Assembly (NCBI RefSeq): GCF_002161555.1
Contig: NZ_NFHZ01000008.1
Location: 1-64,000 of the forward strand
DNA: 64,000 nt
Source: Barnesiella sp. An55
Lineage (GTDB): Bacteria; Bacteroidota; Bacteroidia; Bacteroidales; Barnesiellaceae
Direction of reading: 5' to 3'
Shown: piece by piece, positions 1 to 64,000 of the stretch
Position numbering within the stretch: position 1 is the stretch's first letter
How the letters are laid out: the number at the start of each line of letters is the position of its first letter
The notes under the pieces: model-generated
What the model saw: only the letters and a program-made list of their open reading frames with translations
Database searches by the model: none
Told to the model about the DNA's origin: nothing
Program-made: the position numbers and the translations under genes

Positions 1-96
1 TTCCAGAGGGCGGATATCCGTGAAATTTATAATCAGCCGACAACTCCCGTTTGTGTTCCGGAGGCGGGTTCTGTCGAGCAACCTACTTTATGGTAA
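1..96 (+). CDS. C-terminal end of an unidentified protein, cut by the window start
   Basis: Frame 1 is open from the first base to a TAA at 94-96 and gives 31 residues ending in EQPTLW. The piece is too short to assign to a family. It lies directly upstream of a restriction-like gene group, so an accessory or defence function is possible, but that rests on position only. Confidence 0.45.
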   Translation, partial: FQRADIREIYNQPTTPVCVPEAGSVEQPTLW

Positions 97-475
97 AATT
101 TCTCCGGACAGCAGTGTTTCCATATATAAACGGAATTTCTTCCATATCACTCTATTTTTGATTATATTGCTAATATAGCACAAAAATGTAATTACATAAG
201 TCGATGCTACAAAAAGTGTATATACATTTATTGTAGTATTTTGCTGATTGGTGTTGTCTATACATAAATATCTGGATAAAAGTTGTACAATCATAATGGG
301 TTTCGTTTTCTGGCAAGAAACAATATATTATTTGTTATAGGTGAAATACGAACTCTACGAATAATATAATAGCATTTAATATTTCAACGTCCAATAATGT
401 GCCCAAGGCAGATTCAGGTAAGAGTAAATTCTAAAATTTATTTTTGTAACCTATCATAAAATAAAGTAAAACCGC
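97..475. other. AT-rich intergenic stretch without a recognisable gene
   Basis: About 380 bases lie between the cut gene and the promoter of the HTH gene. They are AT-rich. A 68-codon reading frame on the minus strand (88-294) has no family features and is probably chance. I see no convincing hairpin, tRNA or repeat here. Confidence 0.5.
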
Positions 476-484
476 TATATTTGC
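476..484 (+). promoter_or_regulatory. Bacteroidetes -7 promoter box for the HTH gene
   Basis: TATATTTGC matches the Bacteroidetes sigma-ABfr -7 consensus TAnnTTTG and lies 22 bases before the ATG at 507. The expected -33 TTTG at about 20 bp upstream is not clear. Confidence 0.5.
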
Positions 485-506
485 ATATTATATGATATGT
501 TGAGCT

Positions 507-827
507 ATGACGAAGAGTACGATGGGTACCAAGTTGCCAAGGAAATTGGGGCAGAAGATGCAAATTGTGGGTGAGCAGATCAGGCTGGCCAGACTGCGTA
601 GAAATCTCAGTATTGCTCAGGTTGCCGAACGTGCCACCTGTTCGCCTCTTACGGTTTCACGCATCGAGAAAGGCATACCGACTGTGTCGATAGGCATTTA
701 TCTCAGGGTACTTTATGCGCTTCAGTTGGATGATGATATTCTTCTGCTTGCAAAAGAAGATACAATGGGAAAGGCTTTGCAGGATTTGAGCCTTAAGAAA
801 CGAGAAAGAGCATCCAAAAAGGAATAA
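507..827 (+). CDS. HipB-like XRE-family transcriptional regulator, no HipA partner next to it
   Basis: The 106-aa protein has one helix-turn-helix of the XRE/Cro type. The helix pair is seen in LSIAQVAERA and SPLTVSRIEKG at about residues 34-57, with a short basic tail (KKRERASKKE). Small regulators of this form usually sit in front of hipA toxin genes, where they act as antitoxin and autorepressor. Here the next gene, 23 bp on, is a DUF262 gene instead. It may regulate the DUF262 pair downstream, or be a leftover antitoxin whose toxin was replaced. The start at 507 follows a good -7 box. The family is secure; the HipB link is from overall resemblance only. Confidence 0.75.
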   Translation: MTKSTMGTKLPRKLGQKMQIVGEQIRLARLRRNLSIAQVAERATCSPLTVSRIEKGIPTVSIGIYLRVLYALQLDDDILLLAKEDTMGKALQDLSLKKRERASKKE

Positions 828-850
828 AAATTAAATGAATTGGTAATAAT

Positions 851-2728
851 ATGTTGTATATCTATCCGGAAACAGTAGAATCAGTCAGAAAATTTGTAAA
901 TAGGAAATGGCCAAATAAGAATAAAGAAGTGTATTGCCAAGAAAATGAAAGTGCTTGGCATCAGAATAGGTATATATTGATTACTGTCTCACCCCGGATT
1001 AACTTTAAAGTAGTGCATTATGAATATATTAATGGCTACTTGGAGTTGCATCTGGAGGACGAATATTATGGTAATACATTCAATCAGAGATTGTATAAAT
1101 ATCTTCGTGATAACATCGATACGGAATCGGGCGATTATTTATGGCATAATTGGTATGGGATGAGACAAGGACGATTACGCTATGAATATAAGATTGGAGA
1201 TCTTCTGGAATTAGCAGATTATCTTACAAAATTTATTAGTAAGATCGATCCACTGATTGAAGATTTCCTAAACACATATTATGACGGGAATAATGATACT
1301 CAAAAGGATAGTTGTACAGTATCATCTATTGATTTTAATGAAATAGAAAATGGTGCTTCTGTCAACATTAATATCACAGAAGGAACTGAAAGCAAAGTTG
1401 TCCTTCATACGATGTTATTAAAAGATGTATTTTCCTTAAAATTAAAGATACCGGATTATCAACGTATATATTGCTGGCCACAAAAAAATGTAGAACAGCT
1501 GCTGGATGATATTTTTATTCCAAGAAATCATAAATATCATTTAGGGACATTGATTCTTCAAAAGAAAGGTGATGATTATGATATCATTGATGGTCAGCAA
1601 AGAACTGTTACTTTGGCACTCATTTTACGTGCTATGTGTATTGATAATATTCTGTTATTGAAAGAAAAATTTGATTCTGTTGAAGCTCAAAAATATATAG
1701 GGTATAACAGATATATTATAGAAACGTACCTTGATAGACATTATCCTAACATTGAAACACGTAGTAAAGAAGCAAAAAAAATTCTTGATATAATTTCGTT
1801 TGACGTACTAGTACTTAATGACTCTTCACTTGAACTTGCTTATACGTTTTTTTCAACACAGAACGCCAGAGGAAAGGCTTTAACAGATTATGAGTTGTTA
1901 AAATCACATCATCTCAGATTCATTCCTGAAAGCCATGAAGCTCAACAGCGTCATTTGGCAAAGATGTGGGATAAGCTTCTTATGAAAAGTGAACGGGAAA
2001 ATGGAGATAGAAGCGTATCAATTATCTTAGGAATATATTTATATTGCCTCCGTAAGTGGACAAGAAAACAATATTGGTATATAAAAGAACCAAACAGGGT
2101 TAAGAATGAGTTTGAAGCAGCTCCAACTATACCAGAAATTCCACCTTTTGGCGAGAGATTCGATTTTATGGACCCAATCCAGGGAGGAACACATTTCTTT
2201 GCTTTTGTAAATGCATTCATTCAACATTATAATCATTTTATTGAGACAAAGCAATACCATATTCTTTGGGAAACCATTTCATGTTCTGGATTAATTGAAA
2301 TAAATATTAACGGTAACGATGACAATAAAAAGTTATCGGAAGGAAAACGACGGACTCATTGGTGGTACGGGGATGTCATAGCGGCATTTTTATTCGCCTA
2401 TTATATGAAATTTGGAAACCAATATCTATCTGAAGCTTTAACTTGTATAACAAGGATTGTATCTCAATTAAGGTATGAGAAAAGTAAAGCCAATAAGCAA
2501 TCCATAATGGACAAAGCAGGGGAGATGGAAATCATAGTAATGATAAATCAGGCTACATCACCAACATTCTTCCTTGCAAGTGCACGAGATATCATAAAAC
2601 GTCTCCCATATTTTGATAAAAATCTGAAAGGAATAAGAGCTGATTATTTCAATAAAGAAATGTCACTTTATGAACAGAACGAAAAAAATTATCTCATTGA
2701 CTCATTTAAAACACTTCATAACAAATGA
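851..2728 (+). CDS. DUF262 (GmrS/ParB-like NTPase) protein with an extra N-terminal domain
   Basis: The 625-aa protein has the DUF262 signature: IPDYQRIYCW at 200-209, then YHLGTLIL, IIDGQQRTVTL around 245-255, and FFSTQNARGKAL followed by DYELLKSHHL further on. In GmrSD-type systems this domain binds and hydrolyses nucleotide and controls the nuclease domain that cuts modified phage DNA. Residues 1-140 form a separate mixed alpha/beta module (HYEYINGYLELHLE) that I cannot name. No C-terminal HNH (DUF1524) motif is visible, so this subunit probably lacks nuclease activity. Its stop overlaps the next DUF262 gene by 4 bases (ATGA), so the two are translationally coupled and probably work together. 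DUF262 is clear; the biological target is unknown. Confidence 0.85.
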   Translation: MLYIYPETVESVRKFVNRKWPNKNKEVYCQENESAWHQNRYILITVSPRINFKVVHYEYINGYLELHLEDEYYGNTFNQRLYKYLRDNIDTESGDYLWHNWYGMRQGRLRYEYKIGDLLELADYLTKFISKIDPLIEDFLNTYYDGNNDTQKDSCTVSSIDFNEIENGASVNINITEGTESKVVLHTMLLKDVFSLKLKIPDYQRIYCWPQKNVEQLLDDIFIPRNHKYHLGTLILQKKGDDYDIIDGQQRTVTLALILRAMCIDNILLLKEKFDSVEAQKYIGYNRYIIETYLDRHYPNIETRSKEAKKILDIISFDVLVLNDSSLELAYTFFSTQNARGKALTDYELLKSHHLRFIPESHEAQQRHLAKMWDKLLMKSERENGDRSVSIILGIYLYCLRKWTRKQYWYIKEPNRVKNEFEAAPTIPEIPPFGERFDFMDPIQGGTHFFAFVNAFIQHYNHFIETKQYHILWETISCSGLIEININGNDDNKKLSEGKRRTHWWYGDVIAAFLFAYYMKFGNQYLSEALTCITRIVSQLRYEKSKANKQSIMDKAGEMEIIVMINQATSPTFFLASARDIIKRLPYFDKNLKGIRADYFNKEMSLYEQNEKNYLIDSFKTLHNK

Positions 2729-4656
2729 CGAATATAAAACAAGCTTATACTCCAAGAAAAATTGTAGATTCAGGATTATTCTTCAGTATTCCTTTATATC
2801 AGAGATTATTTGAGTGGGGAGAGGAGCAGATAATCCAGCTACTTGATGACCTTTATTCTTCGTACAAAAGAGACAAAGAATCTGCATATTACATTGGAAT
2901 GCTTACAGTCAAAAGGACTGAAAGCAGTATAGAACTTGTCGATGGTCAGCAACGCTTTACCGCAATGATTCTTCTAGGGATCCATTTCAAGTGGAATAAT
3001 TTTCTATATGTCTCTACTGAACATGATAATATCTTGCGTCTACAATTTACAGCGCGAGAAGAAGACAAAAAATATCTTGAAGCAAAAATCAAGGGAATAG
3101 AGTGTTCGTTCTTAAATGAAAAAATGGAAAATGGATTGAATTATATTTCAAAACACCTGAAGAAAATACTACAGAATAATTCAGGTAAAGATTTTGAGAA
3201 TTATATTTTCGAAAAACTAACATTTTTCCTTTCTGAACTTCCAGGAAACTATTCCCCTATGGAATTGAATACTTATTTTGAAAGGATGAACACCTCGGGT
3301 AAATCATTGGAGAATTATGAAATACTCAAAGTCGATATCATCCGGCGTTTGCGCACTGATAAGGAAAAATATACTCTTCTTTGGAATGCTTGTAGCATAA
3401 TGGAGAAGATGATTCTCAGAAAACATAATAATGAACAGCTCGACAGCTTGAGGAATCGTTATAAAAATGCTATGATTGAGATAATCCAAAACGGGAATAT
3501 AGATAATGCATTTGAAAAATATCAAACTAAATTTGATATTGAAGAGGAGGATTCTGATGACAATCAAGACTTGGAAGCTACCTCTATAGCTATAGGTGAC
3601 ATAGCTATCAATACTGAGAATCCATATAAGATTATAAAACGACGTACTGATGAACATTCACTCCTGACATTTCCGGAATTTCTTTTGCAAGTATTATATA
3701 TATGCCTTAATATGAATATTTCTGAACAAGAAAAGGATGGAAAGGCAGTAGAAGGTATGCTTGTTACAGATTTCTTTGATGTGAGAAAACTATGTGACAC
3801 TTTCAAGTGGGCCTTTGAAAAACGTGGTCTTGATGCAGAAACTTTTATGCGGAAACTAGGATTGTATCGCCTGATTACGGATTATTTCATTATTAGAATG
3901 AACGATGAAGATGAGGAGCCTTACCCATTTAAATTATATAAAGGAGATGACAAAGAGAAGATGAAGGTTAGGATGTATCTTGCTATGCTATATTCCGCTT
4001 CATCAGCCATGACATATTATATGTGGATGCCCCAATTGCTTACCTATTTGGAATTTTTTGTTTCAATTAATAATAGTCTTGATATTAACGCTACAGAATA
4101 TCTTGTCAAACTTAAGGCAATAGATAATAAATGGCATCCAGAACAAAACGTTGTCGATAATAATCTGACATACACAACCATTGATAGATATTGGTTTTGG
4201 AGAATAGATTACTATTTATGGGAACAAAGAGAGTTATTCTTTAAAAATGAGTTACTCAATGTCGTTGAAAAATATGTATTCAGAAGGAATCGTTCCATTG
4301 AGCACATTGCCCCACAGCATCCTAAAGATGAGTATGGTGACAAAACCAGATTCTACTGGGACGATGAATCTCGACCGGAAGTTGCTTGGAAACGAGATTG
4401 TCTGGGTAATATGGTCATGATATCTTCTGGTCAGAACAGTACATTGACTAATTCATGTTTTGAAGTTAAACATGCAGTTATGCAGAGATATGCATCTGGA
4501 AACGGAACCGTTGAAAGTCTGAAAATGTTATATGTTTATTCAAAATATAGCAGTTGGTCTTTAGATAATATTGATGAACATTATCGTTTTTCAATGAAGG
4601 TATTAAAATATTCGTATGAGAAAGGAAATACTATATGGAATGATCTCTATATCTAA
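2725..4656 (+). CDS. DUF262-DUF1524 (GmrSD-like) restriction protein
   Basis: The 643-aa protein carries an N-terminal DUF262 domain (IPLYQRLFEW at 22-31, YYIGMLTV, VDGQQRFTAM near 72-81, YFERMNTSGKSL then NYEILK). Its C-terminal DUF1524 HNH-type nuclease shows SIEHIAPQHP near 523 and LGNMVMISSGQNSTL near 560, followed by an FEVK element. This is the architecture of GmrSD type IV restriction enzymes, which cut sugar-modified cytosine DNA, and of SspE-like effectors. It starts inside the stop of the preceding DUF262 gene. The pairing of an HNH-less and an HNH-containing DUF262 protein suggests a two-subunit enzyme. Domain calls are confident; substrate and modified-base specificity cannot be read from sequence. 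Confidence 0.88.
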   Translation: MTNIKQAYTPRKIVDSGLFFSIPLYQRLFEWGEEQIIQLLDDLYSSYKRDKESAYYIGMLTVKRTESSIELVDGQQRFTAMILLGIHFKWNNFLYVSTEHDNILRLQFTAREEDKKYLEAKIKGIECSFLNEKMENGLNYISKHLKKILQNNSGKDFENYIFEKLTFFLSELPGNYSPMELNTYFERMNTSGKSLENYEILKVDIIRRLRTDKEKYTLLWNACSIMEKMILRKHNNEQLDSLRNRYKNAMIEIIQNGNIDNAFEKYQTKFDIEEEDSDDNQDLEATSIAIGDIAINTENPYKIIKRRTDEHSLLTFPEFLLQVLYICLNMNISEQEKDGKAVEGMLVTDFFDVRKLCDTFKWAFEKRGLDAETFMRKLGLYRLITDYFIIRMNDEDEEPYPFKLYKGDDKEKMKVRMYLAMLYSASSAMTYYMWMPQLLTYLEFFVSINNSLDINATEYLVKLKAIDNKWHPEQNVVDNNLTYTTIDRYWFWRIDYYLWEQRELFFKNELLNVVEKYVFRRNRSIEHIAPQHPKDEYGDKTRFYWDDESRPEVAWKRDCLGNMVMISSGQNSTLTNSCFEVKHAVMQRYASGNGTVESLKMLYVYSKYSSWSLDNIDEHYRFSMKVLKYSYEKGNTIWNDLYI

Positions 4657-4709
4657 CTTTGGAAGTATAATAAAATGATTTATAGTAGTATTAGTAAAAC
4701 ATTTATTCT

Positions 4710-4742
4710 ATTGTAAAGCCCAAGAGTTTACTCTACCTTTGC
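4710..4742 (+). promoter_or_regulatory. Bacteroidetes promoter for the 92-aa gene
   Basis: A -33-like ATTG at 4710-4713 is separated by 20 bp from TACCTTTGC at 4734-4742, which matches the -7 consensus. The ATG of the next gene is 28 bp downstream. The 92-aa gene is therefore probably transcribed on its own. Confidence 0.65.
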
Positions 4743-4769
4743 ATTATAACCTAATAAATTATATCGGAT

Positions 4770-5048
4770 ATGCTCGAAATTAGATCAACAAAAAAAGGCT
4801 ATGTTGCCAATCAAGAAATTAGTCCAAGACTATTTGAACAAGTAGGTAATACAATTGTGAGAGTTATTTGCGAAGTTCCTTGTTATGTCGAAGCTAATAC
4901 TTTAGAGAATTCTATATGTACTTATATGAATTCTTTTATGCCAGACGGTATTGAAGTAAAAACAAATCACGTAACAATTCATCAAAGTTCTGGTGAGGAT
5001 ACAAGAGGAAAATACATTGAAAATCTAGATTTTCAAGTATATATCTAA
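4770..5048 (+). CDS. Hypothetical 92-aa protein
   Basis: This small AT-rich gene has a good promoter in front and no recognised domain. The protein has no signal peptide or membrane helix. It has beta-rich segments (TIVRVICEVPCYVEA) and ends LDFQVYI. It sits between the DUF262 pair and an IS remnant. It could be an accessory or orphan defence gene, but nothing in the sequence shows a function. Confidence 0.55.
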   Translation: MLEIRSTKKGYVANQEISPRLFEQVGNTIVRVICEVPCYVEANTLENSICTYMNSFMPDGIEVKTNHVTIHQSSGEDTRGKYIENLDFQVYI

Positions 5049-5055
5049 TCTGAAT

Positions 5056-5301
5056 GGGCACTGTCCAAAATTTTGTGTAAATGGAAACAGGATTCGTCTG
5101 TAAGCTTCTCCTTATATCGGGATCCTGTTTTTCAAAAATATACATAAATTGATTCATAATCAATCCTCAGTTATGAATAGGCTGTGTTCATTTCTTCTCA
5201 ATTTCCATAAGTGAAAGATACACGGTCTTTTTGATGGCATCATCCGAAAGGAATGAAAGTTTTGATTTTATATGCCTCTGAATGATAAAACGGTAGGTTC
5301 T
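5056..5301 (-). mobile_element. Decayed right end of an IS256-like insertion sequence
   Basis: The stretch GGGCACTGTCCAAAATTTTG beginning at 5056 resembles the terminal inverted repeat of Bacteroidetes IS256-family elements. On the minus strand, 5301-5188 reads as a short open stretch (IIQRHIKSKLSFLSDDAIKK, then TVYLSLMEIEKK and a stop). This looks like the C-terminal end of an IS256-type transposase. The upstream part of the transposase and the other terminal repeat are not visible, so the element is truncated and dead. It separates the DUF262 genes from the large minus-strand operon and may mark a past rearrangement. Confidence 0.5.
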
Positions 5302-5339
5302 TCAGGATTTTTCTTTGTTTCTTTGTATATATCCTAATT

Positions 5340-8054
5340 TCATAAAATTGCTAATAATGATTTTTTTATCGTTTCCTGATTCACTGTATCTGTCGTAGAA
5401 ATGCGAAGCAGGCGAAGTCCTATGTTGGTGAAGATCTGATCTTTCAACGCATCACGTGATTGTTGGGCGCCATTCTCTTTATGGAAATGCCATCCGTCCA
5501 CTTCTATGGCACAGATCGGCCGTTTGGTCAGGGAGTTATAGAGCAGGAAATCCACATGTGAGAATGGACTTTCGGCGAACGCTTTTTCTTTATCTTCCAG
5601 TTGATTCCAGTCGGCAATAAGTCTGGACAGTGGATAATGACAAAGTACTCCCGTATGGGGCAAACCTAATTCAGCAATAGCTTTTAACAGGATATTGTAT
5701 ATTAGATTCTCTGATAAATGTTCAGAGACGGCAGGATGAGCAGCTTCGTAAGCCAATCTTTCTGCCGTATATTGCTGATAGAGCAAATCAAAAACAGAAT
5801 GCAACTTACTGGATTTCACTTCAAAATTGTTGTACTGAATATAGCTGATTAGCTGGCTGAGATTGGAATCCTCTGGCATTTCATTTCCGTTTGTAACCAA
5901 ACATAATTTGGTCTTAGCACGTGAAATGGCCACATTAAGCAAATTGGCGTCATCCGAAAATTCGGTAGGATAGTTGTCTACCATACTCATAATGATGGTG
6001 TCACATTCCCGCCCTTGGTACTTATGTACTGTACTGGCTATGTCTTTTCCGACGGTTTTGTTGATTGCTTCAGCTTGTGCCCGATACGGAGTAATAATAC
6101 CTATACTTCCCGACTCTGTACATTCCGGTAACACCTCTTGCGTAATGACATCTATTTCCCGTTTGTTGAAATGTCCTCTGGCATGGTTGCCGGGTACAGT
6201 TCGAATCACCTGCAATACATCTTTTTCACCTTCGTCTGTAGTCATAGCAATCAGTTCTCCATTGTAAAAGCGTTGATTACAGAACTCTATAATTTTCGGA
6301 TGGCAACGATAATGTTCTCTAAGCAGTGTTACTGGCGCATCCCGAAAAATTTCTACGCAAGATTGTAGGAAACTGTGCGTGACAGCATTGTATCGGTCGT
6401 CCACTTGATATGTGGTCTGAATAGCCTTCAACGCCAATTCTTCTTCTCGGCTTACCACATTGGGTAACTGTTTATCGTCACCCACAATCACGGCGTTCAT
6501 GGCACATGATAGAGCCAGAGCCCCCGTCTTAATATCCACTTGTGAAGCTTCGTCCATAATCACATAGTCAAATACCAGGTCTTTACTTATACAGCTTTTG
6601 GCCGAATAAGTGGTACTGAGCACAACTGGATATTCTTTCATGAACTCTTCTGTTCTGGGCTTAATATCCTTGATCGTAAATTTTTTCCTTTGTCCGGTAT
6701 TATACCGTTTAGCTATCTTATCCTTCAATAGTTGCAGAGAAGAGGAGCGAAGTTCTTTCATACTCTTCTGGATATCTATGCTTTGGAGTGCCGAAGCAAT
6801 CGATTCCAGCTCTTGCTCTAATTCTGTTTTTCGAGAAAAGTAATAGGCCGACTCCAAACTGTGTATAACATCTATTGCTTTTCTATTTAAAAATGTCAAT
6901 ATTTTAGTTCCTAATGAAAAAGCCCATTGCAATCTAAACCATAAACCTGGCTTATGTCCGTTCTCAACCATCATCTGATAGCGGTTGAGCAATTTCATAA
7001 GTTTAGTCGATGGTTTGCCATTCAACCATTCATCTTCTGTATGGTTGTCTTCCCGCATTTCGTTGTATTTCGATTCTTTTAATAGGGCATCGTATTCTGC
7101 CTTTAGTTTGGCCTGCCGGAGTTGTCTATCAAATCCTTGTGAAACGGCTTGAAGTGAGTCTTTCGCCAGATTCTTTGTAGTTGTTTGTTCTTCTAGCTTC
7201 CAATCTGTCATAGTAGGATACTCTGGCTGGTTGGCGATGAATGTTTCTTTGTTTTGTACACTGCCCAGTTGGGCCACAAGGAAGCCAAGTCCTTCTCCCT
7301 TTAGCTTCTCAGCTACATTCTCTACAGCCGAGTTATTATTTGATACGATTAATACCGTTTTACCTTTCATCAGCAGATTGGCAATGATATTCAGTATCGT
7401 CTGTGTCTTACCGGTTCCCGGAGGTCCCTGAATAATGCTTACCTGATGTGTCAATGCTGCTTCTACAGCCGCTTTTTGGCTGGCATTGCATCCAAACGGA
7501 TAATAGACTTGTTTGGGCGTGGGGTAAGTTGCCAATTTTGTTTTGTCACCTAGGAATTGAGCCAAGGGAACATTGTCACGCTTCACATCTACCAATTCAT
7601 ATTGTTTGGATAGAATACTTTCATCATCTTCTTCCGCAATCAGTCCTGTTTCATCAGCCAGTTTGCGAAGATAATCCCAAATAGAACCTCCATTTTTGTC
7701 AATCGGGGTACGGGTAATATAGACCTCGTTTCCTTCCAGATTCTCATAGTAGCCATTGTCATAGGTCACTCGATAAAAAATGTAGCGACCATCTGTAAAA
7801 CGTAGTAATTCTGCAACATTGTTAATGTGTTTATTATTGATGTATAGCCCTTTTTCTCCAAGATTGATAGTATCAGGATGTGTCAGATAAAGTAAACGGG
7901 ATGGATTGTAATTGAATACACGTGGTGATGACGAAAAACGAACAGCCCAAAGTCCATTCTTGTTTTGGTAAATAGAAGAAACACGTTCGGTGACAAACAT
8001 TTGCTTGTCACCGCGTTTCTCTAAATCTATAATCATGCATTGGCGAGAATCCAT
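5340..8054 (-). CDS. SF1 (UPF1-like) helicase with C-terminal PD-(D/E)XK-like nuclease domain
   Basis: This 904-aa protein is the last gene of the minus-strand operon. Helicase motifs run in order: Walker A QGPPGTGKTQTI near 209-220, Walker B IMDEASQVD near 505, motif III VGDDKQLPNV, motif IV LREHYRCHPK, motif V STVHKYQGRECD and motif VI NVAISRAKTK. This is the UPF1/Dna2-type superfamily 1B set. The last 130 residues contain AIEVDGWHFHKE followed by QSRDALKDQIF and GLRLLRIST. That is the pattern of a DUF559/DUF2726-like restriction-endonuclease fold, with E and D as likely catalytic acids. It probably unwinds and cuts foreign nucleic acid. It is not a standard DISARM component and is separated from the PIN gene by 55 bp. 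Confidence 0.85.
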   Translation of the reverse strand: MDSRQCMIIDLEKRGDKQMFVTERVSSIYQNKNGLWAVRFSSSPRVFNYNPSRLLYLTHPDTINLGEKGLYINNKHINNVAELLRFTDGRYIFYRVTYDNGYYENLEGNEVYITRTPIDKNGGSIWDYLRKLADETGLIAEEDDESILSKQYELVDVKRDNVPLAQFLGDKTKLATYPTPKQVYYPFGCNASQKAAVEAALTHQVSIIQGPPGTGKTQTILNIIANLLMKGKTVLIVSNNNSAVENVAEKLKGEGLGFLVAQLGSVQNKETFIANQPEYPTMTDWKLEEQTTTKNLAKDSLQAVSQGFDRQLRQAKLKAEYDALLKESKYNEMREDNHTEDEWLNGKPSTKLMKLLNRYQMMVENGHKPGLWFRLQWAFSLGTKILTFLNRKAIDVIHSLESAYYFSRKTELEQELESIASALQSIDIQKSMKELRSSSLQLLKDKIAKRYNTGQRKKFTIKDIKPRTEEFMKEYPVVLSTTYSAKSCISKDLVFDYVIMDEASQVDIKTGALALSCAMNAVIVGDDKQLPNVVSREEELALKAIQTTYQVDDRYNAVTHSFLQSCVEIFRDAPVTLLREHYRCHPKIIEFCNQRFYNGELIAMTTDEGEKDVLQVIRTVPGNHARGHFNKREIDVITQEVLPECTESGSIGIITPYRAQAEAINKTVGKDIASTVHKYQGRECDTIIMSMVDNYPTEFSDDANLLNVAISRAKTKLCLVTNGNEMPEDSNLSQLISYIQYNNFEVKSSKLHSVFDLLYQQYTAERLAYEAAHPAVSEHLSENLIYNILLKAIAELGLPHTGVLCHYPLSRLIADWNQLEDKEKAFAESPFSHVDFLLYNSLTKRPICAIEVDGWHFHKENGAQQSRDALKDQIFTNIGLRLLRISTTDTVNQETIKKSLLAIL

Positions 8055-8109
8055 ACTATACTCCTCTTTGTTTATGGATTAAATTATGACTTATGTAGTC
8101 CATTTTTAT

Positions 8110-10194
8110 TTAAGAAATATGATTCCATAAATTAATCGCTACTTTTTTCAGCCATCCTTTACGATTTTTGTAATTCTTAACAGAAAATAACGCAACCCAA
8201 GAATATGCGACAAGAAGAACTAAAATACCATATGTTCCAAAAGTTATAGATTTAGCTATCTCCTTTTGAGTATCATCTAAAGAATCTATCCATGTGATTA
8301 ACTTACTTATAATATTCCAATTCTCAGATTTATATATAAAGCAAAGAGTTAAGATTGCAATAAGTAATATGCTTACCATTAATATGAATATAAATCTAGG
8401 CCTTTTCCAATTTTTTAACTTCTGTTCTTCTATAGTGCTTTCCAGTCGGGATATTTCAGAATCTTTTTGCTCTAATTCAATTTTATGTGATTCCTGTAAT
8501 TCCGTTTTTTCTGTTTTTAATTTTTCTATTTCTGTAGATTGGGTTCTATTAATTTCTTCTAGTTGGGATATATTATCTTCATTTTGCGCTTTATTTTTTT
8601 CTAAAGAGTTTATTATTTTGTCCTGTTCTGTTTGAGCAAATGATTTTGTTTTCTCTATAATTTCTGTACTAGAAAGATTACATAATTTTTTTTGATAATC
8701 ACTTTTGATTAATTGTGTAATAAGGTGTTTTTGTTGTAAAATATCTGAGGTGGTTTCGCTTATTCCCTCAATCGCATATAATAATTGCTCTTCAGACATT
8801 ACACTGCTATTAACTTTCATATTAAGAAAACATACAAAACTTTTATAGTCATCATCTGTGCGTGAAAGATACCTCAAGATTAAGCTAAGCCATTGACTTG
8901 GTAACATAACGATAGGGGCTTCATTTGAATTTCTATTGTAATCCCATATTCGTAATGCCTGATCTGATGAAATAATGAAATCTTTAGTATTGAAAATATC
9001 ATTATTTGAGTCTCCTCGTTTATATTCAATCCACATTATGTTATAAGCATCAATTTCAGAGGCAATAAATTGCTTCTCGGGATCAAACTTACGTATAGAA
9101 GAAGCATATGCACTTATATTTTCCTTAATTGTTTCATTATTTTCATTAAAAGGCACCATTGAGTCTTTAGTTATTTTATATGTTTCTTTTAAGGTTTCAT
9201 ATGATGCTAATATATGGGCTTTAAAGAGCTCGATAGAACTATTGGAGCGACCAGCTTTCCATTTAAAATAGAGTTTATAAATTCCATCAATCGTAATAAA
9301 TTCATTATAAACCTTAGGATTAACATTTGGCGTCGGTTTTAGTGCATCTTCCAATCTTTCTAATTGATAAGACAGTGTTTCTCTAAATTCTTGTTCAGTC
9401 TTTTTTGTGATGAAAATATGCTGTTGTAAATTACTCCTAGCAATATTACGCAAAAATGATCGAGTTCTAATCTTCCGATCTTCACCGTTCAGTCCAATCG
9501 CTCTAAAAATAATATTTGTATCAAGATAGAGATTTTTGTTTTTGAGATTGTTAAATTCCAGAGTTGTATTTTTTTTATTTGTCATCATACAAAACTCTAA
9601 TGCGGAACTTGCAAAGTTATAAATCGCTTTATTTTTTTCTGGGTCTTCACTATTTAGGAAACCATTAATTAATAATCTGTCCTCCTCACTATATGATTCC
9701 TCTGGTACATCTATCGAGTAATCCTCTTGTAATAGCTTTTTGTATGCAGATAAGTTGGTAGTGAAAACACCATAGAAAAATTGTCTGAATATTTCAATTT
9801 TATTTGGATCTATGCCGTTATTTGAAATATATTCCTCAATATAAGTTTGGAGATTTTTCACTTTTGGAAGATTCTCCAAAGTTATTCTTCTTTTCCCGTT
9901 TAAGGAGACCATTTTAATGTCATTATCTATATATGAATCAAAATGTTCCTTATATTTTGGAGTGTCTATAATGTTTTCTAGTTCTTCGTATGAAAAAGAT
10001 AATCCCCCATAATTTTCCTGTATATACAACATTAGTTCAGATAAGGGAATAGCCGTCGTTGAAATCTTTATCAAAGAATCTTCTATTACTTTTTTGCAAA
10101 TCTGCTTACTTGAAATAATGCCATCATTATTATTTGCATAAATCAATGCGGACATTCTAAATAAGCCAGTAGTTAAATCATCTTTATTTTTCAT
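8110..10194 (-). CDS. PIN-like domain protein with coiled coil and two C-terminal membrane helices
   Basis: The 694-aa protein matches no family I can name with confidence. The middle has a PIN-nuclease pattern: LYLDTNIIF with D225 and N227, KTEQEF with E269, SEIDAYNIMW with D382, and IISSDQALRIW with D411. These spaced acids are what a metal-dependent PIN ribonuclease needs. Residues 520-592 are a strongly charged coiled coil. Two hydrophobic helices follow at about 599-621 and 650-671, then a basic tail. A membrane-tethered nuclease with a coiled coil suggests an effector that acts on infection, but this is inference. It lies 24 bp after the methylase gene and is probably co-transcribed. 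Confidence 0.65.
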   Translation of the reverse strand: MKNKDDLTTGLFRMSALIYANNNDGIISSKQICKKVIEDSLIKISTTAIPLSELMLYIQENYGGLSFSYEELENIIDTPKYKEHFDSYIDNDIKMVSLNGKRRITLENLPKVKNLQTYIEEYISNNGIDPNKIEIFRQFFYGVFTTNLSAYKKLLQEDYSIDVPEESYSEEDRLLINGFLNSEDPEKNKAIYNFASSALEFCMMTNKKNTTLEFNNLKNKNLYLDTNIIFRAIGLNGEDRKIRTRSFLRNIARSNLQQHIFITKKTEQEFRETLSYQLERLEDALKPTPNVNPKVYNEFITIDGIYKLYFKWKAGRSNSSIELFKAHILASYETLKETYKITKDSMVPFNENNETIKENISAYASSIRKFDPEKQFIASEIDAYNIMWIEYKRGDSNNDIFNTKDFIISSDQALRIWDYNRNSNEAPIVMLPSQWLSLILRYLSRTDDDYKSFVCFLNMKVNSSVMSEEQLLYAIEGISETTSDILQQKHLITQLIKSDYQKKLCNLSSTEIIEKTKSFAQTEQDKIINSLEKNKAQNEDNISQLEEINRTQSTEIEKLKTEKTELQESHKIELEQKDSEISRLESTIEEQKLKNWKRPRFIFILMVSILLIAILTLCFIYKSENWNIISKLITWIDSLDDTQKEIAKSITFGTYGILVLLVAYSWVALFSVKNYKNRKGWLKKVAINLWNHIS

Positions 10195-10218
10195 TTATTT
10201 GAAAATTTTATAGTTATC

Positions 10219-13200
10219 CTATCTGTCAAATCCAAATTTATTCCATGCCTCCATAACCAAGCGTTTGGTACGGTACTCGCCCAGTTCTCGGAGTTCTCGC
10301 TCTTTGAGCACGCGGAATGTTTCGTTGATACAGCCTTTGCCACACACATCTTCAGGATCAAGAATATAGCGAAGGTCCTCAGTGGTAAGACCATATAAAT
10401 GAGCAAAGATGGCATCCAGTTCGGCTTGCCACACAGTTCGTTGCTCTTCATCCCATATGACTGGTTCTTCAGGTAGGTCATACTCTTCTGTGCACTCTTC
10501 TCGTAACTCTTCCATCCAACCATCCAAGTCATGATTGAACCAGCAAAGGCGTGCTACACGCTCCACAATTCCCTGTTCGTAACCCGATGAGGAAACCTGT
10601 TCGGGAGTAAGGACAGGGAATTGTTTCACAAAACTGATACTGGCATGACTTCCGCCAATTTTTTGTCTTGTTGCATAATCAAATACTAATGAGGACATCA
10701 TTCCCAAAAGCAGTGCTCCGGGCATAGTGCCACGCTCCACGAAGAGGAGCGTGGCACTATGCCCGACGCCGCAGGCGTCGGGAATAAGTGATATAACAAA
10801 TGTTCTATCATGTGTTGCATTTGTTATGTCTCGAAATCCAATAAGCCATTTATGTGACCACTTCCATATAATATTACCTTTGGCATCAGTTTTAATAAGT
10901 CTATTATCCATATCCTCTTTGGGAATCCAATACCATGGCATAATATTATGATTGGGATTTTTTAATTCATCAGATGTTGGCATAGCCATTTGTCTAGCAG
11001 GCTTCTCCTTTGTTCCTTCGTTGATCGTTCCGAAATGGTGATTATAATGCCAAATCATTTTTCCCTCATATAGCGGGTCATAAATTTGATTATTTAAAAG
11101 AAATTTATTCCCATTTAATTCTGCTCCTTTATTGATAAGTTGAGAGTAGGTCCGGAAAAGATAAGAAGCTGTAGACATATTAAACATACTGCCAAACTTG
11201 ACATCCCAAGGATTCTCATTTGTTGTATCGTTTATTATCACTTTACAACGGCGATAAATCTTTGTGGTAAGCATTGCATCACGACTGGTTCGAAATATCG
11301 GACATGTTTGGGTATTCGGATTCAGAAGTTTAAAATCTGTTGTTTTAAGTTGATAGATTCTTGTTGGATCGAGAAGATGATCCAGACGAGTAAGATAAAA
11401 TCCACCTGAAACCTCACGTGGATTATCTTGTTTTTGACCGACAGTAATAAGGCAAAATCTTGCTAGAGAAGCAATATCAAATATTTTTTCTCTATTTACG
11501 AAATCATATAATGATATTAATCGATTGTCATTAATAAGTCTTGCAAAGAAGTCTTTTGTTGAATCATTTACTGCAATACCTGTAGGCAATACTAATCCCC
11601 ATGCTTCTTTTGAACAATTTAAGCAATGTTCAGCAAATAATGGATATAAATCAATTTTTCCTATAGCAGTAAGAGGAAAACGTCCAGAATTTTTTAAATA
11701 ATTAGATTGACTCGATACAGCCTCACGAGCAGTTTTGTATTCAAGATATAAGGCTGGATTATTTTCTTTAAGTTGAGCAATTTTTTTATCTCGAGCCGCT
11801 TGGTTTGCAGCGTGGACAATGGAATCATCTTTGCCAACGAACCATTTTTCATCTTCCATTTGAAGTTTATCCCAAGGTGGATTGCCACACATCACATCAA
11901 ATCCGCCTCCATCAGCAAAGACCTCTGGAAACTCAACGCACCAGTGGAAGAAACGATTGGCCTGTGCCACTTCGTTAACTTCTTGCTTAAACGAATCAGG
12001 AAGAACCTGTAAACCTTCCATCTCCTCAGTTGAATAATCAAGATACTTTATCTCCTGTAAAGCATTATAGACTGTACGGGTATAGGGAATATTGAATGGG
12101 GTAAATGTCTCGGTTTCACTATCAAATTCAGAAGTCAAATCTGTTGCATGGAATTGTTTATAGAAACTATAAACATATATATCACAAGCTCGTCGTAGAC
12201 ATTCTACACGAGGAGATTGCATCAATTCTTCCCATTTTGATTGCTTGGTAAGCTCTTGTAAGAGTGAGTCTTCAGGTAAATCATTTATTTCTTTTACCTT
12301 ACCGGCCAGTCCGATTTGCTCGCTATCAATGCTTTGAATGGCAATATCCTGACTGAACAAGGTTACGGATAAGCCTATATTTTTCCCACTACGGACTAAA
12401 TCGACATCTTTGAGAGCCTGCTTGTTGAGCTCAATAATTCTTTTCTTGGTTTCTTTATTATCAGCAGTGAAGGCTTCTTTGGGAACTCCATCAAGGAGTA
12501 TGTCAAGGTTGGTCACTCCAACCACAGAGTTACCGCAACGAATATGATGGTCAAGGAAAGAAAGTGGTTTCCCAGCACAATAACCTTCAATCCAAAGCAC
12601 AACCTTACAAAGTTCTACAGCATCGGGATTATAGTCTACTGCATAGATGCACTTCTGAATTACTTCACGAAGCGCTTCACGATAGTCGAGCGAAGCTGGA
12701 TTGTCTTCACCAGTACGTAAGGTACATATATACCAGGCTAAAGTTCGAGCCATAGCCAAAATAATATGACCTGAACCACTAGCGGCGTCACATACTTTCA
12801 TGGAGAGTAGTGAACGAACTTTTTCTTCAATGGTCTGACATTTGGCAATACGCTCTTTAATTACCGGCTCCAAGGTTGTACGAATAAGACTTTGCACGAG
12901 ATCCGGACGGGTATAGTAGGAACTAGATGATTTCCGATCAAGACCTGCGCCAAAAGTAAAGTTCCACTCTGAGACGGATGTTCCCTGCATAATGATAGCA
13001 CGCATTTCAAGAATGCCCTCATATACTGACCCAAACTCTTCTACATCAAGAGATGAATAATTAATCTTTACCCGATTTTGCTTCTCGTCCCTAAACTCAT
13101 TTAGACAAGAGAAAGCAGCCAGAAGCTGTTTATTGGTAATCTGGCATTGACGTAAATAATGTAATGTCTCAGTCGCGAATAATACGCCTCCAAGAGGCTT

Positions 13201-14340
13201 TATCAAGAGTGGAGTTCCAAATGTTTCATCCTCAAAAAGTCGGAAAGAATCCATTAGTCCTTCCCATAAGTCGCAGTAGTGTTCATTGCGCAAATAGGGT
13301 AACTCAGACAAACCACGTAAGCGAGACACTGCATAATATTTTTTGTAGATGTCCTGGCAACGAACTTTTTGATCATAATCATTATCTGTATCCGGAGCAC
13401 CAATATTGTATACCAGATTGCGGTCTTCGATAATAAAGAGAAATAATAATCGGTAAATAAAATGAATCAGTTCTTTATTCAAAGTCTGTGCGTTTGCTTC
13501 ACCATTGATGACAGCCTGTCTGAATACTTCATTACCTGCACCTTTTCCACATACCACTGAGCGTCCCAGTATTTCCATTGCTTTTTGAACGGCATCACTT
13601 AACCCTGCACGAATGCGGTTACCGCTTTCAATAGAGCGATTGAACCATTGTTCCATGATACAGGCATCGTCCCCGCTGTGTGTGAAACGGGAAGAATGCA
13701 TCAGTCGGAACAACAAGCAGAATTCAGCATAATGATCTTCTTCGACCATACGACGTATGTCGAACTCAATGTATGTAAGTTTGACTAATTGTCCGGTGTT
13801 ACGAATAAGGCGTAATACTTGACCATTAGTTACAATGCCATATACATGTTCGGTATTATTTAGATAGTCAAGCATAGTAGCTTGAGGTGACTTTTGGCGG
13901 CGTTCACCTTTGATTCGCTGGTCGAGTGTACATTTGTCGAGAAGATCTAATTCTGCATCACCAGTTTTATCTCCGACTATAATAATTGGCATTTGGTCCA
14001 ATTCAGGACAAATATAAGGTATGTCGAACTTACGTTCGCCTACTTCAATTTGTGTAGGTTGATAATCTAACTGATAATCAAGACTTGAAAAGAACCGTTC
14101 CATGAGACGACGTACAGCTTTCGTTCCGTATGGGTCGCGAAGAGAGTTACGTTCAGAAAATAGTTTCCAATCGTTACGCAGACTGCTCCATGCATTATCA
14201 ATTTTGGCCGTGAGCGAAACATCAAGATTAAAATCTTGTTCACGGTTGCCTTGCATGGAAGATTCAGTCTCTATTTCATGTAAAATATCATCTGAGAGAA
14301 GATGGCCATATATATGTATAGAAGTATAATCCATATCCAA
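10219..14340 (-). CDS. N6-adenine DNA methyltransferase, DISARM DrmMI-like
   Basis: This 1373-aa protein belongs to the large Eco57I-like class of adenine methylases. SAM-binding motif I is DAASGSGHIILA near residue 517. The catalytic motif IV is MCGNPPWDKL near 818 (NPPW, adenine N6 type). The C-terminal part contains RQKIGGSHASISFVKQFPVL, typical of the target-recognition region. The 500-residue N-terminal region resembles those of PglX, DrmMI and type IIG enzymes, without a clear nuclease motif. It should methylate host DNA to mark self. It is next to an SNF2 helicase (9 bp gap), as in class 1 DISARM. An in-frame perfect palindrome lies near codons 1187-1208. Confidence 0.85.
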   Translation of the reverse strand: MDMDYTSIHIYGHLLSDDILHEIETESSMQGNREQDFNLDVSLTAKIDNAWSSLRNDWKLFSERNSLRDPYGTKAVRRLMERFFSSLDYQLDYQPTQIEVGERKFDIPYICPELDQMPIIIVGDKTGDAELDLLDKCTLDQRIKGERRQKSPQATMLDYLNNTEHVYGIVTNGQVLRLIRNTGQLVKLTYIEFDIRRMVEEDHYAEFCLLFRLMHSSRFTHSGDDACIMEQWFNRSIESGNRIRAGLSDAVQKAMEILGRSVVCGKGAGNEVFRQAVINGEANAQTLNKELIHFIYRLLFLFIIEDRNLVYNIGAPDTDNDYDQKVRCQDIYKKYYAVSRLRGLSELPYLRNEHYCDLWEGLMDSFRLFEDETFGTPLLIKPLGGVLFATETLHYLRQCQITNKQLLAAFSCLNEFRDEKQNRVKINYSSLDVEEFGSVYEGILEMRAIIMQGTSVSEWNFTFGAGLDRKSSSSYYTRPDLVQSLIRTTLEPVIKERIAKCQTIEEKVRSLLSMKVCDAASGSGHIILAMARTLAWYICTLRTGEDNPASLDYREALREVIQKCIYAVDYNPDAVELCKVVLWIEGYCAGKPLSFLDHHIRCGNSVVGVTNLDILLDGVPKEAFTADNKETKKRIIELNKQALKDVDLVRSGKNIGLSVTLFSQDIAIQSIDSEQIGLAGKVKEINDLPEDSLLQELTKQSKWEELMQSPRVECLRRACDIYVYSFYKQFHATDLTSEFDSETETFTPFNIPYTRTVYNALQEIKYLDYSTEEMEGLQVLPDSFKQEVNEVAQANRFFHWCVEFPEVFADGGGFDVMCGNPPWDKLQMEDEKWFVGKDDSIVHAANQAARDKKIAQLKENNPALYLEYKTAREAVSSQSNYLKNSGRFPLTAIGKIDLYPLFAEHCLNCSKEAWGLVLPTGIAVNDSTKDFFARLINDNRLISLYDFVNREKIFDIASLARFCLITVGQKQDNPREVSGGFYLTRLDHLLDPTRIYQLKTTDFKLLNPNTQTCPIFRTSRDAMLTTKIYRRCKVIINDTTNENPWDVKFGSMFNMSTASYLFRTYSQLINKGAELNGNKFLLNNQIYDPLYEGKMIWHYNHHFGTINEGTKEKPARQMAMPTSDELKNPNHNIMPWYWIPKEDMDNRLIKTDAKGNIIWKWSHKWLIGFRDITNATHDRTFVISLIPDACGVGHSATLLFVERGTMPGALLLGMMSSLVFDYATRQKIGGSHASISFVKQFPVLTPEQVSSSGYEQGIVERVARLCWFNHDLDGWMEELREECTEEYDLPEEPVIWDEEQRTVWQAELDAIFAHLYGLTTEDLRYILDPEDVCGKGCINETFRVLKERELRELGEYRTKRLVMEAWNKFGFDR
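10719..10782. repeat. Perfect 20-bp palindrome plus 9-bp hairpin inside the methylase coding sequence
   Basis: Arms 10719-10738 and 10746-10765 are exact inverse complements (core GGGCATAGTGCCACGCTCC) around a 7-base loop. They are followed directly by CCCGACGCC-GCA-GGCGTCGGG at 10762-10782. The segment is clearly GC-richer than the surrounding gene and stays in frame, encoding part of IPDACGVGHSATLLFVERG. Confidence 0.85.
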
Positions 14341-14349
14341 TAGTTTACT

Positions 14350-17229
14350 TTATAAATGTGATACTTTGGGTGTATAAACAAACGCAGCTATAACATCCAT
14401 GGGAAGAATTGGCTTTACTACCTGATATTCTGCTTCTGAAAGATACGTACGGTATCGTGCAAACGAACGTACCAGGTTATTTGCCCGTTCTGTGGCAATG
14501 TCGTCGGTGTGTAGGCGTAGTGTCGCTTCATTGTTAATCCATTCCAAACGGCGGTTGAAGATATTGCGTTGAGCAGCTAAGTCAATATCACCGGTTGGCT
14601 GTGAATCCAAAAATAGATTTTGGCATTCAGCCTCTGAAATGAAATCATGATTGTCTACTTTCCCCTTATACCCAAAGAATATCATTTCCTCACCAACCAA
14701 TTGATTATCGTTGTGTTTTGTCTCGCTAATTACAGATCGGACTCGCATAAGGAGTACGGTAGTAACCATATCAACCTTGTCTGTCTCTATAACCATTGCA
14801 CGGCAAGCTCCCAAGTTTCCGCCGTTGATTGTATCATTGACAACACTCCTTGAAAGATCTTCTACGAAAGTGTGATTACGTCCAATATACATGTAGTTTT
14901 TAGGAGTAGGCGAAGCAAATGAAATCCGCACTGTTCCTTTTTTATCTACCGTCCGTTGAAAGTAGGATTTCAAATTTTCTGGCAGTTCGATAAATTGGAA
15001 GGAATAGCACAGTGGAATACTATCCACTTTCACATTGATACCGGCATGTCGTAATTCTCCGATAACGAAATCCCTTGTATCGTAAATATCACCTATAACC
15101 TTTTTGGCTTCATTCAGACTTTCAATCAACCGGGTCGGATCCATTGCTTTCGTATTATGGGCAAAGTAGGTATGTGACTTCTTTTCAATTTCTACAGCTC
15201 GTTGAATACGTTTATCATGTTCTTCAACCGTTTCTGAAGCCCACTCCATATCAAAAAGAGTCGGCTGTTTAATAAATTCCTTTTTCGTGTCGAGTACAAT
15301 AATCTCTTCCATAATACTCTCCATAAGCGTAGAATCATTATCGGCAATTGGGATGTAAATACCTAATGATTTTCGAATCTGATTTTGCTTACGATAAAGT
15401 ACTTTCATGATGATTTTGTCGACAGGATTCGTGTCTTCATCAAAGAGCGTAAAAATCGCAACTTCCTTTTCAGTCTGTCCAAAGCGATCTATACGACCGT
15501 TACGCTGTTCCATACGATTAGGGTTCCATGGTAAATCATAATGAATAACACAATTAAAACCCGTTTGAAGATTTACTCCTTCTGAAAGACAATCAGTACA
15601 TACTAATACATGGCGAGGTGCTTTAGCTAATTCTTCAATCTTCATTTTACGGTCTTCATCCGTAAGTCGACTGGTTATCACTTCAATCGATACATCTTTG
15701 TATTTTTTATTGCCAGATAAATGTTTGGCTATATAGTCTTTACAATATTCTGCTGTCTGTATATATTGACAAAAGACTATTGGAGCATATCCAGAATTTA
15801 AAGCAAATTCAACATTCTTTGCCAATTCTGTAACTTTGCTATCTTGTCCCTTTTCTTTGATTTCTCGAAGGATTGAAATGAATGAACGTAACTTGTTCTT
15901 CTCACTATTTGATGATTCCTCGTATGATTCAGGAATTACATCATCATTGAAAAGCCCATCTTTTAATGCATCATTAAATTTATAAATCTTGTCGTTATCT
16001 TCTGCTACATTTTCAGAATCATTAGAGCGTTTGTTTATTTTGTTCTGTAGCATGCTAATACCTGCATCTGGACTTGACATCACACCTCTGATAAGGGCCA
16101 ATAGATCCCAGTAAATATAGCGTTGTTTTATTTTACCTAAAGAACGTGCAGCTTTGACACCTTCACGTACATAGTCTATAATGTTCATAAGGAGAGCATG
16201 GTACTGAGCACTTAATTCATATTTGGCATCAAATTGAACGCGAGTAGGAAATATCATATCATTTCCTACATAAGGTTTAACATCTGCACGACGGCGTTGG
16301 ATAAAATAATGTGACAGTTCTTCACGTTGGCGAGCATCTTCCAATGTGAAATGTTCAAACTCAGGTTTTAAGAGCCCGATAAGTGATTGAAATTCCTCAT
16401 TATTTCCACTATGAGGAGTTGCAGTAAGAAGTACTATATGCCTTTCTGATTTAGACAAATCAGAAAGTAAAGCATGGCGTAGCTGCTGACTCTTGTTGGC
16501 ACCTTTGGGCTTAGCGCAAGTATGTGCTTCGTCCACTATGATAAATTCCGGACAATGTTGTAGAAACATTGGCTTTCGGTCTGAAGACTTAATATAGTCT
16601 ATAGAAATGATTTGGAAGGGTATATCGCGGAACACATTTTGATTGGCACGCATATTCTTTTCCAAACGGCTTATTGTGCTGGAGCGGATAATTTCGGCTT
16701 CCAGCCCAAATTTATCGCGAATTTCATTCTGCCATTGCTCGCATAGGTGTGGCAAACATATAATAGCAAAACGTTGAATCTCTTTGCGATCCAAAAGTTC
16801 TTTAGCAATTAATAAAGATTCCAAAGTCTTACCTATACCTACATCATCTGAAATCAGCAAACGTATAACCTGGTGTTTCAGGGCCAATATGAGGGGAACC
16901 ATTTGGTAGGGGCGAGGTTCAAAAGAAAGTCGTCCTAAACAATGGAATGGTCCTGCTATGTCACGAAATGATAATCGGCACGCATTATAAAGAATACGTG
17001 CTGCCTCAGGATAACTATTCGCTCCCACATCATCAGATGAGGGCTTGCGAAAATCATATGAGCAGACCATTGAATTTAGTTGGTCTTTATATAATGGCTT
17101 ATACAGACCGATAACTTCGGCATCTGTACCACCTAAAGGTTTTATAATTAATATATCTTTATCTGATGACTGTTGAACCACCCATGGACGTGAGCGAAAT
17201 TCAACAAGTGTTCCTGTTTTATATTCCAT
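14350..17229 (-). CDS. SNF2-family helicase, DISARM DrmD-like
   Basis: The protein has the SNF2/RapA-type motor: DDVGIGKTLESLL near 123-135, FIIVDEAHTCAK near 228, LLTATPHSGNNEEFQSLIGL, and the C-terminal lobe with CTDCLSEGVNLQTG and QRNGRIDRFGQ near 577. Such proteins translocate on DNA. In class 1 DISARM the homologue DrmD works next to the adenine methylase. I take the start at 17229 (MEYKTGTLVEFRSRPWVV), 6 bp after the stop of the preceding gene, although the frame is open for 25 more codons. Length is about 960 aa. The C-terminal third has no motif I can name. Assignment to SNF2 is secure; the DrmD name rests on gene neighbourhood. Confidence 0.85.
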   Translation of the reverse strand: MEYKTGTLVEFRSRPWVVQQSSDKDILIIKPLGGTDAEVIGLYKPLYKDQLNSMVCSYDFRKPSSDDVGANSYPEAARILYNACRLSFRDIAGPFHCLGRLSFEPRPYQMVPLILALKHQVIRLLISDDVGIGKTLESLLIAKELLDRKEIQRFAIICLPHLCEQWQNEIRDKFGLEAEIIRSSTISRLEKNMRANQNVFRDIPFQIISIDYIKSSDRKPMFLQHCPEFIIVDEAHTCAKPKGANKSQQLRHALLSDLSKSERHIVLLTATPHSGNNEEFQSLIGLLKPEFEHFTLEDARQREELSHYFIQRRRADVKPYVGNDMIFPTRVQFDAKYELSAQYHALLMNIIDYVREGVKAARSLGKIKQRYIYWDLLALIRGVMSSPDAGISMLQNKINKRSNDSENVAEDNDKIYKFNDALKDGLFNDDVIPESYEESSNSEKNKLRSFISILREIKEKGQDSKVTELAKNVEFALNSGYAPIVFCQYIQTAEYCKDYIAKHLSGNKKYKDVSIEVITSRLTDEDRKMKIEELAKAPRHVLVCTDCLSEGVNLQTGFNCVIHYDLPWNPNRMEQRNGRIDRFGQTEKEVAIFTLFDEDTNPVDKIIMKVLYRKQNQIRKSLGIYIPIADNDSTLMESIMEEIIVLDTKKEFIKQPTLFDMEWASETVEEHDKRIQRAVEIEKKSHTYFAHNTKAMDPTRLIESLNEAKKVIGDIYDTRDFVIGELRHAGINVKVDSIPLCYSFQFIELPENLKSYFQRTVDKKGTVRISFASPTPKNYMYIGRNHTFVEDLSRSVVNDTINGGNLGACRAMVIETDKVDMVTTVLLMRVRSVISETKHNDNQLVGEEMIFFGYKGKVDNHDFISEAECQNLFLDSQPTGDIDLAAQRNIFNRRLEWINNEATLRLHTDDIATERANNLVRSFARYRTYLSEAEYQVVKPILPMDVIAAFVYTPKVSHL

Positions 17230-17234
17230 CTCAA

Positions 17235-20200
17235 TTAACTTATTGGAGTAAATATGTCTGAATGTGCAGATACGAACTCTGCCAATGGCGTTTTGTAGTA
17301 CCAAACGATGACTACATAGCCGGCATCTTCAAGTACTTCTCTTTTCTTTCTATCATCTTCCTGCACTTCTGGTAAATCATGGGGTGTACCATCACAAAAT
17401 ACCACGATTCTATCACCATATATGAAGTCTGGTTGCACATAATATTTTTCTGGAAACATTGGCTGGGCTTTATCTGGTAGACGAAGCTTATGCTCATATA
17501 AATATTTTAAGAATTCGTATTCTGTGCTGCTATTATGGTCACGGGTTGCTTCGAGTTCCTCATACTGTTTATCGTAGCTTTGAAGTTGGCCAGCATTGCG
17601 CACTTCTATATCAGCATTCATCATGATAGATAATGTATTATATATTTTTCTAATATCAATAAGTTGATGATATGGCTGATTGTAGTAATTAAGCAAATTA
17701 GTATAATCTGCAGGAATTAATTTGGCACGCTCTTCCTCAGAGAGTGGTGTAGTTCTTCCATAACAGATTTCATAAGCTCGTTTTACTACTGCGTGATAAG
17801 ATGCAGGCTCTAATACTAAGCGTTCCAGTACACCTAATGAACCTTCTGCATTTTCGTAAATGAGAAGATTGGGGACTTTTTCATCTCCCATTACATCGGC
17901 TCCTATTTCACTACCTTCTATTTGAAAGACATCTTCTATTGCTTGCTTAAATGCATACAAGAATGTACGAACAGCTCCTTTATCTGATAAAGCAAGCGTA
18001 TCAAGAGGCTGAATATAAATAGCATTTGCAGTTGTCTCTGTAAATAACTTGACGTACTTGATACTGTTTGGCTCTTCCGGATGCTGTTGTTGTTTTTGCA
18101 TATGAATTGCCATACGTTCTGCACTAATCCAATCACCTGTTTTTGTATCAAAGGCAAAGCCATTTGCATTGTCGTCATTTTTTGATTCCAGAATATAAGT
18201 CAAGCGGCATGAGGGGATGTAACGAATATTGGCTAAATGAGTTCCATTATTAGTCTTTAGTTCGCACATGCTTATTGCACGAGTATCATCTGAAGAGAAA
18301 TAGGTTTTTAATTGATAGAATTTTCGACTTCGTTCTTCTTCCTGACACGTAATTTTTTCGCTTTCTTGTGCTACCATGTCTTGTAATTGTATACAATAGC
18401 CTGGTATCATTTTAGAGACACCATCAAGACTCTCTCCTGTGATTATATCTGTATGATGTGAAGCATTCTCTTGATTTTTGTAAATTACTCCCGTTTTGGG
18501 ATTGTAGAAAAATTTGTTAGGCGTTACTTCTCCCGTTAACATCATGCGAGATACACGGAATTTGCCACCATCATTGTAGATGATATTTTGAGGACCAAAT
18601 TCTGTTAATGCCAACGATTTTGCCCGGCTAAGATATTCTACCTTATCGCTATTTTTATATTGCAGTAAAGCTCTCTGAGGTAATTTTGTAAAATTATATC
18701 CTGGCAAGAATCCTTCGCTGGCAAAATATCTGTAAGGGTAGAATTCGTTCTCTTCCGCATTTTTCCCTTGATTTTGTCCGAGAAGCATATCGCGAAGCTC
18801 GATTCCTCGTCTTTCCTTTAATAGTGCCTCTTTCTTTTCCTTGGAATTTTCACCATATATATTATTTCTGGTAACAGTTTGTGCTTCTTCAATCTGCTGT
18901 TGAGCTAATTTATATAAGCTACGCCAGCGGTTGAGAGCTTTGTCAAAATCATATAAATAACTATCCAAAATCCAGTCCATCCAACTGTCAGAGAACCAAT
19001 ATGGCATTTCTTTGTCGATTCTACTAGACAAATAATAGTCTGATATAGCTTGCTTAAAAATGGCTTTAATCTCTTGTTTTCGTTCTTTTGAAAGTTGGAG
19101 ATGATGAACAACTTCGGGTTTTAACGTGATGTTATTTGCATTACTATAATCAACCAAATCTGCAATCCCGTTAGATAATTGAGGAATGGGGCATATGGAT
19201 AATATAGTAGAATGCAAATGGGTCGAGAATAATTCTTCGTTAACCAATTCCATACGTGGTGCTTTTACCTCACCACTCACCATCTTTTCAGGATGACGAA
19301 GATAATAATTTTCGTGTGAGTTACGTGTACGGCAGTAAGTATAGATTAAAGCTGCTTGACCGCTACGTCCTGCACGACCAGCACGTTGAGTATAATTTGC
19401 TGGAGTAGGTGGAACATTGCGCATACCCACTATAGATAGGTCTTTAATGTCAATACCAAGTTCCATGGTAGGTGAACAGTATAGTACAGGAAACTCTCCA
19501 TTACGGAATTGCTGTTCTCGTTTTTCACGTTCATCTTTAGGAACCTGACCTGTATGATCTTTCGCTTCCAAATTTATATTGGAAAGCGGAATATTTTTAT
19601 AGAAGTTCTGAAAATAGTTATTAGGGGTATAAACAATTTCATCCCCAATAGTCCTAATTCTTGTAAGATCTGTTCTCACATTTTTTTCATCACCTTTTTC
19701 CCATAAAATGCTTGAATAAAATAATTGGTAAGCTCCGTCATTTTCTTGAATGTAATTACCCAATGCAGCAAATAAAGATTGCATATAGGAAACATAATCT
19801 TCTGAATTACGGATTGTTGCAGTACCTCCATTTATATTCAAGAAATCGCGAACAAAAAATGCCAATTTAGAGCGATAGCCAGCGACCTCTTTTCCAAAAG
19901 CCTTGCGCTTATTCTGTGGTTTTACAAAGCATAATGCATGTGAGGCAGTAATTCTGTCGTTATCGTCTAATGTCCATGGACTTTTTAGATTTTCTCTAAC
20001 TTGTTTCTCTATGTCTTTTGCAGCCTCTTCTGTTCTATCATCAGAATATATGCACAATTTGTGACGCATATAATCCAATATTTGGATGATGAAGCGTTCC
20101 TTATTTTCATCAGATAATCCGTCTAGTTCAGGTATATCATAGAGACGGTCGCAACCATTCTCACCTGTAATTTCGTCATGGAGATATTCATAATTAATCT

Positions 20201-22421
20201 TCAATAGTGCACATTCTTCAAGATTGGGCATGTTTACTTGCCAGTTTCCAGCCAGATCATCGTAGATGATAGTTCCTAAATATCTTTCCATTACATTTTC
20301 TACTTTCTTTGCACGTCCTCCAGTCCAATTGGGGAATCGGAAATAATCGTTATGAGAAAGATGAAGGTGCTTAAATACGAGTCTAGCAATTCTATCACTA
20401 CCAATAGGCTCATCTGCTTCTTTTACAGCATTCCAAATGGCAGAGCGTATTTTACCTATACGTATAAAATCATTAAAATGGCCAGATTGTAGGGCAGCAT
20501 CCTGACGAGCATCCACAAAAGTCATGACTTTACAGTCTGCAGGTTCTACATTTGCATTTCTCATTTTTATGACATTCTCATATGAAAGTACGGTTGTTGC
20601 TGTACTTCTACCTTCACTACCAATTTTTGATAACTTAGACCATTCTTTACTTGATCCTGAATAGATAGCTTTTGCCGTTGGATCATACTTCAGTGGACTT
20701 GGCACATATATTCCTTCAATACACTCATTATTAACATCTTGAACTTCTGAAAGGTTCCCATATATTGTAAAATAAACTCTTTTTGGGAAACGATCTAAAT
20801 AAGTTTTCTTAAATTTTCGATTCCCATTTTTATCTATAGTGTACCAGTCCTCTGGAATATCATCTGAATTTGGATCTAATAAGAAATCTTCAACAGATTC
20901 ATTCTTATGGGGAACGATAATATAACCGTTGTTTATAGTAAATTCTTGCTCTTCTTCATCTAATTCATTACGCTCATCGTAATTTCTGGGTAGAAGAGTG
21001 TCGTTTATAATTTTTACAGAATACAATTCATGTCCGCTTAAACGACTGAACATGATAGGATAGTATTTTACTTTATGCTCATTATCAGACAATTCTTCAC
21101 AATATAATTTTTCATCAACTGTAATGTAACGGTTTTCAGGATTTCCTAATGTTGCATATACATTTCCGGTCTGAGGAATAAATTGATGGATTTTATAAGG
21201 TAATAGATTAGCCCCTTGATTAATATTAATATCATTACACCAGTTTAATATCTCAATAATGTGCTGAATACAAATATCTATTGAGACTTTTCTATCAATA
21301 TAATTATGTAATTGTTCAGCTATTTTCCTAATAGAACAAGGAGCTCCTCTGAAGTACTTTTGTTCCTGTTTGTCAAAGCTCAGCGCAATGTTCTGCTCAA
21401 TCCAATTGGCTGTAGGATGATTACGGAGCATATCAGCATTTAAATCTGACGGAATAGGAGAATTTATAGCTGATAGTATATCCTCTTTAGAATAATTTGT
21501 ATTGGATAAGCCAACCTTCAAAGTTTCATCTACAACTTGATTAATATCATAGGAGCTGCCAAAAATGCAAGAAGCAACTTCTGCAACCTTTTGACGCTGT
21601 TCTTTATAGCTAAGTTTATCATCTGCAACCATTGTGGCAGATGTTCCAAAACATAACACTGGCTTTTTAGCTTGTGCCTTTATTCGCCTAATCAAAAATG
21701 AGACATCACTACCTTGCATACCACGATAGGTGTGCAATTCGTCAAATATCAAATAATGAAGATTCTCAAGGAAACAATCTCTGAGCCGTTTTTCATCGCC
21801 AGCTCGAGTCATTAAAAGTTCCAGCATCATATAGTTGGTTAATATGATGTTGGGAGGCGTAGTTTGTATGCGTTCTCTAACTTGTGAATCTTCTTGTCCT
21901 GTATATTTGGCAAATGTAAACGGGCATTCTTTTCCTGTTGCATTTTCATACTGTTGACGATATCTAGCCAACTCTTCGGATTGAGAGTTGATGAGCGCAT
22001 TCATAGGATATACAATAATGGCTATTGTTTTATTGATAGAATCTTCTTGATGTTGTAGTATATAATTGAAGATGGTAGCCATAAATGTACGAGATTTGCC
22101 AGAACCTGTACCTGAGGTTACAATAAATTCTTTATCTTGACATCCTAATTCTATCGCCTCCTGTTGGTGTTTATAGAAGGTATTCTTAAAAAATAATCCT
22201 AAGTCTTTATGAATAGGGAAGCCATTTTTGATCATTTGACTGACATCGATTCCAGACGCAAAATTAGGATTAAACTGAATTAAGGCATCCGGCCACAATT
22301 TTTCACTTTTAATGGCCTCACTAACCTCTTTTCTTATCCGTTCGTCTTTTATGGAAACGAAACTACCGATATATTCTTTATAGCTTCGTTTTATTTCTTT
22401 GTATATATCTAATATATTCAT
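17235..22421 (-). CDS. Giant DEAD/H helicase with DUF1998-like region and C-terminal nuclease fold (DrmA-DrmB-like fusion)
   Basis: The 1728-aa protein starts with an SF2 helicase: [11 protein letters not shown] near 103, [16 protein letters not shown] near 225. A second lobe has [34 protein letters not shown] near 1045. Near 1500 there is a DUF1998/MZB-like segment ([18 protein letters not shown]), but only one cysteine follows (EICYG), so the usual zinc-binding cluster is missing. The last 120 residues ([10 protein letters not shown], then [16 protein letters not shown] and [14 protein letters not shown]) look like a Vsr/DUF559-type nuclease fold. DISARM carries the helicase (DrmA) and DUF1998 protein (DrmB) as separate genes; here they seem joined. 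DruE of Druantia is a similar giant helicase and is the main alternative. Confidence 0.75.
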
Positions 22422-22438
22422 ATTTGTATATAATCGTT

Positions 22439-22651
22439 CTATTGTTTTGAGCTTATTAACAGTTCTCGAATATCGACTTCTAATATTTGAGATATTCTTA
22501 ATAATGTTTCAAGACTTGGTTGGGAAGTGTTTGTGCACCATTTGGACACAGTAGCAGGATCTTTCTCCAATTGCTTAGCTAGCCATTTATTGGTTCGCTT
22601 TTTCTCCACAAGCACAACCTTGATGCGGTTTATGTCTTTTTCTTTTTCCAT
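22439..22651 (-). CDS. Small XRE-family regulator heading the defence operon
   Basis: The 70-aa protein is almost entirely one helix-turn-helix: [20 protein letters not shown] followed by [21 protein letters not shown]. It is the first gene of the minus-strand operon, 17 bp ahead of the giant helicase gene, with a good -7 box at 22673-22681. Such regulators control many restriction-modification operons, often to delay nuclease expression until host DNA is methylated. That role here is inference. Family assignment is sure. Confidence 0.85.
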
Positions 22652-22672
22652 AAGGATTTTCTTTCGTTCTAT

Positions 22673-22681
22673 GCAAAGATA
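22673..22681 (-). promoter_or_regulatory. -7 promoter box of the defence operon
   Basis: On the minus strand the bases read TATCTTTGC, a full match to TAnnTTTG, 21 bp before the ATG of the small HTH gene. It should drive the whole block from 22651 down to 5340, since no internal terminator is evident. Confidence 0.65.
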
Positions 22682-22798
22682 AGAAAGCCTATCTATTTTT
22701 CATCATTTCAATAGGACTATTTGTAATATAAATTGCGAATTAGTTCAATATTATAGCTATTTATAGATAACATAATTTCTTTTTGGAATAGAAATCTG

Positions 22799-22807
22799 TA
22801 TCTTTGT
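22799..22807 (+). promoter_or_regulatory. -7 promoter box of the divergent membrane protein gene
   Basis: TATCTTTGT on the plus strand fits the -7 consensus. A TTTTG at 22781-22785 is nearer than the usual 20 bp. The box argues against a start at 22821 and for the ATG at 22869. Confidence 0.5.
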
Positions 22808-22868
22808 AGGTAACAATGTTTTGATATGGGCAATTGCTGATAGAAATAGAAAAATAGATATTAATTAT

Positions 22869-23684
22869 ATGGAACAAATAATAACAACAACAGTTGTAAC
22901 TTTAATATCAGGAGCTATCGGTGCCATAATTGGTACTTATGGCGGAGCGTTATTTGCTGCAAAAAGACAAGAAAAACATATAAAAGAACTTAGACAAGTC
23001 GCTATAAAAGCTTTAAAAATATTCCAAAAGTATGCTCGTAATAGACAAACTTACGATGTTGCAGCTTCTGAATTCAATAATGCATTAAGTATTGCTGAGA
23101 AAAGAGTTTTTATTGTTGCATTACATAAGTTGGGTATCCCTATTCTGGCAACTCCAGATTCTAAGTTTGACATACAAAATATTGTATTTGAAAAAAGAGA
23201 AATAGATAAAGACGAAATAGAAGCTATTATCAGCCAAATACAATTAGGACATTGTGATCAGTTATTTTACATTGAACCTGATAATTATTTTAGTGAAAAC
23301 ATTCGTTTAAAAACATTACGTTATATTGCCAAAAGATGGGTAAGAGAAGTTTTTGGTAAAAGCAAACTTGATCGTTCTCAGAATCCTATTGTTATAGTTT
23401 ATCCTACTAATTGGTGGCTAGGTTATACATTAGGGGAAAGGTTAGGAATTGCGGTTTTAAGAGAACGTATATCTTTAGACGAATATTTTGATGAACAAGG
23501 CTTGCCTAAGGAAGATTCTATTGAGCGTTTAATAACAGACATAGATCGTGGTCTATGGGATAGTAGCTTCTTTTGGGATATAGAAAATTATCGAAGCGTA
23601 ACTGCAACAAGTTCTCTTAATAATATGATCTCTCAATTATTAAACAATAGTCAGAACAGTACGATTCAGAAAAAAGAGAGATAA
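22869..23684 (+). CDS. Membrane-anchored protein of unknown function next to the defence operon
   Basis: Starting at the ATG at 22869, the protein has 271 residues. The N-terminus is a hydrophobic helix (VVTLISGAIGAIIGTYGGAL) ending in a basic stretch, so a single-pass anchor with a cytoplasmic domain is likely. The rest is soluble and charged. It contains PIVIVYPTNWWLGYTLGERL and ends in a polar tail (QNSTIQKKER). I recognise no family. The frame is open upstream to a TTG at 22821, but the -7 box at 22799 leaves little leader for that start. It is divergent from the regulator of the large operon and could be a linked accessory gene or independent cargo. Confidence 0.65.
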   Translation: MEQIITTTVVTLISGAIGAIIGTYGGALFAAKRQEKHIKELRQVAIKALKIFQKYARNRQTYDVAASEFNNALSIAEKRVFIVALHKLGIPILATPDSKFDIQNIVFEKREIDKDEIEAIISQIQLGHCDQLFYIEPDNYFSENIRLKTLRYIAKRWVREVFGKSKLDRSQNPIVIVYPTNWWLGYTLGERLGIAVLRERISLDEYFDEQGLPKEDSIERLITDIDRGLWDSSFFWDIENYRSVTATSSLNNMISQLLNNSQNSTIQKKER

Positions 23685-23709
23685 AAGACAAAAAGTTTGT
23701 AAAAAAAGC

Positions 23710-23734
23710 AACAGAGAGGATTTTCCTCTCTGTT
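23710..23734. terminator. Bidirectional terminator hairpin
   Basis: A perfect 11-bp stem (AACAGAGAGGA / TCCTCTCTGTT) with a TTT loop, flanked by A runs on one side and A/T on the other. It lies between the convergent genes ending at 23684 and 23745. Confidence 0.8.
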
Positions 23735-23744
23735 ACGAAAAAAG

Positions 23745-24149
23745 TTACACCTCTAACTCCTTCAACGGCAACCCATAATTATATTGTCCGAAAAATCCTC
23801 TGTGAATAAGTTTCAAACCAAGGATCTGATAATACTTGTAATCGTCATCTTCGGTGCAGAGGTATTTGTAACCGTAACGTGGGGCGTACTCCTTAAAGAA
23901 TCGGGCAAGGTCTTTCAGGTTTTCCTGCTGGTTTCGTTTGAAGTTGCTGCGCACAATGATAATGCTCCAGTCGGGGATGCTGCCAACGCCGCAACTATAT
24001 TCCCAGAAACGGATGTATAAATCCATTTCGCCCACATGGACAGAAACACAAATGCCATTGGCGTTGTGCATGACGGAACAACAGTTTCTGTAACCGAATC
24101 TCTCACACAAATAGAGATTGAAATCATAAATAAAATCGGAATAGTTCAT
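23745..24149 (-). CDS. Hypothetical 134-aa protein downstream of the relaxase
   Basis: The protein is small and globular. It is rich in aromatic residues and cysteine (LCERFGYRNCC, RFWEYSCGVGSIPDWS, ARFFKEYAPRYGYKYL), with no signal peptide or membrane helix. It follows the relaxase gene on the same strand after 35 bp and is probably cargo of the mobilizable element. I do not recognise a family. Confidence 0.6.
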   Translation of the reverse strand: MNYSDFIYDFNLYLCERFGYRNCCSVMHNANGICVSVHVGEMDLYIRFWEYSCGVGSIPDWSIIIVRSNFKRNQQENLKDLARFFKEYAPRYGYKYLCTEDDDYKYYQILGLKLIHRGFFGQYNYGLPLKELEV

Positions 24150-24184
24150 AATAATTTGAATTTTGATGGTTAATAAAAAATTGA

Positions 24185-25123
24185 TTATAGACTGAAACCT
24201 CGCTTGCGTTTCGGTTTCTTTTTCTTCTTTTTAAGCCGGTTGGCCTGTATTGCTTCCTCCGTATCATAATCCGTAGGAGAGAGCGTGAACAATCCCACAC
24301 TGATGCCGGAATGATTCTCCTGCTGGTATTCATGACGAGGTTCCTCGCGTATGGTTTCTGCCTGTGCCTGACGCTGGTTCATGGTAGCAGAAAGAGCGTT
24401 ATATCTCAGCTCCTGGTCGATGTTCAGGAAACTGAACTGGCGGTCAATCTTGGAACCGCTAAAGGTCAGTTGGTCACATGTGAACTTGACACCTTGCATC
24501 TCTCCGGTCGTGCGACTTTGCTTCCATTGCGTATCAATTCCGTACTTCCGTAAGGCCACTCGCAGCTCACTCCAGCTTCGGGCGTTCGGAACCTCTCGTT
24601 TTAAGGCATGATAGATAAAATACTTTACCTTGTCATGATGACGTAACCGCATGAAATTGACATGCTCTTTTCCTTCGGCAAAATGCAAACAGTAACGGGC
24701 TGTCAGCATCTTGCAGACCTTTTCATTCCGGTAACGGTCGTTCTTGTCGCTGATAGTGCGGCCGTCATTATCCACCCGGTTGTAAACGATATGACAATGC
24801 GGATGATCACGATCAGTATGCCTGGCGATGATGAACTGCGTGTTCTCGATTCCCATCAATTTCATGTAGTCATGGGCGATCTTTAGCATCAGCCCATCAT
24901 CGTCACGGATGCGGTCCCCGTCCTCTGCGGAGAAGCTTAATGATATATGGCCGACCTTGTTCTTGACCTTGTCATTCAGTAAAGTCTGCAACTCGAATTG
25001 CTCCGCTATTTCTTCGGGCGAACCGTAGACACCAACTGCCTTCAGCAGGCGTGACTTATCTTCTTTCAGCACATAGTTTATGCACCCGGAAAACGACGTG
25101 CCTTTGACAATCTTACCTATCAT
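24185..25123 (-). CDS. Relaxase/mobilization nuclease (MobB-type)
   Basis: The 312-aa protein begins MIGKIVKGTSFSGCINYVL, typical of Bacteroidetes relaxases (Pfam relaxase family). It carries the three-histidine metal motif in ARHTDRDHPHCHIVYNRV near 120-135. It nicks one strand at oriT and stays covalently attached to lead it into a recipient. The C-terminus is strongly basic (KKKKKKPKRKRG). The start overlaps the end of the MobC-like gene by 11 bases, which implies coupled translation. No transfer genes are present, so it would need a helper conjugative element. Confidence 0.92.
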   Translation of the reverse strand: MIGKIVKGTSFSGCINYVLKEDKSRLLKAVGVYGSPEEIAEQFELQTLLNDKVKNKVGHISLSFSAEDGDRIRDDDGLMLKIAHDYMKLMGIENTQFIIARHTDRDHPHCHIVYNRVDNDGRTISDKNDRYRNEKVCKMLTARYCLHFAEGKEHVNFMRLRHHDKVKYFIYHALKREVPNARSWSELRVALRKYGIDTQWKQSRTTGEMQGVKFTCDQLTFSGSKIDRQFSFLNIDQELRYNALSATMNQRQAQAETIREEPRHEYQQENHSGISVGLFTLSPTDYDTEEAIQANRLKKKKKKPKRKRGFSL

Positions 25124-25421
25124 CCTTGAGCTGTTTTATGAGTTGTGAAATCTGTTGAACGGCGGTACTGCACTCATCGGCCACACGATAAAAACCGTAA
25201 GCATTGGCTCGTCTGGCAAGCTGGTTCAGGTTCGTGCTTTCGCCAATCAGTTTTCGGATGATGTCTAGATTTTCTCTCGTAATTCGTTCGCGCACCGTAC
25301 CGTGTTCGATGAGTGAACGCACTACTTCGCTTTGGCTGCGTTTACTGCGTCGGCTAAGTGCTCTGAGCCAGCCGAATTGTTCGTCTGTAAGACGGATTGT
25401 AACTGTATTTTTCTTGTCCAT
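25113..25421 (-). CDS. Plasmid mobilization relaxosome protein (MobA/MobC-like)
   Basis: The 102-aa protein has an N-terminal ribbon-helix-helix (VTIRLTDEQFGWLRAL, then SQSEVVRSLIEHG). A C-terminal helical part has the pattern of Bacteroidetes MobC-like proteins (IGESTNLNQLARRANAYGF). It binds oriT DNA and brings the relaxase to the nick site. The candidate oriT lies directly upstream at 25466-25527, and the relaxase gene overlaps its 3' end. Confidence 0.88.
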   Translation of the reverse strand: MDKKNTVTIRLTDEQFGWLRALSRRSKRSQSEVVRSLIEHGTVRERITRENLDIIRKLIGESTNLNQLARRANAYGFYRVADECSTAVQQISQLIKQLKDDR

Positions 25422-25465
25422 AATATTTGTTTTTGAGATTAATAATTGTGACCATCGGGAGCCGT

Positions 25466-25527
25466 CTCACCGTCTTTTGAGGTGAGCAAGTGGCCGGGAA
25501 ATGTAATACACCGGCATAAACTTGCTC
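25466..25527. other. Candidate oriT with nested inverted repeats
   Basis: Just upstream of the mob genes, CTCACC (25466-25471) pairs with GGTGAG (25481-25486). GAGCAAGT (25484-25491) plus GCCGG (25493-25497) pair with CCGGC (25511-25515) plus ACTTGCTC (25520-25527). Position next to mobC and relaxase genes, with nested inverted repeats, is what an oriT looks like. The exact nick site cannot be read with certainty. Confidence 0.55.
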
Positions 25528-25560
25528 CAGTGAAAAAGAAGTGAATCAGACATCTGACAG

Positions 25561-26634
25561 TCATCGTTTGAAAAGTCCTTTCCGAGTATGTTGAACCGTT
25601 GCTGAAAGCGGTGCTTTCTCCACATTGACAAGCTGTAAATCGAAAGTTTCGACCAGCGTTTTCAAGGCCGGATTCAACGTGATAAGACGATTGAAAATAG
25701 CCTCCTTTGTCTCTTCTCTCAGCAGAAAATCGGCGATGTCATAACCCGCATCACGTTCTTCTTTTGTTGCGTTTCTTTCCATAAAATCGAAGAGAGAAAC
25801 CTCTATTCCCAGGCTCCGGATCATCTCCATTTTACTGTTCCAATAGTCGGTTGCACCCAGGTCAGGGAAGAGCAGGACACGTCGGTTTCTCAATACGCTC
25901 ATGGCGTCCCGATTGAAGGCTCCGTTCTTTCCGCCCGAAGCAATCCAGAGGTATTGCGGCAAATAGAAGCTGGAAATCAAAGCGCTTTTCTCACTCTCTA
26001 CAAGGGCAACCGGACGCTGCTGGTCGGAGGACAAAAGGTGCTCACCAAACAAACATTGCCGGAGATTGAAATTCTCTTTCTTCAGAAGGGAATGTACCCA
26101 CGTGATGTAGTTGTGCGGCTCTTTAATCCGTCTCCCGTTTTCGGGATTGTAGAGCATCACTTTTCCGGTTCGTACCCGTCCGGAAATATCTACCTGCCAG
26201 AAGACTGTTGCTCCCGGCCAATGCTTTGAGGTTCCCACATGGTAGCGCAACATCAGCTCTTCGGTAGCCTCCTGTCCGAAATGAAAGCTCAGGAACTGAA
26301 ACAGCTTGTTCGTGTGATATAGCTTCAAGGACTGCCTCATGATTTCCGGCTCAATGAAGGATGGTGCAGGAGGCAGACTGATGCGTGGCTTTGACATCGG
26401 CACAAACTCTTCGTTCAATCGCTCTTTGGCAATCGGATTCTCGTCAAAATACATTTTGGGCGTATAGTTATAGCCGCACTTTTGTTCATGGTTGCATCGC
26501 CCTACATAATCAGGAAAGCTGATTTGCTTCTCCGTATCGATGTATTTGGCGAAACAACTTTTGCGGTGGCAGTTCGGGCATGTGTGCCGGGTGCTGACAC
26601 CTTTATATGGTTCTAATGTGAATCTGTAGTTCAT
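25561..26634 (-). CDS. Toprim primase-like protein (DUF6371-like) of a mobilizable element
   Basis: I choose the start at 26634 (MNYRFTLEPYKGV, 357 aa), because the longer frame would begin inside a perfect palindrome. The N-terminus has a zinc-ribbon (HTCPNCHRKSC ... GRCNHEQKCGY). The middle has a toprim-like segment (VALVESEKSALIS, WIASGGKNGAF, VLLFPDLGATDYW). Proteins of this kind are found between mob genes and DUF3987 genes in Bacteroidetes elements. They probably help replicate the element after transfer. The assignment is by motif order and neighbours. Confidence 0.75.
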   Translation of the reverse strand: MNYRFTLEPYKGVSTRHTCPNCHRKSCFAKYIDTEKQISFPDYVGRCNHEQKCGYNYTPKMYFDENPIAKERLNEEFVPMSKPRISLPPAPSFIEPEIMRQSLKLYHTNKLFQFLSFHFGQEATEELMLRYHVGTSKHWPGATVFWQVDISGRVRTGKVMLYNPENGRRIKEPHNYITWVHSLLKKENFNLRQCLFGEHLLSSDQQRPVALVESEKSALISSFYLPQYLWIASGGKNGAFNRDAMSVLRNRRVLLFPDLGATDYWNSKMEMIRSLGIEVSLFDFMERNATKEERDAGYDIADFLLREETKEAIFNRLITLNPALKTLVETFDLQLVNVEKAPLSATVQHTRKGLFKR

Positions 26635-26652
26635 TTTTCTTTCTGTTTGGAT

Positions 26653-26713
26653 GTTACTATGCACATTTTCGCAACTTCACAAACCCCTCGGTTGCGAAAA
26701 TGTGCATAGTAAC
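26653..26713. repeat. Perfect 23-bp inverted repeat between the primase-like and DUF3987 genes
   Basis: Arms 26653-26675 and 26691-26713 are exact inverse complements (GTTACTATGCACATTTTCGC and 3 more bases) around a 15-base spacer. On the minus strand it starts 4 bp after the DUF3987 stop codon and ends 18 bp before the chosen primase start. There is no T-run, so it is not a typical terminator. A protein-binding or replication site is possible. Confidence 0.9.
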
Positions 26714-26717
26714 AGGT

Positions 26718-27665
26718 TTATTTACTGTATTCTCCATGATTCTCTTTTCTGAATAATGTTCCGATGTGGCGTTTTAGAAACATCTTGAAAGCATGCTCCT
26801 TCATCCCGTAGCTTTCAGCAATACCGATACCTTCTGCCGTTGTAAATCTCTGAGGCAGATTCAGGTAGATATTGCGGTGCAATTCGCTCAACTGTTCCTG
26901 ACTGACAGCAGTCTGCACTTTTACGGCTGTTGTCCGAAAATACTCAGTTAACAGGATGGCACGATTCACGCTTTCAAGGTCAATCGTATGCTTGTCGCAC
27001 TCTCCACAAGTCCATCGGGCAAGTTGGATAATCAGACAAAACCGGATAATGTAGATTTCCAGTTTGCAGTAAATACCTACCAAAGCATCATTGGTTTCCA
27101 AATCACATTGGCGGGCATTTTCATGCTGCCAGCAGTAAAGCCGTTGCTTGGCTTCTTCATCGAATGGCAGGCATTGAGACTGCAACTCATTATTCTCGTC
27201 ATGCGGACAATCTTGTGCGATCAGCTTATCGATAATCTGTTGCCACTGGATTTCCAGTTCTTCAGGAGTTTCCCGGTCATTCCATCTGCTTTTCAAGACA
27301 GATTCAGGCATCACGAAAAGAATACGATCAATAAAACCGTTACTCGAACGCTCGCCCTTGACCAGTTCGCCCAGAATTTTCTTTTGGATGGTACCGATAA
27401 CGGAGATATAGGGACGTCTGATAAAAATGGAACTTTGCGTACTCTTGCGATCGGAAATCGTAGGCTTGGCATTGAACACCTTTGCATAAAAAAAGAACAT
27501 AAAACAGAATGGCAGATAGAATATCACTAGAGAAAGCACATGTGAGGTGATTCCCTTGGCGGAGGCATCATAGTTGCCAAAATAGAAAATCAAGTCAATC
27601 ATACACTCGCTCATGAAAGAGATAAGCACAGCGTATAAAAGCAACCCAAAGGTGACAAGTACCAT
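26718..27665 (-). pseudogene. DUF3987 helicase/primase gene with its 5' part lost and replaced by a membrane segment
   Basis: From about residue 62 (AKPTISDRKSTQSSIFIRRP, then YISVIGTIQKKILGELVKGE, GFIDRILFVMPE) to the C-terminus, this matches the end of DUF3987 proteins, which are normally larger and partner the toprim gene in Bacteroidetes mobile elements. The first 60 residues are instead two hydrophobic helices (TFGLLLYAVLISFM, LSLVIFYLPFCFMFFFY) unlike any DUF3987 protein I know. The reading frame is intact through the join, near 27,480. It is probably a deletion fusion and may no longer work in replication. The neighbour downstream is the toprim gene, in the usual order. Confidence 0.65.
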
Positions 27666-27683
27666 AATTTCATTTTATTGCCG

Positions 27684-27827
27684 ATGGCCAACATCCGCCT
27701 CATCGACGGCTGCCTGCAATGGCAAGGCAACAGTCTCAATCGCCTCGACTACTACCATCGATGCCCTGCCGACACCATCGTCTTCGGCCGTAAAACCAAC
27801 AGCAAAGGAAAATACTCCCATCCCTAA
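27684..27827 (+). pseudogene. Short GC-rich gene scrap followed by a terminator
   Basis: An open stretch of 47 codons (MANIRLIDGCLQWQGNSLNR and on to KGKYSHP) has codon use like the chromosome (GCC, CTC, CGC), unlike the AT-rich genes around it. A strong terminator follows at 27867. It looks like the 3' end of a former chromosomal gene at the edge of the truncated element. The remaining bases of the 27,666-28,102 gap are AT-rich and hold only the terminator and the leader of the next gene. Confidence 0.3.
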
Positions 27828-27866
27828 TTCTGTCAACGGGATACCAATCAAAAATTTATGTAATAC

Positions 27867-27906
27867 AATCGGATAGGATGCCAAAAGCAGTGCATCCTAT
27901 CCGATT
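27867..27906 (+). terminator. Strong intrinsic terminator
   Basis: A perfect 15-bp stem (AATCGGATAGGATGC / GCATCCTATCCGATT) with a 10-base loop, followed by TCTTTTG. It ends the GC-rich gene scrap. Confidence 0.8.
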
Positions 27907-28102
27907 TCTTTTGTCGCTCCATATAAAATTTTCTAAACCTTTCTTACAAAAATTAATCTTCATTTCAAAAGAAGTGATATATTTGCTTTCAGGTTTAGAA
28001 TTTATTTTAGCCTTTGAAAAATTGCATTAAGGGACTAAAATTCTATGTTTAGCTAATTAAATACGGAAAAATCCAACCATTAATATTTTAAATTTGTAGA
28101 AC

Positions 28103-28591
28103 ATGAAAAAGTTTTTATTTTTGACATTATTAATGTCTATTTTCTGCACTGGCTCTGCTTTTGCTCAACAGATTGTTTGTGAAGCACCAGGAATCACGGT
28201 AAACTTTGAAAAAATAACTATGCAGGGAAACACTGCTACTATCCAATTCACAATAGTCAATGATACCGGTAAAGATTTACATCCAATAATGTTGGGGAAA
28301 TACGGATTAGAAAAAACAGAGGCCTTTGATAATAAAGGTAATTATTATGATATGAGTTCAATAAGCATTAAAATTGCCAATGCAACCCTTTCTGGTTCTA
28401 TCTACAGCAGTGTTTCTTTTTCCTTACCTAATGGCATTGTACAAAAAGGTGTAATTACAATAGAGGAAGTTGACCCCAATGCAACATCATTTACTAAAAT
28501 CAATATATCATTGTATGGTTTTAACATTTCCGTTAAACCTTACGGGGAAGGACCTATTGCATTTAAAAATGTTCCAATCCCCAAGAACTAA
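28103..28591 (+). CDS. Secreted protein of unknown function with an Ig-like fold
   Basis: The 162-aa protein has a clear signal peptide (MKKFLFLTLLMSIFCTGSAFA, cut before QQ). A beta-rich domain of about 140 residues follows, with alternating hydrophobic strands (TATIQFTIVNDTGKDLHPIM). No lipobox is present, so it should be periplasmic or secreted. It lies among mobile-element scraps and is probably cargo. I know no specific family. Confidence 0.65.
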   Translation: MKKFLFLTLLMSIFCTGSAFAQQIVCEAPGITVNFEKITMQGNTATIQFTIVNDTGKDLHPIMLGKYGLEKTEAFDNKGNYYDMSSISIKIANATLSGSIYSSVSFSLPNGIVQKGVITIEEVDPNATSFTKINISLYGFNISVKPYGEGPIAFKNVPIPKN

Positions 28592-28773
28592 TTGCAGGTA
28601 TTCATAATTTGGATTTCAATAAAAAGACTCACTCAGGTTCATTAGTGTCTCGTTAAAATGGGACACTAATGATGTCATTTCATAGATACCATATTATAAA
28701 TCCAAGAAAGTGGCAGCATTTGTCCTCGATATGATACTTATTTCTATGCCATCTATGCCACAATAGAATAAAA
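28592..28773. other. Short gap after the secreted protein gene
   Basis: No gene is visible. The segment contains AGTGTC and GACACT repeated around 28,645-28,672 (TAGTGTCTCGTTAAAATGGG then ACACTAATG), a small inverted repeat that may end transcription of the preceding gene or be a relic of a mobile element end. Confidence 0.35.
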
Positions 28774-28817
28774 AAGAAGAGTCCGACTAGGTTTTAACCC
28801 CATGTCGGACTCTTCTT
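28774..28817 (-). terminator. Terminator hairpin behind the recombinase remnant
   Basis: AAGAAGAGTCCGAC (28774-28787) pairs perfectly with GTCGGACTCTTCTT (28804-28817). Read on the minus strand, it is followed by TTTTTTATTC, as expected for an intrinsic terminator of the recombinase gene ending at 28836. Confidence 0.8.
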
Positions 28818-28835
28818 ACGTTACAGAACTTTATA

Positions 28836-29081
28836 CTATTTCAGCGAAATCTTATTCGCCGTCTCTCTCTTCTTGGAATTGACCAAATCAGCATAGATTT
28901 GTGTCGTGGTGATATTCTTGTACGTCAGCATCTTCGATACAGTGTAAATGTCTGTGCCTAAAGAGATTTGGATAACCGCATACGAGTGTTTAGTAAGATG
29001 GCGAGCAATTCGTTGTAGAGGGGTTGCATTTTTGCGGCGGCTCGAAGAAGGGATTGAGAAAACGCTGCGAATTGTTTTCAA
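28836..29081 (-). pseudogene. Tyrosine recombinase, C-terminal remnant
   Basis: The last 55 codons are the end of a Bacteroidetes tyrosine integrase: ARHLTKHSYAVIQISLGTDI, then YTVSKMLTYKNITTTQIYA and KKRETANKISLK. The nucleophile tyrosine in QIYA is present. The usual HxxR appears as HLTK, and the LGHKN histidine is replaced by tyrosine (TYKN). The N-terminal arm, core-binding domain and first catalytic arginine are gone. A different protein tail runs on the opposite strand from 29041. The remnant cannot be active. Confidence 0.8.
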
Positions 29082-29172
29082 TGAAGAGATGTGGGATACC
29101 CTTTATGACTTCCGCAGCCATCCGATAGAGAAACGTGACGGTCGCAAAATCGCGGTCCGTGTCATCTCGTAA
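29041..29172 (+). pseudogene. Protein tail fragment abutting the recombinase remnant
   Basis: From 29041 the plus strand reads LEEGIEKTLRIVFNEEMWDT, LYDFRSHPIEKRDGRKIAVR and VIS, then a stop at 29170. The smooth amphipathic sequence and higher GC than the flanks suggest the genuine C-terminus of another gene joined here by deletion. I cannot identify the family. Confidence 0.35.
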
Positions 29173-29234
29173 TTTGGAGAGGAATCGAACAAGGCCCTCA
29201 TTATAAAATAATTAAATACGATTGTATATCATAT

Positions 29235-29282
29235 CATCATTGGCCAATAAATGTCTTATGGATTATTTATTGGCCAATGATG
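29235..29282. repeat. Perfect 18-bp inverted repeat
   Basis: CATCATTGGCCAATAAAT at 29235-29252 and its exact inverse complement at 29265-29282, with a 12-base loop. Neither side has a T-run of the usual length, so a terminator is possible but not certain. Confidence 0.85.
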
Positions 29283-29299
29283 TATTTACTTACCGACAT

Positions 29300-29545
29300 G
29301 TGACAGTAGGAATAGCAAAAATCAGAACCCGGGTGGATTTCATTAGGGACAAACGGTATGTAAAAGGAGATAAAAAGGGACGCATTTTCCGATAGCTGGA
29401 ACAATGGCTGATACAGGAAAATACGAATTACAGAAAATTCTGTGAACCAAACAGGAATAAAGTCATAAAAGACTTGGTCATTAAAAAGAAATCCGATAAT
29501 TTAGGGACGTATTTTGATTTTTTGAAGTGCTTAGATAAATGTTAG
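29300..29545 (+). pseudogene. Gene fragment with an in-frame stop
   Basis: From 29300 the frame reads VTVGIAKIRTRVDFIRDKRY ... GRIFR, meets TAG at 29393-29395, and continues coherently (LEQWLIQENTNYRKF ... FDFLKCLDKC) to TAG at 29543. One nonsense change breaks an otherwise gene-like 81-codon frame. No family recognised. It fills most of the space between the recombinase scrap and the lipoprotein gene. Confidence 0.4.
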
Positions 29546-29584
29546 TTGGAACTTTATAATTACGAATCTATAAACCAAAGTGAT

Positions 29585-29941
29585 ATGAAGACAAAGAATT
29601 TAGTTGGAATACTTATGCTGTTCCTTTTGATATTCACCTTTATCAGTTGTGATAAAGATGATCTGACAGACAAAGTAGAAATTGTAAAAATGTATGTTTC
29701 TGCAGAAACAGATACTTATACACCTTGGGGAAGTGAGATTCCTATAGAGTGTATGCTTGTTAAAGAAGAAGGAAATGCAAGCTATTCAAAACTTCCTTTC
29801 AGTGGTATAGACGGATTTGTTTATAAGAAAGGGACTGAATTCACTCTTAAGGTTGAAAAAACGACCTTAGCAAATCCTCCTGCTGATGATAGCAATGTCA
29901 GATATAAACTGATAGAGATTTTAACAGAACAAGAGAAATGA
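29585..29941 (+). CDS. DUF4377-like lipoprotein
   Basis: I take the ATG at 29585 (118 aa), as it opens directly on a lipoprotein signal peptide (LVGILMLFLLIFTFISC, lipobox cysteine at 22). The mature part matches the DUF4377 pattern: EIVKMYVSAETDTYTPWGSE, IPIECMLV, FSGIDGFVYKKGTEF and ANPPADDSNVRYKLIEIL. Related small domains occur in META/HslJ-like envelope proteins; the role is unknown. It sits among mobile-element remnants. Confidence 0.75.
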   Translation: MKTKNLVGILMLFLLIFTFISCDKDDLTDKVEIVKMYVSAETDTYTPWGSEIPIECMLVKEEGNASYSKLPFSGIDGFVYKKGTEFTLKVEKTTLANPPADDSNVRYKLIEILTEQEK

Positions 29942-29994
29942 GGTGATTAAAAGCATAAGGAACTGACACCAAAAGATAGTATAAGGATAGTTAA

Positions 29995-30022
29995 AAGCGG
30001 CTAAGAAATACCTTGGCCGCTT
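29995..30022. terminator. Bidirectional hairpin between convergent genes
   Basis: AAGCGGC (29995-30001) pairs with GCCGCTT (30016-30022). It separates the lipoprotein gene from the convergent HTH gene, with T/A-rich flanks. Confidence 0.55.
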
Positions 30023-30026
30023 ATTA

Positions 30027-30842
30027 TTATTTCACATAATGGTAGAGTTGATCCCGTGTCAGATTGAATCGCTCCATCGCTTCGGCAATGGTGTAATATT
30101 GGGGCTCTTCGGGAGCTATGAGACCTTTGGCAATGTCCACATGCTTTTTGGAATAGTACACCATGATGCCGACTTTCTTTTTGGGAATGGCATTCTTTGA
30201 TACAAAAGAATAGATGGCTGTCAGTGTCATGCAGAACTTCTCCTGCATGTCTTGTGTGCTGTACCATTCCTTGATTTCAGGGTCGGGAGCTTTCTTTGCA
30301 AAGTAGTCATCAATATGCTTTTTGCTCCAATAGGTTTTCCCACGGTGAAAGGTTCGTGGAATATTATGTTCCTTAGCAATATGGAATATCCAGGAATCCT
30401 TTACGCCATACTTCTCCTTGACTTCGGCTGTGGTGTAGAAATCATTAATGGAAGGTTTATCTCTGACCGGAATCTTAAATTCTATAGGCTTATTGAATAA
30501 GTTATCAATATCTTCCTTTTTCAATAGAAATTTATATCCAAGTCGGGAGGCTTTTAGTTCACCTCTTTTCAGATAGCCATAAAGAGTAGGTCGGGTTACT
30601 CCAATGTATGTGGCAGCTTCTGTGATAGTAAGAATAGGCTTGTCTCTGATTTTTGCAATCGGCTTTTCCTTGATGGCTTTTTCGACAACTTGGTTGTTAG
30701 CCTTAATAGAAGCCTCACGTTTCTTCTGTTTATACAGAAGGTTTGCACATCTGTGCGAACAACAGGTTGTAGTTGTTTTATGCGCAATGAATTCTTGCTT
30801 GCACCACGCACAGATTCGTCTGATTTCAATGTTGCTACTCAT
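30027..30842 (-). CDS. Multi-HTH (excisionase-like) DNA-binding protein
   Basis: Starting at 30842 (MSSNIEIRRICAWCKQEF), after TAAGGAG, the protein has 271 aa. A zinc-ribbon-like N-terminus (CAWC ... CCSHRC) is followed by repeated MerR/excisionase-type HTH units: LTITEAATYIGVTRPTLYGY, YTTAEVKEKYGVKDSWIF, YSTQDMQEKFCMTLTAIYSF and YTIAEAMERFNLTRDQLYHY. The fourth unit stops right after its recognition helix (YVK), so it is cut short compared with the other three. Such proteins accompany tyrosine integrases in Bacteroidetes elements and act in excision or regulation. Here the integrase is dead. Confidence 0.75.
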   Translation of the reverse strand: MSSNIEIRRICAWCKQEFIAHKTTTTCCSHRCANLLYKQKKREASIKANNQVVEKAIKEKPIAKIRDKPILTITEAATYIGVTRPTLYGYLKRGELKASRLGYKFLLKKEDIDNLFNKPIEFKIPVRDKPSINDFYTTAEVKEKYGVKDSWIFHIAKEHNIPRTFHRGKTYWSKKHIDDYFAKKAPDPEIKEWYSTQDMQEKFCMTLTAIYSFVSKNAIPKKKVGIMVYYSKKHVDIAKGLIAPEEPQYYTIAEAMERFNLTRDQLYHYVK

Positions 30843-30880
30843 GTTATTTCTCCTTATTTCTCCAATATTTTTGTATAACT

Positions 30881-30985
30881 CCGTAAAATCCCGTAAAATG
30901 GCGTAAAAGTTCTCCACGACCTTGCCAACGAAAATCCTCAGATTTCGTGGTGAGGTACACAGGAGGTACAAAAAATGGCGTAAAA
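30881..30985. repeat. 10-bp-phased CGTAAAA repeats in front of the multi-HTH gene
   Basis: CCGTAAAAT at 30881 and 30891 and GCGTAAAAG at 30901 are spaced by exactly 10 bp, one helical turn. A fourth copy (GCGTAAAA) lies at 30978-30985. This resembles a set of binding sites for an element-encoded DNA-binding protein, near the presumed right end of the element. Confidence 0.6.
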
Positions 30986-31021
30986 AGGCTTAGCAACGAT
31001 TATCAACGATACTTGAGCAAC

Positions 31022-31046
31022 AAAAAAGGCGCCCGTAAAGAGCGCC
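31022..31046 (-). terminator. Intrinsic terminator of mnmE
   Basis: On the minus strand, GGCGC-N9-GCGCC is followed by TTTTTTG. It lies 46 bp beyond the mnmE stop and marks the start of the chromosomal backbone. Confidence 0.8.
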
Positions 31047-31091
31047 ATACTAATCGATTGTAATCGATTTAACTATTTGATAATCAGATAT

Positions 31092-32522
31092 TTATTTACC
31101 GATACAAAACTTGGAGAAGATGGTGCCGAGGATTTCGTCGGTCGAGATTTGGCCGGTGATTTCGCCCAGGTAGTGCATGCACTCGCGGATATCTTGAGCG
31201 AGGAAGTCGCCCGAGAGGCCGGTTTGCAGGCCGTCGAGGGTGCGCTGTATGGCGTCGTGGGCGTGCATGAGGGCTTCGTAGTGGCGTGCATTGGTGACGA
31301 TTATGTCGTTCTCGCCGGCTTGGGGCAGGTTGACGGTTTCGACCAGCATCGATTCGAGGGTATCGATATTCTGGTTGTGCGAGGCCGAGAGGAATATCAT
31401 TGCGGTGCTGTTCATCCCGCGAGTGAGGCGTTCGTACAGGCGGGTGAGTTGCTGCCGGGCGTCGTCGTCGATCTTATCGACCTTGTTGAAGGCGATGATG
31501 AGGTGCTTGTCGTGACAGCGGGGGAGTATCTTTTGCGAGAGCTCCTCGATGGCTTGTGGGGTGTGGGTGGCGTCGATGAGCCAGATGACGATGGTGGCCT
31601 GGTCGAGTTTCTGGAAGGTGCGTTCGATGCCCATGCTCTCGATGGTGTCGTGGGTTTCGCGTATGCCGGCGGTGTCGATGAAGCGGAAGGTGATGCCTTG
31701 CAGCACGACGGTGTCTTCGATGACGTCACGGGTGGTGCCGTGGATGTCGGAGACGAGGGCGCGATCTTCTTTGACCAGGTGGTTGAGCAGGGTCGATTTG
31801 CCGGCGTTGGTCTCGCCGATGATGGCGGTGGGTACGCCGTTTTTGATGGCGTTGCCGAGGCTGAACGAATCGGAGAGGCGCTTGATGACGCGCTCGATTT
31901 CGCGGGCGAGGTCGGTGAGTTTCTGGCGGTCGGCAAATTCTACCTCCTCTTCGCTGAAGTCGAGTTCGAGTTCGACGAGCGAGACGAAGGTGAGCAGCTG
32001 TTCGCGCAGGCGGGCGAGTTCGCGGCTGAATCCGCCACGCATCTGCTGGATGGCCAGGCGGTGTGAGGCGGCCGAGGTCGAGGCTATGAGGTCGGCCACG
32101 GCTTCGGCTTGCGACAGGTCGAGTTTGCCGTTGGTGAAGGCGCGGCGGGTAAATTCGCCGGGTGTGGCCAGGCGGCAGCCCTGGCGCAGCAGCAGGGCAA
32201 CGATTTGCTGTTGTATGTAAATGGAGCCGTGACATGAGATTTCGACGGTGTCTTCGCCGGTGAAGGAGTGGGGGGCGACGAAGAGGGTGGCGATGACGTC
32301 GTCGAGGGTGTGGCCCGTCTCGTCGGCTATGGTGCCGTAGTGGGCGGTGTTGGGACGTGCCTCGGCGAGTGGTTTGCCGTGGGGCGTGCTGAAGATGCGG
32401 TCGGTGATGGTGATGGCCTGGGGGCCGCTGACGCGAACGACGGCGATGCCGCCTCGGCCGGGTGCGGTAGAGACGGCGCAGATGGTATCTTGGGGCAGGG
32501 GGGTATTTAGTTGAGGTTCCAT
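31092..32522 (-). CDS. mnmE: tRNA modification GTPase MnmE
   Basis: MnmE works with MnmG to place the carboxymethylaminomethyl group on U34 of certain tRNAs, using GTP, formate-charged folate and FAD. The N-terminal folate-binding domain starts with DTICAVSTAPGRGGIAVVRV. The G domain has GETNAGKST, DTAGIRETHD and NKVD. The C-terminus ends in FCIGK, with the catalytic cysteine in place. I take the ATG at 32522 (MEPQLNTPLPQD), since the frame's first ATG lies further inside the upstream gene. The start overlaps the end of the nuclease gene. Length (476 aa) is normal. It is the first backbone gene next to the island. Confidence 0.96.
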   Translation of the reverse strand: MEPQLNTPLPQDTICAVSTAPGRGGIAVVRVSGPQAITITDRIFSTPHGKPLAEARPNTAHYGTIADETGHTLDDVIATLFVAPHSFTGEDTVEISCHGSIYIQQQIVALLLRQGCRLATPGEFTRRAFTNGKLDLSQAEAVADLIASTSAASHRLAIQQMRGGFSRELARLREQLLTFVSLVELELDFSEEEVEFADRQKLTDLAREIERVIKRLSDSFSLGNAIKNGVPTAIIGETNAGKSTLLNHLVKEDRALVSDIHGTTRDVIEDTVVLQGITFRFIDTAGIRETHDTIESMGIERTFQKLDQATIVIWLIDATHTPQAIEELSQKILPRCHDKHLIIAFNKVDKIDDDARQQLTRLYERLTRGMNSTAMIFLSASHNQNIDTLESMLVETVNLPQAGENDIIVTNARHYEALMHAHDAIQRTLDGLQTGLSGDFLAQDIRECMHYLGEITGQISTDEILGTIFSKFCIGK

Positions 32523-33361
32523 GCTTCGGTCCATAAGTTGCTTTCTATTTGGTTTTCTATGCTGTCGGGCAGATTGTAGAAGAAGTCTATCCCGGTAATT
32601 TTTTCCACGCTGTCGATGGTGACGGCCAGGGTGCGTATCGAGGGTTGCTCGTCGCTGTTGTCGAAGAGGAAGGCGATGCCTCGCGGACGGCCTACATAGG
32701 GGGCGGCCACGACTTTGAAATAGCGCTCGGGCACGGCAATGTGGTGGCGACCGATGGTTCGGGGCGATTTACTCACGATGGGGCCGCAGGCGATGAGCAG
32801 GGCACTGTCACGTTGGGCCCATTCGCGCACCTGTTCTTCCAGTTCCTTCCAGCGCCCGCGGTTCAGACCGGGAGCCTGGGGGCAGATGTTGGTGAGCAGA
32901 AACGACTCTTTCATGGCCTCTTCGCTCCACTTCATGTCGCCGGCCGGAGCCATGTGACCGCGGTCATATCCGCTGTGGGTATAGTCGCGGGTATCGGCCG
33001 GGGTGCCTTTCACGTCGGGGTCGCTCACGAAGCGGTCGCTGCGCGAGGATTCTCCTTGCGTTTCGCTGCGCAACAGTTCGTAGCACACCCAGTTGGGCAG
33101 TTTCCACTCCGAGTTGTACGAGGCGGTGTATCCCGTGCGGTAGAGCAACTGCTCGGGAGTATCGGCCGGAGTACGGGCCATCTCGGCCTTTTCGATGTGG
33201 TCGAGACTTGAGTTGCCTTCGTCGCGATAGCCCGGTCGTGCGTCGGCATGTTGGATGAGGTACCACAGGCCGCCGGCGATGAGCAGCAGCATGAGCAGGG
33301 ATACCAGATTGTTTTTGCGTTGAGCCGACGATTTTTTCTTCTTTTTTCTCTTTTTAGCCAT
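32507..33361 (-). CDS. Membrane-anchored DNA/RNA non-specific endonuclease
   Basis: The protein starts with a very basic stretch (KKRKKKKKSS), then one membrane helix (LLMLLLIAGGLWYLIQ), then a NUC-type nuclease domain. The DRGH motif is in YDRGHMAPAGDM. The metal-binding asparagine motif is LLTNICPQAPGLNRGRWKEL. Such enzymes cut DNA and RNA in the periplasm or outside the cell and can feed on nucleic acids. Start at 33361 (MAKKRKK); a -7 box lies 26 bp upstream. It is translated into mnmE with a short overlap. Confidence 0.9.
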   Translation of the reverse strand: MAKKRKKKKKSSAQRKNNLVSLLMLLLIAGGLWYLIQHADARPGYRDEGNSSLDHIEKAEMARTPADTPEQLLYRTGYTASYNSEWKLPNWVCYELLRSETQGESSRSDRFVSDPDVKGTPADTRDYTHSGYDRGHMAPAGDMKWSEEAMKESFLLTNICPQAPGLNRGRWKELEEQVREWAQRDSALLIACGPIVSKSPRTIGRHHIAVPERYFKVVAAPYVGRPRGIAFLFDNSDEQPSIRTLAVTIDSVEKITGIDFFYNLPDSIENQIESNLWTEAWNLN

Positions 33362-33386
33362 ACAGCCCACTTTTGAATGAGGTAGT

Positions 33387-33418
33387 GCAAATGTAAGAAA
33401 AAATTTTTTTACCTTTGT
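33387..33418. promoter_or_regulatory. Divergent promoter pair of the nuclease and pepT genes
   Basis: TACATTTGC on the minus strand (33387-33395) serves the nuclease/mnmE genes. TACCTTTGT on the plus strand (33410-33418) serves pepT. Both fit TAnnTTTG. The two boxes are 14 bp apart, so the promoters face away from each other. Confidence 0.6.
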
Positions 33419-33481
33419 TCGTCTGTTGGATGAATCCTTCGGACCGTGAACCGGAAAGAAAAACCAATAAAAACATATACG

Positions 33482-34702
33482 ATGAATTTAGTAGATCGTT
33501 TTCTCCACTATGTAAGTTTCGATACCCAGTCGGACGAGCTTACCAATATGACTCCCAGTACGCCGGGGCAGATGGTGTTTGCCCAGGCACTGGCCGAAGA
33601 GTTGAAGCAGATAGGACTTACCGAGGTAACCCTCGACGATAACGGCTATCTGATGGCTACGTTGCCTGCCAATATCGACAAGAAGGTGCCTGTAATCGGG
33701 TTTATCGCCCACCTTGATACGAGCCCCGACATGTCGGGACGTCATGTGTCGCCCCGTATCGTAAAGAACTATGGCGGAGCCGATATCGTGTTGTGTGCCG
33801 AGGAGGATGTGGTATTGCGTTCCACAGAGTTCCCCGAGTTGCTCCACTACATCGGGCAAGACCTTATCGTGACTGACGGCAAGACATTGCTGGGTGCCGA
33901 CGACAAGGCCGGTATTGCCGAGATTGTAACCGCCATGGAGTACCTGTTGGCTCACCCCGAAATCAAGCATGGCAAGATACGGGTAGCCTTCAACCCCGAC
34001 GAGGAGATTGGCAAGGGGGCTCACAAATTTGATGTCAAGGCATTTGGCGCCGAGTGGGCCTATACGATGGATGGCGGCGAGATAGGCGAGCTGGAGTATG
34101 AAAACTTCAACGCTGCCGTGGCTCGGGTCACCTTCAAAGGCCGCAACGTGCATCCCGGTTATGCCAAGCACAAGATGATCAACTCGATACGTATCGCCAA
34201 CCAGTATGCCATCATGTTGCCCCGTTGGGAGACTCCCGAGCATACCGAGGGCTATGAGGGATTCTATCACCTCATCTCGTTCGAGGGGAGTGTCGAGAAG
34301 ACGGTTCTCACCTATATTATCCGCGACCACGATCGCGACCGTTTCGAGCGTCGCAAGAAAGAGCTCGAGCACCTCACCCGCAAAATCAACAACGAGTTCC
34401 CCGGCTGTGCCAGCATCGAGATTACCGACCAGTACTACAACATGCGCGAGAAGGTAGAGCCGGTGATGCACATTGTCGATCTCGTGTCGGACGCCATGCG
34501 TGCCGTCGATGTAGTGCCCCAGGTGAAACCAGTACGTGGCGGAACCGATGGTGCCCAGCTGTCGTTCAAGGGTCTGCCTTGCCCCAATATCTTTGCCGGC
34601 GGACTCAATTTCCACGGACGCTATGAGTTCGTGCCCATCCAGTCGATGGAGAAAGCCACCGAGGTGATTGTACAAATCGCCCGTATGGCTGCCGAGAAAT
34701 AA
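33482..34702 (+). CDS. pepT: Peptidase T (tripeptide aminopeptidase)
   Basis: PepT removes N-terminal residues from tripeptides in the cytoplasm, using two zinc ions. The metal-binding series is complete: [39 protein letters not shown], and near the end [17 protein letters not shown]. The start at 33482 ([11 protein letters not shown]) matches the family; an upstream ATG at 33446 would add 12 unrelated residues. Length is 406 aa, normal. It is followed by a strong terminator. Confidence 0.95.
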
Positions 34703-34715
34703 CAACCCATTTTAA

Positions 34716-34772
34716 CCCGACGAAGCAGAAGAGGCGCGAGTGGTAGCCTCGGCTGTTTCGTCGGGCTTTTTT
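34716..34772 (+). terminator. Intrinsic terminator of pepT
   Basis: CCCGACGAAGCAG pairs with CTGTTTCGTCGGG, followed by CTTTTTTA. An inner GAGGC/GCCTC extends the stem. It ends 19 bp before miaA. Confidence 0.85.
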
Positions 34773-34790
34773 ATCCTAAAGCAGCAATCC

Positions 34791-35699
34791 ATGTCAGGAA
34801 CCCTCCTTGTCCTTACTGGTCCCACCGGGGTGGGAAAGACCGAACTCAGCCTACAACTGGCCGAGCACTACGGTTGCCCCATTGTGTCGGCCGACAGTCG
34901 TCAGTTCTATCGCGACATCCCCATCGGTACGGCTGCCCCCACGGCCGAGCAGTTGGCTCGGGTCAAACACTACTTTGTGGGGCAGTTGGCCTTGACCGAC
35001 TATTACAGTGCCTCGTGCTACGAGGAGGAGGTGCTGCGCCTGCTCGATACCCTGTTTCAGACGCACGACTATGTGCTGCTTACCGGGGGCTCCATGATGT
35101 ATATCGATGCCGTGTGCAAGGGTATCGACGATATCCCTACCATCAGCGACGAGGTGCGTCGTGAGGTGCTGGAGCACTATCATCGGGTGGGGCTCGAAGC
35201 CTTGTGCGAAGAGTTGCGCGAGCTCGATCCGGTCTATTACGGCGAGGTCGATTTGAAGAACCACAAGCGGGTGATTCATGCCATCGAGATCTGTCGCCAG
35301 ACCGGGGGACGGTATAGCGACCTGCGCACCCGGCAGGTGAAGACTCGCCCTTTCCGCATCGTGAAGATAGGGCTGATACGTCCCCGCGAGGAGCTTTTCG
35401 AGCGTATTGCCCGACGCACCGAGCAGATGATGGCCGAGGGGCTGCTCGACGAGGCCCGTCGGGTCTATCCCCAGCGACACCTCAACTCGCTCAATACCGT
35501 GGGGTACAAGGAGCTGTTTGCCTATTTCGATGGAGTGATGACCCTCGACCAGGCCATCGAAAAGATTAAACGAAATACCCGGGTCTATTCCAAGAAACAG
35601 GTGACCTGGTACAAGAAAGATCCCGATATGCATTGGTTCTCGCCCGACGACAGGGAGGCGATTATCGGGTATATCGACGGCTGTAGTAAATCGAACTGA
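34791..35699 (+). CDS. miaA: tRNA dimethylallyltransferase MiaA
   Basis: MiaA transfers dimethylallyl from DMAPP to A37 of tRNAs that read UNN codons. The P-loop GPTGVGKTE is at residues 9-17 and is followed by [17 protein letters not shown], the substrate-binding segment. Further family elements are [31 protein letters not shown] and [13 protein letters not shown]. Start at 34791 ([13 protein letters not shown]), since the longer frame runs back into the terminator. Length 302 aa is normal. It probably has its own promoter close to the terminator, though I could not place one. Confidence 0.95.
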
Positions 35700-35748
35700 A
35701 TTTTTTCTCTTCCCCTTTTCCTGAATGTCGCAGCGCCGCAGTATCTCC

Positions 35749-36837
35749 TCAATTGCTGCTCTTGATAAAGTACTCGGTTACCCCCTTGTTGTGCCGCGAA
35801 AAAATCTCACGGGCCTTTTGCAGGAAACCTTTCAGGTGTGGACGTTGCGGATGGTCCTGTACCTCTTGTTCGGCTGGGACGACTACAAACGGGTCGCGAG
35901 CCGTGACGGGTCGGCGGGTATAGACCAGCGTATATTGGGCCGATTGTAGAACGACCCGATTCATCGAGTTGCGGGCTACGTTGACCTTGACCAAAGCGCC
36001 ACCCACGGTGTCGCGCGTTTTCATGTTGGAGATGAAATTACCCAGCGAATAGACGACCAGAGCCTGTGGGTTGCCCGCTGCGTCGTATCGCACCTCCATG
36101 GGTTGAATAACGTGCGGATGCGAACCGATAACCAGTTGTACACCCTCGGCAACCAGCATATCGGCCAACTCTTTTTGCCGGGCGTTGGGGAGTAGTTGGT
36201 ACTCGTCGCCCCAGTGCAGACAGGCTACAATCAGTTCGGCCTGGAGAGCTTTGGCCCGGCGTATGTCGCGTTGGATGCGTTTCCGCTCGATGTAGTTGAC
36301 GATGAGGGGTGGGGAGGGGGCGAATCCGTTGGTCCCGTAGGTATAGTTGAGGAAGGCGATGCGGATGCCGCCCACCTGGGTCATCAAGGGGTGGAAGCGC
36401 TCGAGCGAACGGTTGGAGTCGTAGGTGCCCGCGTGTTCGACACCCAGAGTGTCGAGCAGATGCAGGGTGCGCAGGGCTCCGCGCGAGTAGCGGTCGAGGC
36501 AGTGGTTGTTGGCGGTGAGGAAGAGGTCGAACCCGGCCCGTTGCAGTGCTGCGGGAAAAGCATCGGGAGCCGAAAAACAGGGGTAGCCCGTATAGGGAGC
36601 TCCGCCTGCAGGGGCTTCGAGATTGACCACGGCATAATCGGCCTCGGCAATCTCGGGGGCAATCACTTCGAAGCAGTCGGTATAGTCGTAGCCTTCGCCG
36701 TTACGGGCCGAGGCTATCTGGGCCTGGTGCTGCATGGCATCGCCCGCAAAAAGCAGGGAAACTTCGGTAGCGGGGGCTACCGGAGTTTGCCCTAACAAAA
36801 GCGGTGCTAAAAAGGTGACGAGCCCTATCATCGCCAA
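35749..36837 (-). CDS. CapA-family (poly-gamma-glutamate capsule type) protein
   Basis: The protein has an N-terminal signal-like helix (GLVTFLAPLLLGQTPVAPA), then the CapA/PgsA metallophosphoesterase-like domain. The signature pieces are LLFAGDAMQH, VVNLEAP, FLTANNHCLDRY, LNYTYGTNG, VACLHWGDEY, VIGSHPHVIQPMEV and VVYSLGNFIS. In Bacillus, CapA acts in poly-gamma-glutamate export, but most homologues in other bacteria have unknown substrates. It lies 8 bp after folD on the same strand and is probably co-transcribed with it. Length is 362 aa. Confidence 0.88.
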   Translation of the reverse strand: MAMIGLVTFLAPLLLGQTPVAPATEVSLLFAGDAMQHQAQIASARNGEGYDYTDCFEVIAPEIAEADYAVVNLEAPAGGAPYTGYPCFSAPDAFPAALQRAGFDLFLTANNHCLDRYSRGALRTLHLLDTLGVEHAGTYDSNRSLERFHPLMTQVGGIRIAFLNYTYGTNGFAPSPPLIVNYIERKRIQRDIRRAKALQAELIVACLHWGDEYQLLPNARQKELADMLVAEGVQLVIGSHPHVIQPMEVRYDAAGNPQALVVYSLGNFISNMKTRDTVGGALVKVNVARNSMNRVVLQSAQYTLVYTRRPVTARDPFVVVPAEQEVQDHPQRPHLKGFLQKAREIFSRHNKGVTEYFIKSSN

Positions 36838-36845
36838 TCGGCTTT

Positions 36846-37727
36846 TTATTTATAGATGGCTTTCTTGCCGGCCAGCAGGGTGTTGCGCATGAGCGAGACG
36901 ATGGTCATGGGACCTACGCCGCCGGGCACGGGGGTAATATAGGAGCAGAGGGGAGCAACCTCGCTGAACTTCACGTCGCCGGTGAGTTTGAATCCCGATT
37001 TCTTCGAGGCATCGGGTACGCGGGTCGTTCCCACGTCGATGATTACGGCGCCCTCTTTCACCATGTCGGCGGTTACAAATTCGGGTGAGCCCAGGGCGGC
37101 AATGATGATATCGGCTGTGCGGCATATCTCCTTGATGTTGGGGGTAGCGCTGTGGCACACCGTTACGGTAGCGTTGCCGGGGTAGGCTTTCTGCATCATG
37201 AGGGTAGCTACGGGCTTGCCCACGATGTTGCTGCGGCCCAGTACCACGCAGTGTTTCCCCTTGGTCTCGATTTCGTAGCGGGCCAGCAGCTCCATGATAC
37301 CGGCCGGCGTGGCCGATACGAAGCAGGGCAGACCTATCGACATGCGTCCCACGTTTACGGGGTGGAATCCATCGACATCCTTGCGATAGTCGATGGCCTC
37401 GATGACCTTCTGCTCCGAGATGTGCTTGGGCAGGGGCAGCTGTACGATGAATCCGTCGATATCGGGGTCGTTGTTCAGCTCATCGACCTTGCGCAACAGC
37501 TCCTCTTCGGTCACATCGTTTTCGTAGCGAATCAAGGTCGATTTGAACCCGCACTGTTCGCAGGCTTTTACCTTGTGGGCTACATAGGTTTCACTACCGC
37601 CGTCGTGTCCTACCAGGACGGCTGCCAGGTGGGGGCGTTTGCCGCCGGCATTGCAGATGTCGGCTACCTCTTGGGCAATTTCTTGTTTGATGCGGTCGGC
37701 CACCGCTTTTCCGTCGATTAATTGCAT
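36846..37727 (-). CDS. folD: Methylenetetrahydrofolate dehydrogenase/cyclohydrolase FolD
   Basis: FolD makes 10-formyl-THF from 5,10-methylene-THF with NADP. The catalytic [13 protein letters not shown] segment holds the key lysine. The signature [12 protein letters not shown] and [13 protein letters not shown] follow. The dinucleotide-binding segment is [16 protein letters not shown], and the end has [15 protein letters not shown]. The 293-aa length is normal. It precedes the capA-like gene and lies after ffh, from which it is separated by a long hairpin. Confidence 0.96.
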
Positions 37728-37749
37728 ATGCGTTATGGGTTTATATAAA

Positions 37750-37820
37750 AACTGCCGGACACACTCTCTATTTGCCTCGAGTCAATCGGTCGTTGGGTTT
37801 GGAGAGTATATCCGGCAGTT
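37750..37820 (-). terminator. Terminator after ffh
   Basis: AACTGCCGGA (37750-37759) pairs with TCCGGCAGTT (37811-37820). ACTCTC/GAGAGT extends the stem inside. On the minus strand a TTTTATATAA run follows. Confidence 0.7.
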
Positions 37821-37845
37821 TCATGGTTGATAATGTTGTGTCTTT

Positions 37846-39168
37846 TTATCTGCGTTTGAGTCCTTTCATCATGGCGCCCTTGTTTTGTGTGACCATGCGC
37901 ATCATCTTGCGCGTCTGGTCAAACTGCTTGACGAGTCGGTTGACCTCTTGTATCGAGGTGCCGCTACCGGCGGCGATGCGTTGTCGGCGGCTGCCGTTGA
38001 GCAGTTCGGGGTTGGTTCGCTCCTTGGGAGTCATCGAGTAGATGATGGCTTCGATGCTCTTGAAGGCATTGTCGTCAATATCCATGTCTTTGATGGCTTT
38101 GCCCACACCCGGAATCATCGAGGCCAGGTCTTTGAGGTTACCCATCTTCTTGATTTGTTGTATCTGACTGAGGAAGTCGTTGAAGTCGAACTGGTTCTTG
38201 GCAATCTTCTTTTGCAGGCGTTTGGCCTCCTCTTCGTCGTATTGCTCTTGGGCCCGCTCGACGAGCGAAACGATATCGCCCATACCCAGAATACGGTCGG
38301 CCATACGGGCGGGGTGGAAGTAGTCGATGGCCTCGAGTTTCTCGCCGGTACCGATAAACTTGATGGGCTTATCGACCACCGTGCGGATGGAGAGGGCGGC
38401 ACCACCGCGGGTATCACCATCGAGTTTGGTGAGTACCACGCCATTGAAGTCGAGCCGGTCGTTGAACTCCTTGGCCGTGTTGACAGCATCCTGACCGGTC
38501 ATGGCATCGACTACAAACAGAATCTCGGTGGGGTTTATCTTCTTTTTGATAGCCTCGATTTCGTTCATCATCTGCTCGTCGATGGCCAACCGGCCGGCGG
38601 TATCGACGATGACCAGATCGAGGTGGTTCTCCTTGGCATATTTCACGGCGTTGGCGGCGATGCTTACGGCATCCTTGCTGTCGGGTTCGGTATAGACCGG
38701 TACCTCGATTTGCTCGCCCAGCACCTTCAACTGTTCGATGGCGGCGGGACGATACACGTCGCAGGCTACGAGCAGCGGACGTTTGGCCTTTTTCGATTTC
38801 AACATCTTGGCCAACTTGGCCGAGAAGGTGGTTTTACCCGAACCTTGCAAACCCGACATGAGGATGATCGACGGGTTTTGCGACAGGTTGATGTCGGCCG
38901 TCTGGCCTCCCATCAGGGTAGCCAGTTCGTCGTGCACGATCTTCACCATCAACTGTCCCGGCTTCACGGCGGTGAGCACATTCTGTCCCAAGGCCTTGGC
39001 CTTTACCGTGTCGGTAAATTGCTTGGCGACTTTGTAGTTGACATCGGCATCGAGCAGGGCACGGCGCACATCTTTCAGTGTCTCGGCCACGTTGATTTCG
39101 GTGATTTTGCCTTCACCTTTCAATATTTTAAAAGACCGTTCCAGTCTTTCACTAAGGTTTTCAAACAT
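37846..39168 (-). CDS. ffh: Signal recognition particle GTPase Ffh
   Basis: Ffh binds signal peptides of nascent membrane and exported proteins and, with 4.5S RNA and FtsY, targets ribosomes to the Sec translocon. The G domain has GLQGSGKTTFSAKLA, DVYRPAAIEQL, DTAGRLAID and TKLDGDTRGGAAL. The M domain starts near 330 and includes TPKERTNPELLNGSRRQRIA and the SRP RNA-binding part (SGTSIQEVNRLVKQF). The end is methionine-rich (RKMMRMVTQNKGAMMKGL). Length is 440 aa, normal. Confidence 0.97.
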   Translation of the reverse strand: MFENLSERLERSFKILKGEGKITEINVAETLKDVRRALLDADVNYKVAKQFTDTVKAKALGQNVLTAVKPGQLMVKIVHDELATLMGGQTADINLSQNPSIILMSGLQGSGKTTFSAKLAKMLKSKKAKRPLLVACDVYRPAAIEQLKVLGEQIEVPVYTEPDSKDAVSIAANAVKYAKENHLDLVIVDTAGRLAIDEQMMNEIEAIKKKINPTEILFVVDAMTGQDAVNTAKEFNDRLDFNGVVLTKLDGDTRGGAALSIRTVVDKPIKFIGTGEKLEAIDYFHPARMADRILGMGDIVSLVERAQEQYDEEEAKRLQKKIAKNQFDFNDFLSQIQQIKKMGNLKDLASMIPGVGKAIKDMDIDDNAFKSIEAIIYSMTPKERTNPELLNGSRRQRIAAGSGTSIQEVNRLVKQFDQTRKMMRMVTQNKGAMMKGLKRR

Positions 39169-39210
39169 AGTTTTTAGAACAAAATTATTTATACTGATGG
39201 ATAAATCGGT

Positions 39211-39219
39211 GCAAAATTA
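39211..39219 (-). promoter_or_regulatory. -7 promoter box of ffh
   Basis: TAATTTTGC on the minus strand, 42 bp ahead of the ffh ATG, fits the Bacteroidetes -7 consensus. Confidence 0.55.
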
Positions 39220-39323
39220 CTCAAAATCGGCGGAATATGCGAATAAAAACCAAAGAATAAATATTATAAATAATGTATATATAGGTGCGCTTCAACTCTT
39301 TGTCGAGGCTCGCCATTTGAGGG

Positions 39324-40646
39324 TTATATCTTCTTGTTTCTCCAGTTTGCCTTTTTGAAGAAGAGTATCGAGAGCAGCAGTTTGAACCCCCAATAGATAT
39401 ACTCGACGGTCCAGCAGAGCGAGATATCCACGCGTTGCCGCACGATGATTACATAGATGGCCAAAGTGTAGAAGACAATAGTGACCATCTCGATGAGGAA
39501 GGCCATTCGGGTGTCGCCCGTGCCCGATACCGACTGGAACAGGAGGTTACCCGGCAGAGCTAGCAGGTAGTAGGCCGACATGACATAGACCGAAGCCGTG
39601 CAGTTGGCAATGAGTGCGCTGTCGTTGGTGTAGATGAGCAGAATCCATTGTGGAAACAGGCACAGCAGGATAATGAGCGGCAGCACAATAGCGTAGCACA
39701 TCTTGATGATGCGTCGCACGATGGGTATCACATCGTCGGCTCGGTGAGCCCCCATGGCATTGCTCACGAGGGTGCAGGCGGTGGCACCAAAGGCATTGAC
39801 GGGCATGAACAACAGGGTAGAGGTGCTGCGTATGATGTTCGAGATGGCCAGGGGCAACTCTCCCAAATGTTCCACGGCTACAAAGAAGAGAAACCAGGTG
39901 CCTATGGTGAGGAAGTAGAGTATCATGCTCCACACCGACACGTTGAGTATCTCGCGGATGAGGCCGAGCCCTTGGAATCCGAATCGGGAGAGCTGGTATC
40001 GCTCCCGGTCGATGCAGAAGAGGGTATAGAGTATGAAGTGCAGAGCTGCCGAGGCTTCGGCCAGGACCGAGCCCAATGCGGCGCCGGCGATACCCATTTG
40101 CGGGGCGCCAAAGTTGCCGAATACGAAGATGTAGTTGAATACCACGTTGGCCACGGTCATGATGATGGCATTGACCATGAGCACGCGGGTGCGGGTTATC
40201 GCCACGAAGAAGGCGCGGAACATGACCCCTATCGAGGTGAACAGCAGACCGAAGATGCGGTACTCCATGTAATCTTCGCCGGCCTGGCATACGGCCGGTG
40301 ACGAGATGAGCAGTTTGAGTAGCTGCGGGGTCCATACCAGTGAAGCCAGTACGAGTAGTATCGAGAAGAGTACCAGAAATAGGGTACCCTGGTTCATGAT
40401 CGGCCCCAAAGCGCGATATTTTCCCTCGCCGTTTCGCCTGGCCATGAGTATCTGAGCCCCCGTGCTGAAGCCGAAAGTGACCATATAGAAGGCCAGGTAG
40501 AGCACGCCGGCCAGGGCCGAGGCTCCCAGCTCCACCTGCCCCACGCGGCCCATGAAGGCGGTGTCGGTGATGTTGATGAGGTTCTGTACAAAGAGGCTGA
40601 CGAGAATGGGCAGTGCGATGCCCCAAATATCTTTACGACTGTACAT
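39324..40646 (-). CDS. MATE-family multidrug/cation efflux transporter
   Basis: The 440-aa protein is very hydrophobic and has about 12 membrane helices in two similar halves. The start (WGIALPILVSLFVQNLINIT, then DTAFMGRVG) is the classic MATE N-terminus. The second half repeats it (NIIRSTSTLLFMPVNAFGAT). These carriers pump drugs or metabolites out against Na+ or H+. The substrate cannot be inferred. Downstream of panD on the same strand after 87 bp, but not obviously linked in function. Confidence 0.93.
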   Translation of the reverse strand: MYSRKDIWGIALPILVSLFVQNLINITDTAFMGRVGQVELGASALAGVLYLAFYMVTFGFSTGAQILMARRNGEGKYRALGPIMNQGTLFLVLFSILLVLASLVWTPQLLKLLISSPAVCQAGEDYMEYRIFGLLFTSIGVMFRAFFVAITRTRVLMVNAIIMTVANVVFNYIFVFGNFGAPQMGIAGAALGSVLAEASAALHFILYTLFCIDRERYQLSRFGFQGLGLIREILNVSVWSMILYFLTIGTWFLFFVAVEHLGELPLAISNIIRSTSTLLFMPVNAFGATACTLVSNAMGAHRADDVIPIVRRIIKMCYAIVLPLIILLCLFPQWILLIYTNDSALIANCTASVYVMSAYYLLALPGNLLFQSVSGTGDTRMAFLIEMVTIVFYTLAIYVIIVRQRVDISLCWTVEYIYWGFKLLLSILFFKKANWRNKKI

Positions 40647-40733
40647 CTGGTTGGGTTGGATGGAAAGGTTCAGTTATATAGCGAAAATGCCCACTCGACA
40701 ATTCGGGCAGGCATTCTCAAATAGTGAGTTCGG

Positions 40734-41084
40734 TTATATCAGTTTGTTGGTCGCGGTGTCGGGGAAGACAACAGCCGGGGTAAAGTTGCGAGCCTCCTCG
40801 GGAGTCATCAAGGCATAGGCCATGATAATGACGATATCGCCGGGTTGTACCTTGCGGGCTGCGGCACCGTTGAGGCATACCACACCCGACCCTCGTTCGC
40901 CCTTGATGACATAGGTTTCAAATCGTTCGCCATTGTTGTTGTTCACGATCGATACTTTCTCATTGGCGATAATATTTGCCGCGTCCATCAGATCTTCGTC
41001 GATGGTGATGCTGCCGATGTAATTCAAATCGGCTTGAGTGACGGTAACTCTGTGAATTTTTGATTTTACAACCTCTATAAACAT
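40734..41084 (-). CDS. panD: Aspartate 1-decarboxylase PanD
   Basis: PanD makes beta-alanine from aspartate for pantothenate synthesis. The precursor cleaves itself between Gly24 and Ser25 (YIGSITI) to create the pyruvoyl cofactor; both residues are present. Other family signs are [22 protein letters not shown] and VIIMAYA. It follows panC after 12 bp, so the two pantothenate genes form an operon. Length is 116 aa, normal. Confidence 0.96.
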
Positions 41085-41096
41085 GGTTTTATTGTG

Positions 41097-41951
41097 TTAT
41101 TTTTCGGGACGTCGATAAGCGATGTTGTCGATCAGTCTCACCTCACCGTCATACACCGTGATGCAGCCCACGATATAGTCCGAGTCGTTCCAGTTGGCAA
41201 CAGGTTGCAACGTGTTTCCATCGACAATCTCGTAGTATTCTACGCGCATTTCGGGGATAGCGTTGAGCGTGGCGACCACTTCATCGATAGTCTCTTTCAC
41301 CGAATGATCGGCTGCAAAGGTACGACTTTTAAACAAAGTCTCGGCTATTTTGGGCGCATTTCTTCGTTGCGATTCGGTGAGTCGGGTGTTGCGGCTGCTC
41401 AGGGCAAGGCCGTCGGGCTCGCGCACGATGGGTACGGCCACGATATTGAACGTGTAGCCCAGTTGGGCAGCCATGGCCCGGATGACGGCGATCTGCTGGA
41501 AATCTTTTTCACCGAAGTAGGCATTGTCGGGGCGCACGATGTCGAAGAGTTTGCTCACGATTTGAGCCACTCCGTTAAAGTGTCCCGGGCGATATTTCCC
41601 CTCCATCACCTCGGCTACCGGACCCAGATTGAATATCCGGGTATCTTCGGTCGGATACATCTCTTCGACCGAGGGGGCAAAGGCATAGCTGCAGTTGACC
41701 GACTCGAGCAGGGCGCAGTCCTTGTCGAGGGTGCGGGGGTAGAGCCGCAAGTCGTTTTTATCGTTGAATTGGGTAGGGTTGACAAATATACTCACCACCG
41801 TTACGTCGTTGTTGGCGACACTGGTCTTTACCAGTTGCAAATGTCCGTTGTGCAAGGCTCCCATTGTCGGTACAAGTCCTATCGTTTTACCGGCATTCCT
41901 GTCCGAATCGAGCTGTTGGCGCAATTCGGCGATTGTTGTGAATACTTTCAT
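41097..41951 (-). CDS. panC: Pantothenate synthetase PanC
   Basis: PanC joins pantoate and beta-alanine using ATP. The HIGH-like ATP site is [15 protein letters not shown] near the N-terminus. The family segments [39 protein letters not shown] and LSSRNTRL are all present. Length is 284 aa. It is first in the panC-panD operon, divergent from the glycogen synthase-like gene. panB is not in the window. Confidence 0.96.
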
Positions 41952-42133
41952 AATTGAACTTTGGTTAAAAAATCGTGCAAAAGAAACAAATAAAACCCAA
42001 TTGACGAAATAAAGCCTGCTTTTTTCTGGATTGTAACCTCAAATATTTCGCATTGAGGGGAAAATATGAGAAGTCTGGCGATTTTTTGTTGTTAATACTT
42101 CTAATAATTCGAGGATTCAGCCGTTTTTTTTTA

Positions 42134-42142
42134 TATCTTTGC
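42134..42142 (+). promoter_or_regulatory. -7 promoter box of the glycogen synthase-like gene
   Basis: TATCTTTGC, a full match to TAnnTTTG, lies 27 bp before the ATG at 42169. No clear -33 TTTG at the right distance. Confidence 0.6.
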
Positions 42143-42168
42143 AAAACTAATCGAGTTTAAAGAGTAGA

Positions 42169-42984
42169 ATGAAAGAAGCCAAAGTTCTATTTATCGCCCA
42201 AGAGATTACCCCGTATTTACCGGAGTCGGAGATTGCTCACATCTGTCGCTATTTGCCGCAGGGCATCCAGGATAAGGGGCATGAAATACGCACGTTTATG
42301 CCCAAGTATGGCTCTATTAACGAGCGTCGTAACCAATTGCACGAAGTCATTCGGCTGTCGGGTATGAATTTGATTATCGACGATACCGACCATCCGCTTA
42401 TCATCAAGGTTGCTTCGATTCAATCGGCTCGGATGCAAGTCTATTTTATCGATAACGACGACTATTTTCAGCGTAGTGCCGATGGGGTAGCCGAGGAGGC
42501 CATGCGTCCCGATAACGACGAACGCAGCATATTCTTTGTGCGCGGTGTGATGGAGACGGTAAAAAAACTGCGGTGGACGCCCGACATTATCCACTGTCAT
42601 GGCTGGATTACGGCGTTGGCTCCTCTCTATATCAAGAAGAGTTATGCCGAGGATCCTTCGTTCAGAGATGCCAAGGTGATTTACTCGCTGTATGACAACG
42701 ATTTTAAAACTCCGTTCGACCCGCGATTTGCCGAGAAACTGAAACTCGAGGGTATTCAAGACAGCGACCTTCCCTTTGCTGTGGGCGATGAGGTCGATCC
42801 CGTCACGCTCAACAAGCTGGCTGTGCAGTATTGCGATGGTGTGATACAGGGAAGTCAAAATATCAACTCTCAAATTACCGATTACGTCAAGCAGCTGAAT
42901 GTCCCATTCTTGGAATATCAGGACCCCGAAAATTATATTGAAGCCTATAACGACTTTTATGGTAAAATTGTAGGGAACGAATAA
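42169..42984 (+). CDS. Glycogen/starch synthase-like glycosyltransferase, N-terminal lobe only
   Basis: The 271-aa protein matches the N-terminal (GT5) lobe of glycogen synthases: VLFIAQEITPYLPESEIAHI, EIRTFMPKYGSINERRNQL, then WTPDIIHCHGWITALAPLYI. The C-terminal Rossmann lobe with the ADP-glucose site is missing, so it is half the length of GlgA. Genes of this short form are found in other Bacteroidales next to DUF4270 genes, so it is probably a real family, not a truncation. Catalysis is doubtful; a binding or regulatory role is possible. DUF4270 follows after 20 bp. Confidence 0.85.
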   Translation: MKEAKVLFIAQEITPYLPESEIAHICRYLPQGIQDKGHEIRTFMPKYGSINERRNQLHEVIRLSGMNLIIDDTDHPLIIKVASIQSARMQVYFIDNDDYFQRSADGVAEEAMRPDNDERSIFFVRGVMETVKKLRWTPDIIHCHGWITALAPLYIKKSYAEDPSFRDAKVIYSLYDNDFKTPFDPRFAEKLKLEGIQDSDLPFAVGDEVDPVTLNKLAVQYCDGVIQGSQNINSQITDYVKQLNVPFLEYQDPENYIEAYNDFYGKIVGNE

Positions 42985-43004
42985 CATCAGTTACTAAATA
43001 GGAA

Positions 43005-44429
43005 ATGAAAGTTTTGAAATTTTTGCCGATAGCTTTCCTTTTGGCTTTAGGCATCTCTTCGTGTGGCGACGAAAACAGCCTGATAGGCTCGTCGATAGTC
43101 GATACGGATCTTGAAATCGTGGTGGACTCTTCCTTTCAACGCATGATAACCGCCGAGTCTATACCCAACGATAGTGTCGTAGGTCGCACGATAACCCAGT
43201 TGATCGGTCGCATTTCGATTCCCGGATATGGAAAACTGGAGACCGATTTTCTCACCCAGTTCATGCCGGCATCGACGTTCGATACCACAGGTGTCGATAG
43301 ACTCGACTCGCTGGTGCTCTACCTGAACTATAATGCCGATTCGTTTACGGGCGACTCGTTGGCTCCCATGCAGTTGAGTGTCTATCCGCTTGAGCAGCAA
43401 CTCAAATCGCCTGTGTATAGCAGTATAAATCCGGCCGACTATTACAACGCTCAGAGCGAACCTATCGCCTTGAAGAGCTACAACGCCTCGTTTCTGGGGT
43501 TGCCCGATTCGTTGGTGAAGTTGGGGTATAAAACCATACGGGCGAAGTTGCCCGATGCGATGGCCGAACAACTCTTCCAGAAATACAAGACCGATCCGCT
43601 CGTCTTCTCTTCGCCCAGCCGGTTTACCCAATACTTCCCGGGCCTCTATGTGAAGACCTCCTATGGAAGCGGTTGCGTAGTGAATGTGCAGAACTCGGTG
43701 ATAAATCTGCATTATACCAAAACCACAGTCGTCAACGATAAAGATTCTACTTATGCCGCCATGCAAACTCTCATGGCAGTGACCCCCGAAATAACAACCG
43801 GCAACCACATAAAATTCGAAATCGATCCTTCGGTACAGAGTAATATTGCTGCCGGTAAGGTCTATTTGATAGCTCCGGCGGGACTGAATGTCTTGTTGCA
43901 CTTCCCTACACGCGAAATCGTGAGAAGTTTCGAGGAGTCGGTGGGAGCCGAGGGCTTGACTGTCCAGGGGCTTATCAACTCGCTCATCCTTACGGTGCCG
44001 TTGAAAGAACTGGTTTCGAACAAGTATAACCTGCAGCCGCCGCAATTCCTGCTCTTTGTACGCAAAAGCGAGCTTCAGTCATTCTTTGAGAAAAAAGAGT
44101 TGGCCGATAACGTGAGGTCGTTTTATGCCGAGTACAACAGCGATACACGCACCTATAGCTTTACAGGGTTACGCACTTTCCTGAACGATGTCATTGAGAA
44201 GAAACGTCAGGGTATCGAGATAACCGATGCCGATGAAGAGATTGTGCTTGTGCCCGTATCGGTGTATAGCGAGACGGTATCGGCAGGTAGCAGTTATTAC
44301 TACTATTCCTATAACGAGCAAGAGGTGGTTACCGATATCGTGCCCTATATTGCAGCACCTTCGTTTGCCGAAATTGATATGGATAATATTAAATTGCAGT
44401 TGACATACAGCCGCCAGAAGGTGAAATAA
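43005..44429 (+). CDS. DUF4270 lipoprotein
   Basis: The protein begins with a lipoprotein signal (VLKFLPIAFLLALGISSC, lipobox Cys at about 20) followed by GDENSLIGSSIVDTD. The 450-residue mature part is beta-rich and contains the DUF4270 pattern of spaced short segments (LDSLVLYLNYNADSFTGDSL, LSVYPLEQ, YFPGLYVKT). Its role is unknown; these proteins are outer-membrane lipoproteins of Bacteroidetes. It is co-transcribed with the glycogen synthase-like gene, and a strong terminator follows. Confidence 0.88.
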   Translation: MKVLKFLPIAFLLALGISSCGDENSLIGSSIVDTDLEIVVDSSFQRMITAESIPNDSVVGRTITQLIGRISIPGYGKLETDFLTQFMPASTFDTTGVDRLDSLVLYLNYNADSFTGDSLAPMQLSVYPLEQQLKSPVYSSINPADYYNAQSEPIALKSYNASFLGLPDSLVKLGYKTIRAKLPDAMAEQLFQKYKTDPLVFSSPSRFTQYFPGLYVKTSYGSGCVVNVQNSVINLHYTKTTVVNDKDSTYAAMQTLMAVTPEITTGNHIKFEIDPSVQSNIAAGKVYLIAPAGLNVLLHFPTREIVRSFEESVGAEGLTVQGLINSLILTVPLKELVSNKYNLQPPQFLLFVRKSELQSFFEKKELADNVRSFYAEYNSDTRTYSFTGLRTFLNDVIEKKRQGIEITDADEEIVLVPVSVYSETVSAGSSYYYYSYNEQEVVTDIVPYIAAPSFAEIDMDNIKLQLTYSRQKVK

Positions 44430-44460
44430 TACTTCGACAGGCCAACGATAACACAGGATA

Positions 44461-44492
44461 AAGCGGGGTAATTTTTTACCCCGCTTTCTTTT
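44461..44492 (+). terminator. Intrinsic terminator after the DUF4270 gene
   Basis: AAGCGGGGTAA and TTACCCCGCTT form an 11-bp stem with a TTTT loop, followed by TCTTTTTTTT. Confidence 0.9.
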
Positions 44493-44562
44493 TTTTGTAG
44501 AGTGGGGATGATTGTCGCGAATAAAAAAATAGGCCGAAGCAATAAAAAAATAAGGGAAAGAG

Positions 44563-44594
44563 TTGGCGCGTTTTATCAAAAGTATTACCTTTGC
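44563..44594 (+). promoter_or_regulatory. Promoter of tRNA-Thr
   Basis: TTG (44563-44565), a 20-bp spacer and TACCTTTGC (44586-44594) match the Bacteroidetes -33/-7 pattern. The mature tRNA starts 10 bp downstream. Confidence 0.75.
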
Positions 44595-44603
44595 ACCGCA
44601 ATC

Positions 44604-44676
44604 GCCACAATAGCTCAGTCGGTAGAGCATTTCATTCGTAACGAAAAGGTCCCGGGTTCGAGTCCCGGTCGTGGCT
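44604..44676 (+). tRNA. tRNA-Thr (CGT)
   Basis: The 73-base sequence folds as a cloverleaf: acceptor GCCACAA / TCGTGGC with one A-C mismatch, D arm GCTCAGTCGGTAGAGC, anticodon loop TTCGTAA with anticodon CGT at 44637-44639, and T arm CCGGGTTCGAGTCCCGG. No CCA is encoded. Confidence 0.93.
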
Positions 44677-44975
44677 CGAAAAGAGGTTCAATGCAAATTG
44701 AATCTCTTTTTTTGTTTGTATCTCCTTGTGATGTGGAGGAGTGCTTGTGTCACTTCGTACCTAATGCGTGGCTCAATATAGAGTGCCGGGGTATCATCCC
44801 GCACTTGATGCGGGATCCAGTAGTGCGTCTTTTGCTGCTCTGGCATTTCTTTTGCCGGTAACTTTGTTGGGTGTTCTTGGATACCATGTCGCAGCGATGC
44901 ATGAATTGGGAGGTTGTATTGCAGTATGGGGAAAAACAAAAATCGGCAAGAACTTTATGTCCTTGCCGATTTCTG

Positions 44976-45053
44976 TGGGGTGCTAGATGGGACTCGAACC
45001 CACGACCCTCGGAACCACAATCCGATGCTCTAACCAACTGAGCTACAGGCACC
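44976..45053 (-). tRNA. tRNA-His (GTG)
   Basis: On the minus strand: acceptor start GGTGCCTG, D arm GCTCAGTTGGTTAGAGC, anticodon loop ATTGTGGTT with GTG, T arm GTGGGTTCGAGTCCCAT, and end CTAGCACCCCA with an encoded CCA. The G at -1 pairs with C73, the histidine identity pair. Positions 5-68 (C-A) and 6-67 (U-U) do not pair in the acceptor stem. Confidence 0.9.
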
Positions 45054-45090
45054 ATGTTTGTTTTTCATAAAGGAGTTATCCTCGCTTTAC

Positions 45091-45167
45091 TGGCGGTGCG
45101 GACGGGACTCGAACCCGCGACCCCATGCGTGACAGGCATGTATTCTAACCAGCTGAACTACCGCACC
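45091..45167 (-). tRNA. tRNA-Asp (GTC)
   Basis: On the minus strand: acceptor GGTGCGG / CCGCACC, D arm GTTCAGCTGGTTAGAAT, anticodon loop CTGTCAC with GTC, T arm GCGGGTTCGAGTCCCGT, discriminator G and encoded CCA. It lies 37 bp upstream of tRNA-His and is probably in the same transcript. Confidence 0.95.
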
Positions 45168-45184
45168 AGTTTGGTTTTGCGACG

Positions 45185-45216
45185 GCAAAGATAGGCCAAT
45201 TTTTATTTCTACGCAA
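45185..45216 (-). promoter_or_regulatory. Promoter of the tRNA-Asp/tRNA-His unit
   Basis: On the minus strand, TTG (45216-45214), a 20-bp spacer and TATCTTTGC (45193-45185) match the Bacteroidetes pattern. tRNA-Asp starts 17 bp further on. Confidence 0.75.
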
Positions 45217-45371
45217 TACCTTGGGCAAGAATTTTTGCAAAAAAAAATCATGCCTTTTTTTATCCTGCACGAAAACAAATACTTACCTTTCGATAGCTCT
45301 CGATACAGTGGCGATATTCTTTGTGTGAGCCAGTGTTGGGAGTGGTATGGGTGAATTACCTTATTTAAAAG

Positions 45372-45417
45372 ATACATGCCCGGGCAAGGGTGAAATCCCT
45401 TGGTCCCGGGCATGTAT
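45372..45417 (-). terminator. Intrinsic terminator after the T9SS cargo gene
   Basis: ATACATGCCCGGG pairs with CCCGGGCATGTAT (45405-45417); AAGGG/CCCTT extends the stem within. On the minus strand it is followed by CTTTTAAATAA. It lies 50 bp after the stop of the cargo gene. Confidence 0.8.
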
Positions 45418-45466
45418 GGCGATCGTTTGTGACTTTGGGTAGGAAAGTCACGCTGGCATAGCTAAT

Positions 45467-47743
45467 TTAGCGAACAATCACCTTATGGGTTGAGTTGCCT
45501 GTGGCAGTTGTGGCTTGCAGGATATAGATTCCACGGGCGAGGTGAGAGATTTGCACCAGACCGTTTTCGGCAGCATATTGTCCCATTTGTATTCCCGATG
45601 TGGTGTATAGCGATACCTGTTGCAGTCCGTCGGCCATGATGCTGACAACCGTTCCCTGTTGGGCTATCGATACCGCCTGACTGTTGGCCGTGTTGATTCC
45701 CGATTGCGATTTCACGAGAACCGACAGGGGAATGTATTTGTCGGCGGCACCGCGAGAGGCAAGTTTCACATAGGCTTCGTGAACTCCCAGATTGGTGCTG
45801 TTGAACGACACGGTGAACGAGCCACCGGCAGCAGGGAGCGATGTGGTCGAGAGTTTGAATTTGCTGGGATTGGCTCCGCCAAGCGACAGTTTTATCGGTT
45901 CGGTCAGATTCTTGCCGGTCACGGTAATCTTTCCGCTCACCTGGTCTTTACTTTGTGCGGCAACCATCGATACGTGGGTCGAGTCGCTGGATACCTCGGG
46001 CAGGTCGGTACGACCCCAACCGATGTCGTCGATATAATAGGTCACGGCATTTTCATTACCCCAAAGTCCGGTGTATTTGAAAGCCATGAAGAATACATCG
46101 TTGATGTTCTGTCCCTCCAGATTTACGTGTATTTCGTTCCATTCGCCGTTTTGGTCGGGGGTAGCCGGTATGCCGGCTTCCAGGGACTGGAAGAATATCG
46201 GGCTCCCGGGAATGGTATCGATGTAGTAGAGCTCGAGCTTGGTGGGGCAGTTCTCGAACATGTTCTCGCCCATGACGCGGAAGGTAAAGGTTTTCCCGGC
46301 CGTGTTGTAGCTCAAGGGAGGTGTAACAATCCACATCTCTACGCTGTCGTTGCTCTGTTCTTGATATACATATCCCGAGGCTTTGGCCATCTTCTCACCA
46401 TCGAGCTCGTATCCCCACCAGGGACGCTCTCCTTTGCGGACTACGTTTTGCCAGCCTTCGAGTTGCAGATTCTCGTTTTTGACGGCACTGTCGAAGGTTT
46501 CGAACAGTTGTTCGCGGGGATTGCTCATGTTCCAGTTGAAATCTCGGGTGAGCGGATCTTCTACCGGGGTATCACCGGCGGTAGCCGTACCCTTGAGATC
46601 TACCACGAGTTCTTTCCCTTCGAGGGTGGTAAAGTGAATCTTCGAATGGTAATTCCCGGCCTGGTTGGGGGCAAAGGTGAAGGTGATGGGGTTGGAGATG
46701 TTTTTGACAAACAGGGTGCTCGATATGCTGAAGGCCGCTCCTTCGATGTGTTCGATCGAGGCTCTCACATAGTCGATGCAGTTTTGGCTCGAGAGGGTAG
46801 CCTTTGCTGTGCTTCTTTCGTTGACTTTGGCAGTAAAGGCCGGGATGGTGGCGGGCTCGAGAGAGATTGTGGGCGGGTTGTTGGGGTCGATGCAATAGCC
46901 TTTCAGTTGGAAGGTCTGCGTGAGTTCGTAGTTGCCGGCACTCTCGATGGAGACTGTAGCCGTGTGGCGACCGATGACTGTGGGATTATAGGTGAAGATC
47001 ACCTCTTGTGTGGGCTCGGTTGTCGATTGTACCGAGGCACTGAAGTATTGGGAGTCTTTGCCCGTGATGCTGATGGTCACCGGCTGGGAGAGGTTGGCCT
47101 GCTGGATGGTTACGGTAGGATAGTCGATTGGTTGGTTGAGCCGGGTCGAGAGTTCGGTAAAGCTGTTGGGCGACACGTTCAGTGTGGGTTCGGTAGGGGT
47201 GGCTCCCTCGACCTTCTGGAAACTGAAATCGTCGAACAGTACAGAGGCATTCTTGGCCACCATCACGTTGAAGTAAAAGCGGGTAGCCCCTTCGGGGAGG
47301 GTGGTCTCGACCGCCTTCTCGGTCCAGTCGCTGGCGGTGAAGAAGTCGGTTATCAGCTTGTCGCTGTCGTGATCGAGTTTGCCGTCGCGGGGAGACTCCC
47401 AGTAACAGTTCAGTTTGACGTCGCTGCCGCTTTGCGAGGTCAGTACTTTGTATTTGATACGCAGGCGGTAGGTAGCTCCCGACTCGAAATTGCCGGCAAT
47501 CTCTTGGCTCAAATAGCTCTCGTTTCGTGAGGCTTTGGTGACTTTCAGAGCTTGTTCACCCTCGACCTTGTCGGTGGTTTCGATATCCAGTGTAATTCCT
47601 GTGGCACTCCAGTCATCGAAAGTAGTCCCAAAGAAGGGGCTGGTAGAGGTGTCTTCGAATCCCGGGTTGGATAACATCTCGTCGGCCGCGAAAGTGCTGG
47701 TAGCCAGCAGCCAAAGGGGGAGGAGTAATAATAATTTTTTCAT
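45467..47743 (-). CDS. Secreted multidomain protein with type IX secretion C-terminal domain
   Basis: The 758-aa protein has a signal peptide (MKKLLLLLPLWLLATSTFA). It continues with a CBM4/9-like carbohydrate-binding domain (ADEMLSNPGFEDTS ... SVLFDDFSFQKVEG, residues 20-180) and Ig-like repeats. A choice-of-anchor/MAM-like lectin domain lies around 400-570 (QLFETFDSA ... YYIDDIGWGRTD). The last 80 residues (VSLYTTSGIQMGQYAAENGL, ISHLARGIYILQA, GNSTHKVIVR) are a type IX secretion sorting domain, which is cleaved on export and leads to surface attachment. It has no catalytic domain that I can see and probably binds glycans or other proteins at the cell surface. Confidence 0.82.
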   Translation of the reverse strand: MKKLLLLLPLWLLATSTFAADEMLSNPGFEDTSTSPFFGTTFDDWSATGITLDIETTDKVEGEQALKVTKASRNESYLSQEIAGNFESGATYRLRIKYKVLTSQSGSDVKLNCYWESPRDGKLDHDSDKLITDFFTASDWTEKAVETTLPEGATRFYFNVMVAKNASVLFDDFSFQKVEGATPTEPTLNVSPNSFTELSTRLNQPIDYPTVTIQQANLSQPVTISITGKDSQYFSASVQSTTEPTQEVIFTYNPTVIGRHTATVSIESAGNYELTQTFQLKGYCIDPNNPPTISLEPATIPAFTAKVNERSTAKATLSSQNCIDYVRASIEHIEGAAFSISSTLFVKNISNPITFTFAPNQAGNYHSKIHFTTLEGKELVVDLKGTATAGDTPVEDPLTRDFNWNMSNPREQLFETFDSAVKNENLQLEGWQNVVRKGERPWWGYELDGEKMAKASGYVYQEQSNDSVEMWIVTPPLSYNTAGKTFTFRVMGENMFENCPTKLELYYIDTIPGSPIFFQSLEAGIPATPDQNGEWNEIHVNLEGQNINDVFFMAFKYTGLWGNENAVTYYIDDIGWGRTDLPEVSSDSTHVSMVAAQSKDQVSGKITVTGKNLTEPIKLSLGGANPSKFKLSTTSLPAAGGSFTVSFNSTNLGVHEAYVKLASRGAADKYIPLSVLVKSQSGINTANSQAVSIAQQGTVVSIMADGLQQVSLYTTSGIQMGQYAAENGLVQISHLARGIYILQATTATGNSTHKVIVR

Positions 47744-48122
47744 ATAAAAAGTGAGTTAAAGGTAGGGAAGAGCCCGACGTCAAGGCCTTTCCATACGGTT
47801 AGAATTTAGAATATAGATGATTTTTATTGGGCAATCTGTGTTTGGGACGATACTTCGATTTTTACGGAGTAGATATCCCCTCGTGTGGCGTATATTTTTT
47901 GCATAAAAAGCGAGTTGTTAGATTAACTATTCTATATATTTTGTTTTGGGGGGATAAATATAGAATACACTTTTACGAAAAACATAAAAGTCAATGTAAC
48001 TTTTACTCTTTTTTAACGTATAAAATAGTTTAAAATTGACGAATTTTTAGTAGTGTAAAAGGTTCAAGAGTAGCGGTTTTTACTCCTCTTGATTAATATA
48101 TAAACAGCTGTAAAACAGGTGA
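47744..48122. other. AT-rich intergenic stretch before the AraC gene
   Basis: About 380 bases between the cargo gene start and the end of the AraC gene. It is AT-rich, especially around 47,900-48,060. The 68-codon frame at 47827-48033 has no family features. It should contain the minus-strand promoter of the cargo gene, but I could not place a convincing -7 box. Confidence 0.5.
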
Positions 48123-49025
48123 CTATTTGTCTTGTCGGGCTTTTGCCTCTTGAGCCCGGTAGTGCAGGGGTGACAGGCCGGAGTTGGTTTTGAAAAATTT
48201 GCCAAAGGCCGATTGGTCCGAGAAGTTGAGTTCGTCGGCAATGGCCTGTATGGGGAGGTCGGTGTGGCGAAGCAGTCGGCAGGCTTCGGCATAGAGCAGA
48301 CCGGTGATGAAGTAGGCTGCCGTCTTGTGGGTGGTCTTACGGATTATGCGCGAGAGATAAGAGGGCGATATCGACAGGTGGCGAGCATAGAACTCGATAT
48401 AGTGTTCACGCTTGTAGTGCTGGATGAGGAGGGCGATAAACTGCTGGAAAAGCTGTTCGGAGTGGCCCGGAGCGTTAGTCGAGTCGGCACGCGGGTCAAT
48501 CATCTCGAGCACTTGCAGCAAGACCGCATGTAGGAGATGGTGCAGAATCTCCTCCTGGTAGGAGCCATGCCGGGCAATGTGTCGGGCGATTTGTTGCAGG
48601 TCGTTGGCCAGGTCGTTGGCTTGCTCGGGCGCCAGGTGCAATATGGGCGACTGGGTTCGACAGAAGAAGAGCGGGTATTGCCGGTAAGCCGGGTTGGTGG
48701 CCAGCAGGCGCTCGAAGAGGGTGCGCTCGCACAGCAGGTGCAGGGCGGTGAAATCGGGGCTTTGGCGGGTGAGCGCAACCAGCAAGCTGGGCCAGAAGAG
48801 CAGCATGTCGCCGGGGCCCACCGTGTGTTCCCGGTAGTTGAGCGAGAATGTAGCTTTGCCTTGCCGAATCAGTATCACCGAGAAGATGTCGGCAAAGACC
48901 GGAGGAATGGTGTCGATGTTTACCAACCGGTCGCTCATCTCGAAACAGGCCAGACTGTTCCCATATACCTCCTTTACCTGGTGGTATTCTGTGAGTTCAC
49001 TAAGCCTTATAATCCTCTCTTTCAT
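48123..49025 (-). CDS. AraC-family transcriptional regulator
   Basis: The 300-aa protein has an N-terminal cupin-like sensing domain (VILIRQGKATFSLNYREHTV, GPGDMLLFWPSLL). The C-terminal AraC DNA-binding domain has two HTH units: FYARHLSISPSYLSRIIRKT and IQAIADELNFSDQSAFGKFF, followed by KTNSGLSPLHYR, the standard ending. It is divergent from the CocE/NonD hydrolase gene, which it may control. The effector is unknown. Confidence 0.93.
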   Translation of the reverse strand: MKERIIRLSELTEYHQVKEVYGNSLACFEMSDRLVNIDTIPPVFADIFSVILIRQGKATFSLNYREHTVGPGDMLLFWPSLLVALTRQSPDFTALHLLCERTLFERLLATNPAYRQYPLFFCRTQSPILHLAPEQANDLANDLQQIARHIARHGSYQEEILHHLLHAVLLQVLEMIDPRADSTNAPGHSEQLFQQFIALLIQHYKREHYIEFYARHLSISPSYLSRIIRKTTHKTAAYFITGLLYAEACRLLRHTDLPIQAIADELNFSDQSAFGKFFKTNSGLSPLHYRAQEAKARQDK

Positions 49026-49178
49026 CTGCCGGTTGTAGCGGGTTTGACAGGGTAAAGATAGGGAATGTTCAGTATTTAACCAATAATGGCATTTGATTTA
49101 ACACTCGTAGCCGAGGGCGATTGCCGAAATTTGCAGCACAAGAAACCTGAATGTTTAACCGATAAAAAGGATAACGAT

Positions 49179-51086
49179 ATGACAAACCAATGGATGTATG
49201 CAGGCGCTTTGGCGCTGATAGCTTTGTGTACACAATGCGGTGTGTCTGCCCGTCGGGAGATTACGCTGCACGATGTCCAGGGACGAGAGATGACAGTTCC
49301 CCTTCGTAAAGCTCTGTCGGTAGATGCACCTCGGGTGCGTTACCCGGGATTCAACCCCGATACGCTGGTGTTGAAGGCCGGCAGTGTGCGACGCGAAGGG
49401 GCCATGCCGCTGCCGTGCGATATTTTGCTCGAGCGCGATGTGCCTATCCGGTTGCGCGACGGCGTGACTATCTATGCCGATGTGTTCCGTCCCGTAGGCA
49501 ATGAGGTATGCCCGGCCATTCTGGCCTGGAGTCCTTATGGCAAGGAGATAGGCGGGCAGATGCTCGACGATGTGCCCATGCGTTCGGGGGTACCCTTGTC
49601 GGCCACTTCGGGGCTGGAGAAGTTCGAGGGTCCCGACCCGGCCTACTGGGTGGCACATGGCTATGCCATTGTCAATCCCGACAAGCGGGGAGCCTATATG
49701 TCGGAGGGTAATTTGCTCTACTGGGGACACGAGGATGCCCTCGACGGTTGTGATGTGATCGAGTGGATTGCCTCGCAGCCCTGGTGCAACGGCAAGGTGG
49801 GCATGTCGGGCAACTCGTGGCTCACCGTGTCGCAGTGGTTCATTGCGGCCGAGCGTCCCGAGCATCTGGCTGCCATTGCTCCGTGGGAGGGATTTTGCGA
49901 CCACTACCGTGAGTCGGGTACCCGGGGCGGAATACCGGCGCCCGAGTTCCCCGAGATGATTGCCGAGACCTTTGCTTCGGCACACGGTATGCTGGAAGAT
50001 CAGCCCCGCATGATTGTCGAGCACCCTTTCATGTGCGCTTATTGGGAAGACAAGGCTGCCCGGGTCGAGAATATCGAGATACCGGCCTATGTGGTAGCCA
50101 GCTATACCAACTCGGTGCATACCCACGGCTCCTTTGCCGGATTTCGCCGCATGGCCTCGAAAGAGAAGTGGTTGCGGGTACACAACACCAGCGAGTGGTT
50201 CGACTATTACACACCCGAGAATGTGGAGGATCTGCGTCGCTTCTTCGATCACTATCTGAAGGGTATCGACAACGGTTGGGAACAGACCCCGCGGGTGCGC
50301 CTGTCGGTGTTGAATCCCGGTGGTACCGACATTGTGGGACGAGCCGAGGAGGATTTCCCGCTGGCCCGTACCCAGTATCGCAAACTCTATCTGTCTGCTG
50401 CCGACAGCTCTCTGCTCACCTCGTTGCCTGCTGGCCAGGCCGTGAGTGAATATCAGTCGGACAGCGCCCGTCACGAGGTGACCTACCGCTATCGCATGGA
50501 GCAGCCTACCGAGATTACCGGCTACATGAAACTGCACCTGTGGGTATCGGCCCCCGATCATGACGATATGGACCTGGCCGTGCGGGTTGAGAAACTCTCG
50601 CGCGACGGCCAGCCGCTCCCCGACCGCACGGGCAACCTTATTGCTGCCACGGGACTGTTGCGGGTGTCGATGCGCCAGTTGGACGAGACCCGTTCGACGG
50701 AGTCGGAACCGTATTACACCTTTACTACCGAGCAGAAGTTGAAGCCGGGCGAGATTGTTCCTGTCGAAATCGAGATATGGCCCATGGGGCTCTACTTCGA
50801 CGAGGGTGAAATACTGCAACTCACCGTGGGGGCCTATCAGCCCCAAAAGGCGGCCATTCCCTTCGGTTCGGCTTCGATTTCGGTTCCGCGCGACGGGTTC
50901 ACCTATATGCCGGGGCAGCCGGTCGAGATGATAACCGTGGGGGGGAACGCCACCCAGTGTGCCGACCCGGCTGAGGTGGTTGTTTCGCCGGCTACTCACA
51001 ATGCCGGGCGTCATCGCATCTATACAGGTAGCAAGTACGATAGCTACCTCTATGTGCCCGTGATACCGGATAATTCTGTGAAATAA
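49179..51086 (+). CDS. CocE/NonD family hydrolase (X-Pro dipeptidyl-peptidase S15-like)
   Basis: I take the ATG at 49179 (MTNQWMYAGALALIALC), which gives a lipoprotein-like signal peptide; the frame is open 31 codons further. The alpha/beta-hydrolase domain starts with LRDGVTIYADVFRPVGNEVC. The nucleophile is the serine in GKVGMSGNSWLTVSQW. The C-terminal beta-rich X-Pro domain (ITGYMKLHLWVSAPDHDDMD ... FDEGEILQLTVG) is complete. Members hydrolyse esters (cocaine esterase) or X-Pro peptides or acylases; the substrate here is unknown. Length 635 aa is normal. It is divergent from the AraC regulator. Confidence 0.9.
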   Translation: MTNQWMYAGALALIALCTQCGVSARREITLHDVQGREMTVPLRKALSVDAPRVRYPGFNPDTLVLKAGSVRREGAMPLPCDILLERDVPIRLRDGVTIYADVFRPVGNEVCPAILAWSPYGKEIGGQMLDDVPMRSGVPLSATSGLEKFEGPDPAYWVAHGYAIVNPDKRGAYMSEGNLLYWGHEDALDGCDVIEWIASQPWCNGKVGMSGNSWLTVSQWFIAAERPEHLAAIAPWEGFCDHYRESGTRGGIPAPEFPEMIAETFASAHGMLEDQPRMIVEHPFMCAYWEDKAARVENIEIPAYVVASYTNSVHTHGSFAGFRRMASKEKWLRVHNTSEWFDYYTPENVEDLRRFFDHYLKGIDNGWEQTPRVRLSVLNPGGTDIVGRAEEDFPLARTQYRKLYLSAADSSLLTSLPAGQAVSEYQSDSARHEVTYRYRMEQPTEITGYMKLHLWVSAPDHDDMDLAVRVEKLSRDGQPLPDRTGNLIAATGLLRVSMRQLDETRSTESEPYYTFTTEQKLKPGEIVPVEIEIWPMGLYFDEGEILQLTVGAYQPQKAAIPFGSASISVPRDGFTYMPGQPVEMITVGGNATQCADPAEVVVSPATHNAGRHRIYTGSKYDSYLYVPVIPDNSVK

Positions 51087-51088
51087 CC

Positions 51089-51231
51089 AAGCGCTACGGC
51101 GGTGTTTGCCATCGGGATATAGAGAAGCTCAAACCTCTCTGTATCCGCACCGCCGGCGCTTCGCATAAAAACTCTCATATCATCGAAAGGGGAGGGATGG
51201 CTCCACACGTTTGTGGGGCGTCTCTCCCCTT
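51089..51231 (+). terminator. Two long hairpins after the CocE/NonD gene
   Basis: The first (51089-51161) pairs AAGCGC and CGGCGGTG with CACCGCCG and GCGCTT. An inner GATATAGAGA/TCTCTGTATC makes it long; A-rich sequence follows. The second (51186-51231) pairs AAGGGGAG with CTCCCCTT with an inner GGCTCCACA/TGTGGGGC region. The first is probably the terminator of the hydrolase gene. The second precedes nadE by about 120 bp. Confidence 0.6.
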
Positions 51232-51326
51232 GTTGTAGTATCGATTACAGAGGGGTGGGTTGTGGTCCCATGCACAAAAGGGTAGAGAATATGGCCGCCG
51301 ATGGTTATAATCCCAGGTAAATTTTT

Positions 51327-51335
51327 TACATTTGT
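51327..51335 (+). promoter_or_regulatory. -7 promoter box that sets the nadE start
   Basis: TACATTTGT fits TAnnTTTG. It lies inside the longest open frame of nadE (ATG at 51301), so transcription starts after that ATG. This favours 51349 (or 51355). Confidence 0.6.
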
Positions 51336-51348
51336 CGAGGTTAACCGT

Positions 51349-53283
51349 ATGAATATGGCACAAAATTTTGGATTCGTAAAAGTGGCGGCGGCAGTTCCCG
51401 GTGTGGAGGTGGCCGACTGCCAATATAATGTCGTCGAGATAGAGAAGCAGATAGCCGAGGCTTCGGAACAGGGCGTGCAGATAATCGTCTTTCCCGAAAT
51501 GTCGGTCACGGCCTACACCTGTGGCGATCTGTTTGGCCACACCCTGTTGCTCGAGCAGGCACAGCAAGCCCTGTCGCATTTGCTCGAGGTCACAGCCCAT
51601 TGCGCGTTACTGTGCGTCGTGGGTATGCCCGTGGCCTGGCAGAACAGTCTTTACAACTGCGCTGTCGCTTTTCAGCAGGGACGCATCCTGGGGGTAGTCC
51701 CCAAGAGCTATCTGCCCAATTATAAAGAGTTTTACGAGGAGCGCTGGTTCGCTTCGGGTCTTACGGTTCGGGGCGAGAGTGTCGAACTGTGCAGCAACCG
51801 GGTGCCTTTCGGTACCGACCTTCTCTTCGAGAGTGCCGGCGCCGTGGTGGGTATTGAACTGTGTGAAGACCTGTGGGTGCCCATACCACCCAGCAGCCAT
51901 CTGGCCCGGCAGGGTGCCGATATCATTCTCAACCTGTCGGCCACCAACGAGTTGATAGGCAAGCACCACTACCTGCTCTCGCTGTTGCGGCAGCAGTCGG
52001 CACGCTGTCTGGCCGGTTATGTCTATGCTTCGGCTGGTTTTGGCGAATCATCGACCGACCTGGTTTTTGCCGGCAACGGTATCGTGTTGGAAAATGGTTC
52101 TATCTTGGCTCAAACCGAGCGATTTGTCCAGGCACCTCGCCTGGCGGTGAGCGAAATCGATGTGGAGCGGCTCCGCACCGAGCGAAGGGTCAAGACCTCG
52201 TTTGCACAGGGCACCGATTCGATGGAGCACCCCGTGCGACACATCCCTTTCGTGCTGGCCGATGTACCTTTGCACCTCACCCGTCGGGTATCGTCGCGCC
52301 CCTTTGTCCCTGCCGATTCGGCCACACTGAACGACCGCTGCGAGGAGATTCTCTCGATTCAGGCTGCCGGGTTGGCCAAGCGGCTTGTTCACACACGGGC
52401 TCAAAGTGCAGTGATAGGCATCTCGGGTGGACTGGATTCGACCCTGGCGTTGCTGGTGGCGGTCAAGGCGTTCGACAAGCTGGGAGAGTCGCGACAGAAG
52501 ATTATCGGGGTAACCATGCCGGGATTCGGCACGACGGGGCGCACCTATCGCAATGCCGTGGCTCTGATGCAGGCCTTGGGTATCACGTTGCGCGAGATTT
52601 CTATCCGCGAGGCCTGTGAGCTCCATTTCAGGAATATCGGGCACGATATCTCGGTACAGGATGTCACTTACGAAAACTCCCAGGCTCGGGAGCGCACGCA
52701 GATATTGATGGATATCGCCAACCAAACGGGCGGACTGGTTGTGGGTACCGGCGACCTGTCGGAACTGGCATTGGGCTGGGCTACCTACAACGGCGACCAC
52801 ATGTCGATGTATGGGGTATCGACGAGTATTCCCAAGACGCTGGTCAAGTATCTGGTGCGTTGGGTAGCCGAGAACGAGTTGACGGGTGAGGCCCGCGAAA
52901 CGTTGCTCGATATTGTGAATACGCCTATCAGTCCCGAGTTGATTCCGGCCGACGAGAACGGCGAGATAAAACAGAAGACCGAGGATTTGGTGGGGCCCTA
53001 TGCGTTGCACGACTTTTTCCTGTTCAACATGCTCCGCTACGGTTTCTCGCCGGCCAAGCTCTACTACCTGGCGCGGTATGCCTTTGCGGGAGAGTTTGAC
53101 GACGAGACGATAAAGAAATGGCTGAAAGTCTTTTGCCGTCGTTTCTTCAACCAGCAGTTCAAACGCTCCTGCTTGCCCGACGGGCCCAAGGTGGGATCGG
53201 TAAGTCTCTCGCCGCGAGGCGACTGGCGTATGCCCAGCGATGCGTCGAGTGCCATGTGGCTGCGCGAGTGCGACGAATTGTAA
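51349..53283 (+). CDS. nadE: Glutamine-dependent NAD+ synthetase NadE
   Basis: NadE turns deamido-NAD into NAD+ using ATP and ammonia from glutamine. The N-terminal nitrilase-type glutaminase holds the triad: E in [11 protein letters not shown] in [14 protein letters not shown], and C in [10 protein letters not shown]. The C-terminal synthetase has the ATP motif [10 protein letters not shown] and [12 protein letters not shown]. Its later segment [20 protein letters not shown] is also diagnostic. The start at 51349 ([11 protein letters not shown]) is set by the -7 box at 51327. Length of 644 aa is normal for the two-domain form. Confidence 0.95.
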
Positions 53284-53328
53284 TTGACAGAATAATATAT
53301 ATAAAAGGTAATCGGGCCGGGCGAGGAG

Positions 53329-56300
53329 TTATTCCTCTTCCGGCTCGTTTGGTTTCAAGGCCGGCTGTGCCTTCCCGCCCGAAATCGAATCGGTGGGCAG
53401 GGCGGGCGTGGCCGGTGTGGTGTGTCGGGTCGAGTCGGCCGGAGCCTCGGGAATAACCGGTGTGGCCTGGCGGGTAGTATCGGGCGCAACCTCGGCAGGA
53501 GGGGTGTTGCGTTTGAACAGGTCGCTCCAGCGGTTGAAATCGTGGCGCAGCATGATACCCACGCCCTGGGTGGTGAGAGCCGATTTGATGTAGTAGTTCT
53601 GGTCGTTGTAGTGGTTGTAGGCCTTCAGCCGTATGGTTCCGCTCTTGTTGAGCAGGTACTCCAGATCGAAGTCTCCGATAAAAGTGTTGTTGTTCAGTGT
53701 ATTGTCGCGATACCCGAAATTGCCGTTGAAGATGAGCCGGTTGTTGAGCAGCTGGCTCGAGAGAGCGAGATCGACCTCCATGTCGGAGAAGTCGCCTTTT
53801 TCGCTGCGGAAGTTAGGCGAGATGTTCCAGTTGTCGCTCAATTGGCCCAGGATATTCCCCAGTTGCGACGAGAGAGTCGATGAGGCCACTGATACCAGCT
53901 CGTTGTTTCGGCTCTGTCCCATATTCATGAAGTCGGGGGTATAGAACCGGTTCAAGGCCAGCAGATAGATGATTTGGCGGTTCATCATGTCGTTGGTGCT
54001 GATGATGCTGCGCACCCGGCGGTCCACATCCTGGGTGAGGGTGGGGAAGGCAATGTCGAACGAGAGGTCGGGACGGCGCACGTCGCCAGCCACATTCAGG
54101 ATGGTCTGTACCGGTACGGTAGTGCGGGTGAGCTCCTTGTCGTTGGCAAAGTTCTCGTCGAGGTCGAGCAGGTTGGCCGTGAGCGAGTAGATGGCCGATA
54201 TGTCGAGGTTGGTCGCCATGGGGTCGCCGTGGAAGGAGACCCGGCTTCCCTCCTTGATGGAGAAGTCGCGGGTGATGATATCTTGCAGGCTGAAGTTGTA
54301 GCTTCCCTTCTCCAGCACATAGGAGCCATAGAGTTTCATGTCGTCGTCCACCGAGTTGTATTCCAGTAAGATACTTCCCCGGCCGGTCGCCTTGATCATG
54401 TCGCCGGTCGATTTGTCCATCACCAGGTTCACCTTGGCCTGGTTGGTAGCCTCGATTTGGAGGTTGAGCGACAAGACACTGTTGGCTTGAGTCTTGTCGT
54501 CCTCGAGCATGCGGGCATTGTTTTTGATAGCCATGCTGTCGGTGAGACTCTCTTCGGCCACGATCACGGGGCGGCTCGAGTTGGTAAAGGTGATGAAATC
54601 ATATTCGCCGGCCGCCTCGCTGCCCGAGAGGACAAACGTGAATTTCGACTGATCGCCGGTGGCCATGTTTACATCGATGCGGTTATAACCCGGTTCGCCC
54701 TTGATGAGCGCCGAGCCGGAGCCATAGATTGTGCCGTAGTAGGTGGAACTTTGTCGCTCGGTCATGTCGTAGGCGAGGAAGTCGCGGGCATTGGTGATGG
54801 CAATATCGTAGGTGAGGTCTTTGAAGTTGTGATGCGCGAGCCATCCCGACGCTTTGGCCGTGTGGCGCAGCTTGTCATAGACGGTCACGTTGTCGAACCA
54901 GATGCGGGTGGGCGAGAGGTGTATGCTGTCGGTGAGCGTGTAGTGTGTGTTGAGGTAGCCGATGCCGAAGTTGAAGTTCTCGACATAGGCATCGCCCGTC
55001 ACATTCAGAGCCTTGAACCGGCCGTAGAAGTCGATATGCCCGCTGGCCACTCCCGAGAGGTCGGTCATGACGGTTTCGACAAAGGGGTTCAGGAAGGCAA
55101 TGTTCAGCCGGTCGGGGTCGAACGAGAGGGCGAGCGAGTCTTTGGTGGGGAAGATATAGCCGTCGATATAGGTCTGTTTCTCTTCGGGCGTCTCGACAAA
55201 ACCTTTCATGAGGATACCCTGGTTGTCGTTGTCCCACATGCTGAAGAGGTGCAGGTCGCCAAATACAGCTCCGTTATAGGCAAAGTTCTTGACATCGAAC
55301 TGCTCGGTGCTGAGTCGGGGGGCCGATGTGAAGAGGTGCGAGGCCACCAGGTTGCCGGTGGCATTGCCGCCGAACGATACATGCCTGATGTTGAGTGTGC
55401 CGAATATGTAGTCGAGATCTACGTCGTTGAGCTTTATGTCGAGCTCGTCGTCCTCCAGGGCCGAGGCAACACCGTCGATGAGTATGTATTGCGGGGCATG
55501 CGATATTTCGAAGTCGCGTATCTCGAGGCGTTTGTCGGTAAAGGTAAGTTCGGCCGGTTTCATCTGCCAGATGGTGTCGTTGAAGATGAGCTTCGAGGGA
55601 TTGATGCGGGTGTGCACCTGCAACTTGTCTTCGTCGGGGGTGCGCATGAAGGAGGTCGAGGTGTTCAGTTCGCCGTAGAAGGTCGATTTGGTGTCGTTGT
55701 TCCAGTTGAGCACCAGGTCGAGGTTGTCTTTGCAGGCTTTGCTGCGCAGGCTCCAGGTGGTGCGTATTTGCTTTTTGTTATAGGTATTGGTTTCAACCGA
55801 CAGGTACATGTCGGCAGAGTCTTTGCGGGCACTGATATAGGTGTCTTCGATATGACTCTTCTTATACCACAGATGGGGTATCTCGCCGGTAACGACAGCC
55901 GTGCTGCGGGTACTGTTCATTTCGCCTTCGAGAATGGCCCGGTCGGTAAGGGTAATAGGCAGGTCAAACACCTGTGCCATGTGCATATTGGGCTCGATGG
56001 TGAAGCGGAATCGGAAGTCGTTGGGTGTCGTTGGAGCGACCTCTTTTCTCTTTTTGCCTTTGACCCGGTGCGAGCTCGGTTTCGTTTCGGCCGGTTGGGG
56101 CAGAAGCGAAGGGAGGGCATCGGTCACGAGGCGTTGCAGCGATTGAGGCAGTGACGAGAATTTGTAGTTGCCCTCGACCCAGCCGTTGATGTAGTCCGAG
56201 GTGATGGCGATACTTTGCGGTGTCTGTCGGTTGTGAGCCTCGATGCTCAGCCGGTCGATGGTGAACACGTCGTCGGGCTTTGTAAATACCAGGCTGTCGA

Positions 56301-58011
56301 TCGATATCGAGCCCTCGGCATTGTCGAGGTCGTTGCCGGTGAATTGGGCCGTAGCGTTGAAATCCAGTTTGGACCCCTTGTACTTGGGCATCAGTCGCAA
56401 CTCGGCCACGCGGATGTCGCGAGCCTGCAGGTTGAGGTCAAACTCCGACTCCTGCTGTTTCAGCACGGCGAGGCCTTCCACTTGTACCCGTCCGTTGGGA
56501 TCGTCGATTTGGGCGATGCCGTTGTAGCGGTTGTCGCCGAACTCGCCGTTGAGGGTGATGTTTTCATAGGGGTAGCCCTTGTATTCGAAGTAGTTGACGG
56601 TGCCTGCAAGTGTACCCGAGGGAGCCCGGTTGCGACTCTTGCGGCTGTCGAGCTCGACCTTGAAGATGATTTCGCCGTAGGGGTTACCTTCGGCAAAGAG
56701 TCCGTTCAGGTTGAACTTTTGCGACTCGATGAGGCCCGAATAGCGTATCGTACCCGGAGTCCCGTTCTGTTTGGCGGTGACGTCGGAGTGGATGGTTCCC
56801 AGGTCGGTAGTCAGGGTACCGCAGGCTGTCAGGTCGCGATGCTGGTTGGCAATATTGCCGCTGAACTGTATGTGCCCCAACCGGGCAATGGTGTGGCGTT
56901 GCTCGTCGGTGAGAGAGGGGATCTTTTGCAGAATGTGGTCCATTCCTTCGGCCGAGGCGTTCAGCGTGATGGGGTCGCACACGATGCTTCGGTTGGTGGC
57001 ATCGGTTATCTGTTTGACGGCGATTTGACTGTGGGCCGTGATGCTCCCTTGCCCGAAATCGAAGTCGAAGGTGTGCACATAGAAATTGTTGGGGGTACCC
57101 GACAGGTGTACCGACAGATTGACCGAGGTGTCGATTCCGTTGAGCAGAGGAACGAACGGAGCTATGTCGTTCAAGGCTATCCGGGCCAGAGGTATTTGCA
57201 GCGAGAAGCGGGTCTTGTCGATAATCTGGCGGGCCGAGAGCGAGTCGGGCAGGGTAGCCGTGAGGGGCTTTATGTCGATGAGGCTACCGGGCAGTTGTAT
57301 CTTGAAATCACTCAGCGATACCTGTTGGCGATTGCCTTCCAACTTGAATTGCAGCCGGTTGAGTGAGAAGCCCGAGCGTTCGTCAAAGGCCATTCGTCTG
57401 ACCGCCACATTAATCGAGTCGCCGGTAAGCGACTTGATCGAGAGTTTCGACAAGAGGTTGTGCACCTCGATGTGGTGTGGATCGAATCGCCCCGGTTCGG
57501 CCGGGGGGGCCGACAGCAGGTCGTAGCGTATTTTGCCCCGGCGAATGATGGCGTTGTTTATCTTGAACTTGATTTTTTCTTTGGGTTGGCCCGATTTGCT
57601 TTTGAAGGCATCGATGACAAATTGCAGGTTGGTGACCGAGTCGGGAGTTGCCTGTGTGATGTGGGCATTGAGACCAAACAACTGGATGTTGGTGAAGATG
57701 AGCTCTTTGTTGAATATGAGATCCGAGAGGGCAATACCGGCCGAGAGCTTGTTGGCATACATCAGCGTGTCGCCCTTCTGGTCGGGAAGATAGACCCCGA
57801 AGAGTTCGAGCTTGTTGAAGGGCGAGATTTGTATGCGGTCGATGGCTACGGGACTGCCCAGCAGGGTCGAGAGCTCTTTGACACCGACACGCCTCACCCG
57901 GTCCTGTACGCCGGGAATCGACAGCAGGATATAGGAGAGCGTGTATATCGCTATGATCGAGATGATAACGATATGGACAAGGATCCGAAATACCGAATAG
58001 AATTTCCTCAT
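53329..58011 (-). CDS. tamB: Translocation and assembly module protein TamB (DUF490)
   Basis: The 1560-aa protein has an N-terminal membrane anchor (IISIIAIYTLSYILLSI), a very long beta-rich middle of the AsmA/VPS13-like bridge type, and the conserved C-terminal DUF490 part (FHGDPMATNLDISAIYSLTA, LDLDENFANDKELTRTTVPV, NVAGDVRRPDLSFDIAFPTL). TamB spans the periplasm and is thought to carry phospholipid from the inner to the outer membrane or help insert outer-membrane proteins with TamA. After the domain there is a Pro/Thr-rich tail of about 60 residues. It is convergent with nadE and divergent from tsaD. Confidence 0.9.
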   Translation of the reverse strand: MRKFYSVFRILVHIVIISIIAIYTLSYILLSIPGVQDRVRRVGVKELSTLLGSPVAIDRIQISPFNKLELFGVYLPDQKGDTLMYANKLSAGIALSDLIFNKELIFTNIQLFGLNAHITQATPDSVTNLQFVIDAFKSKSGQPKEKIKFKINNAIIRRGKIRYDLLSAPPAEPGRFDPHHIEVHNLLSKLSIKSLTGDSINVAVRRMAFDERSGFSLNRLQFKLEGNRQQVSLSDFKIQLPGSLIDIKPLTATLPDSLSARQIIDKTRFSLQIPLARIALNDIAPFVPLLNGIDTSVNLSVHLSGTPNNFYVHTFDFDFGQGSITAHSQIAVKQITDATNRSIVCDPITLNASAEGMDHILQKIPSLTDEQRHTIARLGHIQFSGNIANQHRDLTACGTLTTDLGTIHSDVTAKQNGTPGTIRYSGLIESQKFNLNGLFAEGNPYGEIIFKVELDSRKSRNRAPSGTLAGTVNYFEYKGYPYENITLNGEFGDNRYNGIAQIDDPNGRVQVEGLAVLKQQESEFDLNLQARDIRVAELRLMPKYKGSKLDFNATAQFTGNDLDNAEGSISIDSLVFTKPDDVFTIDRLSIEAHNRQTPQSIAITSDYINGWVEGNYKFSSLPQSLQRLVTDALPSLLPQPAETKPSSHRVKGKKRKEVAPTTPNDFRFRFTIEPNMHMAQVFDLPITLTDRAILEGEMNSTRSTAVVTGEIPHLWYKKSHIEDTYISARKDSADMYLSVETNTYNKKQIRTTWSLRSKACKDNLDLVLNWNNDTKSTFYGELNTSTSFMRTPDEDKLQVHTRINPSKLIFNDTIWQMKPAELTFTDKRLEIRDFEISHAPQYILIDGVASALEDDELDIKLNDVDLDYIFGTLNIRHVSFGGNATGNLVASHLFTSAPRLSTEQFDVKNFAYNGAVFGDLHLFSMWDNDNQGILMKGFVETPEEKQTYIDGYIFPTKDSLALSFDPDRLNIAFLNPFVETVMTDLSGVASGHIDFYGRFKALNVTGDAYVENFNFGIGYLNTHYTLTDSIHLSPTRIWFDNVTVYDKLRHTAKASGWLAHHNFKDLTYDIAITNARDFLAYDMTERQSSTYYGTIYGSGSALIKGEPGYNRIDVNMATGDQSKFTFVLSGSEAAGEYDFITFTNSSRPVIVAEESLTDSMAIKNNARMLEDDKTQANSVLSLNLQIEATNQAKVNLVMDKSTGDMIKATGRGSILLEYNSVDDDMKLYGSYVLEKGSYNFSLQDIITRDFSIKEGSRVSFHGDPMATNLDISAIYSLTANLLDLDENFANDKELTRTTVPVQTILNVAGDVRRPDLSFDIAFPTLTQDVDRRVRSIISTNDMMNRQIIYLLALNRFYTPDFMNMGQSRNNELVSVASSTLSSQLGNILGQLSDNWNISPNFRSEKGDFSDMEVDLALSSQLLNNRLIFNGNFGYRDNTLNNNTFIGDFDLEYLLNKSGTIRLKAYNHYNDQNYYIKSALTTQGVGIMLRHDFNRWSDLFKRNTPPAEVAPDTTRQATPVIPEAPADSTRHTTPATPALPTDSISGGKAQPALKPNEPEEE

Positions 58012-58023
58012 ATTTAAAACGAT

Positions 58024-58032
58024 ACAAAAATA
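58024..58032 (-). promoter_or_regulatory. -7 promoter box of tamB
   Basis: TATTTTTGT on the minus strand, 12 bp ahead of the tamB ATG, fits TAnnTTTG. The leader would be very short. Confidence 0.45.
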
Positions 58033-58130
58033 GTGTATCCTTTTGAAAGTTTCGACAGAATCGGCTCTTTTCTTTCGGGACGAGTTGTGAAAAAAAATGT
58101 AAAGTCGAGCGCTTTTTGCCTATAAATATG

Positions 58131-58139
58131 TATTTTTGC
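58131..58139 (+). promoter_or_regulatory. -7 promoter box of tsaD-cinA
   Basis: TATTTTTGC fits TAnnTTTG and lies 52 bp before the ATG at 58191. It also argues against the ATG at 58116. Confidence 0.55.
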
Positions 58140-58190
58140 AGACCTCGAAAGAGCGATCATTATTATAGTATCAAAGATAAACCATACGAT

Positions 58191-59210
58191 ATGAGTGTAA
58201 CAATCTTAGGCATAGAATCGTCGTGCGACGATACCTCGGCAGCTGTGATTCGCGACGAGGTGATGCTGTCGAATGTGATTGCCAGCCAGGCCGTGCACGA
58301 AGCCTATGGCGGTGTGGTACCCGAACTGGCTTCGCGAGCTCATCAGCAAAATATCATTCCCGTGGTTTCTGAGGCCCTGAAACGGGCCGGGGTCAAACCC
58401 GAAGAGTTGAATGCCGTAGCCTTCACCCGGGGGCCGGGCCTCATGGGGTCGCTGTTGGTGGGTACCTCGTTTGCCAAGGGATTCACGACGGCCCTCAATA
58501 TTCCGCTGGTCGAAGTCAACCACTTGCAGGCTCATGTGATGGCTCATTTCATCAAGCGTTCGCCCGACGACAATACGCGGCCTCCTTTTCCCTTCCTGTG
58601 TCTGCTCGTTTCGGGCGGGAACTCACAGATTATAAAGGTAGAGGCCTACAACAAGATGTCGGTCATCGGGCAGACTATCGACGATGCAGCCGGCGAGGCC
58701 TTCGACAAGTGTGCCAAGGTGATGGGGTTGCCCTATCCCGGCGGACCGATAGTCGATCGCCTGGCCAAGGAGGGAAATCCCAAGGCCTTTGCTTTGAACA
58801 AACCGCATATACCCGGGCTCGATTACAGCTTCAGCGGTTTGAAGACCTCGTTCCTCTACCTGTTGCGCGACCGCGTGAAGGAAGACCCCGATTTCATTGC
58901 CAAGAACCAGTGCGACCTGTGTGCTTCGTTGCAGGCCACGATTGTCGATATACTCATGGACAAGCTCTATAAAGCGGTGAAACAGACGGGTATCAAGCAC
59001 GTGGCTGTAGCCGGCGGCGTCTCGGCCAATTCGGCCGTGCGGGGCGCCTTTGAGGAGTATGCCCGCCGCTACGGCTGGACGGTCTATCTGCCGCCCTTCT
59101 CGTTTACTACCGACAATGCTGCCATGGTGGCCATTACAGGATATTACAAGTATCTGGACAAAGAGTTTTGCAGTATCGAGAAGGCACCCTTTGCCCGGGT
59201 CGAGATATAA
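58191..59210 (+). CDS. tsaD: tRNA threonylcarbamoyladenosine transferase subunit TsaD
   Basis: TsaD transfers threonylcarbamoyl from the AMP adduct made by TsaC to A37 of ANN-reading tRNAs, with TsaB and TsaE. The ATPase-fold core shows LGIESSCDDTSAAVI and PELASRAHQQNI with the metal histidines. Further family segments are FTRGPGLMGSLLVG, VNHLQAHVMAHF and VSGGNSQIIKV. The C-terminal part has VAGGVSANSAVRGAF and FTTDNAAMVAI. The start is at 58191 (MSVTILGIESS), after the -7 box. Length is 339 aa. cinA follows after 12 bp. Confidence 0.97.
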   Translation: MSVTILGIESSCDDTSAAVIRDEVMLSNVIASQAVHEAYGGVVPELASRAHQQNIIPVVSEALKRAGVKPEELNAVAFTRGPGLMGSLLVGTSFAKGFTTALNIPLVEVNHLQAHVMAHFIKRSPDDNTRPPFPFLCLLVSGGNSQIIKVEAYNKMSVIGQTIDDAAGEAFDKCAKVMGLPYPGGPIVDRLAKEGNPKAFALNKPHIPGLDYSFSGLKTSFLYLLRDRVKEDPDFIAKNQCDLCASLQATIVDILMDKLYKAVKQTGIKHVAVAGGVSANSAVRGAFEEYARRYGWTVYLPPFSFTTDNAAMVAITGYYKYLDKEFCSIEKAPFARVEI

Positions 59211-59222
59211 AATGCATAACTC

Positions 59223-60464
59223 ATGAATGTCGAGATTATTGTTATCGGCGACGAACTGCTAATCGGGCAGGTCACCGATACCAACTCGGGGTGGATTGCC
59301 CGCGAGTTGAATCATGTGGGGTGGGAGGTTACCGAAATTACCACCGTGCGAGACCGGGAGCGCGAGATTACCGATGCGCTCGACAGTTCGTTCAGTCGAG
59401 TCGATGTGGTGCTGATGACCGGCGGCCTGGGTCCCACGAAAGACGATATTACCAAGCAGACCCTCTGCCGCTATTTCGGTGGCAAGATGGTCTTCGACGA
59501 GACGGTGTGTGCCCATGTCGAGGAGATTTTTCGTCGGCGCCATTTGCAGATGAACACCTCGACACACGACCAGGCCTATGTGCCCGACGTGTGCACCGTC
59601 ATAGAGAACCCGGTGGGCACGGCGCCCGTCATGTGGTTCGAGCGCGAGGGTAAGGTATTGGTATCGATGCCGGGTGTCCCCATGGAGATGAAGACGGTAA
59701 TGCAACAGACCGTTATCGACCGGTTGCGTCACCACTTCAGCGACCACTCGGCCATCTTGCACCGCACCTGTCTGGTCAAGGACTTTACCGAGTCGCGTCT
59801 CTCCGAATCGCTTGTCGATTTCGAGCGTCAGTTGCCTGCCTGCATCAAGTTGGCCTATCTGCCCACGCCCGGTGTTATCCGCCTGCGGCTTACGGCCCGC
59901 GGCGACGACGAGACCCAGTTGCAGACGGTTATAGACGGTGAGTTTGCCAAGTTGAAAGCCCAGTTGGGCCCGCATCTGTTTTGCGATACCGATACCACAT
60001 TGGCCGGGGCCGTGGGACTCATCCTGGCCCGGCGAGGCGAGACGGTAGCCACGGCCGAGAGTTGCACCGGCGGCAACATAGCCCACGAGATTACACGCGT
60101 GGCCGGTAGCTCAACCTATTTCAAAGGCAGTGTCGTGGCTTATGCCAATGAGGTGAAAGAGCATGTGCTGCAAGTCTCGCCCCAGACCCTCGAGCAGTGC
60201 GGAGCCGTGAGCCGCGATACCGTGTTGCAGATGACGGCCGGTGTGCAGCGGTTGCTCTCGGTCGATTGTGCGGTGGCCACCTCGGGCATTGCCGGTCCGG
60301 GTGGAGGCAGTGTCGAGAAACCGGTAGGCACGGTGTGGATTGCCGCCCGTTACGGCACGCGCGACAAAGTCGAGTGTTTCCACTTCGAAGGAGACCGCGA
60401 GCAGGTGATTTCGCGGGCCACGCAAGCGGCACTACTCATGCTGGTACAGCTCCTCACCGAGTAG
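59223..60464 (+). CDS. cinA: CinA family nicotinamide-nucleotide amidohydrolase
   Basis: The N-terminal MoCF-like domain starts EIIVIGDELLIGQVTDTNSG and includes MTGGLGPTKDDITKQ. The C-terminal PncC domain has AESCTGGNIAHEITRVAGSS, KGSVVAYANEVKEHVLQVS and SGIAGPGGGSVEKPVGTVWI. The protein removes pyrophosphate from ADP-ribose and deamidates NMN, salvaging NAD breakdown products. Length 413 aa is normal. It is probably co-transcribed with tsaD (12 bp gap). Confidence 0.95.
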   Translation: MNVEIIVIGDELLIGQVTDTNSGWIARELNHVGWEVTEITTVRDREREITDALDSSFSRVDVVLMTGGLGPTKDDITKQTLCRYFGGKMVFDETVCAHVEEIFRRRHLQMNTSTHDQAYVPDVCTVIENPVGTAPVMWFEREGKVLVSMPGVPMEMKTVMQQTVIDRLRHHFSDHSAILHRTCLVKDFTESRLSESLVDFERQLPACIKLAYLPTPGVIRLRLTARGDDETQLQTVIDGEFAKLKAQLGPHLFCDTDTTLAGAVGLILARRGETVATAESCTGGNIAHEITRVAGSSTYFKGSVVAYANEVKEHVLQVSPQTLEQCGAVSRDTVLQMTAGVQRLLSVDCAVATSGIAGPGGGSVEKPVGTVWIAARYGTRDKVECFHFEGDREQVISRATQAALLMLVQLLTE

Positions 60465-60502
60465 GGTGAACGGAAAAAGTTTCTATTTTAATAGGCTAAA
60501 AA

Positions 60503-60535
60503 TTTGGAACCTATTCTTAAAATGCTTTACTTTGC
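60503..60535 (+). promoter_or_regulatory. Promoter of the rpmB operon
   Basis: TTTG (60503-60506), a 20-bp spacer and TTACTTTGC (60527-60535), one mismatch to TAnnTTTG. It lies 50 bp before rpmB. Confidence 0.6.
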
Positions 60536-60585
60536 ACTCTGTTTGCGAAAGCAGTAAGAAAAAACAAATAAAATAATAGATAGCG

Positions 60586-60840
60586 ATGTCAAAGATTTGT
60601 CAAATTACAGGGAAAAAAGCAATGGTTGGCAACAACGTTTCGCACTCGAAAAGAAGAACGAAAAGAAGATTCAATGTCAACCTCTTTACGAAGAAATTTT
60701 ATTGGGTAGAACAGGATTGCTGGATCACGCTTACACTGTCGGCTGCCGGTCTTCGTACAATCAATAAAATGGGATTAGACGCAGCTCTCAAACAAGCTGC
60801 CGGAAATGGGTATTTAACTGAAGTAAAAATGTTGTATTAA
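60586..60840 (+). CDS. rpmB: 50S ribosomal protein L28
   Basis: The 84-aa protein begins [20 protein letters not shown] and contains [13 protein letters not shown], the standard L28 motif. It is a component of the large subunit. It heads a three-gene unit with rpmG (3 bp gap) and the DUF4295 gene. This arrangement is typical of Bacteroidetes. Confidence 0.97.
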
Positions 60841-60843
60841 GAT

Positions 60844-61032
60844 ATGGCAAAGAAAGCAAAAGGTAATCGCGTTCAAGTAATCCTTGAGTGCACGGAGCAC
60901 AAGGCTAGTGGTATGCCTGGAACGTCGCGTTATATTACCACCAAGAACAGAAAAAATACCACAGAGCGTTTGGAGTTGAAAAAATACAACCCCATTCTGA
61001 AAAGAGTTACTGTACACAAAGAAATAAAATAA
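60844..61032 (+). CDS. rpmG: 50S ribosomal protein L33
   Basis: The 62-aa protein has the L33 sequence ([12 protein letters not shown] ... [20 protein letters not shown]). It has only one cysteine and lacks the two CxxC zinc pairs, so it is the zinc-free form. It lies between rpmB and the DUF4295 gene. Confidence 0.96.
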
Positions 61033-61046
61033 GGAAGGATTGAACC

Positions 61047-61199
61047 ATGGCAAAGAAAACAGTTGCATCGTTGCAAAAAGGCGAAGGCCGTACTTATTCT
61101 AAAGTGATTAAAATGGTGAAATCGCCGAAAACGGGTGCTTACACGTTCCAAGAGGAAATGGTACCCAACGACTCGGTGAAGGACGTACTGAGTAAGTAA
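61047..61199 (+). CDS. DUF4295 small basic protein
   Basis: A 50-codon gene encodes MAKKTVASLQKGEGRTYSKV and on to NDSVKDVLSK. It is conserved right behind rpmG in Bacteroidetes and is preceded by AAGGAAGGA. Its basic composition and its place with L28 and L33 suggest a ribosome-associated protein, but its role is not known to me. Confidence 0.9.
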   Translation: MAKKTVASLQKGEGRTYSKVIKMVKSPKTGAYTFQEEMVPNDSVKDVLSK

Positions 61200-61222
61200 G
61201 TCATAATTAGCGCAATATAAAG

Positions 61223-61258
61223 AAAACTTTCTTATACAAAATGTGTAAGGAAGTTTTT
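61223..61258 (+). terminator. Terminator of the rpmB-rpmG-DUF4295 unit
   Basis: AAAACTTTCTTATACA pairs (with two G-T pairs) with TGTGTAAGGAAGTTTT, and a long T-run follows. Confidence 0.85.
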
Positions 61259-61277
61259 TTTTACCATGATAATTTTA

Positions 61278-61286
61278 TAGCTTTGC
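61278..61286 (+). promoter_or_regulatory. -7 promoter box of ftsY
   Basis: TAGCTTTGC fits TAnnTTTG, directly before the longest open frame (61290). The family start at 61332 leaves a leader of about 40 bases. Confidence 0.55.
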
Positions 61287-61331
61287 ATAATGTGCAGTAG
61301 CTCTGCACGACGACATATTAAATATTCACAT

Positions 61332-62285
61332 ATGGGATTTTTTGATTTCTTTTCGAGAGAGAAAAAGGAGACCCTGGACAAAGGGCTCTCCAAAACCAAA
61401 GAGGGCGTGTTTTCCAAACTGGCCCGCATCGTGGCCGGGAAGTCTCAGGTCGATGATGCCATTCTGGACGATTTGGAAGAGGTGCTCATTACCTCGGATG
61501 TGGGCGTAGAGACTACGCTGCGCATCATCGAGCGTATCGAAAAACGGGTGGCTCGTGACAAATATATCAATACCAACGAGCTGAATCGTATTCTTCGCGA
61601 AGAGATCACCGCGCTCTTGACCGAAAACGGTGTGGAAGAGGAGGGCGAGTTTACCGTGCCTGCCGACAAGAAACCCTATGTGATTATGGTTGTGGGCGTG
61701 AACGGTGTGGGCAAGACGACCACGATTGGAAAGCTGGCCTACCAGTACAAGAAGCGCGGCTACAGCGTCTATCTGGGTGCCGCCGATACCTTCAGGGCCG
61801 CCGCCGTAGAGCAGTTGATGATTTGGGGCGAGCGGGTAGGTGTACCCGTGGTGAAACAGAAGATGGGGGCCGACCCTGCTTCGGTAGCCTTCGATACCCT
61901 CAGCTCGGCCAAAGCCAACAATGCCGATGTGGTGATTATCGATACCGCCGGTCGTCTGCACAACAAGCTGAACCTGATGAACGAGCTAACCAAAATCAAG
62001 AAGGTGATGGAAAAGATCGTGCCCGGGGCTCCGCACGAGGTGCTGCTGGTGCTCGACGGCTCGACCGGGCAGAATGCCTTTGAACAGGCCAAACAGTTTA
62101 CGGCAGCCACCGAGGTAAACGAGCTGGCGATAACCAAGCTCGACGGTACGGCCAAGGGGGGTGTGGTCATCGGTATATCGGACCACTTCAAAATCCCCGT
62201 CAAGTACATTGGGTTGGGCGAGGGCATGGAAGACTTGCAGGTATTCCGCCGGAAAGAGTTCGTCGATTCCCTGTTCGGTGATTGA
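61332..62285 (+). CDS. ftsY: Signal recognition particle receptor FtsY
   Basis: FtsY receives the SRP-ribosome complex at the membrane and hydrolyses GTP together with Ffh. Motifs: GVNGVGKTTTIGKLA, DTFRAAAVEQL, DTAGRLHNKLNLMNEL and TKLDGTAKGG. The short N-terminus (MGFFDFFSREKKETLDKGL) is the membrane-binding amphipathic start, so I take 61332. Length is 317 aa, without the long acidic A domain of enterobacteria. It partners ffh at 37846-39168. Confidence 0.96.
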   Translation: MGFFDFFSREKKETLDKGLSKTKEGVFSKLARIVAGKSQVDDAILDDLEEVLITSDVGVETTLRIIERIEKRVARDKYINTNELNRILREEITALLTENGVEEEGEFTVPADKKPYVIMVVGVNGVGKTTTIGKLAYQYKKRGYSVYLGAADTFRAAAVEQLMIWGERVGVPVVKQKMGADPASVAFDTLSSAKANNADVVIIDTAGRLHNKLNLMNELTKIKKVMEKIVPGAPHEVLLVLDGSTGQNAFEQAKQFTAATEVNELAITKLDGTAKGGVVIGISDHFKIPVKYIGLGEGMEDLQVFRRKEFVDSLFGD

Positions 62286-62303
62286 TTTTTGAATTTCCCA
62301 TTT

Positions 62304-62347
62304 ACGGCTGGGGAGTCGAGTATCGACTCTCGTAGCCGTCTTTTTTT
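62304..62347 (+). terminator. Terminator of ftsY
   Basis: ACGGCT pairs with AGCCGT, with an inner GAGTCGA/TCGACTC stem, followed by CTTTTTTTC. It ends 14 bp before rimO. Confidence 0.85.
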
Positions 62348-62361
62348 CATGTAATGTCAAG

Positions 62362-63669
62362 ATGATAAAGAATAGCGTCGATATTATTACGTTGGGCTGC
62401 TCCAAGAATCTGGTCGATTCGGAACGGCTCATGCATCGTTTCTCCGAAGCCGGTTACAAAGTGCGTCACGACCCCGAAAAGGTGTCGAGCGAATATGTGG
62501 TGGTCAATACCTGTGGATTTATCGGGGACGCCAAGGAGGAGTCGATCGAGATGATTCTGCAAATGGTCGAGGCCAAGAAGGCCCGCAAGATACGCCACCT
62601 CTATGTGATGGGCTGCCTCTCGCAGCGCTATCGCGAGGAGCTCGAGACCGAGATTCCCGAGGTGGACAGGTTCTACGGGAAGTTCGACTGGACCAACCTG
62701 CTGCACGACCTGGGAGCCTGCAACGACGACGCCAAGGATTTCGGCCGTGTGCTCACCACACCCCCGCACTACGCCTATGTGAAGATTGCCGAGGGGTGCA
62801 ACCGTTTCTGCTCCTACTGTGCGATACCCCTTATTACAGGTCGTTTTGTATCCTATCCCATGGACGAGCTGCTCGACGAGGTGCGCTCGCTGGTGGCCCG
62901 CGGTGTGAAGGAGTTCCAGATTATCGCCCAGGACCTGTCGTCCTACGGGCTCGACCTGTATGGCGAACTGAAGTTACCCGAACTCATCGACCGCATGGCA
63001 CAGATTCCCGGGGTGAAGTGGATACGTCTGCACTATGCCTATCCTTCGCAGTTCCCCTACGAGATTCTGCCGGTGATGCGGCGTCATCCCAATGTGTGCA
63101 ACTATCTCGACATTGCCTTGCAGCACATCAGCGACCATATTCTTGCCGACATGCGTCGCCATGTGACCAAGCAGGAGACCTATGATTTGCTGAAACGCAT
63201 CCGGGCCGAGGTGCCCGGTATCCACATACGCACCACCCTCATGGTGGGTTATCCCGGTGAGACCGACGAGGACTTTGAGGAGCTGAAGCAGTTTGTGCGC
63301 GAGGCCCGGTTTGAGCGCATGGGAGCCTTTGCCTACTCCGAGGAGGAGGGAACCTATGCCGCCAACCATTTCCCCGACTCGATTCCCGAGGAGGTGAAGC
63401 AGGCCCGGCTCGACGAGTTGATGGCCTTGCAGGAGGAGGTTGCCCTCGAGAGCAACCGCTCGAAGGTGGGGCAGGAGTTTGACGTGATGGTGGACCGCGA
63501 GGAAGACGACTATTATGTAGGTCGCACCGAGTACGACTCGCCCGAGGTCGATCCCGAGGTACTCATTGCCAAGACCCGCACGTTACCCATTGGCGAATTC
63601 TGTCGGGTGAAGATTGTCGATGCCATGCCCTATGAACTCATGGCCGAACCTGTAAACGACAACCAGTAA
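62362..63669 (+). CDS. rimO: Ribosomal protein S12 methylthiotransferase RimO
   Basis: RimO adds a methylthio group to Asp of ribosomal protein S12. The N-terminal cluster-binding domain has cysteines in ITLGCSKNLVDS, VNTCGFIGDAKEES and VMGCLSQRY. The radical-SAM motif is CNRFCSYCAIPLITG. The C-terminal TRAM domain includes VGQEFDVMVDREEDDYYVGR. Length is 435 aa, typical. Its stop overlaps the start of the next gene (TAATG). Confidence 0.96.
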   Translation: MIKNSVDIITLGCSKNLVDSERLMHRFSEAGYKVRHDPEKVSSEYVVVNTCGFIGDAKEESIEMILQMVEAKKARKIRHLYVMGCLSQRYREELETEIPEVDRFYGKFDWTNLLHDLGACNDDAKDFGRVLTTPPHYAYVKIAEGCNRFCSYCAIPLITGRFVSYPMDELLDEVRSLVARGVKEFQIIAQDLSSYGLDLYGELKLPELIDRMAQIPGVKWIRLHYAYPSQFPYEILPVMRRHPNVCNYLDIALQHISDHILADMRRHVTKQETYDLLKRIRAEVPGIHIRTTLMVGYPGETDEDFEELKQFVREARFERMGAFAYSEEEGTYAANHFPDSIPEEVKQARLDELMALQEEVALESNRSKVGQEFDVMVDREEDDYYVGRTEYDSPEVDPEVLIAKTRTLPIGEFCRVKIVDAMPYELMAEPVNDNQ

Positions 63670-64000
63670 TGCCTGTCGCCATGGACCCCGCTTCTCGGGC
63701 AACGACTCTCTTGACACAGGCTTTCGGACAGAGCCTTGCGCAGTGTTTCCCGGCTTTTGCCTTCAGAATGCCGGGCGAGTCGGTCTTTTACTGGGGCGCT
63801 TGTCGGGCCGATGCGCTGGTAGCTCTTGCCGGTGGTGGCATCGTTGGTGGGGGTGAGGGTTTCCTCTTTGCCCCTTTCGATACGGCAGCTTTGCCTTCAT
63901 TCTTTTTCCCGGTGCGACCGATACCGGCCGAAGCAATAGACCTGGAGTCGCTGAACCTTTGTGCCGATTCTTCCGTTACGAGCGATGAGCCTATGCCCAC
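63669..64000 (+). CDS. menF: Probable isochorismate synthase MenF, N-terminal part only
   Basis: The frame begins in the rimO stop (TAATG) and runs off the window. It gives 110 residues: AFAFRMPGESVFYWG, then GFLFAPFDTAALPSFFFPVR. This resembles the N-terminal region of Bacteroidetes isochorismate synthases (FAxxRxPGE followed by FxxAPF). The chorismate-binding core is outside the window. It would start menaquinone synthesis. The start could also be the ATG at 63681, 4 codons in. Confidence 0.55.
   Translation, partial: MPVAMDPASRATTLLTQAFGQSLAQCFPAFAFRMPGESVFYWGACRADALVALAGGGIVGGGEGFLFAPFDTAALPSFFFPVRPIPAEAIDLESLNLCADSSVTSDEPMP

Follow-up and report, generated by a model that had tools for sequence, protein, structure and literature searches.

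A clade of ARMADA type I YprA helicases with the cysteines of three putative zinc sites replaced

Results

In a window of DNA (the whole stretch analysed, 64,000 nucleotides of Barnesiella sp. An55) we found a giant YprA-family helicase carrying a C-terminal domain of predicted nuclease fold and encoded together with an SNF2 motor and an adenine methylase. We consider it probable that this protein is an ARMADA type I helicase-nuclease and that, in the clade to which it belongs, the residues that bound structural zinc at three sites have been lost in place. The family, the operon and the nuclease are already known but the zinc-less clade looks new; it is not mentioned in the available part of PMC12458937, and in its main text "cysteine" occurs once and "Bacteroid" is absent.

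The helicase gene and its operon

A giant helicase had been predicted at positions 17235-22421, and this was borne out by an ORF of 1728 aa that starts with ATG and in which both helicase domains were matched. It is the first gene of an operon, with the SNF2 gene and then the methylase gene downstream on the same strand:

17235..22421, minus strand: YprA-family helicase-nuclease, assigned to ARMADA type I; ORF of 1728 aa (DruE models, E = 4.1e-75; PDB 9tu7, E = 1.7e-44)
21627..22172, minus strand: RecA1/DEAD domain, residues 84-265 (PF00270, E = 1.3e-23; Walker A K109 by sequence)
19359..19580, minus strand: RecA2/Helicase_C domain, residues 948-1021 (PF00271, E = 8.3e-16)
17619..18695, minus strand: OB-CON-DUF1998 canopy, about residues 1243-1601 (model of residues 1075-1728 against MrfA 6znp, Z = 11.7, and DrmB 7s9v_B, Z = 10.7)
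17238..17537, minus strand: predicted C-terminal Vsr/DUF559-type nuclease domain, residues 1629-1728 (Pfam, profile search, predicted fold, E1634/D1665/D1677/H1681/D1690)
14350..17304, minus strand: SNF2/RapA-like (BrxHII/DrmD/DpdE-like) helicase (PADLOC DpdE, 3.5e-156, and DrmD, 2.4e-84; SNF2 Pfam)
10219..14340, minus strand: Eco57I/DrmMI-like adenine-specific DNA methylase, 1373 aa (PF07669, E = 2.6e-19; DrmMI, 1e-65)

The true start of the SNF2-like gene is probably the ATG at 17229. The methylase matches the DrmMI model strongly but the PglX model weakly (E = 0.0003). By sequence, the closest solved relatives of the helicase are 9tu7, 9wae and MrfA (6znp). LuxS also matches in the canopy region (Z about 8), over fewer residues than MrfA does; we read this as a sheet common to the two folds and set the match aside.

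We mapped 29 loci of the window clade. The SNF2 gene adjoins the helicase gene in 29/29 and the methylase gene was found in 28, the last locus stopping at a contig end; other ORFs separate SNF2 from the methylase in five. The same three genes are annotated in the same order near relatives in Caballeronia, Paraburkholderia, Deinococcus and Rhodococcus. Extra genes are inserted among the three in Chlorohelix and likewise one in Rhodococcus qingshengii, and in cyanobacterial relatives the SNF2 and methylase genes precede the helicase gene. Within the stretches fetched around zinc-bearing Bacteroidota helicases, two loci (L122 and L124) gave neither an SNF2 nor a methylase match and a third (L123) gave a methylase but no SNF2 match. 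The genes for proteins of 694 aa (8110-10194) and 904 aa (5340-8054) were rejected as parts of the system because the gene after the methylase varies among relatives; the 694-aa protein has relatives in 3 of 383 other Bacteroidales genomes, and these 3 do not overlap with the 12 genomes in which the helicase was matched.

Assignment to ARMADA type I

The best PADLOC matches of the helicase are the Druantia DruE models (251.6 bits versus 43.2 for DrmA), and in the tree described below it falls within a clade of 52 ARMADA-I rows, which places it in the ARMADA/Druantia lineage; the outgroup of this tree includes a row (L100) whose operon has the type II order. Bell et al. describe ARMADA type I, in the part of their 2025 preprint available, as three genes generally in the same order as in the window, the YprA protein ending in a predicted active Vsr-type nuclease (PMC12458937). 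A BrxA-like helical insertion following RecA1 is a further trait of type I helicases. The window system resembles it in the three genes, their order, and a YprA helicase with a C-terminal Vsr-type nuclease domain. It differs in that the helicases of the preprint have conserved CxxC zinc modules and a DUF1998 four-cysteine cluster, whereas in the window all three sites are replaced and neither the CxxC pairs nor the four-cysteine cluster are found in its clade. According to the same text, the zinc modules are conserved and characteristic of YprA helicases in defence, but they are not part of its operon-based definition of ARMADA. From its sequence, we assign the system to ARMADA type I and not to DISARM and, because the tree places the zinc-less clade inside ARMADA I, we file this clade as a derived variant of type I and not as a plain member.

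Druantia was also considered. With DruE, the window helicase shares its lineage and the presence of helicase and canopy in one piece, but type III DruE has PLD nucleases and four zinc clusters (PMC13192584, available part). The gene sets of Druantia (DruE with DruH, or DruABCD, or DruM/F/G) were not found, no other Druantia model being among the matches listed for nine window proteins. The canopy fold is shared with MrfA and DISARM DrmB; no nuclease domain was matched in these two, and their zinc cluster is lost in the window helicase.

The original prediction had set the helicase in a DISARM frame and suggested that a built-in nuclease makes DrmC unnecessary. A DISARM variant in which DrmA acquired a nuclease and DrmC thereby became dispensable would account for the neighbours, which match the DrmD and DrmMI models, but it is hardly credible given the bit scores above: DISARM has separate DrmA and DrmB proteins with a DrmC PLD nuclease, whereas here helicase and canopy are one protein, and neither DrmB nor DrmC is among the PADLOC matches listed for the nine window proteins scanned. 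Since ARMADA I helicases were already reported with a Vsr nuclease, the family is already known to manage without DrmC (PMC12458937, available part).

Replacement of the zinc ligands

The helicase had also been predicted to have a degenerate DUF1998 zinc site, with one cysteine after the segment that should lead into it. This segment (residues 1521-1535) is indeed followed by the sole C1553, the next cysteine being C1676 (VFCDG), and the Pfam MZB match covers residues 1489-1552 only, under the cut-off (17.4 bits versus 24.2), ending where the cysteines should begin; MZB was matched at E <= 0.05 in 24 of 25 whole proteins, window included. We aligned 59 YprA proteins (helicase ORFs of at least 1500 aa, 15 duplicate ORFs merged) and counted zinc columns in 52 ARMADA-I rows, 20 zinc-bearing and 32 of the window clade, with 7 far rows set aside. 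The three missing columns of the DUF1998 site were confirmed: columns 1568, 1572 and 1575 are Cys in 20/20 of the other ARMADA-I homologues and in 0/32 of the window clade. Beyond the prediction, the loss hits three sites, not one, and does so across the whole clade:

21036..21047, minus strand: putative former zinc site A, first half, S459 and S462 (Cys in 20/20 zinc-bearing ARMADA-I rows; Cys pair in 9tu7 and 9wae)
20673..20684, minus strand: putative former zinc site A, second half, D580 and A583 (alignment; Cys pair in 9wae)
18438..18503, minus strand: putative former zinc site B, N1307, T1310, D1325 and T1328 (alignment)
17697..17762, minus strand: putative former zinc site C (DUF1998/MZB), Y1554, L1568, D1572 and N1575 (alignment)

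Eleven columns in total are Cys in all 20 zinc-bearing rows (459, 462, 580, 583; 1307, 1310, 1325, 1328; 1568, 1572, 1575), and from their spacing we infer the grouping into three sites. Column 1554 is His in 20/20 of these rows, and H1554 may complete site C as its fourth ligand. Cysteines of 9tu7 and 9wae align at columns 459/462, those of 9wae also at 580/583. Four zinc clusters near the DNA channel were described in the solved DruE by Wu et al. (PMC13192584, available part).

In the 32 rows of the window clade, Cys occurs in at most 4 rows at ten of the 11 columns, residual cysteines being found at columns 1325 (13/32), 583 (4/32) and 1307 (1/32). At site A, column 459 is S in 32 rows, 462 is S in 28 and T in 4, 580 is D in 32, and 583 is S in 15, A in 11, C in 4 and G in 2. 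At site B, column 1307 is S in 22 rows, N in 6, A in 2, L in 1 and C in 1; the counts are T 19, S 9 and A 4 at 1310, D 19 and C 13 at 1325, T 23 and S 9 at 1328. At site C, we counted L 16, K 7 and others at 1568, S 24, D 5, T 2 and N 1 at 1572, D 25 and N 7 at 1575. Where zinc-bearing rows read FCRxCG, the clade reads FSRx[ST]G, and CxxC(G) is replaced mostly by DPT. The 20 zinc-bearing rows carry 4-7 CxxC motifs per protein (mean 5.3 against 0.32 by chance) and the 32 clade rows 0-1 (mean 0.09 against 0.16 by chance); as a zinc control, the partner proteins are uninformative in this respect, SNF2 and methylase carrying 0-1 CxxC in both groups.

The sites might have decayed under relaxed selection, with function there reduced in the clade. 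Sites B and C do vary more than site A within the clade, and cysteine loss in DUF1998 was reported for Dpd (PMC12458937, section 7). However, the replacements of site A are themselves conserved (S459 and D580 in 32/32, S or T at 462 in 32/32). The rest of the protein is retained as well: 189 non-Cys columns do not vary among the 20 zinc-bearing rows, and at these the clade keeps the residue at 90% on average (nine columns below 20%), against at most 13% at ten of the 11 Cys columns and 43% at one, these figures being for 30 clade rows with L020 and L021 left out. We therefore regard relaxed decay as unlikely.

Another possibility is that the sites bind a different metal (Mg, Ca) via the new Ser/Thr/Asp oxygens. 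A frequent Asp was gained at each site beside hydroxyl residues (580 in 32/32, 1325 in 19/32 and 1575 in 25/32), but this amounts to just about one carboxylate per site, which would make a weak hard-metal site, and we find this explanation distinctly improbable.

A probable single loss within the tree

A tree was built from 610 helicase columns, Cys-rich columns excluded. The zinc-less rows form one side of a single branch, with a support of 91 in a quick 59-row tree, and are monophyletic, with a support of 100/100, in a careful 50-row tree (without L058, L059, L096, L097, L020, L021, L078, L084 and L073). The outgroup rows, from Natrinema (L095), Allomeiothermus (L100) and G321, are zinc-bearing, and therefore loss is the simpler direction. 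The alignment and tree thus point to one event of zinc loss in which the nuclease was kept. No intermediate was seen among five further Bacteroidota helicases, which are all zinc-bearing with 4-9 CxxC (one of them split over two ORFs), and among the 59 rows the only CxxC count between 1 and 4 is a count of 3 in the far row L058.

The predicted C-terminal nuclease domain

A C-terminal domain of restriction-endonuclease fold, of Vsr/DUF559 type, had been foreseen, and both the Pfam matches of relatives and the predicted fold uphold it. In the window protein, DUF559 matches residues 1627-1706 under its cut-off (16.2 bits versus 20.6, the value of 24.2 applying to MZB), and the C-terminal domain by itself reaches 20.0 bits. 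When the C-terminal domains of 25 aligned relatives (window included) were searched at E <= 0.1, DUF559 was matched in 21/25, MTES_1575 in 13/25 and Vsr in 2/25, and a profile of the 25 gave as first PDB match 3hrl, an endonuclease-like protein (E = 0.0055). We then considered a model of residues 1596-1728 (eight rows, mean pLDDT 87). By VIA-align, it resembles I-Bth0305I (Z = 9.2; 89 residues at 2.8 A), Vsr with DNA (Z = 8.4; 92 residues at 2.7 A; Vsr alone, Z = 7.3) and 3hrl (Z = 7.7). Three mitoribosomal chains score amid these nucleases (Z = 8.6, 7.9 and 7.3), and Foldseek of the same model matched no nuclease at a significant level (best E = 0.24). TnsA (Z = 6.4) and VRR_NUC (Z = 6.1) were set aside as the nuclease fold, being lower than Vsr and I-Bth0305I. 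The likeness to these two lies in the predicted fold of the C-terminal 100 residues; unlike them, the window domain is fused to a helicase, and a mismatch or homing-site specificity is not implied.

Conserved E, D and K residues had been expected in homologues. The acids are there, namely E1634, D1665 (the motif QPDFIY begins at residue 1663), D1677 and D1690, but no K is conserved in the alignment of the domain; the set includes H1681 instead. The conserved H1681 fits Vsr-type nucleases, and we take the residue set to be of the Vsr/EDxHD type. All five residues are intact in 31/32 rows of the window clade, the remaining one (L013) stopping earlier. Of the zinc-bearing ARMADA-I rows, 19 could be evaluated: 15 have the full set and four (L027, L030, L093 and L094) have lost part of it; a twentieth row (L073) runs off its locus. 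Since 4/19 of these relatives lost nuclease residues, the nuclease is not always needed.

The domain could alternatively be a relic, a former nuclease that binds DNA but is no longer active, as inactivated Vsr domains were predicted in Druantia I and II by Bell et al. (PMC12458937, available part). The losses in four zinc-bearing rows and the lack of a conserved K go in this direction, but with the five residues kept in the clade, window included, we give a relic little chance, and the C-terminal domain is very likely a nuclease. A nuclease at this end of ARMADA helicases had already been reported in PMC12458937, as far as its available text goes; the mutants of its section 6 hit helicase and methylase motifs, not the Vsr-type domain.

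Proposed mechanism and meaning

By analogy, the window system is likeliest to be a restriction-like anti-phage helicase-nuclease system. In the available text of PMC12458937, cells protected by ARMADA type II remain viable, and the protection requires helicase and methylase motifs; the phage test published there is that of a type II system, and none of type I was found. DruE has a preference for 3'-tailed DNA and in vitro cleaves long DNA, but via its PLD domains (PMC13192584, available part). For the window system, we propose that the methylase would mark host DNA, and that the SNF2 and YprA motors would engage phage DNA that is unmarked or has single-strand parts. The YprA protein would then thread the DNA through its RecA core, beneath a canopy resembling that of MrfA, and cut the threaded phage DNA with the Vsr-type nuclease at its C-terminus. 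The former zinc knuckles of the clade are probably held by hydrogen-bonded Ser/Thr/Asp in place of zinc.

To judge from the sequence, the window machine may work without zinc at the three sites, the missing ligands being the sole basis for this reading. More tentatively, the mostly-Bacteroidota branch of ARMADA could be a zinc-independent immune machine, produced by a one-time swap to Ser/Thr/Asp networks, conserved at site A, and working when zinc is scarce, for instance in animal guts. Zinc-free ribosomal protein paralogues, as far as the available description goes, offer an analogy only: there too, a zinc-binding protein has a version predicted not to bind zinc, but the proteins are not homologous.

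That the clade lost its zinc modules and kept helicase, nuclease and operon suggests that the zinc is structural and replaceable, and the clade supplies natural replacements of zinc sites for testing. If the loss is adaptive, it would link anti-phage defence to metal limitation.

Distribution

As sampled, the clade comprises Bacteroidota, two Burkholderiaceae plasmids and one viral contig (L068), the sampling beyond Bacteroidota being of plasmids and viral contigs only. Counting partial matches, the helicase is matched at E <= 1e-40 in 12/393 genomes of the order and 30/385 of the phylum, the window genome being in both sets. The single-protein scan of genomes yielded 4 loci with 82-100% identity, and three scans of viral contigs gave 7, 6 and 7 loci on partly shared contigs. 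One genome (G718) carries two helicases of the ARMADA lineage, one zinc-free and one zinc-bearing.

An operon block shared with Bacteroides mediterraneensis

The window and the related locus L021 from Bacteroides mediterraneensis have 17.3 kb in common (window positions 10221-27480), with 97% DNA identity. This block, for which a recent transfer is the likely origin, includes the MobB-like relaxase region (24185-25123) as well as the operon genes for the helicase, the SNF2 protein and the methylase; the gene that comes next downstream is a different one.

Two gene calls in the operon probably need correction. The SNF2 gene as listed (14350-17304) has a TTG start and overlaps the helicase gene; since the alignment with its homologues begins at about residue 26 of the listed protein, the ATG at 17229 is the likelier start. 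A 113-aa ORF at 10191-10532, overlapping the end of the methylase gene, is probably spurious.

Helicase variants among relatives

Genome G718 has both kinds of helicase in the same lineage, a zinc-bearing one (L126, contig G718:C4) with nine CxxC motifs and a zinc-less one (L075, contig G718:C1). At locus L013 (genome G035), a TAG lies within the region of the nuclease domain, and at L129 (G691) the helicase is divided between two ORFs; these may reflect decay or sequencing error.

Genes around the operon

8110-10194, minus strand: 694-aa protein with PIN-like acidic motifs
5340-8054, minus strand: 904-aa UPF1-like SF1 helicase that carries a nuclease-like DUF2726 domain at its C-terminus (PF10881, Pfam E-value 1.2e-14)
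851-4656, plus strand: two GmrSD/DUF262-type genes, side by side
L114:16160-18241: UvrD-type helicase that follows an ARMADA methylase of type I

The gene downstream of the ARMADA methylase differs by locus (window 8110-10194; L021, L112, L114, L120, L041, L039, L025, L026 and L093), being a PIN-like protein, KAP NTPase, CHAT-TPR, UvrD helicase, deaminase, GmrSD or SMC/DUF2326. This position is possibly a slot for exchangeable defence genes. In the window it holds the 694-aa protein, which had no family match in Pfam or PADLOC and looks PIN-like by eye; its acidic motifs (YLDTN..., ISSDQ) are kept in three other Bacteroidales relatives and are followed by a coiled-coil-like stretch and then a hydrophobic C-terminus. 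By eye, the L114 UvrD-type helicase has a RelE-like N-terminus reminiscent of ArmD of type II ARMADA.
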